DNA from: Streptomyces sp. TRM68367
Lineage (GTDB): Bacteria > Actinomycetota > Actinomycetes > Streptomycetales > Streptomycetaceae
DNA length: 64,000 nt
NCBI RefSeq assembly: GCF_014495685.1
Contig: NZ_JACTVI010000022.1
Span: forward strand, 1 to 64,000
Direction of reading: 5' to 3'
Below are positions 1-64,000 of this stretch, one piece after another; within the stretch, counting starts at the first letter, position 1, and the number at the start of each line of letters is the position of its first letter. Made by a program: the position numbers and the translations under genes. The notes below the pieces were generated by a model that saw nothing but the letters and a program-made list of their open reading frames with translations, was not told where the DNA came from and did no database searches.

Positions 1-316
1 GGTGGCGCGGCAGCGGAAGCTGGACGATGTAGCCGGTGCAGGCCGGGTCGGCGTTGAGTTCGTCGATGACGTCCTCGACCTGCCGCTGCGAGGCGTCGGC
101 CGGCAGATCGCGACGGAGGGAGGCGATGCCCACCTGTGCGCAGTCGCGGTGCTTGCCGGCGACATAGGCGCGGCTGCCGGGGTCGTCGCCGACCAGGACG
201 GTGCCCAGGCCCGGCGCACGGCCCGTGGTGACGGTCAACTTGGCGACACGTTCGGCGAGTTCGCGGCGGATGATGGCGGCTGTGGCCTTGCCGTCGAGCA
301 GTTGTGCGGTGGTCAC
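1..316 (-). CDS. folD: FolD, methylene-THF dehydrogenase/cyclohydrolase (N-terminal part)
   Basis: Cytosolic bifunctional enzyme that oxidises 5,10-methylene-THF to 5,10-methenyl-THF and hydrolyses it to 10-formyl-THF. Only the first 105 codons lie in the window; the gene runs off the left edge. Seen: [20 protein letters not shown] at the start, then [14 protein letters not shown], which carries the family's catalytic Tyr and Lys (Y...K) region, then [11 protein letters not shown], the family's folate-pocket QLPLP motif. The GTG start follows GGAAGGAG. It lies downstream of and on the same strand as the dimethylglycine oxidase, whose product is methylene-THF, so FolD would be the next oxidative step. 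A hairpin repeat sits between them, so co-transcription is uncertain. Identification is firm. Confidence 0.93.
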
Positions 317-349
317 GGGGGGTGCTCCTTCCAACGGGGCTGACACTGA

Positions 350-395
350 GCGCCCCCAAGGGGCGCGGGGCTGTGTCGATATGCGGCTCCGCCGC
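350..395. terminator. Paired GC-rich hairpins, Streptomyces-type dispersed intergenic repeat
   Basis: Two hairpins follow each other: GCGCCCC-CAA-GGGGCGC (350-366) and GCGGC-TCC-GCCGC (383-395), joined by GGGGCTGTGTCGATAT. The same wording, continuing into GACCAGCCACGACG, is remembered from many Streptomyces intergenic regions (from memory, not searched). It could weaken read-through from the oxidase gene into folD or simply be a dispersed repeat. Confidence 0.55.
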
Positions 396-463
396 GGGGC
401 GTGACCAGCCACGACGCATCCGCGGACGAAGGGCGGCCGACCACGGCACGCCCTGCGAACCCC

Positions 464-2968
<2,505 letters not shown>

Positions 2969-3237
2969 TCAATGTGCCCGCCGTGGACAGACGTGTCAAG
3001 GGGTCCGCGACGCCGGGAAAACCTCCGGAGGCGGCGGGGAGGAATCACCAGAAAACGACGAGGCCCGGCAGGCTGTCGGCACAGCCTGCCGGGCTTTTCC
3101 GGCGGGGTTCACCAGAGCAGTCGTACGCCCTGCTTGATCCAGGCGTCGACCTTGTCGCGGTTGGCCTCGTGCCGCGGGCATGTGGATGAAGACATCCCAG
3201 GGATGGTCGGGCCTGCCCGCCTCCGTGGGCCTCGCCC

Positions 3238-3258
3238 TATAGTTGCGTTATGAGCAAC
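3238..3258 (+). promoter_or_regulatory. -10 box and overlapping IclR operator C at a probable leaderless start
   Basis: TATAGT (3238-3243) fits a -10 hexamer, and the A of the regulator's ATG falls 7 nt after it, so transcription may begin at the start codon. The palindrome GTTGCGTTATGAGCAAC (3242-3258) covers the -10 end, the presumed start point and the first three codons. This is the expected geometry for autorepression. Confidence 0.6.
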
Positions 3259-4047
3259 TACGATCCAGATACCGAAACGACAACGGTGCCGACCGGTGGG
3301 GTGAAGTCCGTCGACCGCGCCATCACCGTGCTGGAGATCCTGGCCCGGCGCGGCGAGGCGGGCGTCAGCGAGGTGGCGGCCGAGATCAATGTTCACAAAT
3401 CCACCGCGTTCCGGCTGCTCGGCGCCCTGGAGGTGCGGGGCCTCGTGGAACAGGCGGGCGAGCGCGGCAAGTACCGTCTCGGCTTCGGCCTCGTCCGCCT
3501 GGCCGGCGCGGTCACCGGACGCATCGACATCACCCAGCAGAGCCGCCCCGTCTGCGAGGAACTGGCCGAGGAGATCGGCGAGACCGTCAACATCGCTGTG
3601 CTGCAGGAGCACTATGCCGTCAACCTCTACCAGGTGCGCGGCCCGGGGGCCGTCGCCGCACAGAACTGGGTCGGCCAGCTGACGCCGTTGTACGCCACCT
3701 CGAGCGGCAAGATCCTGCTCGCCTACCTGGCCGCCAAGGAACGCGCCGCGCTGCTGGCCGCGACGGGCCTGAAGAAGGTCACCGCGCACACCGTCACCGC
3801 GAAGACGAAGCTGGAGAAGAACCTCGTCGCGGTCCGCGAGAGCGGCTACGCCTGGGCCCTGGAGGAACTGGAACTCGGCCTGCACGCCATGGCCGCTCCG
3901 GTCCGCAACCGCGACGGCGATGTCGTCGCGGCGCTCAGCGCCTCCGGACCGGCGTACCGGCTCACCGAGGACCGTATGCACGAACTCGCTCCGGTGCTGG
4001 TCAAGGGCGCGGACGAGATCAGCCATCGCATGGGCTGCCTGGGCTGA
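3250..4047 (+). CDS. IclR-family transcriptional regulator
   Basis: Predicted DNA-binding regulator of the surrounding demethylation genes. At 265 residues it has the normal IclR length. An N-terminal winged helix (VDRAITVLEIL ... VSEVAAEINVHKSTAFRLL, about residues 18-60) precedes a GAF-like effector domain, with the family C-terminal pattern around ALSASGPAYRLTEDRM. No ribosome-binding site precedes the ATG; a TATAGT -10 box 7 nt upstream suggests a leaderless message, although GTG codons at 3286 and 3301 are possible starts. It is transcribed divergently from the dimethylglycine oxidase. Palindromes resembling its own start-site palindrome occur before every neighbouring unit. The ligand is not visible from sequence; a betaine-pathway intermediate is an inference. 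Confidence 0.92.
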   Translation: MSNYDPDTETTTVPTGGVKSVDRAITVLEILARRGEAGVSEVAAEINVHKSTAFRLLGALEVRGLVEQAGERGKYRLGFGLVRLAGAVTGRIDITQQSRPVCEELAEEIGETVNIAVLQEHYAVNLYQVRGPGAVAAQNWVGQLTPLYATSSGKILLAYLAAKERAALLAATGLKKVTAHTVTAKTKLEKNLVAVRESGYAWALEELELGLHAMAAPVRNRDGDVVAALSASGPAYRLTEDRMHELAPVLVKGADEISHRMGCLG

Positions 4048-4130
4048 GCCCGCCGCGCCGCCTTCGGTGGGCGCCCTGCACACCAGGTGCCGGCCCGCCG
4101 TGAACCGCCGCTACTGTGGCCGCCCCCCGC

Positions 4131-4157
4131 CCAGACGCTCCCAGACGCTCCCAGACG
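4131..4157. repeat. Short tandem repeat between IclR and FAD reductase genes
   Basis: CCAGACGCTC occurs twice head to tail, followed by a partial third copy (CCAGACG). It lies in the 148-bp convergent gap. No function is evident. Confidence 0.6.
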
Positions 4158-4195
4158 AAGGCGTGGAACACACCGAAGCGAGGGCTGTGCCCCTG

Positions 4196-5359
4196 TCAGG
4201 GCGCCCCGGCCGCGAGTTGCTTGCGCCAGCGCATGAACAGCCGCGGCTGGTTCATCCCGAGTACGGCGACCGGGTGTCCGGCACGCCGGTAGACGGCCAG
4301 GACGTTGCGATCGTCCGCGGTGCCTTCCTCGATCGTCATGCTGTCGGCGCGGGCCGCGTTGCCGACGAACTGGATCTTCACGCCGTACTGGTCGGACCAG
4401 AAGTACGGCGGCCGGGGCTTGCCCGGTTCGGACTCGCCCCAGGACAGCAGGGCGGCCACGGCCGCGTCGGGGCGTTCCCGGGCGCCGGTCCAGTGCTCGA
4501 CGCGGCGGTGAGTGCCTGCGCGCGGGTCGTACCAGGAGGCGCAGTCGCCGACCGCGACGACCCCGGCCAGGCTGGTACGGCCGTCCGCACCGCACTTGAC
4601 GCCGTCGTCGAGTTCCACACCGGATCCGGCCAGCCACTCGACGCAGGGACGGGCCCCGACACCCACGACGACGGTGTCGGCGGGGATGCTGCGGCCGTCC
4701 TCCAGCAGGACGGCGTCGACGCGGTTCTCGCCGCTCAGCGCCTTGACGCCCACGCCGCACAACAGGCGTACGCCGTGGTCCGTGTGGAGGGCGGACACGA
4801 CGCGCCCCATGGTCGCGCCGAGCGGTCCGGCGAGCGGCGTCGGGGCCGCCTCGATCACCGTCACGTCGACCCCGAGGGCGCAGGCGGTGGAGGCGACCTC
4901 GGCGCCGATGAACCCGCCGCCGATCACGACCAGCCGTCCGCCCCGGGCCAGTTCGTCCCGCAGGGCGCGGGCGTCGTCCAGGGTGCGCAGGACGTGCACT
5001 CCGGCCAGCCCCTCGGAGCCGGGCAGGGTGCGCGCGGCGGCGCCGGTGGCGATGACGATGCCGTCGGCCCGCACGTCCCGGCCGTCGGTGAGCCGCACGG
5101 CGCGGGGCGTGGTGCCGAGTCCGGCGGCGCGGGCTCCGAGCAGCCATTCCGCTTGCAGGTCCTCGTCGTCCGGCTCCAGTGCGAGATCGGCTTCGCCGAT
5201 GCCGCCGGCCAGGAACTCCTTGGACAGTGGCGGCCTGTCGTACGGGCGATGGATTTCGTCGCCGATGACGACCAGCCGTCCGTCGTATCCCTGCTTCCGC
5301 AACGAGCGCGCCGCTGACAGACCGGCCAGCGACGCGCCCACCACGGCCACTGTCCTCAC
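4196..5359 (-). CDS. NAD(P)H-dependent ferredoxin reductase (FAD/NAD pyridine nucleotide-disulfide family)
   Basis: Predicted to pass electrons from NAD(P)H through FAD to the Rieske ferredoxin encoded just upstream. At 387 residues, the protein has an FAD site VAVVGASLAGLSAARSL near residue 4, RPPLSKEFL typical of oxygenase-coupled reductases, an NAD site VVIGGGFIGAEVASTA near 145, and the GVVAVGDCA motif near 270 that closes over FAD. The GTG start overlaps the ferredoxin stop (GTGA), so the two are translationally coupled. No oxygenase large subunit lies in this window, so the terminal partner is encoded elsewhere or the pair serves another oxidase. The longer upstream reading frame runs through the ferredoxin gene and is rejected as a start. 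Confidence 0.88.
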   Translation of the reverse strand: MRTVAVVGASLAGLSAARSLRKQGYDGRLVVIGDEIHRPYDRPPLSKEFLAGGIGEADLALEPDDEDLQAEWLLGARAAGLGTTPRAVRLTDGRDVRADGIVIATGAAARTLPGSEGLAGVHVLRTLDDARALRDELARGGRLVVIGGGFIGAEVASTACALGVDVTVIEAAPTPLAGPLGATMGRVVSALHTDHGVRLLCGVGVKALSGENRVDAVLLEDGRSIPADTVVVGVGARPCVEWLAGSGVELDDGVKCGADGRTSLAGVVAVGDCASWYDPRAGTHRRVEHWTGARERPDAAVAALLSWGESEPGKPRPPYFWSDQYGVKIQFVGNAARADSMTIEEGTADDRNVLAVYRRAGHPVAVLGMNQPRLFMRWRKQLAAGAP

Positions 5360-5718
5360 GCGACACCCCCGGCCAGCCGGGCCGCGATACAGGGAGGCAG
5401 GTTCGGGGCTGCCGTCGACAACTGGACGTAGATCATTCCGTCCTCCACGAAGACCTCGTGCGTGCGCACCGGGAGCTTGGCCGGCGGAGCGTCGACGGCT
5501 CCGGTCTTGAGGTTGAACTTCGAGGCGTGCAGTGGGCATTCGACCTCGCAGCCCTCCAGCCAGCCGTCGGCGAGCGAGGCGTCCTGGTGGGTGCATGTGT
5601 CGTCGATGGCGAAGAGTTCGCCGTCGTCGGTGTGGAACACCGAGACCGGCGGGTCGATGTGGAGCCTGTGGGCCTCGCCTCGGGGCAGATCCACGAGACG
5701 GCACGCGGCAATCATCAT
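5356..5718 (-). CDS. Rieske [2Fe-2S] ferredoxin
   Basis: Small (120-residue) electron carrier of the non-haem oxygenase ferredoxin type. The cluster ligands are plain: C-T-H (DDTCTHQDASL) and C-P-L-H (ECPLHASKF), about 17 residues apart, the standard CxH/CxxH arrangement. The ATG, the first of two adjacent, follows GAGGTG; the longer reading frame upstream crosses the operators and has no RBS. It is coupled to the FAD reductase by a 4-bp overlap. Two 17-bp IclR-type boxes lie 8 and 27 bp upstream of the start, a position that would block transcription. Confidence 0.9.
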   Translation of the reverse strand: MMIAACRLVDLPRGEAHRLHIDPPVSVFHTDDGELFAIDDTCTHQDASLADGWLEGCEVECPLHASKFNLKTGAVDAPPAKLPVRTHEVFVEDGMIYVQLSTAAPNLPPCIAARLAGGVA

Positions 5719-5726
5719 GACACCTC

Positions 5727-5743
5727 GGTGCGTATAGCGAAAC
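5727..5743. promoter_or_regulatory. IclR-type operator D (Rieske operon)
   Basis: GGTGCGTATAGCGAAAC has one mismatch per arm from GTTGC-N7-GCAAC. Its reverse complement resembles operator J (shared GCTATAC centre). It is 19 bp from operator E. Confidence 0.5.
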
Positions 5744-5745
5744 TG

Positions 5746-5762
5746 ATTGCGGTGAACGCAAC
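5746..5762. promoter_or_regulatory. IclR-type operator E (Rieske operon)
   Basis: ATTGCGGTGAACGCAAC has one mismatch to the consensus arms and is in exact 19-bp register with operator D. Confidence 0.55.
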
Positions 5763-5827
5763 GCCAGTCTGGGGGCGCCCACAAACCTTGTCAAGGAGTT
5801 CACGGGGCGGCCGACGCTCTTATCTGC

Positions 5828-5844
5828 GTTGCGTGGTACACAAC
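5828..5844. promoter_or_regulatory. IclR-type operator F (between Rieske operon and folP)
   Basis: GTTGCGTGGTACACAAC has one mismatch in the arms; the palindrome can be extended outward as GCGTTG...CAACGC. A weak half-partner with the same 3' arm as operator D (TCCGCACCATAAGAAAC) starts 19 bp on. It lies 110 bp before the Rieske start. Confidence 0.5.
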
Positions 5845-5886
5845 GCTCCGCACCATAAGAAACGCAGGTCAGACTGGGGCGCCCTC

Positions 5887-6798
5887 TCAGAACTGGGGCA
5901 TCGGCAGCAGCGTCGCCGCGGATTCGAGGCCCCACCGAGCGGCCACGCGCACCGCGTCGGCCGTCGAGGCGACGTCGTGGACACGCACGCACCAGGCGCC
6001 CTGCGCGGCAGCCAGGACCGACACCGCGGAGGTGGCCGCGTCCCGCAGATGCGCCGGGCGGGGCCGCCCCGTCTCCGGGTCCGTCAGCAGCTGACCCAGA
6101 AAGGACTTCCGCGCCGCACCCACCAGGACCGGCCGGCCGAGCGCGGCGACCTCCCGGAGACGGCCGAGCAGGCGCCAGTTGTGCTCGGCGTGCTTGGCGA
6201 ACCCGAGCCCCGGGTCGACGATGAGACAGTCCGCCGGGACCCCGGCGCGCAGGGCCGCGTCGACTCGCGCCCGCAGCTCGTCGACCACGTCGGTGACGAC
6301 GTCGTCGTACACGGCGTTCGCCTGCATCCCCGCGGAGTGCCCGCGCCAGTGCATGAGCACGTAGGGCGTACCTGCCCGAGCCATCAGCGGCAGCATCGCC
6401 GGGTCGGCGAGCCCGCCGGAGACGTCGTTGACCAGGGCGGCGCCGGCCTCGATGGCGTGGGCGGCGATCTCGGCCCGCATGGTGTCGACGCTGACCGTCG
6501 CGCCCGCGGCGGCAAGTTCACGGACGACCGGCAGCACGCGCCGCAACTCCTCCTCGACGGCCGGGCGCGCGGCGCCGGGGCGGGTCGACTCGCCACCCAC
6601 GTCCAGGATGTCCGCGCCCTCGTCCAGCAGCGCGAGGCCGTGCGCGACGGCCCGTTCCGGGTCGAACCACCGCCCGCCGTCGGAGAACGAGTCGGGCGTG
6701 ACGTTCACGATGCCCATCACCAGGGTCCGGCCGGGGCGGGGAAGACCTCGCGGATGGAGCGCGGGAGCGGCCCGGCCGGGCCGGGCGGCGGTGCTCAT
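5887..6798 (-). CDS. folP: Dihydropteroate synthase (FolP)
   Basis: Condenses p-aminobenzoate with dihydropterin pyrophosphate to dihydropteroate in folate synthesis. At 303 residues it is near family length with complete motifs: MGIVNVTPDSFSDGG, DVGGESTRPGA, SVDTMRAE, LVNDVSGG, YVLMHWRG and DPGLGFAKHAEHNW, ending with VGAARKSFLG and RVHDV. Its place in a demethylation locus rather than a folE-folK operon suggests a second, pathway-linked copy that supplies THF to dimethylglycine oxidase; this is inference. A remnant of a PABA-synthase-type gene lies directly upstream. Two IclR-type boxes sit 60-96 bp before the ATG. It could also influence sulfonamide susceptibility, as extra DHPS copies can. 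Confidence 0.93.
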   Translation of the reverse strand: MSTAARPGRAAPALHPRGLPRPGRTLVMGIVNVTPDSFSDGGRWFDPERAVAHGLALLDEGADILDVGGESTRPGAARPAVEEELRRVLPVVRELAAAGATVSVDTMRAEIAAHAIEAGAALVNDVSGGLADPAMLPLMARAGTPYVLMHWRGHSAGMQANAVYDDVVTDVVDELRARVDAALRAGVPADCLIVDPGLGFAKHAEHNWRLLGRLREVAALGRPVLVGAARKSFLGQLLTDPETGRPRPAHLRDAATSAVSVLAAAQGAWCVRVHDVASTADAVRVAARWGLESAATLLPMPQF

Positions 6799-6858
6799 GC
6801 GACTCGGGGCGGGTCGGCGAGGGGGCGTGCGGGAGTCATCATGGGACCTGTCGACCTC

Positions 6859-6875
6859 GTTGCATATAGAGTAAC
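6859..6875. promoter_or_regulatory. IclR-type operator G (folP)
   Basis: GTTGCATATAGAGTAAC has one mismatch in the arms, and its AT-rich centre could overlap a -10 box. Its partner box starts 19 bp later. Confidence 0.6.
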
Positions 6876-6877
6876 AA

Positions 6878-6894
6878 TGTGCGCTTTGAGCAAC
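6878..6894. promoter_or_regulatory. IclR-type operator H (folP), tandem partner of G
   Basis: TGTGCGCTTTGAGCAAC has a perfect right arm and a 3/5 left arm, in 19-bp register with operator G. Confidence 0.45.
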
Positions 6895-6934
6895 GAGTCT
6901 GAGGATGGCCGCGCGGCACTGTCAAGGCAGGTGG

Positions 6935-7190
6935 AAGTGCGGCGGGGCGTGGTCTCCAGCGCGTCGATGATGCGCAGCGCACTGGATCTGGGCGCGGTCG
7001 CGGCCGGGCCGGGCACGGATCCGGTGGCGCAGACCCGCCCCGGTCGTTGCGGACCAGGTCCACGATCATCACGCTCTCGGCATGGTCCTTCTCCAGACAG
7101 GTCGTCCGCCGTACGGCCCGTGCCCTTGACCGGCCCGGAGGCCCGCGACGACCGCATGCCGGCCGGGCCGGGCTCTCGTTCGCGGGTCTC
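6935..7190 (-). pseudogene. Remnant of chorismate-binding PABA synthase component I (pabB-like)
   Basis: Two fragments on different frames recall aminodeoxychorismate synthase: EKDHAESVMIVDLVRND, close to the family's EKDRAENLMIVDLVRND, then LRIIDALETTPR, close to the family's IIDELE..PRG block, with GRVCATGSVP between. Frameshifts and lost sequence separate them, and no open gene spans the region. The family makes PABA from chorismate, the substrate partner for the adjacent FolP, so a folate-supply gene has decayed here. The alternative, an anthranilate synthase remnant, fits the same motifs. Confidence 0.6.
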
Positions 7191-7245
7191 GCCCGAGGAG
7201 ACACGCGGGCACTCGATCGCCCCGGCCGGCATGGCGGCGCCCCTG

Positions 7246-7884
7246 TCACCAGCCGCGGGCGGCCCACTCCTCCAGGTGCGGTGCTTCCGCCTCGACGGTC
7301 GTCGTATCGCCGTGTCCGGTGTGGACGACCGTCTCGCCCGGCAGGGTCAGCAGCCGATCACCGATGGAGCTGATGATCGTGCCGAAGTCGCTGTACGAGC
7401 GCCCGGTCGCGCCGGGTCCTCCGGCGAACAGCGTGTCACCGCTGAACAGTGCGCCCAGTTCGGGTGCGTACAGGCACACGGCACCCGGAGCGTGCCCGGG
7501 CGTGTGGAGGACACGCAGGCCGATGCCCGCCACCATGAGTGCGTCACCGTCGACGAGCGGGCCGTCGGGCCGCCGACCGGGGTGCACCATCTTCCACAGC
7601 ACCTGGTCGTCAGGGTGCAGGAGAATGGGCGCGCCCGTGGCCAGGGCGACGTCCGGCGCAGCGCGCACATGGTCGTCGTGGGCGTGGGTGCACACGATGG
7701 CCGACAGACGACGGTCACCGACGGCCGCCAGGACCGCGTCGGAATCGTGTGCCGCGTCGATGACGACCACCTCGTCGTCGTCACCGATGATCCAGACGTT
7801 GTTGTCGACGTCCCAGGTTCCGCCGTCGAGGCTGAAGGTCCCGCTGGTGACGAGGCGTTCGATGCGCGGTGCACCGGCCATCAC
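7246..7884 (-). CDS. MBL-fold metallohydrolase, partner of mycothiol-dependent formaldehyde dehydrogenase
   Basis: Glyoxalase-II-like hydrolase of 212 residues. It shows the dinuclear metal motif THAHDDH near residue 66, a later histidine in HTPGHAPG near 131, an aspartate in [10 protein letters not shown] near 150 and a histidine in VHTGHGDTT near 187. This type of hydrolase commonly sits beside S-(hydroxymethyl)mycothiol dehydrogenase and is presumed to hydrolyse the formyl-mycothiol thioester. The GTG at 7884 overlaps the upstream gene's stop (GTGATGG); an ATG at 7881 is equally possible. Both starts indicate translational coupling with the dehydrogenase. Confidence 0.85.
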
Positions 7885-8966
7885 AGCACCACCACCGAGC
7901 GCAGCACGTCGCCGCCGTGCATCTTCTCGAACGCCTCCTCCACGTCACCGAGGCCGATGGTCTCGGAGACGAACGCGTCCAGGTCGAAACGGCCTCCCAG
8001 ATAGAGGTCGATGAGGGCCGGGAAGTCGCGCGAGGGCAGGCAGTCGCCGTACCAGCTGGACTTCAGCGAGCCGCCCCGCCCGAAGACGTCGAGCAGGGGC
8101 AGCTCCACCTTCATCTCCGGGGTGGGCACGCCGACCAGCACGACCGTGCCGGCCAGGTCGCGGGCGTAGAAGGCCTGCCGGTACGTCTCGGGGCGGCCGA
8201 CCGCCTCCACGACGACGTCAGCGCCGAAGCCGCCCGTCAGCTCGCGCACCGCTTCCACGACATCGCCCTTCGCCCCGTCGACCGTGTGGGTGGCCCCCAT
8301 GGTCGTGGCCCGGTCCAGCTTGCGCTGGTCGATGTCGACGGCGATGACCTTGCTCGCCCCGGCCAGCCTCGCCCCCGCGACGGCGGCCATTCCGACCCCG
8401 CCGCAGCCGATGACGGCGACGGAGTCGCCCCGGCCGACGGCACCGGTGTTCACGGCCGCGCCGAAGCCGGCCATGACGCCGCACCCGAGCAGACCGGCTG
8501 CCGCCGCCGGGGCCGCGGGGTCCACCTTGGTGCACTGCCCTGCGGCGACCAGCGTCTTCTCCGCGAACGCGCCGATGCCGAGTGCCGGCGAGAGCGGGGT
8601 GCCGTCGAGCAGCGTCATCGGTTGTGTGGCGTTGTGGGTGGCGAAGCAGTACCAGGGCTTGCCCTTGCTGCAAGCCCGGCACTGGCCGCACACCGCACGC
8701 CAGTTGAGGATGACGAAGTCGCCGGGCTCGACGCCGGTGACCCCCTCTCCGACCGCCTCGACGCGACCTGCCGCCTCATGCCCCAGCAGGAAGGGGAAGT
8801 CGTCGTTGATCCCGCCCTCGCGGTAGTGGAGATCGGTATGACAGACGCCGCACGCCTCGACCTTGACCAGCGCCTCACCCGGACCGGGGTCGGGGACGAC
8901 GATCGTTTCGACGGAGACTGGTGCGCCCTTCTTCCGGGCGACGACGGCACGAACCTCGTGAGCCAT
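7881..8966 (-). CDS. S-(hydroxymethyl)mycothiol dehydrogenase (mycothiol-dependent formaldehyde dehydrogenase)
   Basis: Zinc- and NAD-dependent medium-chain dehydrogenase that oxidises the formaldehyde-mycothiol adduct to S-formylmycothiol, protecting the cell from demethylation-derived formaldehyde. Seen in 361 residues: [20 protein letters not shown] at the start, catalytic zinc site [24 protein letters not shown], structural zinc cysteines in [15 protein letters not shown], and Rossmann motif [15 protein letters not shown]. The ATG follows GAGGAG; the longer frame begins among the operators and lacks an RBS. It forms a two-gene operon with the MBL hydrolase. A pair of IclR-type boxes 36-71 bp upstream ties formaldehyde removal to the locus regulator. 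Confidence 0.9.
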
Positions 8967-9001
8967 GAACTGCTCCTCAAGCGGGAAACCCTCGCGAGTG
9001 C

Positions 9002-9018
9002 GTTGCCTAATTCGATAC
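9002..9018. promoter_or_regulatory. IclR-type operator I (formaldehyde dehydrogenase operon)
   Basis: GTTGCCTAATTCGATAC has a perfect left arm and a 3/5 right arm. It pairs with the box starting 19 bp downstream in window coordinates. Confidence 0.5.
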
Positions 9019-9020
9019 AC

Positions 9021-9037
9021 GCACCGCTATACGCAAC
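9021..9037. promoter_or_regulatory. IclR-type operator J (formaldehyde dehydrogenase operon)
   Basis: GCACCGCTATACGCAAC has a perfect right arm. Its centre GCTATAC is the reverse complement of the centre of operator D. It is in 19-bp register with operator I. Confidence 0.5.
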
Positions 9038-9065
9038 CGAGCATCGTGGAGCAGCATGCCGAGGG

Positions 9066-9736
9066 TCAAGGGGTTGGCTCCAACCGGGTCGACTCGGCCG
9101 GCCGTACACCGTCGTCCGGCGCCGGCTCGCCGGTGGTGTCGGCGACGCCTTCCCGTTCCGCCGACGGGGCGGGGACCGGCTCGGCGCGCAGTGCCTTCAC
9201 GAGGGAGACGCACAGGCCGATCATCACGAAGAGGAACGGGAACGCGGCGATGATGGCCACCTGCTTGACCGCCTCCAGGCCTCCGGCCAGCAACAGCACC
9301 GCCCAGGAGAGCATGCCGAGGACGACGGACGCCGCATCCGCGCCGCTCACGAAGAACAGGCCGACCAGAATGTGTACTCCAGCGCCAGACGGGCGGCGTC
9401 CTCGCTGCCCGCCTTCGCGGAGCCGGCGCCGGGCTGGACATATGCATGATCGGCTCGCTCGCCCCGAAGAACATGAGGCCGATCCCCATGCCGGCGCTGA
9501 ACATCATCGCCACGCAGGACGCGGTGCTGAACTCCGGGCGCTCACTGTCTCTGCCGAGCCGGATGGATCCGAACCGGCTGAACGCGAGCACCGTCGCCAG
9601 CACCACGAACCCGGAACTCGTCAGGACGAACAGCCAGCCGAAGTTGTCGATGATCCGGCCCGGCGTCGTCTCGGCGACCGTGCCGAGATTCCTGGTGGGC
9701 TCCCTCGACCTCCACCGTTTCCTTGACCATGCTCAT
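9066..9736 (-). pseudogene. Internally deleted BCCT-family (betaine/choline/carnitine) transporter
   Basis: The ends of a BCCT transporter are recognisable in different frames. The N-terminal part carries GRIIDNFGWLFVLTS, FGSIRLGRDSERPEFST and MMFSAGMGIGLMFFGASEP. The C-terminal part carries VSGADAASVVLGML then VKQVAIIAAFPFLFVMIG. A full BCCT protein is about 550 residues with 12 membrane helices; here the middle is missing and at least two frameshifts occur, one right after MSMVKETVEVE. The first ATG (9736) has a good GGGAGCCGGAG site. Context implies it once imported betaine or a related methylamine for the adjacent catabolic genes. Confidence 0.8.
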
Positions 9737-9830
9737 CTCCGGCTCCCTTCGATGACCGACCCGCGACGGTGCCACCGGCTCCGCCGCGCGGATCTCGATA
9801 CGCTGCGGCGAGTACCCACGAGCCGTTCGC

Positions 9831-10529
9831 TTACAGATGCGGGGGTGCGTCAGCGGGCGCCGCGGTTTGCGCAGCAGCGCCTGCCCGGAGATCAGCGCCG
9901 CCTGCGACCTTGCCCGGGAGTTCACCGACATGGTCCCCACCGGCCGGCGAACCCTCGCGCGGCGGCGCGGCGCGAGGGCGCATGATGAGTGCGGCGACGT
10001 GATACGTACACGGCACCGAGGCGGGGTTGGCGTAGCCGTGTGTGACGTCGGCGGCGAAGTACACCGAATCCCCCGCGTCGAGATCCATGGTTCTGTCGCC
10101 GAGCGTCAGACGCAGGATTCCGGATTCGACGGCGATGAACTCGTGGGAGCCGGGGGCGTAGGCGGGGAAGTCGCCCGCGTCGCAGCCCGGCGGCAGCGTG
10201 GTGCGGATCCATTCGAAGTTCACGCCGGGCACGACCGGGGTGAGGATGGTGCGCCGCCATCCTCCCGGTTCGTCGACGGTGTCCTGGTCGGCGGCGCGGC
10301 GCACGATGACGCGCGAGTCCTCGCACTGGGCGACCAGTTCGGCGAGGGGAACGCCGAGCCCGCCGGCGATGCGGGCGAGCACGACGACGGTGGGCGCCTT
10401 CTGGCCGCGCTCCACCGACGACAGCATGCTCACGCTCACCTCGGCCGCGTCCGCCAGCTGCTGCAGGGTCAGGCCCAGGTCATGCCGCACACCCTGCAGA
10501 CGCTTGCCCAATGTCACCAGATCCAGCAT
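9831..10529 (-). CDS. XRE-family regulator with C-terminal cupin sensor
   Basis: A 232-residue transcription factor: an N-terminal Cro/C1 helix-turn-helix (LGKRLQGVRHDLGLTLQQLADAAEVSVSMLSSVERG, about residues 6-42) and a cupin domain in the second half (PGSHEFIAVESGILRLTLGD ... DSVYFAADVTHGY). Such proteins often sense small metabolites and repress neighbouring genes. The ATG follows GAGGA directly after a TATAAT-like stretch on this strand; the upstream extension of the frame overlaps the divergent gene and is rejected. It is divergent from the GNAT gene with 46 bp between starts, so it may control it. The proline/alanine-rich tail of about 40 residues is longer than usual. Confidence 0.85.
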   Translation of the reverse strand: MLDLVTLGKRLQGVRHDLGLTLQQLADAAEVSVSMLSSVERGQKAPTVVVLARIAGGLGVPLAELVAQCEDSRVIVRRAADQDTVDEPGGWRRTILTPVVPGVNFEWIRTTLPPGCDAGDFPAYAPGSHEFIAVESGILRLTLGDRTMDLDAGDSVYFAADVTHGYANPASVPCTYHVAALIMRPRAAPPREGSPAGGDHVGELPGKVAGGADLRAGAAAQTAAPADAPPHL

Positions 10530-10531
10530 TC

Positions 10532-10562
10532 CTCTATAATAGCAATAGTTTCCACCATAGAG
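10532..10562. promoter_or_regulatory. Divergent promoter with inverted repeat between XRE-cupin and GNAT genes
   Basis: CTCTAT and ATAGAG form a 6-bp inverted repeat with 19 bp between; inside it CTATAATAG is itself palindromic. This is the AT-rich centre of the shared promoter and a good candidate operator for the XRE-cupin protein. Confidence 0.45.
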
Positions 10563-10575
10563 AAATGAGCATCCG

Positions 10576-11100
10576 GTGAGCATACCCAAGGCGATCGTCC
10601 GCCCGGCGCTTCCCTCCGACCTCAGGACCGTGGCCGACATCTTCACGCACTACGTCCGCCACACCGTGGCCACCTTCGAGGAGACCCCGCCGACCGTCGC
10701 CGACTGGGAGCGGCGGCTGGACGACCTCACCGGGCGGAAACTGCCCTTCCTCGTCGCCGAGTCTTCCGGCATGGTGGCCGGCTTCGCCTGCGCAGCCCAG
10801 TGGCGGCCCAAGCCGGCCTACCGGTACACCGTGGAGGACACCGTCTACCTGGCGCCCGACGCCACCGGCCGGGGGCTCGGTGCGGCTCTGCTGAGCGCAC
10901 TCGTCGCCGGGTCCACCCGGGCCGGGATGCGGCAGATGATCGCCGTCATCGCCGACACCGGCAGCGACGCCTCCCTCGCCCTGCACCGCCGCTTCGGCTT
11001 CACCGAGGCCGGCCATCTGGTCGGGGTCGGGTACAAGCACGGCCGCTGGATCGGCACCTTTCTCCTGCAACGGGACCTGACCCCAGGGCAGCCGGAATGA
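10576..11100 (+). CDS. GNAT N-acetyltransferase, phosphinothricin acetyltransferase-like
   Basis: Acetyl-CoA-dependent N-acetyltransferase of 174 residues. It matches the PAT/Bar/YwnH group: IVRPALPSDLRTVADIFTHYV at the N-terminus, HTVATFEETPPT, and the acetyl-CoA loop LAPDATGRGLGAALLSAL, followed by LHRRFGFTEAGHL and KHGRWIGTFLLQRDL. Family members acetylate phosphinothricin, methionine sulfoximine or related amino acids; the natural substrate here is unknown. The GTG start follows a four-codon mini-frame (MSIR) whose stop overlaps the GTG; that may be chance. Divergent from an XRE-cupin regulator. Confidence 0.85.
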   Translation: MSIPKAIVRPALPSDLRTVADIFTHYVRHTVATFEETPPTVADWERRLDDLTGRKLPFLVAESSGMVAGFACAAQWRPKPAYRYTVEDTVYLAPDATGRGLGAALLSALVAGSTRAGMRQMIAVIADTGSDASLALHRRFGFTEAGHLVGVGYKHGRWIGTFLLQRDLTPGQPE

Positions 11101-11168
11101 CCCCAGACGCCCCCGGCGGCACCCGCACAGGCGCTCCCGCCCGCACGGCTGCCGTGGCCACACAACGG

Positions 11169-11429
11169 TCACATCGTCACCGTCATGTACGCGAACGGCG
11201 TGCCCGCGCTCGGGAGCCTGCTGAGGGAGCCACGGCCGCCTCGCGGCCGCCGTGCCGACGACGACCGCGGACAGAACTCCGGGGGCAACGAGGCGATGAC
11301 CGCGCCGATCAGTGCGACGATCGCGGGCGACACCTGGTGCAGCCGCTCGCTGCACCACAGGACCACGACCGTGCCGAGCAGCAGCGCGCAGCGCTTCTCG
11401 GCCTGCGTCCAGGGGCCGGTGACCGGGGT
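11169..11429 (-). pseudogene. SLC13/DASS-type anion transporter fragment
   Basis: About 50 residues resemble the N-terminal region of a sodium/dicarboxylate symporter (PWTQAEKRCALLLGTVVVLW, then VSPAIVALIGAVIASLP). The piece is fused in frame to the end of an amine-oxidase remnant and followed by an arginine-rich tail with no family likeness. No membrane protein of proper length is encoded, so this is a remnant. Assignment rests on a short match. Confidence 0.4.
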
Positions 11430-11459
11430 CTCACCCGCGACCTCGGCATCACCGGCATC

Positions 11460-12040
11460 GACCTGATCGACCTGTCTGGAGTACGACATCAGCGGGCTGA
11501 CCTGCACCTGCCGCAGCCCGGAGAACGGCACCGTGACGATCGCGAGGTCACCTGTGAACTGCTCGCGCACGACCTTGCCGTCGCGGCCCTCGGAGACGGT
11601 GTCGACCCACACGTGGGGGCCGTCGGCGCGCACGTGCCCGGGGTCGCCGGGCCGGTCGGGGTCCCAGTACTCGATGTGCGTGACGCGCCGGTTCAGGCGC
11701 AGCTCGTCGGCCACGTCTCGCAGCATCGCGTCCGGCAGGACGGCCGTGCCGCCGACCAGCTCCCAGAACTCGGTGTCCGGGCTGATCAGCGACTGGCTGA
11801 TGAAGCTGTGGACGAAGGACAGCGGCAGGCGTGAGGGGAGGTTCTCCAGGGTGCCGACGAAATCGATGGTGCGCTCGTCCAGGCCGGCCTGCTCGGTCAG
11901 GAACCGGTACATCGACCAGTCGCCGTACTTCTGCACGACCCGTGCCCAGCCGCGCACCCGCTCCGGCATCGGCTTGTCGACGCGCTTGCCGTCCGCGCCA
12001 GGCGTGCTCCGGTGCACGGGTTTGGGGGCCCGGTACCGGG
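11460..12040 (-). pseudogene. Flavin monoamine oxidase internal fragment
   Basis: The middle of a flavin amine oxidase is intact in one frame: RVVQKYGDWSMYRFLTEQAG, DERTIDFVGTLENLPSRLPL, SPDTEFWELVGGTAVLPDAM, LNRRVTHIEYW, then LAIVTVPFSGLRQVQVSPLM. The FAD-binding N-terminus (GxGxxG) and the C-terminal flavin site are absent; the family is about 550 residues. The upstream frame belongs to the shadow of the Fur gene, and the downstream end runs into a transporter fragment. A deletion-scarred remnant, not a working enzyme. Confidence 0.7.
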
Positions 12041-12054
12041 TGAGCGGTGCCTCG

Positions 12055-12495
12055 TCAGGACGGCGGAGCGGCGCAGCGGGCGCACACCCCGCTGAGTTCG
12101 AGGGTGTGCTGGAGCTGCGTGAAGCCGGTGATCTCGGCGAGGCGGGCGGCCCACTCCTCGACGGGCTCGGAGTCGACGGGCCGGCTGCGGCCGCAGCCGC
12201 GGCAGATGAGGTGGTGGCGGTGCTCGCCGGCCGGCCGCCGCAGGTACATCCGCTCACCGCCGTCGTCGCGCACGACATCGACGAGCCCGGCGCGGTCCAG
12301 CTCGCGCAGGGTGCGGTAGACGGTGGTGAGCCCGACGGTGCTGCCGGAGTCGGCGAGCAGCGCGTGCAGTTCCTGCGCTGAGACGAACTCGCGGCAGCGG
12401 CCCAGGGTGTCGAGCACGGCCCGCCGCTGGCGGGTGCGGCGCAGGGCCGGGGCGCGGCCCCGCGCGCCCTTCGGCCTCTCCTCCGTGTCGGTCAT
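12055..12495 (-). CDS. Fur-family metalloregulator, Zur-like
   Basis: A 146-residue Fur superfamily repressor with the winged-helix segment RRAVLDTLGRCREFVSAQEL then GLTTVYRTLRELDRAGLVDV (residues about 22-70). The metal region includes EHRHHLICRGCGRSRPVDSE. Structural zinc cysteines are CRGC and CARC near the C-terminus, the arrangement seen in zinc-sensing Zur. The ATG follows GAGGGG. A 15-bp Zur-like palindrome lies 49 bp upstream, suggesting autoregulation or control of a neighbour. Because it differs from the best-known Streptomyces Zur remembered (N-terminus and spacing), a second paralogue or a peroxide/iron sensor remains possible. Confidence 0.85.
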   Translation of the reverse strand: MTDTEERPKGARGRAPALRRTRQRRAVLDTLGRCREFVSAQELHALLADSGSTVGLTTVYRTLRELDRAGLVDVVRDDGGERMYLRRPAGEHRHHLICRGCGRSRPVDSEPVEEWAARLAEITGFTQLQHTLELSGVCARCAAPPS

Positions 12496-12543
12496 CACTG
12501 GACCCCTCGCTCGACCGGCGCGTTGTCGGCACACCATGCTAAT

Positions 12544-12558
12544 TGAACATGGTTTTCA
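12544..12558. promoter_or_regulatory. Zur/Fur-like box
   Basis: TGAACATGGTTTTCA is a 7-1-7 palindrome with TGAA/TTCA ends, close to the actinobacterial Zur consensus TGAAAATNATTTTCA as remembered. It lies upstream of the Fur-type gene in otherwise non-coding AT-richer DNA. Confidence 0.5.
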
Positions 12559-12705
12559 TGTCGATCCACAAAGGATCGAGCCGCCGGAGATCGGCCACTT
12601 GCCGAAACCATTGACGCGAACACACCCCGTCCTTATCTTCTGACCGAATTCACGAACTACGTTCGAAATAACGGACGCTGGCGTGACGGACAGGGACGGT
12701 CCCGT

Positions 12706-12992
12706 ATGCCTCGCCCCACCGCAGCCCCCCTGCTCGTGTGTGTGCTCGCCGTGCTCCTCGCCCTGGTGACGGGGGTGCAGCCGGCGTCCGCGGCGGACGG
12801 CCGCCCGTACACCAACCCGCTGAAGTCGGCCAAGGGCGCCGGCCCCAGGCTGACGTACCACGACGGGAACTACTTCCTGGTGACGACAACCTTCACCGGC
12901 GTCCTCCGCAGTGGTCCTGGCTGTACCGACGTAGGCAGTGGGCATGGCTGAACAACGCCTGCCAGCAGTGGCGGCTCGTCCCCACCGCCTGA
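12706..12992 (+). pseudogene. Truncated secreted GH43 arabinosidase-type gene fused to a ricin-B-like tail
   Basis: The first frame has a signal peptide (MPRPTAAPLLVCVLAVLLALVT ... ASA) and the start of a GH43 catalytic domain (PYTNPLKSAKG, LTYHDGNYFLVTTTFTGVL). After about 65 residues the frame is lost, and another frame ends with NACQQWRLVPTA, the typical end of a ricin-type carbohydrate module. Most of the catalytic domain has been deleted. It directly precedes an intact GH43 gene, so this is a decayed member of a plant-polysaccharide pair. Confidence 0.65.
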
Positions 12993-13024
12993 CCTCACCG
13001 ACACCCCCGCACTGGAGAACTCCG

Positions 13025-14479
13025 TTGAGACACAGACGCATCGCCGTACGCCTGCTCATGGCCTTCCTCGTCGCCGTGGCCGCCTGCCTCGCCGGGCCCG
13101 GCGGCACCGCGCAGGCCGCCGTGCCCGCCTCGCCGGCCGTGACATACACCAACCCGATCGCGGAGAAGCGCGCCGACCCGCACATCTTCCGGCACACCGA
13201 CGGCTACTACTACTTCACCGCGACCGTGCCCGAGTACGACCGGATCGTGCTGCGCCGGGCGACCACCATCCAGGGCCTGAAGTCCGCCCCCGAGACAACG
13301 ATCTGGACCAAGCACGCCAGCGGGGTGATGGGCGCGCACATCTGGGCGCCGGAGATCCACTTCATCGACGCCAAGTGGTACGTCTACTTCGCCGCCGGCG
13401 CCACCAACGACGTGTGGGCGATCCGCATGTACGTCCTGGAGGGCACCGGCGCGAACCCGCTGACCGCCGCCTGGACGGAGAAGGGCCAGATCAGGACAGA
13501 GTGGGAGAGCTTCTCCCTGGACGCCACGACGTTCGTGGTGAACGGGGTGCGCTACCTGGCCTGGGCGCAACGCGACCCGTCCGTGAACAACAACACGGAC
13601 ATCTATCTCGCGAGGATGGCCAACCCCTGGACGATCACCGGCACTCCGGTGATGCTGTCGCGGCCCACCCACTCCTGGGAGACCGTCGGCTACAAGGTCA
13701 ACGAGGGCCCTGCGGTGATCCAGCGCGGCGGCAAGGTGTTCATGACGTACTCGGCGAGCGCCACCGACAGCAACTACTGCCTGGGCCTGCTGACCGCGAA
13801 CGCTGGCGCGAACCTGCTCAGCCAGGCGTCCTGGAGCAAGAGTGCCACGCCGGTGTTCACTAGCAACGCCTCGACGAGCCAGTACGGTCCGGGGCACAAC
13901 TCCTTCACCGTCTCCGAGGACGGCAAGAGCGACATCCTCGTCTACCACGACCGCGGCTACAAGGACATCAGCGGCGATCCGCTGGCCGACCCCAACCGCC
14001 GCACCCGCGTGCAGAAGCTGTACTGGAACGCCGACGGCACCCCGAACTTCGGCATCCCGGTGGCCGACGGGGTCACCCCGTACCGGCTGTCGTCGTACAA
14101 CTTCCCGGACCGGTTCGTCCGCCACTACGACTTCCGGGCCCGGATCGAGGCGAACGTGACCAAGCTCGCCGACTCGCAGTTCCGCGAGGTGCGGGGCCTG
14201 ACCGGCAGCGGCACGGTCTCGCTGGAGTCGGCCAACTTCCCCGGCTACTACCTGCGACACAAGAACTTCGAGGTGTGGCTGGAGAAGAACGACGGCACGG
14301 CGCAGTTCGCCGCCGACGCGACGTTCGTCAGGCGGGCGGGGCTGGCGGACGCGGCCGGGGTGTCGTACGAGTCGTCCAACTACCCGGGGCGGTACATCCG
14401 GCACTGGGAGTACCTGCTGAACGTGCAGACGCCCAGCACGGCCACCGACCGGGCGGACGCCACCTTCTACGCGCAGTGA
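13025..14479 (+). CDS. Secreted GH43 alpha-L-arabinofuranosidase with AbfB (CBM42) domain
   Basis: Extracellular glycosidase removing arabinose from hemicellulose side chains. Of 484 residues, the first ~35 form a signal peptide (RHRRIAVRLLMAFLVAVAAC ... AQAA). A five-bladed GH43 domain follows: YTNPIAEKRADPHIFRHTDG contains the catalytic Asp (ADPH), WAPEIHFIDAKWYVYFAAG and VNEGPAVIQRGGKVFMTYS the other acidic residues. The C-terminal ~140 residues carry two AbfB-type repeats (SYNFPDRFVRHYDFRARIE, SANFPGYYLRHKNFEVWLE, SSNYPGRYIRHWEYLL), an arabinose-binding module. The TTG start follows GGAGAA; the longer upstream frame belongs to the broken gene before it. Confidence 0.9.
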   Translation: MRHRRIAVRLLMAFLVAVAACLAGPGGTAQAAVPASPAVTYTNPIAEKRADPHIFRHTDGYYYFTATVPEYDRIVLRRATTIQGLKSAPETTIWTKHASGVMGAHIWAPEIHFIDAKWYVYFAAGATNDVWAIRMYVLEGTGANPLTAAWTEKGQIRTEWESFSLDATTFVVNGVRYLAWAQRDPSVNNNTDIYLARMANPWTITGTPVMLSRPTHSWETVGYKVNEGPAVIQRGGKVFMTYSASATDSNYCLGLLTANAGANLLSQASWSKSATPVFTSNASTSQYGPGHNSFTVSEDGKSDILVYHDRGYKDISGDPLADPNRRTRVQKLYWNADGTPNFGIPVADGVTPYRLSSYNFPDRFVRHYDFRARIEANVTKLADSQFREVRGLTGSGTVSLESANFPGYYLRHKNFEVWLEKNDGTAQFAADATFVRRAGLADAAGVSYESSNYPGRYIRHWEYLLNVQTPSTATDRADATFYAQ

Positions 14480-14615
14480 CGCCCGGCGGCGGGTGAGCTC
14501 GCCGCGCGGTTAGCCGGCGGCCGGTACGGGCACTCGGTTTCCGTCCGGCCGTCCAGCCGTGTAGGGAGGCGGGACGGGCGCACGGCAAGGGTCGTCGCGA
14601 GGACGAGGAGAGGCA

Positions 14616-14927
14616 GTGTCAACCGGTCGGCTCCCCGATCACGAGCAGCGCATCCTCGACGAGATGGAGCGGGCGCTCAGGCGCGACCGCCGCCTCGACC
14701 GCCGGCTGCGCACCCTGCGTGCGCGTCGCTTCCCCGACCTGGCCCGCCTGGCCGCCTACAGCCCCCGGCTGCGGACGGTCGTGAGTCTGCTCGCGGTGTC
14801 GGTCGCGCTCATGGTCGCCGGGATCGTCACCTCGGAGCCGGCGGTGATCTGGGCCTTCGCCGCCCTGTGGCCGCTGGCCCTGTTCGCGGTGTTCCGCACG
14901 CTGTGCCGGTGGACGGAGCGACCATAG
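14616..14927 (+). CDS. DUF3040 small membrane protein
   Basis: A 103-residue protein with the DUF3040 pattern: an N-terminal acidic/basic helix (LPDHEQRILDEMERALRRDR, about residues 6-25) followed by two adjacent membrane segments (VVSLLAVSVALMVAGIV and VIWAFAALWPLALFAVF). The GTG start follows GAGGAGAGGCA. Members are widespread in Streptomyces and of unknown function. No operon partner is obvious; the next gene begins 93 bp later on the same strand. Confidence 0.85.
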   Translation: MSTGRLPDHEQRILDEMERALRRDRRLDRRLRTLRARRFPDLARLAAYSPRLRTVVSLLAVSVALMVAGIVTSEPAVIWAFAALWPLALFAVFRTLCRWTERP

Positions 14928-15020
14928 GGCCGCGCTGCGGGAACACGCGGCCGAGGGCGTATACGAACGCGCTGACAGGCTGACCGCGTCGCGCACGGCC
15001 GCACTCCTTAAGATCACCCC

Positions 15021-15464
15021 GTGGCAGCAACCTTTCTCCTCCAGCGCACGGCACCGCTCCCGATGGCCGAGGCGTGGCGCCGACTCACGGAGTGGCCCCG
15101 CCACGGCGAGGCGGTCCCCCTCACCCGCGTCACCGTCGTCCCGGCCGCGCCGACCCGGCAGGGCACGGTCGTCGTGGTCCGCACGGGCCTCGGCCCGTTC
15201 GCCTTCGACGACACGATGGAGGTCACGGTGTGGCGGCCGCCGGAGGGGGACGTGTCCGGGCTGTGCCGGCTGGAGAAGCGGGGCCGCGTGGTTCTGGGCT
15301 GGGCCGAGATCGAGGTACGGCCGGGTCCGGGTGGCCGTACGCGCGTGCTGTGGCGAGAGGAGTTGCGGGTCCGCCTGCTGCCCGGGTTCTTCGACGGCGT
15401 GCTGGAGCGGGCGGCACGGTATGTGTTCGGGCGGGCGGTGAACCGGCTGCTCAGGCGGGCGTGA
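15021..15464 (+). CDS. SRPBCC-family (START-like fold) protein
   Basis: A 147-residue protein with the polyketide-cyclase/SRPBCC outline: ATFLLQRTAPLPMAEAWRRL at the N-terminus, a beta-rich centre (TVVVVRTGLGPFAFDDTMEV) and a long C-terminal helix (FFDGVLERAARYVFGRAVNR). Such proteins bind hydrophobic ligands; no catalytic signature is visible and no pathway partner adjoins it. The GTG start has only a weak upstream AAGATC. Convergent with xdhC. Confidence 0.75.
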   Translation: MAATFLLQRTAPLPMAEAWRRLTEWPRHGEAVPLTRVTVVPAAPTRQGTVVVVRTGLGPFAFDDTMEVTVWRPPEGDVSGLCRLEKRGRVVLGWAEIEVRPGPGGRTRVLWREELRVRLLPGFFDGVLERAARYVFGRAVNRLLRRA

Positions 15465-15516
15465 GGTGCCCCCGGCCCCTTGCCGTGGTCCGGCCTTCCT
15501 CGGGCCGTGCCCCGGC

Positions 15517-16668
15517 TCAGGCCACCGACCCGATGCGTCCCGCCGGCCGGGAGGTCGCGTCGTGGTGGATCGGGGTGTGCGCGCCGGTGAGCGGGACGCC
15601 GCTGCCGCCGCGGCGAGCGGCGACGATCTCCGCGGCGATCGACAGGGCCGTCTCCTGAGGCGTACGGGCGCCGAGGTCCAGGCCGATGGGTGACCTCAGC
15701 CGCGCCAACTCCAGCTCGGTGACGCCGGCTTCGCGCAGCCGGTCGTTGCGCTCCAGGTGGGTGCGGCGGGAGCCCATGGCGCCGACGTACGCGACCGGCA
15801 GGCGCAGCGCCCGCGTCAGCAGGGGTACGTCGAACTTGGCGTCGTGGGTGAGGACGCACAGGACCGTGCGGGCGTCGACGTCCGTGCGCTCCAGGTACCG
15901 GTGGGGCCACTCGACGACGATCTCGTCGGCTTCCGGGAAGCGCGCCCGCGTCGCGAACACGGGCCGCGCGTCGCACACGGTGACGTGGTGGCCGAGGAAC
16001 TTGCCGGCCCGGACCAGGGCCGACGCGAAGTCGATCGCGCCGAAGACGATCATCCGGGGCGGGGGGACGGAGGACTCGACGAGAACCGTGAGCGGTGCTC
16101 CGCAGCGAGAGCCCTGCTCTGAGATCTCCAGGGTGCCGGTGCGCCCGGCGTCCAGGAAGGCGCCCGCCTCGGCCGCGACCGTCCGGTCCAGTTCGGGGTG
16201 GGCGCCGAAGCCGCCGTCGTACGAGCCGTCGCGGCGGACCAGCAGGGCCCGGCCCGTCAGCTCCGGCGGGCCGGGCACGATCCGCGCCACCGCCGTCGCC
16301 TCCCCTCGCGCGGCGGCGGCGAGCGCGGACGCGACCACCGGGCGGGCGGGGTCCGGCGCCCGCACCGGCGTGACGAGGATGTCGACGACCCCGCCGCAGG
16401 TCAGGCCGACGGCGAAGGCGTCCTCGTCGCTGTAGCCGAAGCGTTCCAGGACGGTGTCGCCGTCCTGCAGCGCCTGCCGGCACAGCTCGTACACGGCGCC
16501 CTCCACGCAGCCGCCGGAGACCGAGCCGACCGCCGTGCCGTCGGCGTCCACCGCGAGCGCGGCGCCGGGCGGGCGGGGCGCGCTGCCGCTGACGGCCACC
16601 ACGGTGGCCACGGCGAAGTCACGGCCCTGCCCGGCCCACCGGTTCAGTTCCTCGGCGATGTCCAGCAT
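15517..16668 (-). CDS. XdhC-family molybdenum cofactor insertion protein
   Basis: Chaperone that delivers sulfurated molybdenum cofactor to xanthine dehydrogenase. The 383 residues contain the XdhC N-terminal domain (VATVVAVSGSAPRPPGAALA, SVSGGCVEGAVYE, with the conserved GGCVEG) and the C-terminal Rossmann-like domain (MIVFGAIDFASALVRAGKFL, VLTHDAKFDVPLL, YVGAMGSRRTH). The usual GxGHVA site reads GAIDFA here. It lies 62 bp downstream of the purine permease on the same strand and one operon away from the xanthine dehydrogenase subunits, consistent with its function. Confidence 0.9.
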   Translation of the reverse strand: MLDIAEELNRWAGQGRDFAVATVVAVSGSAPRPPGAALAVDADGTAVGSVSGGCVEGAVYELCRQALQDGDTVLERFGYSDEDAFAVGLTCGGVVDILVTPVRAPDPARPVVASALAAAARGEATAVARIVPGPPELTGRALLVRRDGSYDGGFGAHPELDRTVAAEAGAFLDAGRTGTLEISEQGSRCGAPLTVLVESSVPPPRMIVFGAIDFASALVRAGKFLGHHVTVCDARPVFATRARFPEADEIVVEWPHRYLERTDVDARTVLCVLTHDAKFDVPLLTRALRLPVAYVGAMGSRRTHLERNDRLREAGVTELELARLRSPIGLDLGARTPQETALSIAAEIVAARRGGSGVPLTGAHTPIHHDATSRPAGRIGSVA

Positions 16669-16730
16669 GTCTCTCGGTCTCCTGACAGGGGTTGCGGGCA
16701 GGGCTTCTCGCCGGGCCAGGGCAACGGGCG

Positions 16731-18188
16731 CTAGTGCACGCCCAGCCAGCTCTCGATCGGGTTGAGGGCGAAGTAGATCAGGAACACCGCCGTCAGGATC
16801 CACATGAAGGCGCCGATCTCCCGCGCCTTGCCCTGGGCGGTCTTGATGGCGGTGTACGAGATGACGCCCGCGGCGACACCGGTGGTGATGGTGTACGTGA
16901 ACGGCATCAGGACGACCGTGAGGAACACCGGGATCGCGGTGGCGCGGTCGGCCCAGTCGACGTGCCGGGCGTTCATCAGCATCATCGCGCCGATGACGAC
17001 CAGCGCGGCGGACGCGACCTCCTGCGGGACGATCGCGGTGAGCGGGGTGAAGAACAGGCAGGCCGCGAAGAACAGGCCGGTGACGACGGAGGCGAGGCCC
17101 GTGCGGGCGCCCTCGCCGACGCCGGTCGCCGACTCGATGAACACGGTCTGACCGGAGCCGCCCGACACACCGCCGATCGCGCCGCCCGCGCCGTCGATGA
17201 ACAGCGCCTTGGACAGGCCCGGCATCCGGCCCTTGTCGTCGGCCAGTTTGGCCTCGGTGCCGACGCCGATGATGGTCGCCATCGCGTCGAAGAACCCGGC
17301 GAGCACCAGAGTGAAGACGATCATGCCGACGGTCATCGCGCCGACCTGGCTCCAGCCGCCGAACTCCACGTCGCCGAAGAGCGAGAAGTCGGGCATGGAG
17401 ACCGCGCTGCCGTGCAGTTCGGGCGCGCCGGCCGCCCACTGCTTGGGGTCGATGACCCCGGCGGCGTTCAGGATCCAGGCGACGAGCGTGCCGCTGATGA
17501 TGCCGACGAGGATGGCGCCGGGGATGTTCCGGGCCTGGAGCATGAAGATCAGGAGCAGGGTGCCGGCGAAGAGGAGGACCGGCCAGCCGGCCAGTTCGCC
17601 CGCGGGGCCGAGGGTGACCGGGGTGGCCTCGCCCTGGTGCACGAAGCCGGACTTGTAGAAGCCGATGAGGGCGATGAACAGGCCGATGCCCATCGTGATG
17701 CCGTGCTTGAGCGCGAGCGGGATCGCTTTCATGATCATCTCGCGCAGGCCGGTGACGACCAGCAGCATGATGACCACGCCGTACATCACGCACATGCCCA
17801 TCGCCTGCGGCCAGGTCATCTGCGGGGCGACCTGCGAGGAGATGACTCCGGAGACGGAGAGTCCGGCGGCGAGGGCGAGCGGCACCTTGCCGACGAACCC
17901 CATCAGCAACGTGGTGACGGCCGCCGCGAACGCGGTCGCGGTGATCAGGGCCTGCTGGCCCAGGGTGTTCCCCGCGGCGTCCTTGCCGGACAGGACCACG
18001 GGGTTGAGCAGGAGGATGTACGCCATCGCCATGAAGGTGGTGACGCCGCCGCGCACTTCACGGCCGAGCGTGGATCCTCGTCGGGATATGTGGAAATACC
18101 GGTCGAGCCAGGACCGTCCGGCCGGGACGCGGGTGCCTTCGCCCGCGTCTTCGGCTGTGGTCCTGGGCTCCACTGACTGCTGGGTCAT
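16731..18188 (-). CDS. NCS2/AzgA-type purine permease
   Basis: Membrane importer for hypoxanthine, guanine, adenine or xanthine. At 485 residues it has about 12-14 hydrophobic segments and AzgA-group signatures: GREVRGGVTTFMAMAYILLL near residue 42, NPVVLSG, LALAAGLSVSGVISSQ, GFFDAMATIIGVGTEA and GGSGQTVFIESATGVGEGAR. The ATG follows GGGAGA 8 nt upstream. It probably forms an operon with xdhC and neighbours the xanthine dehydrogenase genes, so it supplies their substrate. Confidence 0.92.
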   Translation of the reverse strand: MTQQSVEPRTTAEDAGEGTRVPAGRSWLDRYFHISRRGSTLGREVRGGVTTFMAMAYILLLNPVVLSGKDAAGNTLGQQALITATAFAAAVTTLLMGFVGKVPLALAAGLSVSGVISSQVAPQMTWPQAMGMCVMYGVVIMLLVVTGLREMIMKAIPLALKHGITMGIGLFIALIGFYKSGFVHQGEATPVTLGPAGELAGWPVLLFAGTLLLIFMLQARNIPGAILVGIISGTLVAWILNAAGVIDPKQWAAGAPELHGSAVSMPDFSLFGDVEFGGWSQVGAMTVGMIVFTLVLAGFFDAMATIIGVGTEAKLADDKGRMPGLSKALFIDGAGGAIGGVSGGSGQTVFIESATGVGEGARTGLASVVTGLFFAACLFFTPLTAIVPQEVASAALVVIGAMMLMNARHVDWADRATAIPVFLTVVLMPFTYTITTGVAAGVISYTAIKTAQGKAREIGAFMWILTAVFLIYFALNPIESWLGVH

Positions 18189-18266
18189 GGTGCCGTCTCC
18201 CAAGTTTCACAGGGGGTTGGGATGTGCACGACCCGGGGGACGGCCCGAGACGAACATAGGGGGCCC

Positions 18267-18283
18267 GGGGGACGAAGTCCCCC
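18267..18283. terminator. Terminator hairpin after xanthine dehydrogenase operon
   Basis: GGGGGAC-GAA-GTCCCCC is a perfect 7-bp stem just after the molybdenum subunit stop on the minus strand, separating that operon from the permease-xdhC unit. Confidence 0.6.
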
Positions 18284-18291
18284 AGGGGAAC

Positions 18292-20673
18292 TCACATGCC
18301 CGTGAGGTGTTCCGGGCGTACCGGCGTCCTGTTCAGCTCCAGGCCCGTCGCGTTGCGGATCGCCGCGAGGACGGCCGGGGTCGAGGACAGGGTCGGTGCC
18401 TCGCCGACGCCGCGCAGGCCGTACGGGGCGTGCTCGTCGGCGAGTTCGAGGACGTCGACCGGGATGGTCGGGGTGTCGAGGATGGTGGGGATCAGGTAGT
18501 CCGTGAAGGACGGGTTGCGTACCTTGGCCGTCTTGGGGTCGACGACGATCTCCTCCATCACCGCGACGCCCAGGCCCTGTGTCGTGCCGCCCTGGATCTG
18601 GCCGAGCACGGACAGCGGGTTGAGCGCCTTACCGACGTCCTGCGCGCAGGCCAGCTCGATCACCTTCACCAGGCCGAGCTCGGTGTCGACCTCGACGACG
18701 GCGCGGTGCGCGGCGAAGGAGTACTGCACGTGCCCGTTGCCCTGGCCGGTGCGCAGGTCGAAGGGCTCGGTCGGCCGGTGCCGCCACTGCGCCTCGACCT
18801 CCACGGCCTCGTCGCCGAGCACGTCCACCAGGCCGGCCAGCACCTCGCCGCCGTCGGTGACGACCTTGCCGCCCTCCAGCAGCAGCTCGGCCGTCGCCCA
18901 CGCCGGGTGGTAGGAGCCGAACCTGCGGCGCCCGATCTCCAGCACCTTCTCGCGGACGATCTCGCAGGCGTTCTTCACGGCGCCGCCGGTGACGTACGTC
19001 TGCCGCGAGGCGGACGTCGAACCGGCGCTGCCCACCTGTGTGTCCGCCGGGCGGATCGTCACCTGCGTGACGCCCAGCTCGGTGCGGGCGATCTGCGCGT
19101 GGACGGTGACGCCGCCCTGGCCGACCTCCGCCATCGCCGTGTGCACGGTCGCGACGGGCTCCCCGCCCACGACCTCCATGCGCACGCGCGCGGTCGAGTA
19201 GTCGTCGAAGCCCTCGGAGAAACCCACGTTCTTGATGCCGACCGCGTAGCCGACGCCGCGTACGACGCCCTCGCCGTGCGTGGTGTTGGACAGCCCGCCG
19301 GGCAGCTGCCGTACGTCGGCGCCCTCGCTGCTCTCCCACTGGCGCTCCGGCGGCATCGGCATCGCCTTGACGCGGCGCAGGAGTTCGGCGACCGGCGCCG
19401 GGGAGTCGACGGCCTGCCCGGTCGGCATCAGGGTGCCCTGCGACATGGCGTTGAGCTGCCGGAACTCCACCCGGTCCAGGCCCAGCCGGTCGGCGACCTT
19501 GTCCATTTGCGCCTCGTAGGCGAAGCATGCCTGCACCGCGCCGAAGCCGCGCATCGCGCCGCACGGCGGGTTGTTGGTGTAGAGGGCGAGCGCCTCGATG
19601 TCGACGTGCTCGACCTCGTACGGGCCGACGCCGAGCGAGGCGGCGTTGCCGACGACCGCCGGTGAGGCGGAGGCGTACGCGCCGCCGTCCAGCACGATCC
19701 GGCACGTGACGTGGGTCAGCCTGCCGTCGCTGGTGGCCCCGTGCTCGTAGTACAGCTTGGCCGGGTGGCGGTGGACGTGCCCGAAGAAGGACTCGAATCG
19801 GTTGTAGACGATTTTGACGGGCTTGCTGGTGCGCAGCGCCAGCAGGCAGGCGTGGATCTGCATCGACAGGTCCTCGCGCCCGCCGAACGCGCCGCCGACG
19901 CCGGCCAGCGTCATGCGCACCTTGTCCTCGGGCAGGCCGAGCACGGGCGCGATCTGGCGCAGGTCGCTGTGCAGCCACTGGGTGGCGATGTAGAGGTGCA
20001 CGCCGCCGTCCTCGTCCGGCACGGCGAGTCCCGACTCGGGGCCGAGGAATGCCTGGTCCTGCATGCCGAAGGTGTACTCGCCCTCGACGATCACGTCGGC
20101 ACGCTCGCGGGCGGCGGCGGCGTCCCCGCGCACGATCGGCTGGCGGTGGACGATGTTCGGGTGCGGGACATGGCCGGCGTGGTGGTCCTCGCGGCCCTCG
20201 TGGACCAGGACCGCGTCCGGCGCGGTCGCGGACGCCTCGTCCGTGACGACCGGCAGCTCCCGGTACTCCACCCTGATCTTCGCGGCGGCGCGGCGGGCGG
20301 TCTCCGGGTGGTCGGCGGCGACGAGGGCGACGGGCTCGCCGTGGTGGCGGACCTTGCCGTGCGCGAGGACGGGGGTGTCCTGGATCTCCAGGCCATAGTT
20401 CTTCACGTCGGTGGGCAGGTCGTCGTACGTCATGACGGCGTGGACGCCCGGCGTCGTGAGGGCTTCGCTCGTGTCGATGGACACGATGTCGGCGTGGGCG
20501 ACGGTCGAGCGGAGGATCTGGCCCCACAGCATGTCCTCGTGCCACATGTCGGACGAGTACGCGAACTCGCCGGTGACCTTGAGGGTGCCGTCCGGGCGGA
20601 GCGTGGACTCGCCGATGCCGCCCCTGGTCCGGGAGCTCTGCGTGATCTTCGTAGGAGCGCCGTTGGTGGGCAT
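18292..20673 (-). CDS. Xanthine dehydrogenase, molybdopterin-binding subunit
   Basis: Catalytic subunit of a three-protein xanthine dehydrogenase converting hypoxanthine and xanthine to urate. The 793 residues show GGIGESTLRPDGTLKVTGEF at the start, then DQAFLGPESGLAVPDE, GGAFGGREDLSMQIHACLLA (cofactor loop), CGAMRGFGAVQACFAYEAQM, GVTVHAQIARTELG, and the catalytic glutamate motif GLRGVGEAPTL near the C-terminus. The ATG follows AGGAGG and begins 2 nt after the iron-sulfur subunit's stop, indicating coupling. Substrate preference within the family is inferred from the purine permease, XdhC and PucR neighbours. Confidence 0.93.
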   Translation of the reverse strand: MPTNGAPTKITQSSRTRGGIGESTLRPDGTLKVTGEFAYSSDMWHEDMLWGQILRSTVAHADIVSIDTSEALTTPGVHAVMTYDDLPTDVKNYGLEIQDTPVLAHGKVRHHGEPVALVAADHPETARRAAAKIRVEYRELPVVTDEASATAPDAVLVHEGREDHHAGHVPHPNIVHRQPIVRGDAAAARERADVIVEGEYTFGMQDQAFLGPESGLAVPDEDGGVHLYIATQWLHSDLRQIAPVLGLPEDKVRMTLAGVGGAFGGREDLSMQIHACLLALRTSKPVKIVYNRFESFFGHVHRHPAKLYYEHGATSDGRLTHVTCRIVLDGGAYASASPAVVGNAASLGVGPYEVEHVDIEALALYTNNPPCGAMRGFGAVQACFAYEAQMDKVADRLGLDRVEFRQLNAMSQGTLMPTGQAVDSPAPVAELLRRVKAMPMPPERQWESSEGADVRQLPGGLSNTTHGEGVVRGVGYAVGIKNVGFSEGFDDYSTARVRMEVVGGEPVATVHTAMAEVGQGGVTVHAQIARTELGVTQVTIRPADTQVGSAGSTSASRQTYVTGGAVKNACEIVREKVLEIGRRRFGSYHPAWATAELLLEGGKVVTDGGEVLAGLVDVLGDEAVEVEAQWRHRPTEPFDLRTGQGNGHVQYSFAAHRAVVEVDTELGLVKVIELACAQDVGKALNPLSVLGQIQGGTTQGLGVAVMEEIVVDPKTAKVRNPSFTDYLIPTILDTPTIPVDVLELADEHAPYGLRGVGEAPTLSSTPAVLAAIRNATGLELNRTPVRPEHLTGM

Positions 20674-20675
20674 GC

Positions 20676-21236
20676 TCAGACCTCCTCTCCCTGCCGGGCG
20701 GCCGCGAGGCGGACCGCGTCCATGATCTTCTCGTAGCCGGTGCAGCGGCACAGGTTGCCCGACAGGGCCTCGCGGATGTCGGCGTCGGTCGGGTTCGGGT
20801 TGTGCTCCAGCATCTCGTCGGCGGCGACGAGCAGGCCCGGCGTGCAGAAGCCGCACTGGACGGCGCCGGCGTCGATGAACGCCTGCTGGACCGGAGAGAG
20901 CGCTGCGCGCGGGGATGCGCCGGTGCCCTCGCCGGTCTGGGAGTCGGACGACTCGGCCTCGTCGGGAGACGAACCGCAGGCCCGCTGCCTGGCGTAGTCG
21001 GCCAGGCCCTCCACAGTGACGACCTCGCGGCCCTCCACCTGTCCCGCCGCCACCAGGCACGAACACACGGGCACCCCGTCCAACCGCACCGTGCACGACC
21101 CGCACTCGCCCTGCTCACAGGCGTTCTTCGAACCCGGCAGGCCGAGCCGCTCCCGCAACACGTACAGCAGGGACTCGCCCTCCCACACGTCGTCGGCCTC
21201 CTGCGGACGTCCGTTGACCGTGAAGTTGACGCGCAT
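20676..21236 (-). CDS. Xanthine dehydrogenase, [2Fe-2S] subunit
   Basis: Small electron-transfer subunit (186 residues). The plant-type cluster has cysteines in NACEQGECGSCTVRLDG and CSCLVAAGQ. The second, helical-domain cluster has AVQCGFCTPGLLVAA and NLCRCTGYEKIM. Between them lies an unusual acidic/serine-rich insert (about residues 88-108, SSPDEAESSDSQTGEG) not typical of the family. Its ATG overlaps the FAD-subunit stop (TAATG), so the three subunits are translated in series. Confidence 0.93.
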   Translation of the reverse strand: MRVNFTVNGRPQEADDVWEGESLLYVLRERLGLPGSKNACEQGECGSCTVRLDGVPVCSCLVAAGQVEGREVVTVEGLADYARQRACGSSPDEAESSDSQTGEGTGASPRAALSPVQQAFIDAGAVQCGFCTPGLLVAADEMLEHNPNPTDADIREALSGNLCRCTGYEKIMDAVRLAAARQGEEV

Positions 21237-22126
21237 TACGCCGCTCCCTCCGTGATGCCGCGGGTGCCGCGGTACGACTCCCAGGTCCAGGTCAGCGTGC
21301 GGCGGGCCATGACGCCGACCGCGTGGCGGCGGTAGCTCGCGGTGCCCCGGACGTCGTCGATCGGGTTGCAGGCGGCCGAGCACAGCTCGGCGAACTGCTT
21401 CGCGACCGACGGGGTGATGATCTTTCCGTTGTCCCAGAAGCCGCCATCTTCCAGAGCGGCGTTCAGGAACTCCTCCGCGGCCTTCGCCCGGACGGGCGTG
21501 GGCGCCGCCGACCCGATCCCCGTACGGACCGTACGGCTCTGCGGGTGCAGCGCGAGCCCGAAGGCGCACACGGCGATCACCATGGCGTTGCGCGTACCCA
21601 CCTTGGAGAACTGCTGTGGGCCGTCGGCCTTCTTGAGGTGGACGGCGCGAATGAGCTCGTCGGACGCCAGCGCGTTGCGCTTCACGCCGGTGTAGAAGTC
21701 GTCGATCGGGATACGGCGTGCACCGCGCACCGACTCGACCTCGACCTCGGCGCCCGCAGCCAGCAGGGCCGGGTGGGCGTCGCCGGCCGGGGATGCGGTG
21801 CCGAGGTTGCCGCCGACGCCGCCGCGGTTGCGGATCTGCGGGGAGGCGACCGTGTGCGAGGCGAGGGCGAGACCGGGCAGCTCGACGCGCAGGTTCTCCA
21901 TGATCCTCGTGTACGGGACGGAGGCGCCGAGCCGCACGGTCTCCTCGCCGGCCTCCCACTCGAAGAGGTCACCGATGCGGTTCAGGTCCATCAGGTACTC
22001 GGGCCGGCGGTGGTCGAAGTTGATCTCGACCATCACGTCGGTGCCGCCCGCAATCGGCACAGCGGTGGGGTGCTCGGCCTTCGCGGCGAGCGCCTCCTCC
22101 CAGCTGGCGGGGCGAAGGAAGTCCAT
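21236..22126 (-). CDS. Xanthine dehydrogenase, FAD-binding subunit
   Basis: FAD subunit (296 residues) that passes electrons from the iron-sulfur clusters to NAD. Family motifs are AVPIAGGTDVMVEINFDHR near residue 22, IRNRGGVGGNLGTASPAGDA near 105 (the FAD loop), and a C-terminal CO-dehydrogenase flavoprotein domain ending RTLTWTWESYRGTRG. The ATG follows GAAGAGAG. First gene of the minus-strand xdh operon, divergent from pucR. Confidence 0.93.
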   Translation of the reverse strand: MDFLRPASWEEALAAKAEHPTAVPIAGGTDVMVEINFDHRRPEYLMDLNRIGDLFEWEAGEETVRLGASVPYTRIMENLRVELPGLALASHTVASPQIRNRGGVGGNLGTASPAGDAHPALLAAGAEVEVESVRGARRIPIDDFYTGVKRNALASDELIRAVHLKKADGPQQFSKVGTRNAMVIAVCAFGLALHPQSRTVRTGIGSAAPTPVRAKAAEEFLNAALEDGGFWDNGKIITPSVAKQFAELCSAACNPIDDVRGTASYRRHAVGVMARRTLTWTWESYRGTRGITEGAA

Positions 22127-22460
22127 GACCGGCTCTCTTCTTCGTCTCGTGGGTCGTACAGATTGAGCCAATCCGTATGCGGCGGGCCCGGCTCGTCCTT
22201 GTGCTGTTTTACGCGGAGTGGGGCCAGTACACCGCTGCGTCCTCCGACAGGGTCAGTCACGGAAACCATGAAGGAGTTGGCTGGCCAGGGCGGGCATCTT
22301 GTAGATTCGTATGAACGGAGGTCCTCAGTAACCTCCTCGTTTTGCCGGTGAAACGCGCGCCACAGCCGCGTGACCTGGAACACAGCCGATCAGGGTCCCC
22401 ACGCCCGCGATCCCTCACCCTGCACCGTAGATTTCGAGACAGAGAACGGCGGCGACGAGA
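22127..22460. promoter_or_regulatory. Divergent promoter region between xdh operon and pucR
   Basis: This 334-bp non-coding stretch carries promoters for both directions. It contains the inverted repeat GGAGGT-N8-ACCTCC at 22317-22336, a candidate PucR site. No gene or RNA is seen. Confidence 0.5.
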
Positions 22461-24131
22461 ATGCGGCTGCGCGCACTGCTGGACACCGACGCTCTGGGCC
22501 TGAAGCTGCTCGACGGCGAGGACGAGCTGGACCGCACCGTGCGGGGCGTGATGACCACCGACCTGAGGGACCCCAGCCGCTATCTCTCGGGCGGGGAGCT
22601 GGTGCTCACGGGGCTGGCCTGGCGCCGGGACGCCAAGGACTCCGAGCCGTTCGTACGGATCCTGGTGCAGGCGGGCGTCGCCGCGCTCGCGGCCGGCGAG
22701 GCCGAGCTGGGCGACGTCCCGGACGACCTGGTCGTGGCCTGCGCACGGCATCACCTCCCGCTCTTCGCGGTGCACGAGTCGGTGGCGTTCGCGACGATCA
22801 CCGAGCACGTCGTACGGCAGGTGAGCGGCGAGCGGGCGGGCGACCTCGCGGCCGTCGTCGACCGGCACCGCCGGATGATGACCTCTGGCCCGGCGGGCGG
22901 CGGCCCGGACGTCGTCCTGGACCTGCTCGGCTCGGACCTGGACCTGCGCGCCTGGGTGCTGTCCCCCACCGGCCGCCTCATCGCGGGCCCGAAGGCCGTG
23001 GGGGGCCTGCCCGCCGACGTGTGCGCGCGGCTGGCCGCCGAGCACCTGGCGGCCACCCGCACGGGCCGCCGCGGCCCGCACCGCACGTCCGTGGCCTCGA
23101 CGCCGTACAGCCTCTTCCCGGTCCGCTCCGGCGGGCGGGCCCCGCAGGCCGCGCGGGACGTGCGCGAGACCGTGCTGTCCGACTGGCTGCTGGCGGTGGA
23201 GGCGGACGCCGGGGACTGGCCCGGGGAGCGGCTCGACCTGCTGTACGGCGTCACGCAGCTGATCGCGGTCGAGCGGGACCGCCGCGACGCGTCCCGCACG
23301 GTCCGCCGCCGCCTGGCGCAGGAGGTCCTGGAACTCGTCCGGACGGGAGCCGCCCCCACCGAGATCGCCGCCCGCCTGCGCGTCGCTGCCCCGGTGCTGC
23401 TGCCCGGCCTGGGCGCCGCACCGCACTGGCAGGTGGTGGTGGCCCGGGTCGAGTGGGCAAACGACGCCGTCGAGGCGGGTCCGGCCGCGCAGGCCCTCCT
23501 GGAGGAGATCCTCGTCGACCCGGTGTCGACCGGCCCCGAGCCCTCCGACCGCATCGCCGTGGCCCACACCGGCGACGAGGCGATGGCGCTCGTGCCCCTG
23601 CCCGCGGTCTCCTCGGAGCACGACGGCTCGGAGACCGGCATACTCGCCGACGCGCTCCTCGACTCGGTCCGCGAGCCGCTGACGGCCGGCCTGAACGACG
23701 ACGGCCGGGTCACCCTCGGCGTCAGCGCGGCCGTGCACTCGGCGGAGGGCCTGCGCGGCGCGCTGGAGGAGGCCCGGCACGCCCGCCGGGTGGCGGCGGC
23801 CCGCCCGGGCCGCGTCTGCGCGGCAGGCCACCAGGAACTGGCCTCGCACGTCCTCCTGCTGCCGTTCGTCCCGGACGACGTACGCCGGGCCTTCACGGCC
23901 CGCCTCCTGGACCCCCTGCGCGACTACGACCGCCGCCACCGCGCCGAACTCATCCCCACCCTGGAGGCCTTCCTCGACTGCGACGGCTCCTGGACGCGCT
24001 GCGCGAACCGCCTCCACCTGCACGTCAACACGCTGCGCTACCGGGTGGGCCGGATCGAGCAGTTGACGGGCCGCGACCTCTCCCGGCTGGAGGACAAGCT
24101 CGATTTCTTCCTGGCACTGCGCATGAGCTGA
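22461..24131 (+). CDS. PucR-family transcriptional regulator
   Basis: Predicted activator/repressor of purine catabolism. The 556 residues follow the PucR plan: an N-terminal purine-catabolism sensing domain (MRLRALLDTDALGLKLL ... ELDRTVRGVMTTDLRDPSRY, residues 1-125), a middle GGDEF-like/GAF-like part, and a C-terminal helix-turn-helix (TLEAFLDCDGSWTRCANRLH then HVNTLRYRVGRIEQLTGRDL). Divergent from the xanthine dehydrogenase operon, which is the natural target. The ATG follows GGCGGCGACGAG, a weak site. Confidence 0.92.
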   Translation: MRLRALLDTDALGLKLLDGEDELDRTVRGVMTTDLRDPSRYLSGGELVLTGLAWRRDAKDSEPFVRILVQAGVAALAAGEAELGDVPDDLVVACARHHLPLFAVHESVAFATITEHVVRQVSGERAGDLAAVVDRHRRMMTSGPAGGGPDVVLDLLGSDLDLRAWVLSPTGRLIAGPKAVGGLPADVCARLAAEHLAATRTGRRGPHRTSVASTPYSLFPVRSGGRAPQAARDVRETVLSDWLLAVEADAGDWPGERLDLLYGVTQLIAVERDRRDASRTVRRRLAQEVLELVRTGAAPTEIAARLRVAAPVLLPGLGAAPHWQVVVARVEWANDAVEAGPAAQALLEEILVDPVSTGPEPSDRIAVAHTGDEAMALVPLPAVSSEHDGSETGILADALLDSVREPLTAGLNDDGRVTLGVSAAVHSAEGLRGALEEARHARRVAAARPGRVCAAGHQELASHVLLLPFVPDDVRRAFTARLLDPLRDYDRRHRAELIPTLEAFLDCDGSWTRCANRLHLHVNTLRYRVGRIEQLTGRDLSRLEDKLDFFLALRMS

Positions 24132-24274
24132 GGCCCCCAAGAACGAGGCACCGCGTGCCGGTTGATCCCACGACTTTGTGAAATCCTTCACCCACCCCCT
24201 TGGCCGGACACGTCCATTGGTGCTGGAATGCGGCCACCACTCAACAGCTCAATGGTGTGCTCGGGGAGGGCAAT

Positions 24275-25057
24275 GTGGCGGATACCGCCATGTCTGGTAA
24301 CGGAACGACCGCCGGTGACGATCCACTCCAGACCGCGGTATGGCGGCTGCGCTCACGCGCCTGCTGGACCGACGCGGCCGCCCTGCTGACGCCGGTCACC
24401 GCGGCGGCGTCGCTGCAGCGTGCGGCGCTGCTGGTGGAGCGGTGCCTGTACACCGAGCAGGGCTGGGAGGACGCCGAGGACGCGCTGCGCACCGCGGAGG
24501 CGCTGGCCCACGGCGACGAGGAGCGGGGCGCGGCCGCTTGTGAACGCGGGCAACTTGCGTACGCCGCGACGCTGCACTCCGTGCGCGACCGGGCCGACGA
24601 GGCGCGGGCCGCGCTGGGCCGGGCGGCGGCGCTGATCCCTCCGGGGGCACCGGGCAGGGCCCTGCTGGACTTCCGCCGCGGCCTGCTGGCGGAGAACCTG
24701 ACGCTCTCCCCGCAGGCCGCCCGTGCCGCCTACCGCCGCGCCCACGCCGGCGCCACGGCTCACGCCGACCCTCTCCTGCTGTCCTTCACCTGGCGCCATC
24801 TGGCCGGGCTGGCCCTGCGTGACGGCGACGTGGCCGAGGCACGGCACGGCTTCGCCGAGTCCCTCCGCATCCGCGAGGAACTCGGCTACCTGGTCGGCAC
24901 GGCCCCCGCGCTGGCCTCCCTGGCCGACACGGAACCCGAACCGGAGGCGTCCCGCCTGCGCGAGGAGGCCCGCCGTCTCTTCCGCCTCCTCGGCGGCGTC
25001 CCTACCTGGCTCTCCCGCCAGCTGACCCCGCCGCCCGCGGGAGCGGCGACGGCGTAG
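24275..25057 (+). CDS. Hypothetical alpha-helical, TPR-like protein
   Basis: A 260-residue protein with no recognised family. It is rich in alanine and arginine and appears all-helical, with helix pairs spaced like tetratricopeptide repeats (LVERCLYTEQGWEDAEDALR, ERGQLAYAATLHSVRDRADE, FTWRHLAGLALRDGDVAEA). The GTG start follows GGGGAGGG five bases upstream; the longer frame lacks an RBS. Tandem with pucR but 143 bp away, so not clearly co-transcribed. A protein-binding scaffold role is only a guess. Confidence 0.6.
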   Translation: MADTAMSGNGTTAGDDPLQTAVWRLRSRACWTDAAALLTPVTAAASLQRAALLVERCLYTEQGWEDAEDALRTAEALAHGDEERGAAACERGQLAYAATLHSVRDRADEARAALGRAAALIPPGAPGRALLDFRRGLLAENLTLSPQAARAAYRRAHAGATAHADPLLLSFTWRHLAGLALRDGDVAEARHGFAESLRIREELGYLVGTAPALASLADTEPEPEASRLREEARRLFRLLGGVPTWLSRQLTPPPAGAATA

Positions 25058-25084
25058 CGGGGTGGGCCGCGCGGCCGGCGCGGC

Positions 25085-25888
25085 TCAGCCCGTGGCGCCT
25101 GTGAAGTGGTCGGCCACCAGGGAGCGGACCAGGTCCAGGTCGCCGGTGATCAGCGCGTCCAGCAGGGTCGTGTGCTCGTGGGCGTCGGCGAGGAGATCCG
25201 CTCGCCCACGGGCCGGGGGCGTCGCGCCGCCCAGGGGCCACTGGGCGCGGCGGTGCAGGTCGTCGGCGACCTGGACCAGCTGCTCGTTGCCGGAGAGGGC
25301 CAGCACCGCCCGGTGGAACGCACGGTCGGCCTCGGCGTACGTCGCGGGGCACCCGGAGGAGGCCGCGCGCACCGTGACCTCGGCGAGCGGCCGCAACTCC
25401 GCCCACCGCTGCGCCGGCACCGCACGCGCCAGCCGCACCATCACCGGCACCTCGATCAGCGCCCGTACCTCGGCCAGCTCCGCCAGCTCCCGCGCACCTC
25501 GCTCCACCACCCGGAACCCACGGTTCGGCACCACCTCGACGGCGCCCTCGAGCGCCAGCTGCTGCATCGCCTCCCGCACGGGCGTCGCCGACACCCCGAA
25601 CCGCTCCCCGAGCGCCGGCGCCGAGTACACCTCACCCGGCCGCAGGTCACCCGTCACCAGCGCCGTACGCAGGGCGTCGAGGATCTGTCCCCGTACCGAG
25701 GACCGCTGCACGACCGGACGCGGCGCGGGCGGCTCGCTGTGCGTGTGCTCGCCGCGCGCGGCGGAATCCCGCTCCGGCGACCGCCGGCCGACATCAGCGG
25801 CCCGCGGCTGCGCCGGCACCCGGGCGGACCCCGCGCCGCGCACAGCATCCGCCCCCACTCCGGCGGAGCCCTGCGCGCTGTGCTTCAC
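25085..25888 (-). CDS. GntR-family regulator, FCD subfamily
   Basis: A 267-residue transcription factor. It opens with a disordered proline/arginine-rich extension of about 60 residues, then a GntR winged helix (RGQILDALRTALVTGDLRPG, FGVSATPVREAMQQLALEG, about residues 65-125). A helical FCD ligand domain follows (AEVRALIEVPVMVRLA, ATYAEADRAFHRAVLALSGN, DAHEHTTLLDALITGD). The GTG start follows GAGGAGGA; an ATG 12 codons upstream has no site. FCD regulators sense small organic acids; no adjacent catabolic operon reveals the target. Confidence 0.88.
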   Translation of the reverse strand: MKHSAQGSAGVGADAVRGAGSARVPAQPRAADVGRRSPERDSAARGEHTHSEPPAPRPVVQRSSVRGQILDALRTALVTGDLRPGEVYSAPALGERFGVSATPVREAMQQLALEGAVEVVPNRGFRVVERGARELAELAEVRALIEVPVMVRLARAVPAQRWAELRPLAEVTVRAASSGCPATYAEADRAFHRAVLALSGNEQLVQVADDLHRRAQWPLGGATPPARGRADLLADAHEHTTLLDALITGDLDLVRSLVADHFTGATG

Positions 25889-26327
25889 GGGTCCTCCTCC
25901 GGACGTATCGGTACTTGGCGACATTACGGCGACTTGTTACTCACACGTCAAGTACCTTAGGCGCACAAGCCACCAGTTCAAATCCCGGCGATCATGGGCA
26001 AAGCCAGGCTTGGCTGCTGCATGCTCCCCCGGACACGGCCACGCCCCGCCCTGCCGTAAGATCATCCGCGGACGGGATTCCCGTGCGGTTACGGGCATTT
26101 CACACCTTCCTCGTGTGTCACGGGAAGTTTCCGTGGAACCACCCGTACGGGTAGTCTTATTCGAACTCAACTCCCGCCCCTCAAGCGGCAGTTCGAGCAG
26201 AACGCCGTCCTGGGCATCCCCTTGCACTTCCTTGGCGGCCTCTTGCCCCGAAACCCCCTGAGGGCCAGCGGGTTTGGGCCACTATGGCGGGCGTTACACG
26301 CCCTATCCCAATGCAAGGGACCCCCAG
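25889..26327. other. Intergenic region, no gene seen
   Basis: 439 bp of relatively AT-rich sequence between divergent genes. GTTCAAATCC near 25976 resembles a tRNA T-loop, but its flanks do not pair and no cloverleaf can be drawn. It presumably holds the two promoters. Confidence 0.5.
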
Positions 26328-27371
26328 ATGAGACTGACCGACATATCGCTGAACTGGCTGCTTCCGGGCGCCGTCCTGCTCCTGGGCATGCTGGCGGCGG
26401 TGGCGGTGCTCGCGCGCGGCAAGAACGCCGCGGGGAAGGACGCGAACGCGGACGACTCGTGGGAGCGCATGGAAGAGCGCCGCAGACGCAAGGAAGCCCT
26501 CTACGGCACCGTCTCCTACGTCCTCCTCTTCTGCTGTGCCGCGGTCGCGGCGGCACTCTCCTTCCACGGCCTGGTCGGCTTCGGCGAACAGAACCTCGGC
26601 CTGCACGACGGCTGGCAGTACCTGGTCCCGTTCGGCCTGGACGGGGCGGCGATGTTCTGCTCCGTGCTCGCGGTGCGCGAGGCCAGCCACGGTGACGCGG
26701 CGCTCGGCTCCCGGATACTCGTGTGGACCTTCGCGTTCGCCGCCGCCTGGTTCAACTGGGTGCACGCACCCCGCGGTACCGGTCACGCCGGCGCCCCGCA
26801 CTTCTTCGCGGGCATGTCCCTGTCCGCGGCCGTCCTGTTCGACCGCGCGTTGAAGCAGACCCGCCGGGCCGCGCTGCGCGAGCAGGGTCTCGTGCCGCGC
26901 CCGCTGCCGCAGATCCGCATCGTGCGCTGGCTGCGGGCCCCGCGTGAGACGTACAAGGCGTGGTCGCTGATGCTCCTGGAGGGCGTGCGCAGCCTCGACG
27001 AGGCGGTCGAGGAGGTCCGCGAGGACAAGCGCCACAAGGACGAGGCCCGCAACCGGCGGCGCGAGAAGGAGCGCCTGGAGCGCGCCCAGTTGAAGGCGAT
27101 CAGCCGCGGCCACCGCGGTTTCGTCGGCCGCGGCGGGGGACGTGAGGTCGAGGTGCAGTCCGTGGAGCGGGCCGACCGGGTCACCGCGGAGCCTGCCATA
27201 TCCCCGCCGGAGCAGTTGCCCGTACGCTCACGGCCCTCCCTGCAGCCCGTACGCAGCGGCGGAGCCGACCCGCTGACCGTCGACCTCACCGCGGAGGACG
27301 AGACCATGGCCCTGCCGCGGCTCGACTCCCTGGAGCGCAAGCTCAAGGACCTTGAGCAGCAGTGGGGTTAG
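26328..27371 (+). CDS. DUF2637 membrane protein
   Basis: A 347-residue protein with an N-terminal helix (LNWLLPGAVLLLGMLAAVAV), a charged stretch, then the DUF2637 membrane region with about three more segments (YVLLFCCAAVAAALSFHGLV, YLVPFGLDGAAMFCSVLAV, ILVWTFAFAAAWFNWVHAP). The C-terminal half is soluble, with a long charged coiled coil (DKRHKDEARNRRREKERLER) and a final coiled coil (LERKLKDLEQQ). DUF2637 proteins occur on Streptomyces chromosomes and on conjugative elements (as Spd-like spread proteins). The ATG has a modest GGGA site; a TTG 18 codons upstream is possible. Confidence 0.8.
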   Translation: MRLTDISLNWLLPGAVLLLGMLAAVAVLARGKNAAGKDANADDSWERMEERRRRKEALYGTVSYVLLFCCAAVAAALSFHGLVGFGEQNLGLHDGWQYLVPFGLDGAAMFCSVLAVREASHGDAALGSRILVWTFAFAAAWFNWVHAPRGTGHAGAPHFFAGMSLSAAVLFDRALKQTRRAALREQGLVPRPLPQIRIVRWLRAPRETYKAWSLMLLEGVRSLDEAVEEVREDKRHKDEARNRRREKERLERAQLKAISRGHRGFVGRGGGREVEVQSVERADRVTAEPAISPPEQLPVRSRPSLQPVRSGGADPLTVDLTAEDETMALPRLDSLERKLKDLEQQWG

Positions 27372-27412
27372 GCAGGCTGGCACGGCCGTACGACCGCCCC
27401 GGTCCTCAGGTT

Positions 27413-27445
27413 GAGGGGGCGTGACCGCACTGGTCACGCCCCCTC
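27413..27445. terminator. Bidirectional terminator
   Basis: GAGGGGGCGTGACC-GCACT-GGTCACGCCCCCTC is a perfect 14-bp stem with a 5-nt loop, lying between two converging genes. Confidence 0.85.
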
Positions 27446-27467
27446 CGCGTGCCGTGCCGGGCCCCGT

Positions 27468-27959
27468 TCAGGCCGCCTCGGCGCCGAGTTCGAACCACAC
27501 CGACTTGCCCACGCCGTGCGGCCGCACGCCCCACGCGTCCGCGAGGGACTGCACCAGGACCAGGCCCCGGCCGTTCGTGCTCTCGTCGGCGTTCGGCACC
27601 CGCAGTCTGGGCCTGCGGGTCACGAAGTCCCGTACCTCCACACGCAGGACGCCGGGCCCGACCGTGGCGGTCAGCACGGCGTCGTCGTCGGTGTGGACGA
27701 GTGCGTTGGTGACGAGTTCGCTGGTGAGCAACTCCGCTATCTCCGTCATCTCCGCCCGTCCGGGCCTGCCCCACTGCCGCAGCAGTTCGCGCAGCGCCGT
27801 GCGTGCCTCCGGTACCGCCCGCAGGTCCGCCCGCCCGAGTCTGCGCCGGAGCTGCGGCCCCGCCGCCCGGTCCGCGACGCTGTCGGTCCTGTCCTCCACC
27901 GTCTTCGTCGAAGAGGCCCCGATCGCCACGGGGCCGCCCCCTCGTACATGCCTCTTCAT
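27468..27959 (-). CDS. HATPase_c anti-sigma-factor-like ATP-binding protein
   Basis: Single-domain GHKL ATPase (163 residues) of the RsbW/SpoIIAB-like group abundant in Streptomyces. The N box is ELLTSELVTNALVHT near residue 80, the G1 region is VRDFVTRRPRLRV where the family has a D-x-G motif, and the later lid is TNGRGLVLVQSLADAWG. It may act as an anti-sigma kinase or remain an uncharacterised regulator; no anti-anti-sigma partner adjoins it. The ATG follows GGGGGAC. Confidence 0.85.
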   Translation of the reverse strand: MKRHVRGGGPVAIGASSTKTVEDRTDSVADRAAGPQLRRRLGRADLRAVPEARTALRELLRQWGRPGRAEMTEIAELLTSELVTNALVHTDDDAVLTATVGPGVLRVEVRDFVTRRPRLRVPNADESTNGRGLVLVQSLADAWGVRPHGVGKSVWFELGAEAA

Positions 27960-28442
27960 GTCCCCCGCCCGCGCGCCGATGTCGGTTCCCCTCCTGCTCG
28001 AACACGTTCACGGGGATCCATGCCCGTTCGGGCGTTCGGCAGTCATGCCGGATCGTCGACGACCAGGTGTTCGGCCATGCGCGGGGTGCGCGGCGGTGTG
28101 CCCTCACGTGCGCCGGGCGTGGGGCGCGCGGCGGCGCGCGGGCCGGTGGCGCCGACGGCGCTCGGTCAGCAGGCGCCCCACCGGCGGTCGCGCCCGCCGT
28201 GCCGCCTACACACGCGTGCGGCGTTCTGACCGCCGGGCATCGCCCGGCCCGACGAGGCGGGTCTGCCGATCCGGCCGTAGCCGGCACGACGGCGGGGCGG
28301 TGCGGCGGCGGGCGGGTGGATCACGGGGCGGCGAAATTGGCCGAAGTACGACGGTGCCGGGCGCAGAGTACGGGGCGGAGTGGTGCGCACGGATGGCGCG
28401 GGGCAGCCGGCGGAGGGCGCCGCCGGTCCAGCGGTCGGCGCA
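27960..28442. other. Intergenic region, no gene seen
   Basis: About 480 bp upstream of the HATPase gene. Open frames here are shadows without homologous motifs. It likely holds that gene's promoter. Confidence 0.5.
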
Positions 28443-28480
28443 GGGCCGTCCTCCCGACCCCCGTGGCGGGAGGACGGCCC
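28443..28480. terminator. Strong hairpin terminator
   Basis: GGGCCGTCCTCCCG and CGGGAGGACGGCCC form a perfect 14-bp stem with a 10-nt loop, 25 bp beyond the stop of the secreted-protein gene on the minus strand. Confidence 0.8.
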
Positions 28481-28504
28481 CGCTGTTCACGGTGGCCCGG
28501 TCCG

Positions 28505-28783
28505 TCAGCGGAGCTTGGCGGTGCGGAACTCGCGGTACCGGGAGTACCGGTGGCCGTGGGCGGGCAGCTCATCTCCCAGGCAGAGCCGCAGCTCCTGCGG
28601 GACCCCCTCGGTGACCTCGCCCGCGGTCCAGGAGGAGGTCGGGTGCGGCGGGAGTTCGCCGGGTGAGAGGAACGCGGGCGAGCGGGGCGAGGCCGGCGCC
28701 GCGCCGTCCGGTGCGGCGAGTGCCGTACCGGACGCGATCGCGGCGAGCGCGGCGAACGCGCCCGGTAAGGTGCGCGTGGGCAT
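28505..28783 (-). CDS. Small secreted hypothetical protein
   Basis: A 92-residue protein. Residues 1-24 form a signal peptide (MPTRTLPGAFAALAAIASGT, cleavage near ALAA). The mature part includes SPGELPPHPTSSWTAGEVTE then PQELRLCLGDELPAHGHRY and ends REFRTAKLR. Longer Streptomyces proteins with this opening seem to continue after the YREFRT segment (memory only), so this may be C-terminally shortened. A strong terminator follows the stop. The ATG has a poor upstream site. Confidence 0.55.
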   Translation of the reverse strand: MPTRTLPGAFAALAAIASGTALAAPDGAAPASPRSPAFLSPGELPPHPTSSWTAGEVTEGVPQELRLCLGDELPAHGHRYSRYREFRTAKLR

Positions 28784-29065
28784 GGGTGTACCCCGTGGGT
28801 GAGTTGGTGCCGGAAAGACGAGGCCGTGACCGGCGGTGGCCGGATCCGGCGCCGGCCGCTGCGACACCAAGAGCATCAGCGGTCACAGCGGGGCGGACGC
28901 AACAGCGGGCGGACGCAACAGCCGGCGCCCGATCCGCCGCGGTGGAACCATCCCAGTCCGTCTGACGTGCAGTTCCGCACCAGCGCCATCGAGGGACTGC
29001 CCCGCTACACGTACGACACCGCCGAGCGCCGGTGGGTGCCGTAGGGCCCGCGCGAGCCATACTCC

Positions 29066-29082
29066 TTGAGACCGAGTCTCAA
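29066..29082. promoter_or_regulatory. TetR operator
   Basis: TTGAGACCGAGTCTCAA is a perfect 7-3-7 palindrome, followed by a further half-like TTGAGTC. It lies 28 bp before the TetR start codon and is the obvious autoregulatory site. Confidence 0.8.
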
Positions 29083-29109
29083 ATTGAGTCGTTGCTGTAC
29101 TCTTCTCGT

Positions 29110-29733
29110 ATGCCCGACTCCGCCAGCACCTCTGCCCAGCCCCCAGCGAAGCCGCCCGGCTTGCGTGAGCGCATGCGGGCGACGGTTCGGGCGGAAGTGG
29201 TCGCGGTGGCGCTCCGGCTCTTCACGGAGCAGGGGTTCGACCGGACGACCGTCGACCAGATCGCCGCCGAGGCGGGGCTGTCGCGCGCCAGCCTGTTCCG
29301 GTACTTCGGCACCAAGGAAGACATCGTCCTGGTCGGCCTGGAGGACACGGGCCGCGACATCGCCGAGGCGCTCGCCGCCCGCCCTGACGACGAGCGGCCC
29401 TGGGTGGCACTGCGCCGGGCGTTCGACGTCCTGACGCGGAGGAACGAGGGAGCACCCGAGCAGGCACTCAGCTATCTGCGCATGCTCCAGGAGACCCCGT
29501 CACTGCGCGCCCGGCACTACGAGAAGCAATTGAACTGGCAGGAACTGCTGGTGCCGGAGATCGCCAGGCGTCTGGAAGCCGGCCCTGACCGGCCGGAGGA
29601 TCCCAGGCCGAGTGCGCTGGTCACGGCCTCCCTCGCCTGCCTGGACGCGGCCGCGAGGGGGTGGGTGGCCTGCGAGGGCGCCGTTCCCCTCGCTGTGCTG
29701 CTCGATCGTGCGATGGGCGCGCTGACGGAGTAA
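29110..29733 (+). CDS. TetR-family transcriptional regulator
   Basis: A 207-residue repressor. After a 20-residue flexible lead comes the TetR helix-turn-helix (LRLFTEQGFDRTTVDQIAAE then AGLSRASLFRYFGTKEDIVL, residues 36-75) and an all-helical ligand domain. A perfect palindrome lies just upstream of the ATG, so it probably represses itself. No export pump or enzyme gene is adjacent in the same direction, so the other targets are unknown. The GAGAC/GTCTC half-site is common for regulators of drug efflux and oxidoreductases. Confidence 0.9.
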   Translation: MPDSASTSAQPPAKPPGLRERMRATVRAEVVAVALRLFTEQGFDRTTVDQIAAEAGLSRASLFRYFGTKEDIVLVGLEDTGRDIAEALAARPDDERPWVALRRAFDVLTRRNEGAPEQALSYLRMLQETPSLRARHYEKQLNWQELLVPEIARRLEAGPDRPEDPRPSALVTASLACLDAAARGWVACEGAVPLAVLLDRAMGALTE

Positions 29734-29902
29734 CCCGGCCCGCCCAAGGCCGGCGCCTGGTGCCTGGTCGCCGGCTGGGACGGCGAGCCACGGCTGTTTT
29801 CCGCGCCCAGTGGCGCGGCGCCCGAGGCGAACGTCGCTTGGCGGGTGATCTCGGCGAGGGGCGAGCGGACATCCTCACCGCCGTGCCGCAGGGTCGGCGC
29901 CG

Positions 29903-32017
29903 TCACGCCTCCCAGACGGCGGCGGCCGTGCGGTCGTCGGCGTACCCCTTGACGCGGACGCCGGCGTCGGCGAGGAACGCGGCGAGGCCGGGTGGTTCGG
30001 GCCGGGACCACCGGTCGGTGAGGTGGGCGCTCAGTTCGGGTTCGCCGCGCAGGGGTTCGGCGAGACCCGCGCTGCATATCAGGAGCACGTCACCCGGGCG
30101 GGCCACAAAGGCGCGGAAGCGGAAGGGTTCGCGGGGCTGTTCGGCCGGTTCGTACGGGCTCGGCGGCGTCGGGATGCCGAGGCCCATGGTGAGCCGGTCG
30201 CCATCGGGGGTCTCGGACGGTTGCGAGCCGAAGCCGACGACGGGCTCGCCGGCGACCTCGACGACGTCCGTCTCGATGTCCTGCCAGGTGCCGCCGCGCA
30301 GCCGGAACAGGCCGCCCGCGCCGACGCCGAAGGAGACGCGGGTACGGCATTCGGGGTCGGCGGGCAGGAGCAGGCAGCGCAGGGTGGCCGCGTAGTCCTC
30401 CGGTTGCAGCCCCTGTTCTACGGCGCTGGCGCGGAGCTTGCCGAGGCTGCGGTCGGTGAGGCGGTGCAGGCCGGACTTGAGGTCGCCGAGGCGGGCGGCC
30501 CGGATGTCCTCGACGAGGCGGGCGTGGCTGCGGCCCACGGCCCGGCCGATCCAGTGACAGGCCTCGGCGGCGGCCCGGTGCGCCCCGGCCGTGGCCCGCG
30601 CGCCCGTCGCCATCGCCACGAGCACCAGCGCCTGGTCTCCCGTCCCGAACCGCGCGGTGAGCAGCGAGTCCCGCCGCAGCTCCCCACGGAACCGCGCGGA
30701 GTCCCCCCGCAACGACGCGGCACGCACCGTGCACGCCCCGTACCTGGCCCCGTCCAGCACGGTGTCGGCGACCAGATCGTCCAGCTCCTCGGGATCCGCG
30801 GCCGGCAGAGCGGTGGGCTCGGCCTCGTAGGTGGGCGGTCCCGAGCCGACGTAGTCGCGGTCCGGGGGCGGAGAGGCGAGGCGCAGGGGGACAGGGACCG
30901 AGGGGGTGGGCTCGTCGTCGGCTGCGGGCGCGGACGGCACGACGGGGGCGGAGCCCCTCCCGGCGGGGTCCGTTTCGGCGGCCCTCCCGGTGAGCTCGGT
31001 CATGTCGCGGTCGGTCGCGGTGTCCGCCGGTGCGGGAGGGGCCGGGGACCGTGGCGGAGGCAGGTCGAGGGGCGTGCGGGAGACGGGGACGCTCGGGGCG
31101 GTGGGCTTCCCCGCCGCGGGGGTGTCGGTCGCCGAGGCCGGACGGCCTCGCGGTGCCGGGTCCGTGACCGGCTCCCGCCGCGCGCCGGGCGGGAACGTCA
31201 CCGGCCCCGACGGTGTCGCGGGCGGCGGCTCCCAGGGCGCACGCTGCGGAGCGAGCCCGGCACGAGGGAACCGGTCGCCCCCGTCTCGGGCCTCACCAGC
31301 TCCCCCCTCACCGACCTCGCCCTGCCCGACCGGCCCATCCGGAGCCTCGGCCTGCCCGACCGGCCCACCCAGAGCCCCGCCCTGCCCAAACGGCCCGCCC
31401 GCAGCCTGCCCGACCGGCCCAACCAGCCCGCGCGGCGCGACCGCCCCGGAGCCACCCCGCTGACCAGGCACCCCGCCCCCGAAGCCAGACCGCTCCGCAG
31501 CCACCCTGTCCTTCGGCCCAGGCTGCTCCTCGACGTCCCCGCCCCGGGGCCCAGGCCACTCCTCGACGTCCCCGCCCCGGGGCCCAGGCCACTCCTCAGC
31601 GTCCCCACCCCCGGAGCCAGGCCGCTCATCGGCGCCCCTGTCCCTGGGGTCAAGCTGCCCATCGGCCACCCCGGCCCGAGTCCCGGAGCGCTCATCGGCC
31701 ACCCCAGCCCCAGAGACAGACCTCCCATCGGCCACCCCAGCCCGAGCGCCAGGCCAGTCATCAGCCACCCCGACCCCGGCAGCAGACCGCGCGTCGCCCC
31801 CCTCCCCTCCCTCCCAGAACCGCTGCTCGGCCACCCCGGCCCCCGCGTCGGACCGCTCGTCGGCAGGCCGTCGGTTCACCGTGCCGGCTGCCGAGGTGAA
31901 GCGGTCGTCCAGGGAATCGGCCGTGGCTGTGGGACCCGTGTCGCCGGTGGAGTCGTCGTACAACTGGCGCCACCAGTCGTCCTCGTGACCGGTGGGCCTT
32001 CCCCCCTGCTGGCTCAT
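29903..32017 (-). CDS. PP2C-fold protein with long repetitive disordered N-terminus (probable pseudophosphatase)
   Basis: A 704-residue protein. The first ~440 residues are low-complexity: 11-residue repeats of the type GVADERSGTRA and GGDVEEWPGPR, then PVGQ-rich repeats, then proline-rich linkers. The last ~250 residues follow the PP2C/SpoIIE phosphatase order (LLTARFGTGDQALVLVAMAT, AAAEACHWIGRAV, FRLRGGTWQDIE, PGDVLLICSAGLAEPL). Active PP2C enzymes carry metal-binding aspartates in VADGMGG and SDG motifs; here these read VAMATGA and CSAGLAE, so metal binding is doubtful. A regulatory or scaffolding role is inferred. The ATG is followed by MSQQGGRPTGHEDDWW, a start pattern remembered from Streptomyces relatives. 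Confidence 0.75.
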   Translation of the reverse strand: MSQQGGRPTGHEDDWWRQLYDDSTGDTGPTATADSLDDRFTSAAGTVNRRPADERSDAGAGVAEQRFWEGGEGGDARSAAGVGVADDWPGARAGVADGRSVSGAGVADERSGTRAGVADGQLDPRDRGADERPGSGGGDAEEWPGPRGGDVEEWPGPRGGDVEEQPGPKDRVAAERSGFGGGVPGQRGGSGAVAPRGLVGPVGQAAGGPFGQGGALGGPVGQAEAPDGPVGQGEVGEGGAGEARDGGDRFPRAGLAPQRAPWEPPPATPSGPVTFPPGARREPVTDPAPRGRPASATDTPAAGKPTAPSVPVSRTPLDLPPPRSPAPPAPADTATDRDMTELTGRAAETDPAGRGSAPVVPSAPAADDEPTPSVPVPLRLASPPPDRDYVGSGPPTYEAEPTALPAADPEELDDLVADTVLDGARYGACTVRAASLRGDSARFRGELRRDSLLTARFGTGDQALVLVAMATGARATAGAHRAAAEACHWIGRAVGRSHARLVEDIRAARLGDLKSGLHRLTDRSLGKLRASAVEQGLQPEDYAATLRCLLLPADPECRTRVSFGVGAGGLFRLRGGTWQDIETDVVEVAGEPVVGFGSQPSETPDGDRLTMGLGIPTPPSPYEPAEQPREPFRFRAFVARPGDVLLICSAGLAEPLRGEPELSAHLTDRWSRPEPPGLAAFLADAGVRVKGYADDRTAAAVWEA
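31528..31593. repeat. Perfect 33-bp tandem repeat within the PP2C-fold gene
   Basis: CCTCGACGTCCCCGCC... (33 bp) occurs twice with no mismatch, then a diverged third copy to 31626. Each unit encodes 11 residues (GGDVEEWPGPR type). A wider set of related repeats covers about 31.3-31.85 kb. Confidence 0.9.
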
Positions 32018-32355
32018 GCCCCTAATTGTCCACCGCGACAGCCGGATGAAAACGGGGCATCCGGAAAATCCGGTCCCGCACGGGCTGTCGAACCGCGTGT
32101 CGCGTGAACCGTCGAACGGCGATACGAGATGGCGCGCCGGGCGGCCCCACCCCCGCAGACGGGCGCTACAAGCCCTGCCGGACGCCGTCACCGAGCAGGG
32201 GCCCGGACGGCCCGACGTCACCGATTCAGGGGTGCTGTCGCTGCTGTTCGCTGCCATGGAGCGACGCGAGTGGAGCCCGTCGGCCTGACCGTCCCTAGGT
32301 GTCACTCACGCCCGCCTGCCCTGCGCCTTCTCGCCCGCTCCGGCACTCTGGTCAG
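32018..32355. other. Intergenic region, no gene seen
   Basis: 338 bp between divergent genes. No gene or clear regulatory palindrome is recognised; promoters for both flanks are expected. Confidence 0.5.
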
Positions 32356-32847
32356 ATGGGAGTGTGGGACCTGCTGCTGGTCGGCCTGGTCATCCTGCTC
32401 GGCCTGTGCGGAGTGCTGGTGCCCGGCGTGCCGGGATCGTGGCTGGTGTGGGCCGCGGTCATGTGGTGGGCGCTGAAGGATCCGCGGGCGGTCGCGTGGG
32501 GTGTGCTGGTCGGCGCCACGGTCGTGCTGTTCCTCTCCCAGGTGGTGCGCTGGGCGCTCCCGCCACGCCGGCTGAAGGCCTCCGGCGCCACCCGCCGGAT
32601 GACGGTGTACGCGGGAGCCGGCGCGTTCCTCGGTTTCGTCCTGGTGCCCGTGCTCGGCGCGATCCCCGGTTTCATGGGCGGCATCTACGTCTCCGAACGG
32701 CTCCGCCTCGGCCGCCACGGCGAGGCGCTCGCCGCCCTGCGCACGGCGATGCGCTCGGGCGGCTCAAGCGTGCTGACGGAACTGTTCACCTGCCTGCTGA
32801 TCACGGGCGCGTGGCTGGGCGCGGTGCTCTGGGAGGTCACGCGCTGA
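32356..32847 (+). CDS. DUF456 membrane protein
   Basis: A 163-residue integral membrane protein of the DUF456 family: paired hydrophobic segments at the start (LLLVGLVILLGLCGVLVPGV, SWLVWAAVMWWAL), two more in the middle (GVLVGATVVLFLSQVV, AGAFLGFVLVPVLGAIPGFM) and one at the end (LLITGAWLGAVLWE). The glycine-rich IPGFMGGIYVSE turn is typical. Function is unknown. The ATG lacks a clear RBS. It stands alone with short flanks. Confidence 0.82.
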   Translation: MGVWDLLLVGLVILLGLCGVLVPGVPGSWLVWAAVMWWALKDPRAVAWGVLVGATVVLFLSQVVRWALPPRRLKASGATRRMTVYAGAGAFLGFVLVPVLGAIPGFMGGIYVSERLRLGRHGEALAALRTAMRSGGSSVLTELFTCLLITGAWLGAVLWEVTR

Positions 32848-32933
32848 CGGGCGGCACCCTGCCCTCGTACACCCGCGGCCCTAGGACGATGAACCGATGC
32901 GCCGCCCGCGCCGCGCGTGCTTGGCTGGCCACC

Positions 32934-33305
32934 ATGACCGAATTCAGCGAGGCGGAGCGCGCGTATCTGAAGTCGCAGCGGCTGGGACGGCTGGCCACGG
33001 TGGATCCCAAGGGCCAGCCGCAGGCGAACCCGGTCGGTTTCTACCCGCAGGACGACGGGACGATCCTGATCGGCGGCTATGCCATGGGCCGTACGAAGAA
33101 GTGGCGCAACCTGCAGCGCAACCCGAAGGCCGCGCTGGTGGTCGACGACATCGTCAGCGTGCGCCCGTGGACGGTGCGCGGCATCGAGATCCGCGGCGAG
33201 GCCGAGCTCCTCACCGGCCCGCACGACCTGGGGCCGCACTTCAGTGAGGAGCTCATCCGGATCCGTCCGCGGTGGATCCACAGCTGGGGTCTGGAAGACG
33301 GCTGA
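32934..33305 (+). CDS. PPOX-class F420-dependent oxidoreductase
   Basis: A 123-residue split-barrel flavin/deazaflavin protein. Matching blocks are EAERAYLKSQRLGRLATVDP at the N-terminus, GQPQANPVGFYPQDDGTI, IGGYAMGRTKKWRNLQRNPK, and IEIRGEAELL. Such proteins in actinomycetes use coenzyme F420 or FMN; the substrate is unknown. The ATG follows TGGCCACC with no strong site. Ten bp separate its stop from the convergent ogt stop. Confidence 0.85.
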   Translation: MTEFSEAERAYLKSQRLGRLATVDPKGQPQANPVGFYPQDDGTILIGGYAMGRTKKWRNLQRNPKAALVVDDIVSVRPWTVRGIEIRGEAELLTGPHDLGPHFSEELIRIRPRWIHSWGLEDG

Positions 33306-33314
33306 GGAAGACGT

Positions 33315-33803
33315 CTACCCGGCGCCCTCGTGCCGGAGCAGGTGGACCTTGCGTTCCAGTCCGCCCGCGTACCCGGTCATCGCCCCGTCGGCGCCGATCA
33401 CCCGGTGGCAGGGCCGCACGACCAGCAGCGGGTTGGCGCCGATCGCACCGCCGACGGCCCGTACGGCGGCCCGGGAGGCGCCGATCCGGGCGGCGATCTC
33501 GCCGTACGTCGTGGTCGCCCCGTAGGGCACGTCGTCCAGGGCGGCCCACACCTTCTCCCGGAAGGCGGTGCCGTCGGTGCGCAGCGGCAGCCGGAACTCC
33601 TTGAGGTCGCCGGCGAAGTACGCGGCGAGCTGCTGCCCGGCCTCGCGGAAGAGGCCGGGGTCGTGCCGCCAGCCGTGCCGCACGGTGCGGCCGCCCTTCT
33701 GGCCGGGCACGGACAGGGAGGTGAGGACTCCGTCCGGGCCGGCGGTCAGCAGCAGCGGGCCGAGCGGGCTGTCGATCTCGGTCCAGTGGGTCGGGGCGGT
33801 CAT
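33315..33803 (-). CDS. ogt: Methylated-DNA--protein-cysteine methyltransferase (Ogt)
   Basis: Suicide repair protein that removes alkyl groups from O6-guanine onto its own cysteine. The 162 residues contain the acceptor motif PCHRVIG, preceded by the family's GANPLLVVR and the helix-turn-helix segment YGEIAARIGASRAAVRAVGG, and LGPLLLTAGPDGVL near the start. The ATG overlaps the stop of the Ada-AlkA gene (ATGA), so both alkylation repair proteins are translated together. Confidence 0.95.
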   Translation of the reverse strand: MTAPTHWTEIDSPLGPLLLTAGPDGVLTSLSVPGQKGGRTVRHGWRHDPGLFREAGQQLAAYFAGDLKEFRLPLRTDGTAFREKVWAALDDVPYGATTTYGEIAARIGASRAAVRAVGGAIGANPLLVVRPCHRVIGADGAMTGYAGGLERKVHLLRHEGAG

Positions 33804-35200
33804 CGTGTCTCCCACTCCCCTGCGGTGCGCAGGTGTTGTACGGCATAGGAGCGCCAGGGGCGCCAGCTGTCGGGGACGTCCCGGCCGGGCGGGGCCACGT
33901 CCGGGTCGGCGAGGGCACGGGTGCGGACGGCGGCGACGGTGGCCGCGTCCATGCCGGGCAGGGCGAGTAGCGCCGCCTGCGCGTCGTCCCGGTCGGCGCC
34001 CGGGTCGAGGCGTACGGCGCCGTCGGCGAGGGCGGCGGCGAGCGCGCCGGTGGCGGTGCCGGGCTCGGCCGCGGCGAGGACGGCCGGTTCCGGGAACAGG
34101 TGGGTGAGGCTGCCGCAGGGGGCGTCGAGGGCCTTGCCGTAGCGCCGTACGAGCCGTTCGGCCTGCGGCCGCCCCGCCAGGGCGCGCACCGCGAGTTCCT
34201 CCGGGTCGGCGGCGCCGGGTGAGCGCAGGCCCGGCCGCGCGGCGACCAGCGGGGCGAGCCGGGGGTCGGCGGCGAGGCGCTCGTCGACGGCGTACGGGTC
34301 GGCGTCGAGGTCGAACAGCCGGCGCAGCCGCTGCACGGCCGTGGTGAGGTCGCGCGGGTCGGTGAGGTGCAGGCGGGCGTCGAGCCAGCCGCCGGGGTGG
34401 GCGCCGGAGGCGGTCCGCGGGGCGCCGGGCTTCTCCTCGACGGCGACGATGCCGGTGCCGTACGGCAGGCGGAGGGTGCGCCGGTAGGTGCGGGCGCCGG
34501 GCGGGCCGCTCACCTCCTCCACGCCCGGTACGGCCTCGCGGGCCAGCAGGTCGAAGACGGGCCCGGCCGGGTAGGGGCCGCGGTACGCGAGCCGCAGCGG
34601 GATACCGGCGGACGGGGTCGCCGTACGCCGGACCGTCCCGTTCTTGGGTGTGGCGGCGCGCAGTGCGCTGGGGGTCGCCGCGTACACGGCGCGGATCGTG
34701 TCGTTGAACTGCCGCACGCTGGCGAAGCCCGCCGCGAACGCGATCTCGGTGACCGGCAGGTCGGTGGTCTGCAGCAGGATGCGGGCGGTGTGCGCCCGCT
34801 GGGCGCGGGCGAGTGCGACGGGGCCGGCGCCGAGTTCGGCGGTGAGCTGCCGCTGTACCTGCCGGGCGCTGTAGCCGAGGCGTACGGCGAGTCCGGCGAC
34901 GCCCTCGCGGTCGACGACGCCGTCGGCGATGAGCCGCATGGCCCGGGCGACGACGTCCGCGCGGGTGTTCCACTCGGCCGAGCCGGGCACGGCGTCCGGC
35001 CGGCACCGCCGGCAGGCCCGGAAGCCGGAGCCCTGCGCGGCGGCGGCCGTGGCGAAGAACCGTACGTTGTGCCGTTTCGGCGTCACGGCGGGACAGCTGG
35101 GCCGACAGTAGATGCCGGTCGTCTCGACGGCGAAGAAGAACGCCCCGTCGAACCGGGCGTCCCGGCTCCGCACGGCCTCGTACCTGCTGTCTTCGTCCAT
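33800..35200 (-). CDS. Ada-type methyl-phosphotriester sensor fused to AlkA DNA glycosylase
   Basis: Dual protein of 466 residues: an Ada zinc domain (RFDGAFFFAVETTGIYCRPS with CRPSCPA and CRRCRPD cysteines, residues 16-75), an AraC-type helix-turn-helix (LAVRLGYSARQVQRQLTAEL, ITEIAFAAGFASVRQFNDTI), then an AlkA 3-methyladenine glycosylase domain. The AlkA helix-hairpin-helix region is LLALPGMDAATVAAVRTRAL with a downstream aspartate in PPGRDVPDSW, the expected catalytic acid. It probably activates its own operon with ogt on alkylation. The ATG is chosen over a GTG one codon upstream. Confidence 0.92.
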   Translation of the reverse strand: MDEDSRYEAVRSRDARFDGAFFFAVETTGIYCRPSCPAVTPKRHNVRFFATAAAAQGSGFRACRRCRPDAVPGSAEWNTRADVVARAMRLIADGVVDREGVAGLAVRLGYSARQVQRQLTAELGAGPVALARAQRAHTARILLQTTDLPVTEIAFAAGFASVRQFNDTIRAVYAATPSALRAATPKNGTVRRTATPSAGIPLRLAYRGPYPAGPVFDLLAREAVPGVEEVSGPPGARTYRRTLRLPYGTGIVAVEEKPGAPRTASGAHPGGWLDARLHLTDPRDLTTAVQRLRRLFDLDADPYAVDERLAADPRLAPLVAARPGLRSPGAADPEELAVRALAGRPQAERLVRRYGKALDAPCGSLTHLFPEPAVLAAAEPGTATGALAAALADGAVRLDPGADRDDAQAALLALPGMDAATVAAVRTRALADPDVAPPGRDVPDSWRPWRSYAVQHLRTAGEWETR

Positions 35201-35590
35201 CACGTTGTCCAGTCTCCGCCGATGGTGAAGGTACCGCTGGCGGAAATCGGACGTGGCGTTGGGGCTGGGCGGGGGTGGGCTTCGCTCACCCGCGCCGGCG
35301 GGGTGCCGCCGCGCCCACGGCTTGACGGCGTCAAGCCGGACCGCGATTGCCGGGGGCCCGGTGTTGCGGCTGGCCGGGAGCAGGTCGCGCGGCCCGGCGC
35401 TGACGGGGTGCCGCTGCGCCCACCCGTGCCGCCCCGGGCGGCACGCATGCCCGCAGCTACGCCGGCTGCAACCGCTGCCGGGTGGCCACCGCCCCGCGAC
35501 ACGACCGCCCGCAGCCACGCGGGTCGCCGGTGCCGCTGCCCGGGTGGGTGTCGCCTCAGCCGCGCGGCTGCCCGCGGCTACGCTACGGAG
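35201..35590. other. Intergenic region, no gene seen
   Basis: 390 bp. Contains an inverted repeat CGGCTTGAC-GGC-GTCAAGCCG near 35318, which could end transcription of rsgA, whose stop codon borders the region, or act upstream of ada. Several related proline-coding shadow frames occur, none supported. Confidence 0.5.
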
Positions 35591-36757
35591 TTACGGGCGC
35601 CAGCGGGCGCGCTTCGCCTCCATCGCCGCCCGCCCCTCGGCTCCCTTCCGCTTCCAGTCCTTGCGCAGTTCCGCGCGGACCCGTGCGTCCGTCTTCGCGA
35701 TGATCCGCTGGTTCTCCCGCAGCAGCTTCCGGTAGCTCGCGAGCCGTCGCTCCGGCAGCTCTCCGGACGTGATGGCCTCCTGTACCGCGCAGCCCGGCTC
35801 GCTCTCGTGTGCGCAGTCGTGGAAGCGGCAGCGCTCGGCCAGTTCCTCGATCTCGGCGAACACCTGGCCGACGCCGGTGCCGGCGTCCCACAGGCCGACG
35901 CCCCGCAGCCCGGGGGTGTCGATGAGGACGCCTCCGCCGGGCAGCGCCAGCAGGTTGCGCGTGGTCGTCGTATGGCGGCCCTTGCCGTCCGCGTCACGGG
36001 TGGCCCGTACATCCATGACGTCCGCGCCGACCAGCGCGTTGGCCAGCGTGGACTTACCCGCGCCGGACTGCCCGAGGAGCACGGACGTACCGCCGCCGAC
36101 GATCGCGCGGACCGCGTCGAGCCCGTCCCCGCCCAGCGCGCTGACAGGCACCACCGGCACGCCCGGCGCGCTCGTCTCGACGTCCTGGACGAGGTACGAC
36201 CGGGTCACCGGATCCAGCACGAGGTCGGCCTTGGTGAGCACGACCACCGGCTGCGCGCCGGACTCCCAGGAGAGTGCCGACTCATGCAGCGGTGCCTCAC
36301 CACTCGAACAGGACATGGCCAGCGCCAGGAACCGCTCGATGCGCCCGAGGTCCAGTTCGGCCGCGAGCGACACACAGATGACGACGTGATCGATGTTAGT
36401 GGCCAGCACCTGGCCCTCGGAACGCTTGGACGAGGTTGAGCGCACGAAGGCGGTACGGCGAGGCAACAGCGTCCGTACGTACCGCGGATCGCTGCCTTCA
36501 GGATCGACCGCGACCCAGTCCCCCGTGCACACGACCTTCATTGGGTCACGGGGGACGACGAACTCGGTGTCGGCACGGACGGTTCCGGCTGGGGTGACGA
36601 CGTCGCACTGGCCACGGTCGACCCGTACGACACGGCCGGGCAGGAGTCCCTGCCCGGCATGGGGGGCGAACTCGGCCTCCCAGTCCGCATCCCAGCCGAA
36701 CGGGGCGAGCGGATGCGAGGAAGACGAGGACGACCCCGCGAGAGAAGAGAGAGACAA
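35591..36757 (-). CDS. rsgA: Ribosome small-subunit-dependent GTPase A (RsgA)
   Basis: Circularly permuted GTPase that checks maturation of the 30S subunit. Motifs appear in permuted order: VLTKADLV (G4), VSALGGDGLD (G5), LLGQSGAGKSTLANALVG (P-loop), DTPGLRG (G3), then the zinc knuckle CRFHDCAHESEPGC. An OB-fold precedes them (LPGRVVRVDRGQCDVVTPAG). Length 388 from TTG, which has GAAGGG upstream; a GTG at 36772 would add five residues. The N-terminal tract is serine-rich (SSLAGSSSSSSHP), from a pyrimidine-rich strand. Identification is firm; the start is not. Confidence 0.92.
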   Translation of the reverse strand: MSLSSLAGSSSSSSHPLAPFGWDADWEAEFAPHAGQGLLPGRVVRVDRGQCDVVTPAGTVRADTEFVVPRDPMKVVCTGDWVAVDPEGSDPRYVRTLLPRRTAFVRSTSSKRSEGQVLATNIDHVVICVSLAAELDLGRIERFLALAMSCSSGEAPLHESALSWESGAQPVVVLTKADLVLDPVTRSYLVQDVETSAPGVPVVPVSALGGDGLDAVRAIVGGGTSVLLGQSGAGKSTLANALVGADVMDVRATRDADGKGRHTTTTRNLLALPGGGVLIDTPGLRGVGLWDAGTGVGQVFAEIEELAERCRFHDCAHESEPGCAVQEAITSGELPERRLASYRKLLRENQRIIAKTDARVRAELRKDWKRKGAEGRAAMEAKRARWRP

Positions 36758-36969
36758 GGGGGGACCCTTCACAAGGGTGGCCCCGGCACCGCGCTCAGGG
36801 GCGCGGAGAAGAGTGAGGTCAGCCGGAGGCCACGGAGGTGGACTGAATGAACTTCCGGATGCGGGCAGCGCCCATCTCAACGACAGCCATCGGTCACACC
36901 TCCTCAATCGCGCTCAGTCAACAGCGGCGGCCACTGGCCGCCTTGGGACAAGGTAACCCTAGCCGCACG

Positions 36970-37002
36970 TCTCGGCGGCAGACCAACTCTTTTCCGCCGA
37001 GA
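36970..37002. terminator. Hairpin downstream of the 37-kb gene pair
   Basis: TCTCGGCGG and CCGCCGAGA form a perfect 9-bp stem around a 15-nt loop, 23 bp beyond the stop of the minus-strand gene at 37025. Confidence 0.6.
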
Positions 37003-37024
37003 AGCCCCGGCCTGCAGCGGAACC

Positions 37025-37267
37025 TCACGCTGCAAGGCGGACGCCTTCCTGCCCGCCAGCCAAGTGCCCGACGACCTCGACCACCGGCTTTCGGTAACTG
37101 ACCTCTACGCCAGAGCGCGTAGTGAACTCCACCAGTTCATAGCGAAGTACGCACAGCGCCGGGTCGCCCGCCTCGTTCAAGGCATGCTCCAGCGAGGGAA
37201 GAGACTCCGCGAGCTCCCAGGAAGTCGAGACAAGTTGGAACGTTCCCGCCTCGGGAAGGTCACTCAA
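37025..37267 (-). CDS. Hypothetical protein, coupled to RDF-like gene
   Basis: An 80-residue acidic protein without recognised family (LPEAGTFQLVSTSWELAESL ... YRKPVVEVVGHLAGGQEG). It opens with TTG inside the end of the preceding gene (8-bp overlap), which supports real coupled translation. It lies in a strip with a different character from the neighbouring chromosome, together with a possible recombination directionality factor. Confidence 0.45.
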   Translation of the reverse strand: MSDLPEAGTFQLVSTSWELAESLPSLEHALNEAGDPALCVLRYELVEFTTRSGVEVSYRKPVVEVVGHLAGGQEGVRLAA

Positions 37268-37541
37268 ATGGAACCACCATCACAAACATGAAACTCTCTC
37301 CCGCCCCCCTCAGTACCATGCGGAACGCAAGAGACTGAGCACCGTGCATCGAGATAGAGACAACATCTCGCCGGGTCAGCACCTCGTAGCCGAAGCCACC
37401 GGCTGGACCCGATGCTTCTGGCACGCCGCCGTACAACTCAGCCAGAGCATCGGCCAGGACACGATCGTCAGTCGTGATCCGCCAGGCAGACAACGCCACC
37501 GGGCTGCCACCGCGCTGTCGCGCGACGTGGAAACGGCCCAC
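37260..37541 (-). CDS. Possible recombination-directionality-factor-like protein (integrative element remnant)
   Basis: A 93-residue protein with GSPVALSAWRITTDDRVLAD, LADALAELYGGVPEASGPAG and YEVLTRRDVVSISMHG. This order (WRxTTxD, ADAxAExxGGxP, then a beta strand) recalls the actinomycete proteins annotated as recombination directionality factors of integrative elements, which are usually longer. The likeness is from memory and weak. If right, this is the N-terminally shortened trace of an excised element. Overlaps the next gene by 8 bp. Confidence 0.35.
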   Translation of the reverse strand: MGRFHVARQRGGSPVALSAWRITTDDRVLADALAELYGGVPEASGPAGGFGYEVLTRRDVVSISMHGAQSLAFRMVLRGAGESFMFVMVVPFE

Positions 37542-37754
37542 CGGGGCCTCGGAGACGAGCGCCAGGCAGGCACGGCAATCTCAGCAAGCGTCGCCGCGAG
37601 CGTGGCGTTGCCCGATGTCCGGCCCACGTCCCCCACTTCACGTATCCGCCCGAGCCGCGGGTGATCAGCGTACCTCCGGGATGCACCTCTTCCATGAAGT
37701 GCTCCCGGGCTTCGGCCAGGTACTTCTCCGCACGCGCCATGAGATAGGGGTGAC

Positions 37755-37985
37755 GTGGTGAACCACCAGATCATCGTCGACAGTACGCCGCACCTGTCGG
37801 CCGAGGATTTTGCCGCGCTGCGCGAGAACCTGCACGAGCAGCGCCTGTTCCGCCAGGAGCAACTGCGCCAGCTCGCCGGCCCGGTCGCCCTCCGCATCGA
37901 GGACCGGCTCCAGCAGCAGGACGCCGCTCGAGAAGGGCGCGGGGGCTTCCTCGCCGACAGTGACGAGGCGCGGGTCCGTGAGTGA
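37755..37985 (+). CDS. Small coiled protein resembling the N-terminus of a TraR/DksA-type regulator
   Basis: A 76-residue protein: VNHQIIVDSTPHLSAEDFAA, LRENLHEQRLFRQEQLRQLA. The helical LxxxLxEQRxFRxEQLxxL block is like the coiled-coil start of actinomycete TraR/DksA proteins, but the C-terminal four-cysteine zinc finger is missing. The GTG follows AGGGG. Either a truncated remnant or a small independent protein. Confidence 0.45.
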   Translation: MVNHQIIVDSTPHLSAEDFAALRENLHEQRLFRQEQLRQLAGPVALRIEDRLQQQDAAREGRGGFLADSDEARVRE

Positions 37986-38109
37986 GTGGCTGCGCAAACG
38001 CGGGGCGCTGCTGACCGACGCGGATGTGGTTGAGGTGATACGGTGCCTTTCGGCCATCGGTGCCGCGACAGGCGGCGGCTCACTGACAGATGATCAGCTC
38101 GGCGTCTGA
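37978..38109 (+). CDS. Possible small protein
   Basis: A 43-residue frame starting GTG inside the end of the previous gene: SEWLRKRGALLTDADVVEVI then RCLSAIGAATGGGSL. Codon bias and the overlap are compatible with coding. No family recognised; could equally be the frameshifted tail of a longer ancestral gene. Confidence 0.3.
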   Translation: MSEWLRKRGALLTDADVVEVIRCLSAIGAATGGGSLTDDQLGV

Positions 38110-38467
38110 CCTCAGTTGTGGGGAGTGGCCGTCGGCTCGGCTTCTTCCCCGTGGTCGCAACCGGTGGAAGTGGTGCGGGGCGCGGGTCACGCACAACGCC
38201 CGTAGCGTGGAGAGCGAGTTGGTGGTGGAGGGCGCCCAGGCCGTCGTCTGCTCTGTGGACCGGCCGAGCGAGAAAGCCGGCTATGAGGAGTTGTGCTGGC
38301 CTCACCCCCCGCAAGCGGCTGATCGGCGCCGCGGCCCGGGCAGCGGCGCTGTCGCCGGACGTGCTGCCGACCACCGACGCTTGGGTGCGGGCGTCACCGT
38401 TTCATGCTGTGCTCACTTTGACAACTCGCCTTGTTCGCGGGCCTGCAGTGCGGTTACTGTCCCCTAC
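38110..38467. other. Intergenic region with degenerate coding traces
   Basis: About 360 bp before the leucine leader. One plus-strand frame reads LTPRKRLIGAAARAAALSPD, which looks protein-like, but there is no start or family. It must contain the leuA promoter. Confidence 0.4.
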
Positions 38468-38515
38468 ATGTTGTTGCGCGCTCTCCTTCTTCTCGGCTGC
38501 CGCTGCGGGGTCTGA
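38468..38515 (+). CDS. leuL: Leucine-rich leader peptide of leuA
   Basis: A 15-residue peptide, MLLRALLLLGCRCGV, with six leucines, including a run of four. It ends a few bases before a stable hairpin and 76 bp before leuA. This is the layout of ribosome-mediated attenuation: low leucyl-tRNA stalls the ribosome and favours read-through. leuA leader peptides are known in Streptomyces. Confidence 0.75.
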   Translation: MLLRALLLLGCRCGV

Positions 38516-38518
38516 CAC

Positions 38519-38556
38519 GACCGGCACTCCGCAGCGGGTGCTGAGGCGTGCCGGTC
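38519..38556 (+). promoter_or_regulatory. Attenuator hairpin upstream of leuA
   Basis: GACCGGCAC and GTGCCGGTC pair perfectly over 9 bp, with an inner CAGC/GCTG stem in the loop. It starts directly after the leader peptide stop, so ribosome position could decide whether it forms. Confidence 0.65.
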
Positions 38557-38590
38557 TCCTGACGGCTGACCAGAAGGAAGAAGTCCTCTC

Positions 38591-40384
38591 TTGGCTACCT
38601 CCAAGACCACGCTGTTCCCGAGTCTGCGCACCCCCTCCCTGCCCGTCCCCGACGGCGCCCCGTACTGGAACACGCAGCGCCCCAGTTCCATGCCGCACCA
38701 TCGGTACCGCCCCGCGCATGAGCGGGTCGCACTGCCGCTGACCGACCGCACCTGGCCCGCACGCCGGATCGAACGTGCCCCACTGTGGGTGCCGGTGGAC
38801 CTGCGGGACGGCAATCAGGCCCTGGCGGAGCCGATGGACACCGAGCGCAAGCGCCGTATGTTCGATCTGCTGGTCGCCATGGGGTTCAAGGAGATCGAGG
38901 TCGGCTATCCTTCCGCGAGCCAGACCGACTTCGACTTCGTTCGCCACCTGGCCACCAGCGGCGCCGTGCCCGACGACGTGACCATCTCCGCCTTCACCCC
39001 GGCCCGCCACGACCTGATCGACCGAACCGTCGAGTCGATCGAAGGGCTGCCGCGCACCCTGGTGCACCTCTACACCGCCACAGCACCCACGTGGCGCGAC
39101 GTGGTGCTGAAGCGATCCCCCACGGAGCTGCACGCGATGATCCTCGATGCCGCGACCCATCTGCTGCGGCGGGTCGAGGAACGCCCCGGCGCCGACATCC
39201 GCTTCGAGTTCTCGCCCGAGGTCTTCAACCTCACCGAGCCCGACTACGTCCTCGAGGTCTGCAACAGCGTCACGGACCTGTGGGAGGCGTCCCCGGACCG
39301 GCCGGTGGTCCACAACCTGCCGGCGACGGTGGAGATCGCCACCCCGAACGTGTACGCGGACCAGATCGAGTACATGGACCGCCATCTGGCCCGACGCGAC
39401 GCGGTCGTCCTCTCGGTGCACCCGCACAACGACCGCGGCACCGGCGTCGCCTGTGCCGAACTGGCGGTCCTGGCCGGGGCGCAGCGGGTGGAGGGATGCC
39501 TGTTCGGCAACGGTGAGCGCACGGGGAACGTCGACCTGGTCACGCTGGCCCTCAACCTGTACACGCAGGGCGTGAACCCAATGATCGACTTCTCCGACAT
39601 CGACGCGGTGCGCGAGGTCGTCGAGAGCTGCAACCGGCTGCCGGTGCACCCGCGTCACCCCTACGCCGGCGAACTCGTGCACACCGCGTTCTCCGGCACT
39701 CACCAGGACGCGATCGCCAAGGGCCTGGCCCATCACGCGGAACAGGCCGGAGCACTCGGCGTTCCGGCGGACCAAGCTCCGTGGGAGGTGCCGTACCTGC
39801 CCATCGATCCGGGTGACATCGGCCGCACGTACGAGGAAGTCATCCGCATCAACTCACAGTCGGGCAGGGGCGGAATCGCCCACCTGCTCCAGACGTACCA
39901 CGGCCTGGAGCTGCCCCGGGCCATGAGGCCGGACTTCGCCCGGACGGTGCAGCGGGCCACCGACGCGGGCGGCCAGGAGCTCAGCCCCAAGGACCTGTGG
40001 GAGCTCTTCTTCGCCACCTACATCGCACCGTCCCAGGACGGCGCCACGGTGCTCACCTCCTGGCAGACCCGCGAAACTGGCCGTGGTGTCCATGAGTTCG
40101 CCTGCACCCTGCGTACTGTTGACGGACAGGAGCGCGACCTGCGTGGCACCGGCAACGGTCCGCTGTCGGCGCTTGCGGACGCCCTGGGCGCTGCCGGTGT
40201 GGACGTCGACATCCGCAACTACGCCGAGCACGCCATGACGACCGGTCCCGGAAGCCCGGCCGTCGCCTATGCCGAGTGCGAGGTGAACGGCAGCACCCAC
40301 TGGGGGGCGGGCCAGGACACCTCGATCCTCACTGCGTCGGTCCACGCTGTCATGGCAGCCGTCAACCGGGCCGTGGCGGACTGA
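38591..40384 (+). CDS. leuA: 2-isopropylmalate synthase (LeuA) paralogue
   Basis: Condenses acetyl-CoA with 2-ketoisovalerate, the first step of leucine synthesis. The 597 residues show [35 protein letters not shown] (metal site), [31 protein letters not shown] (metal His), [20 protein letters not shown] and a C-terminal regulatory domain ([20 protein letters not shown]). It diverges from the housekeeping Streptomyces LeuA I remember (for example EEVGYPSAS-type and HHRYRP-type changes), suggesting a second copy. The TTG follows GGAAGAAG. A leucine leader attenuator precedes it. At the edge of a biosynthetic region it could be a feedback-altered or resistance copy, or provide a precursor; not decidable here. 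Confidence 0.88.
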
Positions 40385-40883
40385 CCGCAGGGAAGCGGTC
40401 TCGAGGTGGTGCGTCCGGCCCGGAGGAGCACCACCTCACCCACCTCACCGGCACCTTCGGGCAACAGCGCTGCTCCCGCTGCCTCTTGGCCTCTCGGCCT
40501 CTTCAAGGGCCCCGATGAACTCGGGGCTCCTGCCTGTCCGGTCGGCGTGACACATGCCCCGGCATGACACATGTCCCTCTCGACGGCGCCACCCCAGCCA
40601 GCACCCCCGCCGTGTTCACCTCGTCGGCCGCCGGCCTGCCGGCGGTCGAAGTCCCGCCACGTCGCTTGCCGTTCATCCGGCGATGGTCCCCCTGCGAAGT
40701 CCAGGACGCCCCCTCTTCGGCGGGCCCCCACAGGCGGCCCAGATCGTGAGATACCTCTTTTGCGGGTCATGGCTGCTACGTACTATGACCCGCGGCTGTC
40801 ATCCAGCCTGTCTTGAATGACGTGAAGTTGATGACGGGCGGCGGATGACCCATTGCCATCAGGCGAGACAGACGTGAGGGACG
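40385..40883. promoter_or_regulatory. Intergenic region with terminator and inverted repeat before sbnA
   Basis: GGCCCCGA-TGAAC-TCGGGGCT (40508-40528) is a probable leuA terminator. GCGGGTCAT-N14-ATGACCCGC (40762-40793) is a 9-bp inverted repeat 90 bp before the sbnA start, a candidate operator. No gene is seen. Confidence 0.6.
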
Positions 40884-41875
40884 ATGGAGCACTACCTGGA
40901 ACGCTTCGAGGCCCTGCTGGGCCTCACCCCGATCAAGACGGTGACGCTGAACGTCGAGGGGCGCGATCGCACGATCAAGCTGAAGCTCGAGGGGCACAAC
41001 ATCACCGGGTCGATCAAGGCCCGTACGGCTTACGGCCTGGTCAGAGGCCTGCACCAGGAGGAGAAACTTCGTCCCGGCGTGGAGCTGCTCGAGTCCACCT
41101 CGGGCAACCTGGGGCTGGCGCTCGCCAATATGGCGAGGTATCTGCGGATCGGCTTCACGGCGGTACTCGATCCGATGAGCACCCTTGAGTGCCGCGATCG
41201 CCTCCGTGACCTCGGCGCCAAGATCGTGATGGTGGACGAGGTCGACGCATCCGGTGGCTACCTGCTGTCGCGCCTGGCCAAGGTGCAGGAAATGCTTGCA
41301 GCCGACGACCGGTACGTCTGGGTCAATCAGTACGACAGTCCCCTGAACCCCGACATACATCGCCGCATGACCGGGCCGGAGATCCTCGATCAGATGGTGA
41401 CACCGCCCCAGGCGGTGTTCGCAGCGGTATCCACCGGCGCACGTTCGCCGGCCTGAGCCAGTGCTTCCGGGAGCGCGGCCTCGACACCCGCATGGTGGCC
41501 GTGGACATCAACGGTTCCGTCGCCTACGGGGGCCAGCCGGGCCGGCGGCACCTCTCCGGAATCGGTGCCAGCCGCCGCTCCTCGTTCCTCGAGGAATCGC
41601 TGATCGACCACTATTCCTACACGAGTGTCGGTGAAGCGGCGTTCTACTGCAGGCAGGTCCTCGCGGAAGCCGGTATCCACCTCGGAGCCTCTTCAGGCGC
41701 GGTCGTCGCGGCCTGTATGCGATACCTGAGCGAACATCCCGACGTCACCGATGCCTTGTGCATCTGCGCGGACAGCGGGGAGAAATATGAGAGCACGGTC
41801 TACAGCGATTCGTGGATCGAAAAGATCGGTGAGACCTTACATCCGGCGGAGACCGGGCGCACAGGCGGCGCCTGA
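40884..41875 (+). pseudogene. SbnA-like PLP-dependent synthase (2,3-diaminopropionate pathway), frameshifted
   Basis: Cysteine-synthase-fold enzyme. The family member SbnA joins O-phospho-L-serine and glutamate to N-(1-amino-1-carboxyethyl)-glutamate, the precursor of L-2,3-diaminopropionate. The first 190 residues are open: LTPIKTVTL, KLEGHNITGSIKARTA (PLP lysine in GSIKAR) and LLESTSGNLGLALANMARYL. At the glycine loop, expected STGGTFAGL, one base is missing (CCGGCGCACG) and the frame stops. The rest continues in the next frame: AGLSQCFRERGLDTRMVAVD, LGASSGAVVAACMRYL, SGEKYEST. Repairing one base gives about 330 residues, normal length. Either a real null mutation or a sequencing error. A SbnB gene lies 7 kb away. 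Confidence 0.8.
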
Positions 41876-41958
41876 CCAGAGCGCCAATCTGGCCACAGTG
41901 AGTGGCAGGGGGTCGTCCCCCGATTCGGAAAACAAAGGTAGATAGGGCCAAAGTAGAG

Positions 41959-43350
41959 ATGGGCAGTGCAGTCGACGGCTACCGTGAGCTGGAGAGGATC
42001 GTTCTCGGCGACTCCCGGGCCGCAGTTGCAGAATTGGCCGATATCGCCCCGGCCGATCTGCGGAAGGCCGAGGAGCATGACGTCGCTGTCACTCTGCTCC
42101 TTGGCGCTCTCTGCGAACGCCTCAATGGCGGCGGGTCCATCGCCCCGCTCCTGCACGCCACTGCCCAGCGATACGTCTCCTCTTCCTTCCACTACACCGG
42201 GCGCATCCTGCCGCGCGCCGAGGAACTGGTCGACCTGCTCGACCAGGCCGTGGACGAGCGATCCCCCGAACTCCTCATAGAAGTGGCCGACCACCTCAGC
42301 CAGGGGTGGTCGGACTACTTGAACTCCATTTTTCCCTGCGCGTTCGCCAGGCTTGCCGAGGAACTGTCACTCGACCTGGACACCCGAGACTTTTCCGAGG
42401 TGTTCGTCCTGTGGCGGCGTGGACTCGAGGCGGCTGTGTCGAACAAGCCGGACGAGGCGTTGCCCTTGTTCGAGGGCAGCACTCGACCACTACCAGCGGT
42501 ATCGCTATTTCGCGGATGCGGCCTGGCTTCATACAGACCTCGTCATCCCATTTGCTGGCCGGCCGGAAGGATGAGGCCTTCGCTGTGCTGGAGTGGCAGC
42601 GGGTCCACGTGGAGGGAATCCTGAAAGATTATCTTCCCCTCACCACGACCGAAGAAGCGCCTTATGTCTTCCACTTGGGCGATGTGCGCAGCGGCGGTTA
42701 CGTCACGTTCGTGGAGTCCTCCGCGCTGCGGCCCACTGAGCTGACAGACCGTGACCGTGCGCGCTCATGCGGTACGTCCGGACCAATGAGTTCCTCCTGT
42801 CGGCCTGCCAGTACGGGGCAGGCCGTGATTTCGACGCCGCACTCGACGTGTTCTCCTACAACTGGGCGACGTTCCAGCAGTCTCCGTATCCGAAGCTGTT
42901 CCAGGAGTTGGCGAACCATTACCACGTCGGAGCCGGCGACTGGAATGTTCACCTCACTGCGTATGAGGGCTGGCACCGCATGCTGCGGACCTAAGAGGGG
43001 ATATAATCGAGTGGATCACGCGCTACCTTCCGGGCCTGTGGCCGCGCGTTCCGGAACCCCTCGGAGCCGTCTTGAGGCGCCGTTCGGTGTCGAAGGGCAG
43101 AGGCAGCTCAGCAGATATATCGGTCTGCGTGCAGGCTATCTGGCACCCGAGTCCCTCTCCATCGGTCTCGGCGATGATTCACAACACGGGTCCTACCGGT
43201 TGGAAGTCGTGCGGTACGGGAAGCTCCTGTCATTTGAAGGGGTCACCGTGGTCGGCAGCGGAACTCTCCCGGCGGACGAAACGCTCGCCCGCGGCACTGA
43301 CCCAGACGGTGCGCAGATTCCGAAATGTATGCCACCCATTGAAAGTTTTG
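41959..43350 (+). pseudogene. Decayed paralogue of the TPR/helix-turn-helix-like protein
   Basis: Successive frames match the intact protein at 43470-45236 end to end: LADIAPADLRKAEEHDVAVT, SFHYTGRILPRAEELVDLLD, ALDHYQRYRYFADAAWLHTD, YVFHLGDVRSGGYVTFVESS, YVRTNEFLLSACQYGAGRDF, WNVHLTAYEGWHRML, and finally LSRRTKRSPAALTQTVRRF. At least four frameshifts and a missing stretch after WHRML separate them. The start (MGSAVDGYRELERIVL) and order are kept, so an inverted duplicate has decayed. The two copies converge tail to tail. Confidence 0.85.
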
Positions 43351-43469
43351 GGTACGCGTCTTGAATATCTACGTTATTGCCAGGCTGGTGTCCGAGAGGC
43401 AGGAGCAGGGGCAAGAGCAGCCAAGTAAGAAGAAGCCAAAGAAAGCGATACGAGGGAACGGGTCGTGGT

Positions 43470-45236
43470 TCAGGCGTCGAAGGGGTACTCGACGAACCGC
43501 TGAACCGTGGCCGGGTTCATCCGGTATCCCGGACGCCCCTGGATGACCGCGTCGGGGATCGGCTCGCACTCGGCGACCTCCTGGAAGATCTCCTTGCATG
43601 CATTCCTGAATCGGCGCACGGTCTGGGCGATCGCCGCGATCGTGCGGTTCGTGCGCTCTGAGAGTTCGGTCGCGGCCAGGAAGGGTGCCTCCCCCTCCTG
43701 GCCCGGTCGGTTCCGCATGAGATCGTCACCGAGCACTCTGAGGATGTCGATCAAGGACTGCGGCGTGTTCTCGTACACCGTGATGCCGTCCAGGGAGAGG
43801 AGCAGCCCGTAGAGCACCACCTCGATGCGGTCAAGGTCGGGCGCCGCTGTGTCGTCGAGTCCGATGTTGAACAAGTCCGGTACCAGGTGAGCCGCACGCA
43901 GCCTGGTGTACCGGCTGAGCGGCCGCTGGCCCTCCCAGCCCTCCGGCGCCTGTAGGTAGTCGCCCACCGCACTGAGCAGGTCCGGCACGAGGGGCCTCAA
44001 TTCCCGCAGGTAGCGGGCGACCCATTCCACCGCGTCGTGTCTGCCGTGCAGCCGGGCGTGCAGGATCGCCGTGTCGAGCAGGACGATGGCCGCATAGGTG
44101 CCGAGCCCCGCGTAGACGAACCGGTCATGCAGGGTCGCCGCGGTGTCGATCAGTGTGTGCGGCTTCATCCGCGCCCGGTAGCCGCGGAGCATCCGGTGCC
44201 ATTCCTCATACGCGGTGAGGTGCACGTTCCAGGCGTGTCTGTTGTTCATGTAACGGTCGGCGAGCCGCAGGAAGATCCTCGGATACGGTGAGGTCTGGTA
44301 GGTGGTCCACCCGTGGGAGAACACGTCGAGCGCCGCGTCGAAGTCCCGGCGCCCCCCGTACCGGCAGGCCGCGATGAGGAAATCGGTGGTCCGCACATAA
44401 CGGTTGAGGAGGTCCCGGTCGCGACTGGTCAGCGCGCGAGGCCGCAGGGTGGAGGACTCCACGAACGTGCCGTAGTTGCCGCTGCGCACATCGCCCAGGT
44501 GAAAGGCGTAGGGCTCGCCCTCCGCGCTCTCCACCGGTGGATGGGCGGCGAGTACCTCCGCCACGTAGTCCCGCTGTGCCTCCGCGCTGGCCACCGCCTG
44601 TTCCATGCGGCCGGCCAGTAGATGGTTGATGACCACGTCCGTGTGCAGCCAGGCCGCGTCGGCGTAGTAGCCGTACGTGCGATACCGGTCCAGCGACGCC
44701 TCGAAGCACGGCAGCGCCCGCTCCGCGTCGTCGGCCGCCGCTGCGGCCAGCCCCTGCTTCCACAGGACGAACGAGACCTCGGAAAAGTCCTCCTGGGTCA
44801 GGCCGAGACCGAGTCCTTCGGCGAGCCTGGCGAAGGCGGCGGGGAAGACGGACTGCGAGTAGTCGGCCCAGCCCTGGCTGAGGTGGTCGGCCGCTTCCGC
44901 GAGGAGTTCCGGTGCCCGTTCGTCCACGGCGCGGTCGAGTAGATCGATCAGCTCCTGCGCCCGGGGCAGGATGCGCCCCGTATAGAGGAAGGAGGAGTTG
45001 ACGTACCTCTCGGCGGTGGCGCGGAGCGCCGGGGCGATCGACTTGCCGCCGTCCATCCGGGCACACAGCGCGGCGAGCATGAGCATCAGGGCGACATCGT
45101 GCTCGCCCGTCTGTCGTAGGTCAGCGGTCGACAGGTCGGCCGGACCAGCCGAGCCGACCGCGCCCGGCTGGGGGCCGCCCCGCGCATGCCTCTCGAGTGC
45201 CTGGTAGTACTCGGCCACGCTGCTTTTCCGCACCAT
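43470..45236 (-). CDS. Large TPR-like protein with C-terminal winged-helix-like segment, unknown function
   Basis: A 588-residue soluble protein, no family recognised. Residues 1-450 look all-helical with TPR-like spacing (LPCFEASLDRYRTYGYYADA, AAWLHTDVVINHLLAGRMEQ, DFDAALDVFSHGWTTY). A distinctive block reads YAFHLGDVRSGNYGTFVESS. The last ~90 residues (ATELSERTNRTIAAIAQTVR, RFRNACKEIFQE, IQGRPGYRMNP) resemble the recognition-helix and hairpin of winged-helix regulators, so a TPR-containing regulator is plausible. The ATG follows GGATAGGACC. Divergent from azlC, with a repeated GAGTCAT element between. A decayed paralogue lies beside it. Confidence 0.65.
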   Translation of the reverse strand: MVRKSSVAEYYQALERHARGGPQPGAVGSAGPADLSTADLRQTGEHDVALMLMLAALCARMDGGKSIAPALRATAERYVNSSFLYTGRILPRAQELIDLLDRAVDERAPELLAEAADHLSQGWADYSQSVFPAAFARLAEGLGLGLTQEDFSEVSFVLWKQGLAAAAADDAERALPCFEASLDRYRTYGYYADAAWLHTDVVINHLLAGRMEQAVASAEAQRDYVAEVLAAHPPVESAEGEPYAFHLGDVRSGNYGTFVESSTLRPRALTSRDRDLLNRYVRTTDFLIAACRYGGRRDFDAALDVFSHGWTTYQTSPYPRIFLRLADRYMNNRHAWNVHLTAYEEWHRMLRGYRARMKPHTLIDTAATLHDRFVYAGLGTYAAIVLLDTAILHARLHGRHDAVEWVARYLRELRPLVPDLLSAVGDYLQAPEGWEGQRPLSRYTRLRAAHLVPDLFNIGLDDTAAPDLDRIEVVLYGLLLSLDGITVYENTPQSLIDILRVLGDDLMRNRPGQEGEAPFLAATELSERTNRTIAAIAQTVRRFRNACKEIFQEVAECEPIPDAVIQGRPGYRMNPATVQRFVEYPFDA

Positions 45237-45626
45237 GGTCCTATCCGTCCATTCTCTGCTCTGTCGGAGGTGGCAGCGGAACGTCTGCGACTCCCCCCGA
45301 GTCCGGGACGTCACGACCGCACGGATGAGGCCCGAGAGTAGTGCTCGTCCCCGGTAAGGGCCACGTGGGGCAAGACCTTCGCGCCCCTACCCGCCCATGC
45401 GCCAACCACCCCTCGTCGGGCCGAGCCGTGCTTCGTGCCCCCGGTGGAGACTCCGCGTGCACAGGTGCCCGTGAGGTGAAGAGCGCACAAGAATAGTCGA
45501 CAAACGTGAGTCATATTGAACCACGAGAATGACTGTCTCGAGTCATGTTAGGTACCATCCCTGACGCCATGAGAATACTCGGATTCAGGGCCGCTCCGCG
45601 CTGCAGCCCGTCGGAAGGGGAACGTC
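45237..45626. promoter_or_regulatory. Divergent promoter region with GAGTCAT inverted repeats
   Basis: The 390-bp gap holds TGAGTCAT (45507-45514), ATGACT (45529-45534) and AGTCAT (45541-45546). The last two form ATGACT-N6-AGTCAT, and the first is an extra half-site 22 bp away. It is a likely operator for the TPR-type regulator or another cluster regulator. No gene is seen. Confidence 0.5.
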
Positions 45627-46454
45627 TTGGCGAGCGAAGAGCACGACCGACTGACGCTTAAGGAGAGGAGGCAGCTCCTGCGGGACGCCCTCGGCGTCGG
45701 ACTGGCCGTCGGCGCTTACGGGCTGTCCTACGGAGCGCTGGCCGTCTCGAGCGGGCTGAGCGTCGGTCAGACACAGTTCCTGTCTCTCCTCCTGTACGGA
45801 GGCTCCGCCCAACTAGCCCTGGTCGGCGCACTGGCGGCGGGTGCTGGCGGACTGGCGGCGTCCGCAACGGCGACGCTCCTCGGAGTGCGCAGCGTCTTCT
45901 ACGGGGTGAGCCTGCGGCCGTTGCTCAAGCTGCGCGGGAAGGCACTGCTGCCGGCGGCCCATCTGCTGAGCGACGAGAGCACCGCCATGGCGATAGCCAA
46001 GCCGACCCCGTCGGCAAGCCGCTACGCCTACTGGGTCACCGGCTCCGTGGTGTTCCTGTGCTGGAACGTGACCACCCTCATCGGAGCCCTCGCCGGTTCG
46101 CTGCTCGCGGACCCGAAGGCGCTCGGGCTCGACGCTGCGTCATCAGCCGCGTTCCTGGCGCTGGTGGCGCCGAGGCTGCGCGACCGTGCGGGCCAACTGG
46201 TCTTCGTACTGGCGAGCGTGGTGGCGATAGCCGTGTCCCCCTTCCTCGGGTCGGGTCTGCCGGTGCTCATCGCCGGACTCATGGCGCTGAGCGTGTCACT
46301 GCTGCCGCCCGACGGCGACCGGCGCCGCGACAACCGGAGCGCGCACGGCAGTGCATCCGACAGCGAGCCGCTCGACGGCGGCCTTCCGGATAGCCCACCC
46401 GATGACGAGCCCTCGGGGCGAAGCGGCTCGGCCGTACACGGAGGCACCTCATGA
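45627..46454 (+). CDS. azlC: AzlC-family branched-chain amino acid exporter, large subunit
   Basis: Membrane component of the AzlCD exporter. The 275 residues carry AzlC motifs: [57 protein letters not shown] and [12 protein letters not shown], with about seven hydrophobic segments. The C-terminal ~50 residues are an acidic/serine-rich extension beyond the family end. The TTG follows GGAAGGGG. Coupled to azlD by ATGA overlap. In other bacteria AzlCD exports leucine-type compounds and confers 4-azaleucine resistance; next to a leuA paralogue, export of a branched-chain amino acid or analogue is plausible. Confidence 0.9.
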
Positions 46455-46762
46455 GCTGGTCCTGGATTCTCCTGGCGACGGCCGCGTGCTTCGCGCTCAA
46501 AATGGTGGGCCTGCTGGTTCCCGAGAGCACGCTCGGCCGGCCGGCCGTCGCACGTGTCGCGGGCGTGGTGCCGGTCGCACTGCTCGCGGCCCTGATAGCC
46601 ACCCAGACATTTGTCGACCAGCAGCAGATCACTCTCGACGCCCGCGCAGCCGGACTCGTCGTCGCGGGCGTCGCGCTGTGGCGCCGCGCACCCTTCCTGG
46701 TCGTTGTGGTGGCCGCAGCCGCCACCACCGCCGGCCTGAGGTGGCTCGACCTGGCTGCATGA
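46451..46762 (+). CDS. azlD: AzlD-family branched-chain amino acid exporter, small subunit
   Basis: Partner subunit of AzlC, 103 residues with four hydrophobic helices ([72 protein letters not shown]). The ATG overlaps the azlC stop. Followed by a strong terminator. Confidence 0.9.
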
Positions 46763-46805
46763 ACCTTGCTCGCGGCGACCTCTGCTTCGGCATGTTCCGG
46801 GCACA

Positions 46806-46844
46806 CAGCGGCCCCGACCCGGTGATCCCGGGCCGGGGCCGCTG
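46806..46844. terminator. Bidirectional terminator between azlD and ahcY remnant
   Basis: CAGCGGCCCCG pairs with CGGGGCCGCTG (11 bp), with an inner CCGG/CCGG stem. It lies between converging units. Confidence 0.8.
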
Positions 46845-46853
46845 CGGTTGTCC

Positions 46854-47093
46854 TCAGTAGCGGTAGTGGTCGGACTTGTAGGGCCCTCGACCTTCACACC
46901 GATGTAGTCCGCCTGCTCCGGGCGCAGCTCGGTGAGCTTCACGCCGAGGGCGTCAAGGTGGAGGCGGGCGACCTTCTCGTCCAGGTACTTGGGCAGCATG
47001 TAGACGTCGGTCGGGTACTCCTCGGGCTTGGTGAACAGCTCGATCTGGGCCAGGGTCTGGTCCGCGAAGGAGTTGGAGGGAAAGATCGGCGAC
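46854..47093 (-). pseudogene. C-terminal fragment of S-adenosylhomocysteine hydrolase (ahcY)
   Basis: The last ~80 residues of Ahc[64 protein letters not shown], then after a one-base deletion YKSDHYRY and stop, the conserved end that reaches the NAD site of the partner subunit. About 400 residues are missing. Last part of a fused metK-metF-ahcY remnant. Confidence 0.85.
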
Positions 47094-47100
47094 CGTGAAG

Positions 47101-47640
47101 TCAGCGGTGGTCTGCGAGGAAATGGTGTGCGCTCCTTGAGTGCAGGATGTTCTGGTGGATCTCGAGCGTTGCCGTCGAGCGGTTGAGGGTGATGTGGTGC
47201 AGCCCCGGCGCGCCCTCGGCGAGCAGCCGCTCGGCCATGGCCGTGGCGTACTCGACGCCGATGCGGTGACTGCCCAAGGGGCTGTCACGCGCGGCATCCA
47301 GGCGGTGGGCCAGGTGTTCGGGGAAGGCCGCGCCGGACAGTTCGGCGAAGCGACGGATCTGGCGTACGTCGGTGGCCGGCATGATCTCGGGGATGATCGG
47401 GATGTCACAGCCCACGGCCGCCACCCGGTCACGCAGCCGCAGGTAGTCCTCCACATGGAAGAACATCTGCGTGATCGCGTAGTCGGCGCCCGCCCAGCAC
47501 TTGGCCACGAAGTGCCGGATCTCGGACTCCCAGTCCGGAGAACGCGGATGCTTCTCGGGAAAGGCCGCCACACCCACACGGAACTGGCCGGACTGCTTGA
47601 CAAGGCGGACCTGCCGTCGGACCCCGCGGTCGGCCGCGGC
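47101..47640 (-). pseudogene. C-terminal half of methylenetetrahydrofolate reductase (metF)
   Basis: Matches MetF from about its midpoint: [95 protein letters not shown]. The N-terminal half with the first FAD-binding strands is absent, and the frame is preceded directly by truncated metK. The reading frame is still open over about 158 codons from an internal GTG, but a half barrel is unlikely to work. Confidence 0.85.
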
Positions 47641-47658
47641 CTGGAGTCCGTCGGTGAC

Positions 47659-48436
<778 letters not shown>

Positions 48437-48511
48437 ACGGCTACTCCTCTGCTGAGAAAGCTCTGCGAGCGCTGCGAGAGCTCTGCGGGGAAAGGTCGGT
48501 GTGCGGGCCGT

Positions 48512-49546
48512 TCAGGAAACGGCCTGGAAACCAGGGACGGTCACCACACCCTCGGCCCCGCGGGAGCGGTCGAGGACGAGTGCGGCGAGTGCGATGTCGA
48601 GAGACCCGAGGCCGAACGGCGCGTAGATGGCGACCTTGCCGCGATCGGGCCGCGCGACGCCGCGGAGATAGTCGCCGACGGCCACGATGCTTTCGCGGTT
48701 CACGGTGCCCTGCTCCACCGCCAATGCCAGTGACGTCTTCTCGCGCAGGGCGTGCGACACCTCGTCGACTACGTGTGTGGCGCCGCTCATCGCGGTGGGC
48801 TCCAGGTCCCGCAGCGACATGTGCAGCACCACGGCCCCGGGCTTGAACCAGCCGGGCTCGCTGGCATGGGGCACGACGGCAGTAGTGGCGAAGAGCACCA
48901 GATCGGCGTCGCGCAGCGCCTCCTGCAACGTAGGCGCGGTGGTGACGGACGAGCTCAGAGCGCCGGCGAACTCCGCGCTGTCGGCAGCGAAGGCACGGGC
49001 ACGGCTCTCGTCGAGATCGTGCACCGCGACCGTCCGGCACGACCAGCCCAGGTCGGCCAGCACCGCAAGCGTCGTACGCGAGATGTAGCCGGTACCGATG
49101 ACGGCCAGCTTCTGCACGTTCTGATCACCGTCGCGCAGCGCCTCGGCACCGACCGCGGCGGACAGGGCCGTGCGGTGGCCACTGATCTGGGCACCTTCCA
49201 GGATCGCCTTGGCGAACCCGGTACGGACGTCGTTCAGTGCGATGAGGGCAGAGGCCCTCGGCAGCCCCAGCCTCAGGTTCTCGGGGAAGCTGGATATCCA
49301 CTTGATACCCATTGCGGGTGCGTCTCCCGCGACATACGCAGGAAGCGCAATAATACGCTCCCGACGTTCCTGGTCAGGCCTTAGGAAGAGACTGTCGGGA
49401 TTGACAAGATTACCCTGGGCGGCCTCGATGTAAAGGGATTCGACCATGCCCTTGGCCTCTTTCCCGATGGATGCCAGGACATCCCCGACTACGGACGCAG
49501 GGACGACCACGAAATCCCGATCCTGGGCAGCGTTGTCAGTACTCAC
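48512..49546 (-). CDS. SbnB-like N-(2-amino-2-carboxyethyl)glutamate dehydrogenase (ornithine cyclodeaminase fold)
   Basis: NAD-dependent enzyme that oxidatively splits the SbnA product to L-2,3-diaminopropionate and 2-oxoglutarate. The 344 residues match SbnB-type proteins: ESLYIEAAQGNLVNPDSLFL, AMGIKWISSFPENLRLGLPR (substrate Lys in GIKWISS), SGHRTALSAAVGAEAL, Rossmann motif LAVIGTGYISRTTL and HDLDESRARAF. The C-terminal part contains ATHVVDEVSHALREKTSLAL and YAPFGLGSLDIALA. The GTG follows GAAGGAG. Together with the frameshifted SbnA gene it indicates diaminopropionate supply. Confidence 0.88.
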   Translation of the reverse strand: MSTDNAAQDRDFVVVPASVVGDVLASIGKEAKGMVESLYIEAAQGNLVNPDSLFLRPDQERRERIIALPAYVAGDAPAMGIKWISSFPENLRLGLPRASALIALNDVRTGFAKAILEGAQISGHRTALSAAVGAEALRDGDQNVQKLAVIGTGYISRTTLAVLADLGWSCRTVAVHDLDESRARAFAADSAEFAGALSSSVTTAPTLQEALRDADLVLFATTAVVPHASEPGWFKPGAVVLHMSLRDLEPTAMSGATHVVDEVSHALREKTSLALAVEQGTVNRESIVAVGDYLRGVARPDRGKVAIYAPFGLGSLDIALAALVLDRSRGAEGVVTVPGFQAVS

Positions 49547-49587
49547 CGAAGTGCTCCTTCTTGGCAGTCGCCACGTGAATCACGGCT

Positions 49588-50058
49588 TCAGCGCAGCAGT
49601 GAGAATTTCTTGGTCAAGGGGTCGACATCGGCCCGGGTTCCGAACACGGCCACGCCGTAGTAGTCGAGATCGCTCTCCGGGGTCTGCTTCATCCGGTCCA
49701 GCTGGTCGAGGTAGCTGCCGCCGGTCATCTGCGCAGTGAAGTCCGTGCAGAGCAGGCCGGAATCCAGAGCTTCGCCGCGCAGCTTGCGCAGCCAGGCCGG
49801 CCGCCCTTCGAGCGCGATCAGCGACAGCCCGGACACGGGAGAATGGTCATTGCCCGAGGCATCGGGAAATTGCAGAAACGACATCCTCTGCACCAGCTCG
49901 GGCCGCTCTGCCGCGGCCTTCGCGACCAGCCCGAGACACAGGTGAGAAGCAGCATTTGCGGCCACCCCCCGGTCAAGTTTTGCCTTGAGTGCCACCACGA
50001 ACTTATATTCGGCGTCGACCTGCTCGGACGCCACGACGACTTCTCCGACTTCAAGCAT
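49588..50058 (-). CDS. DUF2000-family protein
   Basis: A 156-residue protein with the DUF2000 outline: KFVVALKAKLDRGVAANAAS at residues 19-38, LGLVAKAA, SGLSLIALEGRPAWLRKLRG, DFTAQMTGGSYLDQLDRMKQ, and YYGVAVFGTRADVDPLTKKF at the end. Some relatives act on peptidyl-tRNA-like or amino-acyl substrates, but the family has no agreed function. It begins an apparent minus-strand unit with sbnB 41 bp downstream, tying it to diaminopropionate supply. Confidence 0.78.
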   Translation of the reverse strand: MLEVGEVVVASEQVDAEYKFVVALKAKLDRGVAANAASHLCLGLVAKAAAERPELVQRMSFLQFPDASGNDHSPVSGLSLIALEGRPAWLRKLRGEALDSGLLCTDFTAQMTGGSYLDQLDRMKQTPESDLDYYGVAVFGTRADVDPLTKKFSLLR

Positions 50059-50475
50059 GCGAATACCCCAAGAAACTACTCTCGATGTGGTGCTGATCCA
50101 CCGTACGTGCAGAATCAGCTTGGGCCCCGGATTAATTACTCTTTCCCTGCCCGGCGCGTGCGAGGCCCGCTTGACCGGCCTTCAGAAGCTATGCGGTGAG
50201 GGGGACTTGCGCGCGAACGGCAGAACCTGGCGATGTTTGAGGACGAGCGCGCGCTCGGTACCAGGACGGAGAGCACCGGAGCCCAGGCGGTGCCCAGGAG
50301 AGCGACAGCGCTACCAGGCACATGACAGTGACGCACGGAATGGACCATGCGACGACGCGGAGAACTGCCGGACAACGGCTGCCCCGGCTGTCGGAGCGAT
50401 TCGGTGACGGGCCCGGTCGGCGCGGGGTCGCTGTGCCGACCGGACCCGCCCGATCCGCGGGAAGCGCTTCGGCTG
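50059..50475. other. Intergenic region, no gene seen
   Basis: 417 bp between the methyltransferase stop and the DUF2000 start, both on the minus strand. It should contain the DUF2000-sbnB promoter. No motif stands out. Confidence 0.45.
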
Positions 50476-51141
50476 TCAGCCCTGCGGCGTTGCGTACACG
50501 ACCCAGTTGTCATGGGTGTGCGGGTAGGGACGGAAGTCGCCGTGCGGCGGGTCGTCCCAGGAGATCCGGCGGATCTCGTGGATGGTCCAGTCCGCGAACA
50601 GGCCGCGCATCTCGTCCTCTTCGTAGTACCGGAACAGCGTGTCCTTGTAGGCGAAGGTGTGCGGGGCTATCTCCTCGCCCTCGCCGTAGGTCTGGTCCTT
50701 GAGGGTGAACGCGTTCGTGACGAAGAGGCCGCCGGGCGCGACGATCCGGCGCGCCTCGGTGATGAGGTCAGTGGGGTCCTGGATCTGGCCGAACACGTCG
50801 AAGCAGGTCACCGCGTCCACTGACGCGTCCACCAGCGGAAGTCCGGTGGCATCGGCCCGGAGCAGGAACGAGCGCTGCTTGATGATGCGGCGCGCGTGTG
50901 CGAGACCCGTCGGCGCGATGTCCACCCCGAGCGCGTTGAAGCCGGCCTCGGCCAGCGCGGCGAGGTTTCGCCCGTCACCGCATCCGAGGTCCACGACGGT
51001 GCGCACGTTGCGCTCCTTGAGAGCCTCGATGGCCTGGGGGATCACGGGGATGGGATCCTCCTGCCACAGGGGGCCCTCGTCCTGCTCCTGGTAGGCCTTC
51101 TCCCAGCCGTACTGGAGCTCCGAGTATGCGTGGGCTGTCAT
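50476..51141 (-). CDS. Class I SAM-dependent methyltransferase
   Basis: A 221-residue methyltransferase: SAM motif I VVDLGCGDGRNLAALAEAGF near residue 44, acidic loop VDIAP, motif II/III DASVDAVTCFDVFGQI and RRIVAPGGLFVTNAF. The N-terminal SELQYGWEKAYQEQ and C-terminal WDDPPHGDFRPYPHTHDNWV recall small methyltransferases of the tellurite-resistance/UbiE type. The ATG follows AGGAGG. The substrate is probably the cluster product or an intermediate. A broken SAM-recycling cassette lies a few kb away. Confidence 0.85.
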   Translation of the reverse strand: MTAHAYSELQYGWEKAYQEQDEGPLWQEDPIPVIPQAIEALKERNVRTVVDLGCGDGRNLAALAEAGFNALGVDIAPTGLAHARRIIKQRSFLLRADATGLPLVDASVDAVTCFDVFGQIQDPTDLITEARRIVAPGGLFVTNAFTLKDQTYGEGEEIAPHTFAYKDTLFRYYEEDEMRGLFADWTIHEIRRISWDDPPHGDFRPYPHTHDNWVVYATPQG

Positions 51142-51833
51142 GTAGCCTCCTCTAGATGACACCGAAGGCTCATCTTATGTCTCCGTGGTGACACGTAAAG
51201 GGCCGTCTCAAGATCTGAACGGAGTCCGTAAGGTGCCAACTTCCCTGAGTCTGCGGGTAGTTGAGATACTGGTCCCAGCCTGTGTGGCGGATGCCGGGGC
51301 TCCGAAGTGCGGCCCGGCCAGGCAAAGACACCGTTTCCAGGCCGCGGCGGGCGATTCGGTACGCCAACGCCGGTATGATCACAGGAACTTGACGTTTCGT
51401 CATCAAGTCGCCGTCGTTCGGGGCGGCGAGGTGACGGCCGCGATCCAGGCAGCGCCTTGCGGGCGGGCGTCCCCGCTCGGCAGGAGCGGAACGAGCAGGT
51501 GGCGGCCGGCTTTCCCCTCCTGCGTGAGCGCCGCGCGACCCGTGCGTCAGCGCGGGCCCAAGGGTCGCGCGCTGATTTCCTAAAACAGACCAGATCGGAC
51601 AGCTTTCATAGGCCACTCGTCCAGATAGTGGGACCGGCCTTTCCCTGGGCGGTAGTGCTATGTATTGTCCCTGGCGGCCCTGGCGCTAGGGGCGGTTCAA
51701 GTCCCGCCGAGCCAGTCAGAGCGGCATTGTCGCGAATCATCGGCAATTGAACGAGGCAGGCGCCGATGCCAACTGTTCTCCTGCCTCAGGTATGTTCTTC
51801 CACGAATGATCCTGCGCGGATGGCGGGTGTGGT
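51142..51833. promoter_or_regulatory. Divergent control region of the biosynthetic operon
   Basis: 692 bp without a supported gene, between divergent methyltransferase and aminotransferase genes; promoters for both should be here. GGCGGTTCAAGTCCCGCCGA at 51691-51710 resembles a tRNA T-arm, but the stem does not pair in the standard 5-7-5 form and no tRNA can be folded upstream. Confidence 0.5.
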
Positions 51834-53186
51834 ATGGGTGCACGAGTCATTACCGAAATTCCTGGTCCAGCATCGAAGCGACTGCTTGACGAACAGGCTG
51901 TTACTGAATCTTCGGCGCGGGCTTACCCGCGCCTTACACCGATCGCTGTCGGCGGTGCGGACGGGGCCTACCTCAGCGACGTCGACGGCAATGTTTTCCT
52001 CGACTTCCTCACCGGTGCGGGCGTGCTGGTGCTCGGTCACAACCACCCGGAACTTGTGCGCGCAGCCCAGGCTCAGCTCGAGGTCAGCACCCACGGCCTT
52101 GATTTCCCCACCGAGGCCAAGCGGGACTTCACCGGCGAGCTTCTCCGGATGCTGCCGGAGGGGATGCACGGCACTACCAAGATCCACTTTTGCGGACCAA
52201 CCGGGGCAGATGGTGTCGAAGCGGCCATCAAGCTGTGCAAAACCTTCACAGGTCGCAGTGGTGTCGTGTCGTTCCACGGTGGCTTCCACGGCAGTACGCA
52301 GAGCACAGTTGCACTTACCGGACTGCGAGCCTCGAAGGACCTCCCGGGTAACCCGCAGGTTGCCTCGTTCTTCCCCTACTCCTACTGCCACAAGTGCCCG
52401 TTAGGACTGTCGCCGGAGAGTTGTTCGGTCAATTGCATCCAGTATCTGGAGAACATGCTGAACGACCCCAACGGAGGCACCCCGCGGCCAGCCGCAGCGA
52501 TCCTGGAAATGGTCCAGGGCGAGGGCGGCGTGATTCCGGCACATCCTGAATTTGTGCGGCGGCTCAGGGAGACGACCACTGCCCTCGACATCCCGCTCAT
52601 TGTCGACGAGGTACAGACCGGATGCGGCCGTACCGGCACGTGGTTCGCCTTTGAGCAGTACGGTATCGAGCCTGATGTCGTCGTCTCCTCGAAGGGACTC
52701 GGCGGCGGCCATCCCGTATCGGTGATTCTCTTTCATGAGCGCCTGGACGGCTGGAAGCCCGCCGCACACACCGGAACCTTTCGCGGTAATCAGCTGGCAT
52801 TTGCCGCAGGTGCGGCACAGATAAGGGTGATGGAGCGCGACGACGTTCTCGGCAGCGTCCGGAAGGTCGGGGCCCACCTGGAGGAAGGCCTCCGTCGACT
52901 GCAGGAGCGCCACAGCTTCGTTGGTGACGTCCGTGGCCTCGGCCTGATGCTCGGCGTCGAGTTCGGGCCGCTCGGTCCGTGGCCGGCCGGTGAAGTCGTG
53001 GACCGTATCCGGCAGGCCGCGCTCCGCAGGGGTTTGATCTTCGAGCCGGCCGGGCGTGGCGGGTGCGTCGCCCGCCTCCTTCCCCCGCTCAACCTCACCA
53101 TCGAGGAGGCGGACGAGGCGCTGGAGATCCTCACCGCGGCCGTTTCCGAGGTGGCCGAGTCGCTGCGAGGGCACGATGACTGCTGA
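51834..53186 (+). CDS. Class III aminotransferase, diaminobutyrate--2-oxoglutarate transaminase-like
   Basis: PLP enzyme expected to convert aspartate-4-semialdehyde to L-2,4-diaminobutyrate. The 450 residues show DVDGNVFLDFLTGAGVLVLG, HGLDFPTEAKRDFTGELL, FCGPTGADGVEAAIKLCKTF, SFHGGFHGSTQSTVALTG, LIVDEVQTGCGRTGTWFAFE and the PLP lysine in VVSSKGLGGGHPVSVILF. An inserted cysteine cluster (YCHKCPLGLSPESCSVNC) is characteristic of the diaminobutyrate group. Codon 190 is TTA (52401-52403), so translation should need the bldA tRNA. The next gene starts inside its end, and an aspartokinase is that next gene, matching the pathway. Confidence 0.88.
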   Translation: MGARVITEIPGPASKRLLDEQAVTESSARAYPRLTPIAVGGADGAYLSDVDGNVFLDFLTGAGVLVLGHNHPELVRAAQAQLEVSTHGLDFPTEAKRDFTGELLRMLPEGMHGTTKIHFCGPTGADGVEAAIKLCKTFTGRSGVVSFHGGFHGSTQSTVALTGLRASKDLPGNPQVASFFPYSYCHKCPLGLSPESCSVNCIQYLENMLNDPNGGTPRPAAAILEMVQGEGGVIPAHPEFVRRLRETTTALDIPLIVDEVQTGCGRTGTWFAFEQYGIEPDVVVSSKGLGGGHPVSVILFHERLDGWKPAAHTGTFRGNQLAFAAGAAQIRVMERDDVLGSVRKVGAHLEEGLRRLQERHSFVGDVRGLGLMLGVEFGPLGPWPAGEVVDRIRQAALRRGLIFEPAGRGGCVARLLPPLNLTIEEADEALEILTAAVSEVAESLRGHDDC

Positions 53187-54393
53187 GCCGAACCCCGTGA
53201 AGGTCCTGAAGTTCGGCGGGTCCTCGTTCATCGAACTGTCGGACTACGCGACCGTCGCCAAGTATCTGACCGGGATGCTCACGTCCGCCGACGCAAGGGT
53301 CGTCGTCGTGGTGAGCGGGATGTCCGGAAGCACGGGGCGACTGCTCGACGCGGCGCTGAGCATCGATCCGAATCTGCAACCACAGGTACAGGACCAGGTG
53401 TTGTCCACCGCGGAGATGGTCAGCGCGAGCTTCATGCGTGCCGCGTTGAACGCGGCCGGCTGTCCTGCCACCGACCTGTGGGCACCGCAGGCAGGCATTC
53501 GCAGCGACGACGCGGCCACCCAGGCCCGGATCGTGTCCATCGACCCACGCCCGCTCCTCGATGCTCTCAGCGAGCACCAGGTGGTCGTGGTGGCCGGTGG
53601 CCAGGCGATGGACACCGGCAACCGCGTCACGATGCTCGGCCGTAACAGCTCCGACCTCACCGCGGTCGCGCTCGCGGCCAGCCTGTCGGCCGGGCAGTGC
53701 GACATCTTCGGTGACACCCCCGGGATTTGCACGACCGATCCGCAGGTCGTGCCGTCGGCCCGGCTGCTGCCGCAACTGACGTACCGGCAATGCATCGCGA
53801 TGTCCGAGTCGGGCGCGAAGGTGCTGCACTGGGGTGCGGTTCGGTACGCACAGGAGCATGACGTCGTCATACGTTGCCGACGTCTGGACGTGGCGCTCGC
53901 GGGGGAGGACACGCCGGGCACCTCGGTGGGTGCGGGCCCCGGCGAAACCGCGGTCGTGGGTGATGCGCGGATCCGGTTGTACCGGCTGCCGCCGTCCTAC
54001 GACATCACCGCGGTGCTCGGATCGTTACGCGACGCCAACCTCGTTGCTCACGCAGTCGACCACGACGCCACCACCATGCTGGCGTTCCCCGCCGGGCAGA
54101 ACCCGGAACGGTCACTCGCGGACCTGGGCCTGCACGCGGAACCGGTCGACGGCTTCGGCATGGTCTCGGTGATCGCGCCGGACGGCGCCGCCACCAGGCG
54201 GCTCGTCGACCACGGCGAGGTCGGCAGCACCGTCGTCGCGGTGCACGAGCAGCTCTACGGAACCCCCGACGCCGAAGATCGCACCCGGGTCCGGTCCAAA
54301 CCGCGGTCGCCCCACAGCGGCTTGCTGGTCGGGTCCTCGGCCCCGGCTGCGGGCACGGGCAGCGGCGAGCTCACGAACGTCGGCTGGGAGTAA
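53176..54393 (+). CDS. Aspartokinase
   Basis: Phosphorylates L-aspartate, the first step to aspartate semialdehyde and hence diaminobutyrate. The 405 residues have VKVLKFGGSSFIELSDYATV (family KFGGTS), VVVVVSGMSGSTGRLLDAAL, GGQAMDTGNRVTMLGRNSSD (substrate loop), DIFGDTPGICTTDPQVVPSA and MSESGAKVLHWGAVRYAQEH. The C-terminal ACT region is weaker than in housekeeping enzymes and ends with an extra serine/glycine tail, so feedback inhibition may be altered. The ATG follows GAGGG and overlaps the aminotransferase end by 11 bp. Confidence 0.88.
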   Translation: MTAEPNPVKVLKFGGSSFIELSDYATVAKYLTGMLTSADARVVVVVSGMSGSTGRLLDAALSIDPNLQPQVQDQVLSTAEMVSASFMRAALNAAGCPATDLWAPQAGIRSDDAATQARIVSIDPRPLLDALSEHQVVVVAGGQAMDTGNRVTMLGRNSSDLTAVALAASLSAGQCDIFGDTPGICTTDPQVVPSARLLPQLTYRQCIAMSESGAKVLHWGAVRYAQEHDVVIRCRRLDVALAGEDTPGTSVGAGPGETAVVGDARIRLYRLPPSYDITAVLGSLRDANLVAHAVDHDATTMLAFPAGQNPERSLADLGLHAEPVDGFGMVSVIAPDGAATRRLVDHGEVGSTVVAVHEQLYGTPDAEDRTRVRSKPRSPHSGLLVGSSAPAAGTGSGELTNVGWE

Positions 54394-54395
54394 CT

Positions 54396-55286
54396 GTGCG
54401 GCTCATCCTCGGTCTCCTCGTCACCGCCGTCTGGGGCCTCAGCTTCTCGATGATCAAGGTCGCGGAAGAGACCTTCGATCCGTTGTTCCTGCTGGTACTC
54501 CGGTTTGTGCTGTGCTTCCTGCCGGCGGCGTTCTTCCTGCCGCGCCCGCAAGTCCCGCTACGACAACTCGTGAGTTACGGTCTCGTATTCGGGATAGGCC
54601 AGTTCGGTCTGCTCTTCTTCGGTATCCAGGCCGGACTCTCACCCGGCCTTGCCTCCGTCGTGCTCCAGCTCCAGGTGTTCTTCACGATTGCATTCGGTGC
54701 ATGCTTCCTGAAGGAGCAGATGACCAGAGGCCAGAGTGCAGGCCTGGTACTCGGGGCCGCCGGCGTGATACTGATCGGAATGATCACGAAGGGCACGCTG
54801 ACGGTCATCGGCCTGGCCCTTGTCGTCTGTGCGGCCATGTCCTGGGGAATCGCGAACATCCTGGTCAAGAAAATGGGCAACGCGGATCCGCTGGGCCTGA
54901 TCGTATGGTCGAGCCCTATACCGGCAGTTATCCTGCTGCCGTGTGCGCTCGCCATTGAAGGCTATGCCTCGATCGAATCATCCGTGCGTCACATGGACTG
55001 GGCATCCTTCGGGGCCCTACTGTTCATCGCGTATCCCACGACGGTCATCGGCTATTCCGTCTGGAACTCACTTCTGCAGCGGTACGAGGCGGGACGCATC
55101 GCCCCGCTCACCCTGCTCGTCCCGGTCTTCGGGATGGCGTCGTCGACGCTGATCTTCGACGAACGGATCACCACGCCCAAGGCCATCGCCTGCGGCCTGC
55201 TCATTCTCGGGCTCTGCGTGAACCAGATCAACGTGCACCGCCGGAAGGCGCCTGCCACCAGTCAAGTAGAGGAGAAAGTGGCATGA
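54396..55286 (+). CDS. EamA/DMT-family exporter
   Basis: A 296-residue membrane protein with ten helices and two EamA halves: LILGLLVTAVWGLSFSMIKV at the N-terminus, GQFGLLFFGIQAGLSPGLAS, then ALVVCAAMSWGIANILVKKM starting the second half, and IAPLTLLVPVFGMASSTLIF, DERITTPKAIACGLLILGL. The family exports amino acids and small metabolites. GTG start 2 bp after the aspartokinase stop. A likely exporter of the cluster product, a precursor or an intermediate. Confidence 0.88.
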   Translation: MRLILGLLVTAVWGLSFSMIKVAEETFDPLFLLVLRFVLCFLPAAFFLPRPQVPLRQLVSYGLVFGIGQFGLLFFGIQAGLSPGLASVVLQLQVFFTIAFGACFLKEQMTRGQSAGLVLGAAGVILIGMITKGTLTVIGLALVVCAAMSWGIANILVKKMGNADPLGLIVWSSPIPAVILLPCALAIEGYASIESSVRHMDWASFGALLFIAYPTTVIGYSVWNSLLQRYEAGRIAPLTLLVPVFGMASSTLIFDERITTPKAIACGLLILGLCVNQINVHRRKAPATSQVEEKVA

Positions 55287-55870
55287 GCAAAATCGCGCTT
55301 CTGACAAATGACCTGCAGTACGAGTTGGTCAACAAGAACGAAGACCGCAGCCGCGCGGTTGCCGAATCGATTCCCCGCTTCACCAAGTTCCTCCAGGCGA
55401 TGCGGGACCGCGGGCACCACGTCGTACACCTGCAGATCGTCAACCTGCCCGACGACCCGAATGCGGAACGTTGGAACGACGGGCACCTGCCGGTTCAGAA
55501 GGGCACGCCCGGAGCCGAGATCATGGCCGAATTCCTCGAGGATTCGGACATCGTCATAGAGAAGCACAAGGACAGCGGGTTCTACGAGACGGACCTCCAC
55601 GACCGTCTCCAGGAGCTCGGCGTCACGACCGTGGTCATCACGGGTATGCAGACCCAGATCTGCGTACAGACCACGGCCGCCGACGCGTTCTTCCGCGGTT
55701 ACAACGTGTGGGTTCCCTCCGACTGTGTCGTCTCCGCGCACGAGGCCGACCGGCAGCGCGCGCTCGAATGGCTGGACGGCTACTGCGCGACGGTTTCCGA
55801 CTCCGAGGACATCGTGCGGGTTCTGGACAGCGAAGGTGAGCTGCCCCGCAAGGAGGTGGTGACCCCGTGA
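55283..55870 (+). CDS. Isochorismatase-family cysteine hydrolase
   Basis: A 195-residue hydrolase with the family's catalytic triad visible: aspartate in ALLTNDLQYELV, lysine in VIEKHKDSGFYET and nucleophilic cysteine in TGMQTQICVQTTAADAFFRG. Family members hydrolyse amides, ureas (N-carbamoylsarcosine amidase), nicotinamide or enol ethers. Beside HypE/HypF, hydrolysis of a carbamoyl or related group is an attractive guess, not shown by sequence. Its ATG overlaps the EamA stop and its stop overlaps the hypE start. Confidence 0.85.
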   Translation: MSKIALLTNDLQYELVNKNEDRSRAVAESIPRFTKFLQAMRDRGHHVVHLQIVNLPDDPNAERWNDGHLPVQKGTPGAEIMAEFLEDSDIVIEKHKDSGFYETDLHDRLQELGVTTVVITGMQTQICVQTTAADAFFRGYNVWVPSDCVVSAHEADRQRALEWLDGYCATVSDSEDIVRVLDSEGELPRKEVVTP

Positions 55871-56901
55871 CCATGTCGCCTTCCGTGACGGACACCGACA
55901 CCGTCATCCTCGACCACGGCACCGGAGCCCGCCGCAGCCGCGAGCTCGTAGAACTCATCTCGGCCACGCTCGGCGACGTCTACATCGGCGAGATGGAAGA
56001 CAGCGCGATCCTGACCGTGGACGGTGCACAGATCGCCGTCACCACCGACTCGTTCGTGGTGGACCCGGTCCTCTTCGGCAACGGCGACATCGGCAAGATC
56101 GCCGTCTGCGGCACCGTCAACGACCTCGCCGTCGCCGGTGCGGAACCGCGCTACCTCACGCTCGGCATGATCCTCGAGGACGGACTGCCCCTGTCCACGC
56201 TCGTACGGGTTCTCACCTCGATCCGGGACACCGCGAAGGAAGCCGGCGTCGTGATCGTGGCCGGCGACACGAAGGTCGTACGCAAGGGCGAGGCGGACCA
56301 GATCTACCTCAACACCACCGGAGTCGGTGTCTTCAAGCGCCCGCCGCTTCGCATGCGGGACGTGCAGCCGGGCGACAAGGTGATCCTTAGCGGTCCGATC
56401 GGCAACCACACCGTGCACCTGCTCTCGATCCGCGAAGGCCTCGGCTTCGAGACTCGCGTGCTGAGCGACTGCGCGCCGCTGAACGGGATGCTGGCCGACG
56501 TGTTCGAAGCGACGGGCGGCGGGACCGGCGTGCACTCCATTCGCGACGTCACCCGTGGCGGGCTCAACGCGGTCCTCAACGAGTACGCGGCCACGGTCGG
56601 CACGACGGTGCTGGTCGACGAGCAGGCGATCCCGGTGCAGCCGGAAACCGCGATGGCCATGGACATGCTCGGCATCAGCCCGCTCAACGCCGCAAACGAG
56701 GGATGCGCCTGTCTGTTCGTCGCCCCGTCAGCGGCGGAGGCCGTCCTGGAAGCCCTGCGCAGCCACTCGTACGGCGCCGGTGCCGTGGTGATCGGCGAAG
56801 TCACCGATGAACCGACCGCGCGAGTCCAGCTGCAGGACGCGAACGGCAGGCGCGAGACGCTCGACGAGCTCGCCGGAGCCGAGCTGCCGCGGCTCTGCTG
56901 A
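55867..56901 (+). CDS. hypE: HypE, carbamoyl dehydratase (nitrile-forming)
   Basis: In hydrogenase maturation HypE carries a carbamoyl group on its C-terminal cysteine and dehydrates it with ATP to a thiocyanate. The 344 residues are full length: ILDHGTGARRSRELVELISA at the N-terminus, DSAILTVDGAQIAVTTDSFV, FGNGDIGKIAVCGTVNDLAV, GVVIVAGDTKVVRKGEADQI, GDKVILSGPIGNHTVHLLSI and RDVTRGGLNAVLNEYAA. The protein ends LPRLC, like the family's PRIC, so the acceptor cysteine is kept. The GTG start overlaps the preceding stop. hypF follows; no hypA/B/C/D or hydrogenase gene is nearby. Confidence 0.93.
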   Translation: MTMSPSVTDTDTVILDHGTGARRSRELVELISATLGDVYIGEMEDSAILTVDGAQIAVTTDSFVVDPVLFGNGDIGKIAVCGTVNDLAVAGAEPRYLTLGMILEDGLPLSTLVRVLTSIRDTAKEAGVVIVAGDTKVVRKGEADQIYLNTTGVGVFKRPPLRMRDVQPGDKVILSGPIGNHTVHLLSIREGLGFETRVLSDCAPLNGMLADVFEATGGGTGVHSIRDVTRGGLNAVLNEYAATVGTTVLVDEQAIPVQPETAMAMDMLGISPLNAANEGCACLFVAPSAAEAVLEALRSHSYGAGAVVIGEVTDEPTARVQLQDANGRRETLDELAGAELPRLC

Positions 56902-56922
56902 CCGGGTCTGGCTGGGGGAGAC

Positions 56923-59283
56923 ATGGAAACGATGGACACCGCAGAGTGCTGGCGTGTGCGGGTGACGGGCGTGGTTCAGGGAGTTGGCTTCCGGCCGTTC
57001 GTCTACCGGCTGGCGCAGGAGCACTCTCTGACCGGATGGGTCAACAACGACAGCGCGGGCGTATTCCTCGAAGCCCAGGGCCACCCGCGGGACCTGTCGG
57101 CCTTCACCGCCGCACTGTCGGCCGAGGCACCACCGCTGGCCCGGGTGGACGAGGTCTCGGTCAAGGAACGGCTGCCGGCCTCGGAAGGACGGGAAGCCTT
57201 CGTCATCCGGGCGAGCGAGAACTGCGGTTCGGCCACGACGGTCGTGCCGGCCGACTCGCACGTGTGCGACGACTGCCTGGCCGAGATTCGTGATCCAGCG
57301 GACCGGCGCTACCGGTACCCGTTCGTCAACTGCACGCACTGCGGCCCGCGTTACTCACTCATCCGCGGCCTCCCCTACGACCGGGCGGCCACCACGATGG
57401 TGGCGTTCCCCATGTGCGCGGACTGCGAACGCGAGTACCGCGACCCGCTCGACCGCCGCTATCACGCCCAGCCGACCGCCTGCCCGCACTGCGGGCCGAA
57501 GCTCACCGCCTCGGTCCTGGACGAGGACGGCCGGGTGCGGGCCGTCGGCGAGAGCGAGGAGGCTCTGACCGCGGCCCTCGACACCCTGCAGCGCGGCGGG
57601 ATCGTCGCGGTCAAGAGTGTCGGCGGATTCCACTTGGCGGCCGACGCACGCAACGCCGACGCCGTCGCCCTGCTGCGGACGCGCAAGCGGCGCGACAGCA
57701 AGCCGTTCGCCGTCATGGTGAGCGACCTGGCAGCGGTCGACCGGATCGCCTGGCACACCCAGGCCGAGGACGAGCTCATGCTCTCGCCCGCTCGCCCGAT
57801 CGTGCTCCTGCGCAAGCGGGAGGCCGTGCTGCCGGACAGCGTGGCGCCCCGTAACCCCAACCTGGGCGTCATGCTGCCGTCAGCGCCCCTGCACCACCTG
57901 CTGCTCGACCGTGCGGGCATGGACGTGCTCGTCATGACGAGCGGAAACGTATCGGGCTACCCGATCGAGTTCCGCAACGAGGACGCCCTTGAGCGCCTGT
58001 TCGAGGTGGCCGATCTCGTCCTGCACCACGACCGTGACATCGAGACCCGGGTGGACGACTCCGTCATGCGGACGTCGGAGCACCCGGAGCTGAGCGGGCC
58101 CCTGGTCACGTTCCTGCGGCGCTCGCGCGGTTACGCCCCGTACGCACTGCACGTTCCGATCGACATGAGCCCGGTCGTCGGCCTCGGAGCCGAGCTCAAG
58201 GTCACCGTGTCGCTGGCGCGCGGCCGCAGCGTGTACATGAGCCAGCACATCGGCGACGTGAAGAACGACGAGACCTTCGACTCGCACCGCACGGCCGCCG
58301 AGCATCTCGCGCGCCTCTACGAGCTCGCACCGAGCCTGGCGGCATGCGATCTGCACCCGGACTTCCGTGCTTCCGTGTACGCCCGCGACACCTACGGCGG
58401 CGAAGTCGAGGAAGTACAGCACCACCACGCCCACATGTCCGCCTGCATGGCCGAGAACCAGCTCACCGGCGCCACGATCGGGGTGGTGTTCGACGGCTTC
58501 GGATACGGCCTGGACGGCACCGTCTGGGGCGGCGAGTTCCTGCTCGGGGACTACTGCTCGGTGGAACGCGTCGCCCACCTGCGGCGCTTCCCCCTCCTCG
58601 GCGGCGACCAGGCGGTACGCGAGCCGGTGCGCACCGGGTTCGCGCTCGCCGTCGACGCGCTCGGCGACAAGGACGCGGCCGCGGCGGCGTTCCCCGCGCT
58701 GGGCGCACTCGACGAGCAGCAGCAGTCCGTCTACGCCGTCATGGCGGCCCGAGGCATCAACTCGCCGCGCACGTCGAGCATGGGCCGGCTGTTCGACGGC
58801 GCGGCAGCGCTGCTCGGCATCTGCGGCCGCGCGGAGTACGAGGCGCAAGGGCCGATCGAACTCGAAGGCCTGCTGCGACGAGAGCTGGAAATGGCGCCGA
58901 CAGACGCCTATCAGGTGCTGCGGCAGCCCGAGCCGGAAGCCGTGGAGCTGGACTGGCGGCCACTGATCAGGGCGCTCGCCGCCGACGTCGCCGCGGGCAT
59001 CGCCCCGGCCGCGGTCTCCCGGCGCTTCCACTCCGGGATCGTGGCCATGGTGCTCGCCGAATGCGATGCGATCAGGCGGGAGCACGGCATCAACCAGGTC
59101 GTGCTGTCGGGAGGCGTGTTTCTCAACGAATTCCTTCTCGTCAACTGCCTCGTCGCCCTGCGGAAGTCCGGGTTCGAGGCCCACTGCCACCAACTCGTCC
59201 CCACCAATGACGGCGGAATCTCGCTGGGCCAGGCCGTGGTGGCGAGTGCGCGGCAGGCAAAGCGCCGCCGAGCCGAGAGCTGA
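56923..59283 (+). CDS. hypF: HypF, carbamoyltransferase
   Basis: Transfers the carbamoyl group of carbamoyl phosphate, via carbamoyl-AMP, to the C-terminal cysteine of HypE. All domains are present in 786 residues: acylphosphatase (VTGVVQGVGFRPFVYRLAQE, residues 14-33), two zinc fingers (C115, C118, C137, C140 and C165, C168, C187, C190), a YrdC-type domain (GIVAVKSVGGFHLAADARNA, RKRRDSKPFAVMVSDL), and a Kae1-like domain (HHHAHMSACMAEN metal histidines, GVVFDGFGYGLDGTVWGGEF, VVLSGGVFLNEFLL). A simple O-carbamoyltransferase (TobZ type) lacks the acylphosphatase part, so this is true HypF. It sits 21 bp after hypE, in one operon. Confidence 0.95.
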   Translation: METMDTAECWRVRVTGVVQGVGFRPFVYRLAQEHSLTGWVNNDSAGVFLEAQGHPRDLSAFTAALSAEAPPLARVDEVSVKERLPASEGREAFVIRASENCGSATTVVPADSHVCDDCLAEIRDPADRRYRYPFVNCTHCGPRYSLIRGLPYDRAATTMVAFPMCADCEREYRDPLDRRYHAQPTACPHCGPKLTASVLDEDGRVRAVGESEEALTAALDTLQRGGIVAVKSVGGFHLAADARNADAVALLRTRKRRDSKPFAVMVSDLAAVDRIAWHTQAEDELMLSPARPIVLLRKREAVLPDSVAPRNPNLGVMLPSAPLHHLLLDRAGMDVLVMTSGNVSGYPIEFRNEDALERLFEVADLVLHHDRDIETRVDDSVMRTSEHPELSGPLVTFLRRSRGYAPYALHVPIDMSPVVGLGAELKVTVSLARGRSVYMSQHIGDVKNDETFDSHRTAAEHLARLYELAPSLAACDLHPDFRASVYARDTYGGEVEEVQHHHAHMSACMAENQLTGATIGVVFDGFGYGLDGTVWGGEFLLGDYCSVERVAHLRRFPLLGGDQAVREPVRTGFALAVDALGDKDAAAAAFPALGALDEQQQSVYAVMAARGINSPRTSSMGRLFDGAAALLGICGRAEYEAQGPIELEGLLRRELEMAPTDAYQVLRQPEPEAVELDWRPLIRALAADVAAGIAPAAVSRRFHSGIVAMVLAECDAIRREHGINQVVLSGGVFLNEFLLVNCLVALRKSGFEAHCHQLVPTNDGGISLGQAVVASARQAKRRRAES

Positions 59284-59299
59284 GTTTCGAGGAATCTCT

Positions 59300-60547
59300 A
59301 TGTCCAATCGCGTACTGGTGGTTCAGCCGGCGTTCTCAGGCAACGCCTATGTCGCCCATGCCCGTTCCCTTGGCTGGGACGTCCTGGTGGCCTCCCACGA
59401 AGGTGGCAGCCGCCAGGTGGCGGAGCCCGTACGGTCTCTCGCCACGGAGCTGATCACGGTGGACACCAACGACAGCGCGGCACTGGCGGCCGCCGTCGAC
59501 GAGGCCCACCAGCGGAGCAAGATCGACGCCGTGGTCGCCGGCGGCGAGTTCTACGTACCGGCCGCGGCGCGCCTCGCCGACCAGCTCGGTGTGCTCGGCC
59601 TTGACCCCGCTGCCGTCGACCGGGTCCGGCGCAAGCCGGACATGCGTCATGCGGTGGCCGACGCCGGCCTGGAGGTACCGAGGTTCACCGTGGTCCGCGA
59701 CCTGGCGGGCCTCGACGAGGCCTGCGCCTACGTGGGCTTCCCCGCCGTCATCAAGCCGGTCGAATCCGGCGGCAGCATCCATGTGTCGCGCGTCGACAGC
59801 CTGGAGGAGGCACGCGCGGCGCTGGAGGCGATATACGCCGACGAGGAGCTCGAGTTCGACAGGCCGCTCGACACCGATGCCATCGTCGAGCAGTACGTGT
59901 CCGGTCCGGAGTACAGCGCCGACGGCTGTGTGCACGACGGCGAAGTCGTCGTCGTGGCTGTGACGAGGAAGCTGCTCGGCCCCGAGCCGCGCTTCCTCGA
60001 GATCGGGCACCTCACACCGGCCCCGCTCGACGAAGCCACTCGGCAGGAGATCACGAAGTACGCCGAGGGCGTCGTCAAGGCGGTGGGGATCACGACGGGG
60101 CCCTTCCACTGCGAGTTGCGACTCGGCATCGACGGCCGCCCCGTTCTCATGGAGATCGCCGCGCGCCTGCCCGGCGACAAGATCACCGAGCTCATGGAGA
60201 TGAGCACGGGCCTGGTGCTGCCGAGAATGGTCCTCGCGTCGGCCACCGGCTCCGATCCGGTGAGCGCGGGGGCGTACCGGGAACCTGATGCCCCCGCGGC
60301 CGGGATCCGTTTCCTGACCGCCAGCGGATCAGGTGCCTACACACGCCTCGAAGGCTGGGACGAACTGACGGCGGAGCCGTGGGTGGTGGGCAGCCAGATT
60401 CTCATCGAACCGGGCGCCGCCGTCAGGACCGACGAAGCGGACTACCGCTGCAGGATCGCCGTCGTCGTCTTCACAGCGGGATCACCTGCCGAGGCACAGG
60501 AGCGCTGGACCGAGATCGGCGACCGCGTGCGCGTGCTCGGCGACTAG
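59300..60547 (+). CDS. ATP-grasp carboxylate-amine ligase 1
   Basis: Predicted to join a carboxylic acid to an amine through an acyl phosphate, as in dipeptide-antibiotic ligases. The 415 residues have an N-terminal preATP-grasp domain (RVLVVQPAFSGNAYVAHARS), the ATP-binding lysines and loop (PAVIKPVESGGSIHVSRVDS), DAIVEQYVSGPEYSADGCVH, and the metal-binding end GRPVLMEIAARLPGDKITEL. The ATG lies 17 bp after hypF, behind GAGG. Its TAG stop falls in the CTAG that borders a MITE, so the C-terminus may have been cut by insertion, though the protein looks complete. Confidence 0.88.
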   Translation: MSNRVLVVQPAFSGNAYVAHARSLGWDVLVASHEGGSRQVAEPVRSLATELITVDTNDSAALAAAVDEAHQRSKIDAVVAGGEFYVPAAARLADQLGVLGLDPAAVDRVRRKPDMRHAVADAGLEVPRFTVVRDLAGLDEACAYVGFPAVIKPVESGGSIHVSRVDSLEEARAALEAIYADEELEFDRPLDTDAIVEQYVSGPEYSADGCVHDGEVVVVAVTRKLLGPEPRFLEIGHLTPAPLDEATRQEITKYAEGVVKAVGITTGPFHCELRLGIDGRPVLMEIAARLPGDKITELMEMSTGLVLPRMVLASATGSDPVSAGAYREPDAPAAGIRFLTASGSGAYTRLEGWDELTAEPWVVGSQILIEPGAAVRTDEADYRCRIAVVVFTAGSPAEAQERWTEIGDRVRVLGD

Positions 60548-60741
60548 TGCCGCGGCAGGCAACGTTTGCCCGTCAAGGAGCGGCGTCCGGTGCGTGCTCT
60601 CGGCGTGCCGGCCGGAAGCCCTCGTACTGGACGTACTTGGGCTTTCGGCCGGTGCGGCGAGAGGGGGTACCTCCCACGCCTTTAAGGCAGTGGGGGAGCC
60701 TGCCGGACGCCGCGACGGGGCGAACGTTGCCTGTCGCGGTA
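60548..60741. mobile_element. MITE-like element with ~25-bp terminal inverted repeats
   Basis: The left end TGCCGCGGCAGGCAACGTTT and the inverted right end TACCGCGACAGGCAACGTTC match with three mismatches over about 25 bp. GCGGCGTCCGG is repeated just inside both ends. The element is flanked by CTAG on each side (60544-60547, 60742-60745), a plausible target duplication. An inner inverted repeat (GGCCGGAAGCCC / GGGCTTTCGGCC) gives a long hairpin. It encodes no transposase; near-identical sequences are remembered from other Streptomyces genomes. Confidence 0.8.
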
Positions 60742-60783
60742 CTAGCTCCGCACGAACAGCAACCCACGATGCGTACACCACGG

Positions 60784-61875
60784 ATGGAGAACATGGAGCC
60801 TCTGCGCGTTCACTGGTGCTCACCGCCGGACACCGGCCAGGCGACGCCGACGGACAAGTACAAGACAGGCACGCTCGACATGGCCGAGGTCGTCGACTTC
60901 GTCCAGGAAGCCGAAGAGCTCGGCGTCGACAGCCTGCTGATGGGCATCGGCCACTACTTGCCCGACCCGCTGCCCGTGGTGGGCGCCCTCACGCAGGTGA
61001 CGGACCGGGTCAAGTTCATGCTCGCCTACCGTCCCGGACTGCTCTCGCCGACCCTGTTCGCCCAGGTCGTCAACACCCTGTCCTGGATGTCCGACGAGCG
61101 CATCTCCCTCAACATCGTCTCGGGGATCTCCCCGGCCGAGCAGGCCGGCTACGGCGACTTCCTCAGCCACGACCAGCGCTACGAGCGCTGCCGTGAGTTC
61201 CTGGAGATCATCCGGGGGTTCTGGGGCGGCCAGTCGCCGCTGACCTACGACGGAGAGCACTACTCCGTCAAGGACGCCGAACTGGGCCTCGGCTACAAGG
61301 GAGGCGGGCGCCCGGAGATCTACATCAGCGGGGCGTCCGGGGTGGCGCAAGGGACAGCTCTCGCCCTCGGCGACTGCTGGCTGCGCTACGGCGACACCCC
61401 CGAAGGGATCGCCGAGGCGAGCCGGCCCCTCATCGAGGGTGGCCGCCGGGTCGGCACCAGGATGCACGTGCTCGCCCGCCCCACCCGCGAAGAGGCGGTG
61501 GCCGAGCTCGCCGAGCTGATGCGCAATCCCGACACGCAACACGAGGCGTGGGTCCGCGATTTCGTGGCCAAGGCCGACTCCGAAGCGGTGAAGTCCTCCT
61601 ACCGGCTGGCCGACCAGGCCGTCGGCGAATGGCTGTCGCCCTACATCTGGACCGGAGCCGTCGCCTACCGCGGGGGTCCCGCGCTGTGCATCGTCGGCAG
61701 CTACGAAGAGGTGGCCACGTACATCCACAGCTACAAGGCCGCGGGCATCAGCGAGTTCATCTTCTCCGGATGGCCGACCCGGGACGAGATGAGGATCTTC
61801 TTCACCCATGTGCTGCCCCTGATCCGGGATCTCGAGTGGGCGGAGGCCGCGCAGGCCGCGACCGCCGTGTCATGA
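60784..61875 (+). CDS. LLM-class flavin-dependent monooxygenase (SsuD-like)
   Basis: FMNH2-dependent luciferase-fold oxygenase of 363 residues, related to alkanesulfonate monooxygenases. It shows PLRVHWCSPPDTGQATPTDK at the start, FVQEAEELGVDSLLMGIGHY, PGLLSPTLFAQVVNTLSWMS, RISLNIVSGISPAEQAGYGD, GRPEIYISGASGVAQGTALA and SEFIFSGWPTRDEMRIFFTH. The reaction could be N-hydroxylation, C-S or C-N cleavage; sequence does not decide. A reductase partner is not adjacent. The start is uncertain among ATGs at 60769, 60784 and 60793. The MITE ends 42 bp upstream and may affect expression. Confidence 0.87.
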   Translation: MENMEPLRVHWCSPPDTGQATPTDKYKTGTLDMAEVVDFVQEAEELGVDSLLMGIGHYLPDPLPVVGALTQVTDRVKFMLAYRPGLLSPTLFAQVVNTLSWMSDERISLNIVSGISPAEQAGYGDFLSHDQRYERCREFLEIIRGFWGGQSPLTYDGEHYSVKDAELGLGYKGGGRPEIYISGASGVAQGTALALGDCWLRYGDTPEGIAEASRPLIEGGRRVGTRMHVLARPTREEAVAELAELMRNPDTQHEAWVRDFVAKADSEAVKSSYRLADQAVGEWLSPYIWTGAVAYRGGPALCIVGSYEEVATYIHSYKAAGISEFIFSGWPTRDEMRIFFTHVLPLIRDLEWAEAAQAATAVS

Positions 61876-61913
61876 ACGCAGTTCGTCCCCGCAGAGAAGT
61901 CTGAGGAACAGCT

Positions 61914-63155
61914 ATGCACATTGTTGTCATTAACCGCTGGCCGAGGTTCTCCGACGAGCGGCGCTGGGACCACGAGCTCAGCCGCTTCGAGGAGTTCATC
62001 GACCACGACCGGCACCGCATCAGCTACGTGGTCGATCCGGTCGGCGAGACCGGCGTGCTCGCGGACCGCTCGAAGATCGCCCGTCTCGTCAAGATCGAAG
62101 ATGTCAACGATTTCGAGGCGCTCTGCGGGGCTGTGCGCGAGATCGAGGCCGAGGTCGGGCCGGTCGACCAGCTCGTCGCACTGTCGGAGTTCACCCTTGC
62201 CATCGCGGCCGAGGTCCGCGAGGCACTCGGTATCCCCGGCCCGCGCCCTGAGGAGGTGGCGGTCTACCGGAACAAACTGAGGATGAAGGAGCTCGTCGCG
62301 AAGGCCGGGGTGCGCGTGCCGCGCTTCGCTCCGTGCGGCGACGCGGAATCCGCCGTGGCCTTCGCGCGGTCGGTCGGGTACCCGCTGATCCTCAAGCCGG
62401 TCGGCGGCGCGGCCAGCATCGGGGTGCACCGGGTGGAGGACGAGCCCACGCTCCTGTCGCTGCTCGGCACGGTCGACCCCGAGGAGTACGAGATCGAGGA
62501 GTTCATCGCCGGGGCCATCTACCACGTGGACGGCTTCGCCGACGACGAGGCGCGGATACCGTTCCAGGCGGTGTCCCGCTACGTCAACGACTGTCTGTCG
62601 TACGAAGCCGGCGGAGCGCCGCTCGGCTCGGTCGTACTGCAGGCGTCCGAACTGCGGGACCGCGTCGAGGAGTTCGCCCGGACCTGCGTGTCGGCGCTGG
62701 GCATGAAGTCGATGCCGTTCCACCTCGAGGTCTTCGTCTCCGACAGCGGCGAACTGGTCTTCCTGGAGATCGCCGGCCGCATCGGCGGCGCCGAGGTCCC
62801 GTACCTCACGCACCGCCTCTTCGGGGTCAACCTCTGCCAGGTCTGGCTGAACGCGCTCTGCGAGGGGACGGTGACGCTCCCGCCCAAGACAGGGGATCCG
62901 TCGGGCGGTTGGCTGATCATCCCGAAGCCGGAGCAGCTCCCGGCACGGGTGATCTCGGTGACCTCCCTGCGCGACATACCGACGGTCTGGCGGGAACTGG
63001 TGCCGAGCCCGGGTGACGTACTGGCCCCGGGAGGCAGCTACGACGCGGTGCACAGCGGACGGTACATCTTGGTCGGGGACGAGGCGGCCGTGGAACAGGA
63101 CATCCGCAGGATCGTCGACGAATTCCGCATCGAGACCGAACCGGTGCCGGAGTGA
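61914..63155 (+). CDS. ATP-grasp carboxylate-amine ligase 2
   Basis: Second ligase of 413 residues, distinct from the first. Start MHIVVINRWPRFSDERRWDH; ATP-grasp core PLILKPVGGAASIGVHRVED, EYEIEEFIAGAIYHVDGFAD and GELVFLEIAGRIGGAEVPYL. Two different ATP-grasp enzymes suggest two amide bonds, so a tripeptide-like product or a dipeptide with a further amide. The ATG follows GAGGAACAG. Stop overlaps the MFS start (GTGA). Confidence 0.88.
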   Translation: MHIVVINRWPRFSDERRWDHELSRFEEFIDHDRHRISYVVDPVGETGVLADRSKIARLVKIEDVNDFEALCGAVREIEAEVGPVDQLVALSEFTLAIAAEVREALGIPGPRPEEVAVYRNKLRMKELVAKAGVRVPRFAPCGDAESAVAFARSVGYPLILKPVGGAASIGVHRVEDEPTLLSLLGTVDPEEYEIEEFIAGAIYHVDGFADDEARIPFQAVSRYVNDCLSYEAGGAPLGSVVLQASELRDRVEEFARTCVSALGMKSMPFHLEVFVSDSGELVFLEIAGRIGGAEVPYLTHRLFGVNLCQVWLNALCEGTVTLPPKTGDPSGGWLIIPKPEQLPARVISVTSLRDIPTVWRELVPSPGDVLAPGGSYDAVHSGRYILVGDEAAVEQDIRRIVDEFRIETEPVPE

Positions 63156-64000
63156 CGGCGGCACACGCCGCGCAGCAGACCGCGGACACCACGGAAGCAC
63201 ACCACACCGCCAAGCGGCAGCGGCTGCACCGCCGCCTGTTCGCCTGCGGCGTCCTGTTCGGAGTCGTCGCCGAGCAGATCGTGCTCTTCGCCGTGCCCCT
63301 CCTCATCTTCCAGGACACCGACGAAGTCTCGTCACTCGGATTCGCCTATGCCATCGAGTGGCTTCCGGCCCTGCTGGCGTATCCCTTCGCGGGACTTCTC
63401 GCCGATCGGGACGGCGGCACACGGCTGTTCACCTGCGTCAGCGCAGGGCGGGCGGTCGTCATCGGCGGCGCGCTCGTCGGCTGTCTGGCGGCTCCGTCCC
63501 TGCTGACGCCGATCCTGATGACCTCAGGGGCGCTGCTCTCCCTGTTGATGGCGCCGGTACGGATGTCCATCGAGAAGGTGGTGCCCCAGCTGGCCAAGGG
63601 CACTGAGCTGGCGAAGACCCAGGGCCTGGTTCAGAGCATGGAGGTGTCGGCGATGGCCGTCGGCCCCGCCCTCGCCCTGCTCGGTGTGGCCTTCGTCGGC
63701 AAGTTCTGGCTCCTGGCCGGCGCCTCGGCGGCGTTCCTCGCGGCGGCGGTCTGCTGGCTGCCGCTGCCTCGCGGGCTGCGGTCGGCCGGCAGTGGCAGTG
63801 TGCGGGAGAGCTTCGCCGAACTCGCCCTGGGCTGGTCCCTCCTGGTGCGCAACAGGCCGCTCGTTCTGCTCGCCGTCCTCAACTTCTCGATCAACCTGGT
63901 CTTCGCCACCGTACTCAGCGCCAATGCCGCACTCGTCACGGGCGTGTTCCACGCTCCCGAGTCCGCGTACGCCGTGCTCAACATCTGCGTCGGCGTCCTG
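63152..64000 (+). CDS. MFS exporter (N-terminal part, cut by window end)
   Basis: Major facilitator transporter of the DHA3-like group. 283 codons are present with about seven helices: LFACGVLFGVVAEQIVLFAV, FAYAIEWLPALLAYPFAGLL, then the loop ADRDGGTRLFTC (family DRxxRR), and later LVLLAVLNFSINLVFATVLS. It probably exports the cluster product and gives self-resistance. GTG start overlaps the ligase stop. The cluster continues past the right edge. Confidence 0.88.
   Translation, partial: MTAAHAAQQTADTTEAHHTAKRQRLHRRLFACGVLFGVVAEQIVLFAVPLLIFQDTDEVSSLGFAYAIEWLPALLAYPFAGLLADRDGGTRLFTCVSAGRAVVIGGALVGCLAAPSLLTPILMTSGALLSLLMAPVRMSIEKVVPQLAKGTELAKTQGLVQSMEVSAMAVGPALALLGVAFVGKFWLLAGASAAFLAAAVCWLPLPRGLRSAGSGSVRESFAELALGWSLLVRNRPLVLLAVLNFSINLVFATVLSANAALVTGVFHAPESAYAVLNICVGVL

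Follow-up and report, generated by a model that had tools for sequence, protein, structure and literature searches.

What kind of metabolite is made by an operon in which two unlike ATP-grasp ligases flank a luciferase-like monooxygenase (LLM)? This study analyzed a window of 64,000 nucleotides from Streptomyces sp. TRM68367, a soil-dwelling bacterium. The two ligase genes and the LLM gene are part of a longer, tightly packed operon of 14 genes, which extends from position 51834 to approximately 3.8 kb beyond the window end. Three of its components, namely a hyp/hydrolase module, diaminobutyrate genes, and putative glutamate mutase genes, are more informative about the product than the two ligases and went unmentioned in the initial annotation.

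Two ATP-grasp ligases and the absence of NRPS and PKS genes

Ligase 1 (59300..60547, + strand, 415 aa; ATP-grasp_4, 86.9 bits) is of the L-amino-acid-ligase type and carries a C-terminal LAL_C2 domain (38.3 bits, cut-off 29.4); its best PDB sequence match is BL00235 (3vot). Ligase 2 (61914..63155, + strand, 413 aa; ATP-grasp_4, 49.9 bits) has as its nearest solved relative 4wd3, an L-amino acid ligase titled RizA. The two share 25-26% identity and lie on both sides of the LLM gene (60784..61875, + strand, 363 aa; PF00296, Bac_luciferase, 157.6 bits), confirming the arrangement described in the initial annotation. The claim that the window lacks NRPS and PKS genes was also borne out: none of the 55 PF00501 (AMP-binding) and 20 PF00109 (ketoacyl-synthase) matches in the genome falls in positions 1-64000. 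The nearest adenylation domain (contig position 75505) and the nearest ketoacyl synthase, a fragment with an internal stop (contig position 77522), are both past the window end.

The initial annotation had further proposed a kinship to dipeptide ligases and a structure prediction as its check. By sequence, both ligases were nearest to L-amino-acid (dipeptide) ligases, and the seven best PDB matches of the AlphaFold model of ligase 1 were mostly BL00235, BacD/YwfE, and RizA chains (16-24% identity), with one phosphoribosylglycinamide synthetase (4dim) among them. A primary-metabolism role of either ligase had been named as the result that would overturn this view; no sign of such a role was found, and the view was thus not overturned. 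The two proteins resemble the ATP-grasp dipeptide ligases BL00235, BacD/YwfE, RizA, and DdaF in domain layout and, as modeled for ligase 1, in fold, and this group includes their nearest solved structures. However, identity is low for ligase 1, and the scores are far under the equivalog cut-offs for both ligase 1 (DdaF, 55 versus 840 bits; BacD, 52.9 versus 850 bits) and ligase 2 (BacD, 31.2 versus 850 bits; DdaF absent among the best 25 of 34 families). The metabolite is probably a peptide built by ATP-grasp ligases; the two amide bonds and the LLM-oxidized residue suggested in the initial annotation are putative.

A cysteine hydrolase-HypE-HypF module

The operon opens with a class III aminotransferase of the diaminobutyrate--2-oxoglutarate transaminase family (DABA-AT; 51834..53186, + strand), which scores above the TIGR00709 cut-off (418.3 versus 401.6 bits) and below those of the narrower models PRK06938 (481.3 versus 671 bits), PRK06931, and EctB. 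It is followed by an aspartokinase (53176..54393, + strand), whose sole Pfam match is the catalytic domain (PF00696, 133.3 bits) and for which every aspartate kinase model listed scored below cut-off, and by an EamA/DMT exporter (54396..55286, + strand; PF00892, 120.2 bits) nearest to the O-acetylserine/cysteine exporter (NF008523, 217.4 bits, below the cut-off of 472). The next three genes encode an isochorismatase-superfamily cysteine hydrolase (55283..55870, + strand; PF00857, 135.9 bits), a HypE of the carbamoyl dehydratase type (55867..56901, + strand), and HypF (56923..59283, + strand). Both hyp genes are thus within the window (55867-59283) and in the same operon as the ligases; they are full length and overlap or nearly abut their neighbors.

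HypE and HypF exceed their curated cut-offs (TIGR02124, 421.1 versus 251.6 bits; TIGR00143, 763 versus 466.1 bits), and all HypF domains were found in Pfam (acylphosphatase, two zinc fingers, YrdC, and Kae1-like). In HypE, K136, E278, and C344 are conserved. The first two align with K134 and E272 of PDB 2z1e, which we take to be the Thermococcus kodakarensis HypE and in which this pair presumably acts in dehydration; both residues are identical in 98 of 98 HypEs. In the hydrolase, D10, K94, and C127, presumably the catalytic Asp-Lys-Cys triad, are invariant in all 15 aligned sequences. The nearest PDB folds of its AF2 model (pLDDT 90.3) are triuret and biuret hydrolases, and the nearest structure by sequence is that of an N-carbamoylsarcosine amidase-related protein. 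The hydrolase reached no equivalog cut-off; its triad residues and predicted fold fit an isochorismatase-type cysteine (carbamoyl) hydrolase. Such an enzyme could also simply cleave a by-product.

The genome encodes one HypF, the one in this operon. A genome-wide search for the HypD scaffold gave no match, and the [NiFe] hydrogenase large subunit (PF00374) had 0 matches in the genome. Within the genus, the hydrolase accompanied HypE and HypF in 14 of 14 loci with a HypE at least 56% identical, and it was found in none of two hydrogenase-type loci and none of four loci with a partial HypE-like gene. A scan using the hydrolase alignment alone identified 74 loci in several phyla; HypE and HypF were present in 67 of them, and 61 of these had the trio in the same gene order and strand. 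The other seven were without HypE, HypF, or both, with L129, L131, and L133 having neither in the stretch examined. The results reveal that the cysteine hydrolase, HypE, and HypF form a portable module.

No HypD was found at the 88 loci tested (14 + 74; L042-L055 and L062-L135). Genome-wide, a HypD match was absent in 34 of the 64 module genomes searched and present outside the module locus in 30 (28 over cut-off), and cross-talk with hydrogenase maturation may thus occur in the latter. In Paraburkholderia phymatum, the module adjoins hup hydrogenase genes, among them a HypC gene.

The HypE tree separated 72 module HypEs from 26 hydrogenase HypEs at one branch (SH-aLRT 100). The C-terminus reads PRLC in 72 of 72 module HypEs (LPRLC in the protein studied here) and PRIC in 26 of 26 hydrogenase HypEs. 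The PRIC motif is described in PMC12130793 as common to all HypE proteins; the HypE of this operon has PRLC instead. Compared with HypE and HypF of [NiFe]-hydrogenase maturation, the proteins studied here share full length, scores over curated cut-offs, and the conserved lysine, glutamate, and C-terminal cysteine, and are predicted to share the chemistry leading from carbamoyl phosphate to a protein thiocyanate. They differ in the missing HypD match (own genome and the 88 loci tested) and hydrogenase match (own genome), the recurring cysteine-hydrolase partner, the C-terminal motif, the separate branch, and the small-molecule cluster setting. These findings strongly argue for a dedicated, non-hydrogenase HypEF module.

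The clusters carrying the module include NRPS, sugar, and ATP-grasp types. A DABA-AT homologue was present in 19 and an ATP-grasp homologue in 20 of the 74 loci. Sugar-type clusters contain a DegT aminotransferase, and of five sugar-type loci, four have genes resembling carbamoyl-phosphate synthase next to the module. The enterobacterial operons examined comprise the hydrolase, HypE, HypF, a HAD phosphatase, and an MFS protein and have no adjoining aminotransferase or ligase, which makes diaminobutyrate unlikely as a universal acceptor.

The monooxygenase, the mutase, and the junction of two sub-clusters

The operon's only long gap (60548..60783, 236 bp; 221 bp if the LLM starts at the ATG at 60769) separates ligase 1 from the LLM gene. 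Downstream of ligase 2 is an MFS transporter gene (63152..64000, + strand, approximately 440 bp more past the window end; PF07690, 51.7 bits for the in-window part), the full frame of which is present in the contig. The operon beyond the window comprises the remainder of this gene, two putative glutamate mutase genes, a flavin reductase gene, and, directly after these at the far end, an aspartate-semialdehyde (ASA) dehydrogenase gene.

The LLM (best PDB match 7jv3) is alkanesulfonate monooxygenase-like: its best sequence relative is SsuD, the FMNH2-dependent alkanesulfonate monooxygenase, and a flavin reductase is encoded in the same operon. It is nevertheless far below the SsuD cut-offs (PRK00719, 181.6 versus 510 bits; a second model, 175.8 versus 518 bits), and the operon has no recognized sulfonate gene. 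The mutase resembles glutamate (methylaspartate) mutase in having two subunits, a large one of the MutE family (PF06368, 284.6 bits) and a small one with a B12-binding match (41.2 bits), and conserved R, Y, E, and K residues in the alignment of the large subunit with 6h9e, which we take to be glutamate-site residues. It differs in that both subunits are under the NCBIfam equivalog cut-offs, the large subunit is approximately 50 residues shorter than 6h9e/1cb7, and the small subunit has DxHxxN where we would expect DxHxxG. A PDB search with the small (S) chain gave no match.

The LLM, reductase, mutase, and second ligase co-occur in four other genomes, in which the relatives of ligase 2 are 63-67% identical. 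In the 20-35 kb stretches examined, these sibling clusters have no aspartokinase, ASA dehydrogenase, or aminotransferase. Since four genomes carry this half alone, the operon studied here joins two sub-clusters; the split was seen in all four siblings, and the 236-bp gap coincides with the junction.

A proposed pathway and its alternatives

The operon as a whole is best read as a two-sub-cluster operon for a small peptide-like metabolite to which a C-N unit is added, a reading to which we assign a probability of roughly 0.5 and in which we infer every reaction, the product, and the acceptor from gene content. The first half (DABA-AT, aspartokinase, exporter, hydrolase, HypE, HypF, and ligase 1) would make 2,4-diaminobutyrate from aspartate and then modify it, with the operon's terminal gene, for the ASA dehydrogenase, supplying the same route. 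A C-N unit would be made from carbamoyl phosphate. Because neither a HypD scaffold nor a hydrogenase was found as cyanide acceptor, the hydrolase, a relative of carbamoyl-group hydrolases, may pass this unit to a small-molecule amine. Delivery to a small molecule is somewhat favored, diaminobutyrate as the acceptor here stands at slightly less than even odds, and the cyclic guanidine that could close from the cyanamide of such a diamine is speculative. The second half (LLM, ligase 2, MFS transporter, two-part glutamate mutase, and flavin reductase) would make a 3-methylaspartate-derived, LLM-oxidized partner, and the two ligases would join the units without an NRPS. No product linked to any of these clusters was found.

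The structures nearest to the hydrolase are of enzymes acting on carbamoyl groups, and HypF is itself a carbamoyltransferase according to reviews. HypE might therefore be only a carbamoyl carrier, with the product receiving a ureido (N-carbamoyl) group and the hydrolase trimming or proofreading such groups. This is improbable, since all 72 module HypEs keep the lysine and glutamate aligned with the 2z1e pair and simple carbamoyl transfer should not require HypE; TobZ and other O-carbamoyltransferases function without it. The acceptor of the C-N unit could also be carbon, giving a nitrile, or sulfur, giving a thiocyanate. In hydrogenase maturation, the group carried by HypE is a thiocyanate or isothiocyanate (PMC4506123), which leaves other acceptors chemically open, and the cluster types vary. 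Still, the recurring partners, DABA-AT and DegT aminotransferases, are amine-making, and no recurring thiol- or carbanion-forming enzyme was seen among the annotated subset of neighbors, making this outcome less likely still. That both ligases are of the L-amino-acid-ligase kind would suit a simple dapdiamide- or bacilysin-like peptide, with the hyp genes as hydrogenase remnants without a role. The full-length, closely packed hyp genes, their separate lineage, the recurrence of the trio in 67 of 74 loci, and the lack of a hydrogenase large-subunit match in the genome leave this model very little probability.

The mutase product could instead pass through the aspartokinase, ASA dehydrogenase, and aminotransferase to yield 3-methyl-2,4-diaminobutyrate as the modified residue, rather than two residues being made. 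In its favor, a single operon encodes all four steps, with the ASA dehydrogenase gene directly following those of the mutase and reductase. However, the four siblings have the mutase, LLM, ligase, and reductase without these three enzymes in the 20-35 kb examined, and thus the mutase product need not pass through them. We consider this route unlikely, although a stronger contender than the other alternatives.

Returning to C-N delivery to an amine, we tentatively suggest that HypE, HypF, and the hydrolase are a portable device, present in several bacterial phyla, by which carbamoyl phosphate is converted to an electrophilic C-N unit that is then placed onto small-molecule amines, giving cyanamides, cyclic guanidines, or 2-aminooxazolines depending on the neighboring genes. 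The unit would then be a biological analogue of cyanogen bromide, and the device a possible enzymatic way of placing a cyano carbon on an amine. Diamines such as diaminobutyrate would give cyclic guanidines and amino alcohols or amino sugars 2-aminooxazolines, providing guanidine-type groups by a route not using arginine.

In the literature on hydrogenase maturation, as far as available to us, HypE and HypF make cyanide for the [NiFe] cofactor. The more than 60 loci, the dedicated HypE lineage, the recurring hydrolase, and the 34 of 64 genomes without a HypD match suggest a second use in small-molecule making. The decRiPPter study of 2020 (PMC7794033) reported one candidate RiPP cluster in which homologues of hypE and hypF accompany an ATP-grasp ligase gene, detected no other hyp genes there, and proposed a novel function. 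In its available text, this single cluster is mentioned in passing, and the hydrolase, other cluster types, and separate lineage do not appear. The hydrolase-HypE-HypF arrangement with the PRLC ending would be a searchable marker for unexplored clusters. Public annotation labels the module genes after hydrogenase, and such names should be treated with caution.

Two ATP-grasp ligases within a fourteen-gene operon

The initial annotation had placed an LLM monooxygenase gene between two ATP-grasp genes, and our analysis confirmed that all three genes are real and located as described: ATP-grasp 1 at 59300-60547, the monooxygenase at 60784-61875, and ATP-grasp 2 at 61914-63155, all on the plus strand. 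They belong to a 14-gene plus-strand operon extending from 51834 to base 3764 of L009, the 20 kb following the window on the same contig (C135; 105,989 bases). The operon encodes, in order, a diaminobutyrate aminotransferase, an aspartokinase, an EamA exporter, an isochorismatase-type cysteine hydrolase (55283-55870), HypE (55867-56901), HypF (56923-59283), ATP-grasp 1, the LLM monooxygenase, ATP-grasp 2, an MFS transporter, a B12-binding small subunit, a glutamate-mutase large subunit, a flavin reductase, and an aspartate-semialdehyde dehydrogenase, the start codon position of which is uncertain. Adjacent genes overlap or lie at most 38 bases apart, with the single exception of a 236-base gap between ATP-grasp 1 and the monooxygenase (221 bases if an earlier ATG is the monooxygenase start). 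At an E-value of 1e-60, the monooxygenase had no match outside its own genome among 396 genomes of the phylum.

The absence of NRPS and PKS genes from the window was likewise borne out; no adenylation or ketoacyl-synthase match was found in it, the nearest lying 11.5 kb and 13.5 kb beyond its end, respectively. A separate minus-strand NRPS-like group encoding an acyl-CoA dehydrogenase, a thioesterase-like protein, and an adenylation domain occupies L009:3921-12710 (approximately 67.9-76.7 kb of C135), and a broken ketoacyl-synthase fragment is located at C135:77522 on the opposite strand.

The two ligases share 25-26% identity. The nearest solved relative by sequence is the L-amino-acid ligase BL00235 for ATP-grasp 1 (4.5e-32) and the L-amino-acid ligase 4wd3, titled RizA, for ATP-grasp 2 (1.1e-20); BacD was also among the PDB sequence matches of both. 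Six of the seven best PDB matches of a predicted ATP-grasp 1 model (mean pLDDT 76.5, from a five-sequence alignment) were 3vot, YwfE/BacD, and RizA chains, and the seventh was 4dim, a phosphoribosylglycinamide synthetase. The proposal that these enzymes are dipeptide ligases is thus supported for the kind of enzyme. It is not supported for the substrate, because the curated cut-offs were far from reached (BacD by both ligases, DdaF by ATP-grasp 1). A role of either ligase in primary metabolism was rejected, since no cut-off was reached among the families compared (the best 25 of 30 and the best 25 of 34); the further ATP-grasp frames elsewhere in the genome were also counted against such a housekeeping role.

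A recurring hydrolase-HypE-HypF module

HypE and HypF exceeded the curated cut-offs by a wide margin. The genome contained one HypF match and no match for HypD or for the [NiFe]-hydrogenase large subunit, and the reading of these hyp genes as part of a hydrogenase locus there was therefore rejected. Besides the genome itself, a HypE search in 391 genomes of the order identified matches of 67-71% identity in 11 genomes and of 57-59% in 3; the other full-length matches listed reached at most 48%, and some partial ones 49-50%. The cysteine hydrolase and HypF adjoined or lay near HypE in all 14 of these loci, although the settings varied: some were ATP-grasp clusters, some were NRPS clusters that also encode a free-standing condensation domain, and some combined an arginase-family gene with one that matched the haem-oxygenase fold weakly and below the cut-off. 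The hydrolase was absent from the other loci examined, two of them hydrogenase-type and four with a partial HypE-like gene. At one of the latter (L056:9465-10481, G000:C207), the same genome carries an additional HypE-like gene in which both the GDTK lysine and the C-terminal cysteine are missing, and the neighbors of this gene presumably encode SARP-type regulators; L057-L059 likewise hold partial HypE-like genes.

Divergent from the operon, genes for an ornithine cyclodeaminase/mu-crystallin family protein, a DUF2000 protein, and a methyltransferase adjoin it on the minus strand (48512-51162), and none had a match in the 14 module loci. Minus-strand fragments at 46000-48400, including the C-terminal end of an adenosylhomocysteinase, read like a decayed SAM cassette; other frames there we take to be pieces of MetK and MetF.

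To determine the distribution of the module, 84,980 species genomes were scanned with an alignment of 15 hydrolases, with HypE and HypF unused. The results revealed 74 loci, 67 of which contained both HypE and HypF; the order hydrolase-HypE-HypF on one strand was kept in 61 of the 67, with another arrangement in 6. HypE, HypF, or both were missing from the stretch examined in the remaining 7: HypF was present in L123 and L132, and as a fragment at the edge of L086; L125 had part of HypE, and L129, L131, and L133 had neither. The hydrolase was also found in 10 of 72,556 plasmid records (E 1e-30), accompanied by HypE and HypF in all five whose annotation was examined, and 14 of 5,426 complete Escherichia coli genomes matched at least 80% of an enterobacterial module, on the chromosome; the annotation read hydrolase, hypE, hypF in the 10 listed. 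In E. coli Z1323HEC0462 (L147), the order is LysR, hydrolase, hypE, hypF, HAD phosphatase, and MFS, near broken integrases and tRNA-Asn. Streptomyces clavuligerus plasmid pF1D35B (L149) carries the module with arginase-family, DUF3865, ATP-grasp, and MFS genes, resembling L053-L055. On Paraburkholderia phymatum plasmid pBPHY02 (L148), the module is accompanied by ectB and a GNAT gene and lies immediately next to hup hydrogenase genes, the sole such case among regions whose annotation was examined.

We then compared 72 module HypEs with 26 hydrogenase-type HypEs, the latter drawn from the next-best HypE loci L027-L041, E. coli K-12, and the HypD-fetched loci L136-L146. Ten duplicate loci of genomes already included, seven partial HypEs (L056-L059, L074, L121, and L125), and six loci without a HypE match (L086, L123, L129, and L131-L133) were excluded. 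The tree, which was built by a quick method and has some long branches, required one label change, with an SH-aLRT value of 100 at that branch. The hosts of its loci span Actinomycetota, Pseudomonadota, Myxococcota, Bacillota, and Chloroflexota, and the enterobacterial module HypEs clustered with the other module HypEs, apart from that of E. coli K-12. The last four residues were PRLC in all 72 module HypEs (70 as extracted; L092 and L110 read beyond the alignment end) and PRIC in all 26 hydrogenase-type HypEs. According to PMC12130793, PRIC is shared by all HypE proteins and is indispensable for cyanide delivery to the HypCD scaffold. HypD was present within the 2.6-4.0 kb examined in 15/15 of L027-L041; it was absent from all of the 14 module loci and the 74 loci of the hydrolase scan. 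Among 64 module genomes searched for HypD, 34 had no match, 28 had a match over the cut-off, and 2 had a weaker match; the input was 15 genomes from the G set and 50 of the 67 HypE-HypF loci, with L096 dropped, and of the other 17 loci, 8 fall by contig in the genomes of that set and 9 were left out.

Proposed chemistry of the module

The HypE and HypF enzymes themselves are already known. The recurring module, the separate HypE lineage, and the hydrolase partner were not found described in the literature searched, which covered few subscription journals. None of the papers listed by the same search assigned a product or reaction to HypE/HypF outside hydrogenase maturation, which is weak evidence of absence. 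The one relevant mention found, in PMC7794033 (2020), concerns a single candidate cluster in which hypE and hypF occur together with an ATP-grasp gene, and a novel function is proposed there. PMC12134894 and PMC6022934 were also consulted, and PMC4506123 reports that HypE carries thiocyanate/isothiocyanate.

HypF retains its acylphosphatase, zinc-finger, YrdC, and Kae1-like domains. In HypE, the C-terminal cysteine is conserved, as are a lysine and a glutamate aligned with K134 and E272 of PDB 2z1e, which we take to be catalytic residues. The superfamily Asp, Lys, and Cys were kept in 15/15 hydrolases; the nearest structures to the predicted hydrolase model (pLDDT 90.3) were triuret and biuret hydrolases, and the nearest relative by sequence was an N-carbamoylsarcosine amidase-related protein, all enzymes acting on N-C-N groups. 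Carbamoyl-phosphate synthase-like genes, assigned to loci by coordinate reckoning, adjoin the module in four loci. Saccharothrix L089 has a second large chain (1072.3 bits against a cut-off of 1027). In Streptomyces L099, a 1011-residue frame encodes a relative that matched in three pieces, all below the cut-off, and the relatives in Amycolatopsis L106 and L107 are shorter. On the basis of these features, we infer that the module would use carbamoyl phosphate as the source of a C-N unit and pass this unit to a small molecule.

Diaminobutyrate is the favored acceptor in this operon, given the aminotransferase encoded in it and homologues of that gene in 19 of the 74 loci. For the enterobacterial and sugar-type operons, a different acceptor is required. 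The sugar-type clusters (L089, L098, L099, L106, and L107) all contain an epimerase, a DegT aminotransferase, an inositol-monophosphatase family gene, and a sugar transporter, with a Nudix-like gene in 3/5 and a carbamoyl-phosphate synthase-like gene in 4/5. Their product could be an amino sugar bearing the C-N unit, and a product resembling allosamidin or trehazolin, which are 2-aminooxazoline structures, was considered; a limited literature search found no link of either to HypF.

The glutamate-mutase half and its sibling clusters

The mutase residues that align with those of 6h9e are presumably glutamate-site residues, and this alignment makes 3-methylaspartate the likely product. The mutase did not reach the equivalog cut-offs, and the small subunit had no PDB match. 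The large subunit was found, besides in its own genome, in 4 of 392 genomes at 67-70% identity. All four sibling clusters encode an LLM protein, an MFS transporter, the small subunit, ATP-grasp 2 (63-67%), the large subunit, another ATP-grasp protein, a flavin reductase, and an additional protein without a Pfam match that contains a GGGKDST stretch, which we take to be PP-loop-like. No diaminobutyrate genes, hyp genes, or ATP-grasp 1 were found within the 20-35 kb examined.

With the mutase half occurring alone in these clusters, the window's operon seems to have been joined from two sub-clusters, and the 236-base gap coincides with their junction. An alternative is a single line to 3-methyl-diaminobutyrate, in which the mutase product passes to the aminotransferase; this reading is weakened by the four sibling clusters, which have the mutase half without the genes of the aminotransferase line. 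In three of the four sibling clusters (L178-L183, same genus), a divergent class II tRNA-synthetase-like gene lies upstream and possibly confers self-resistance.
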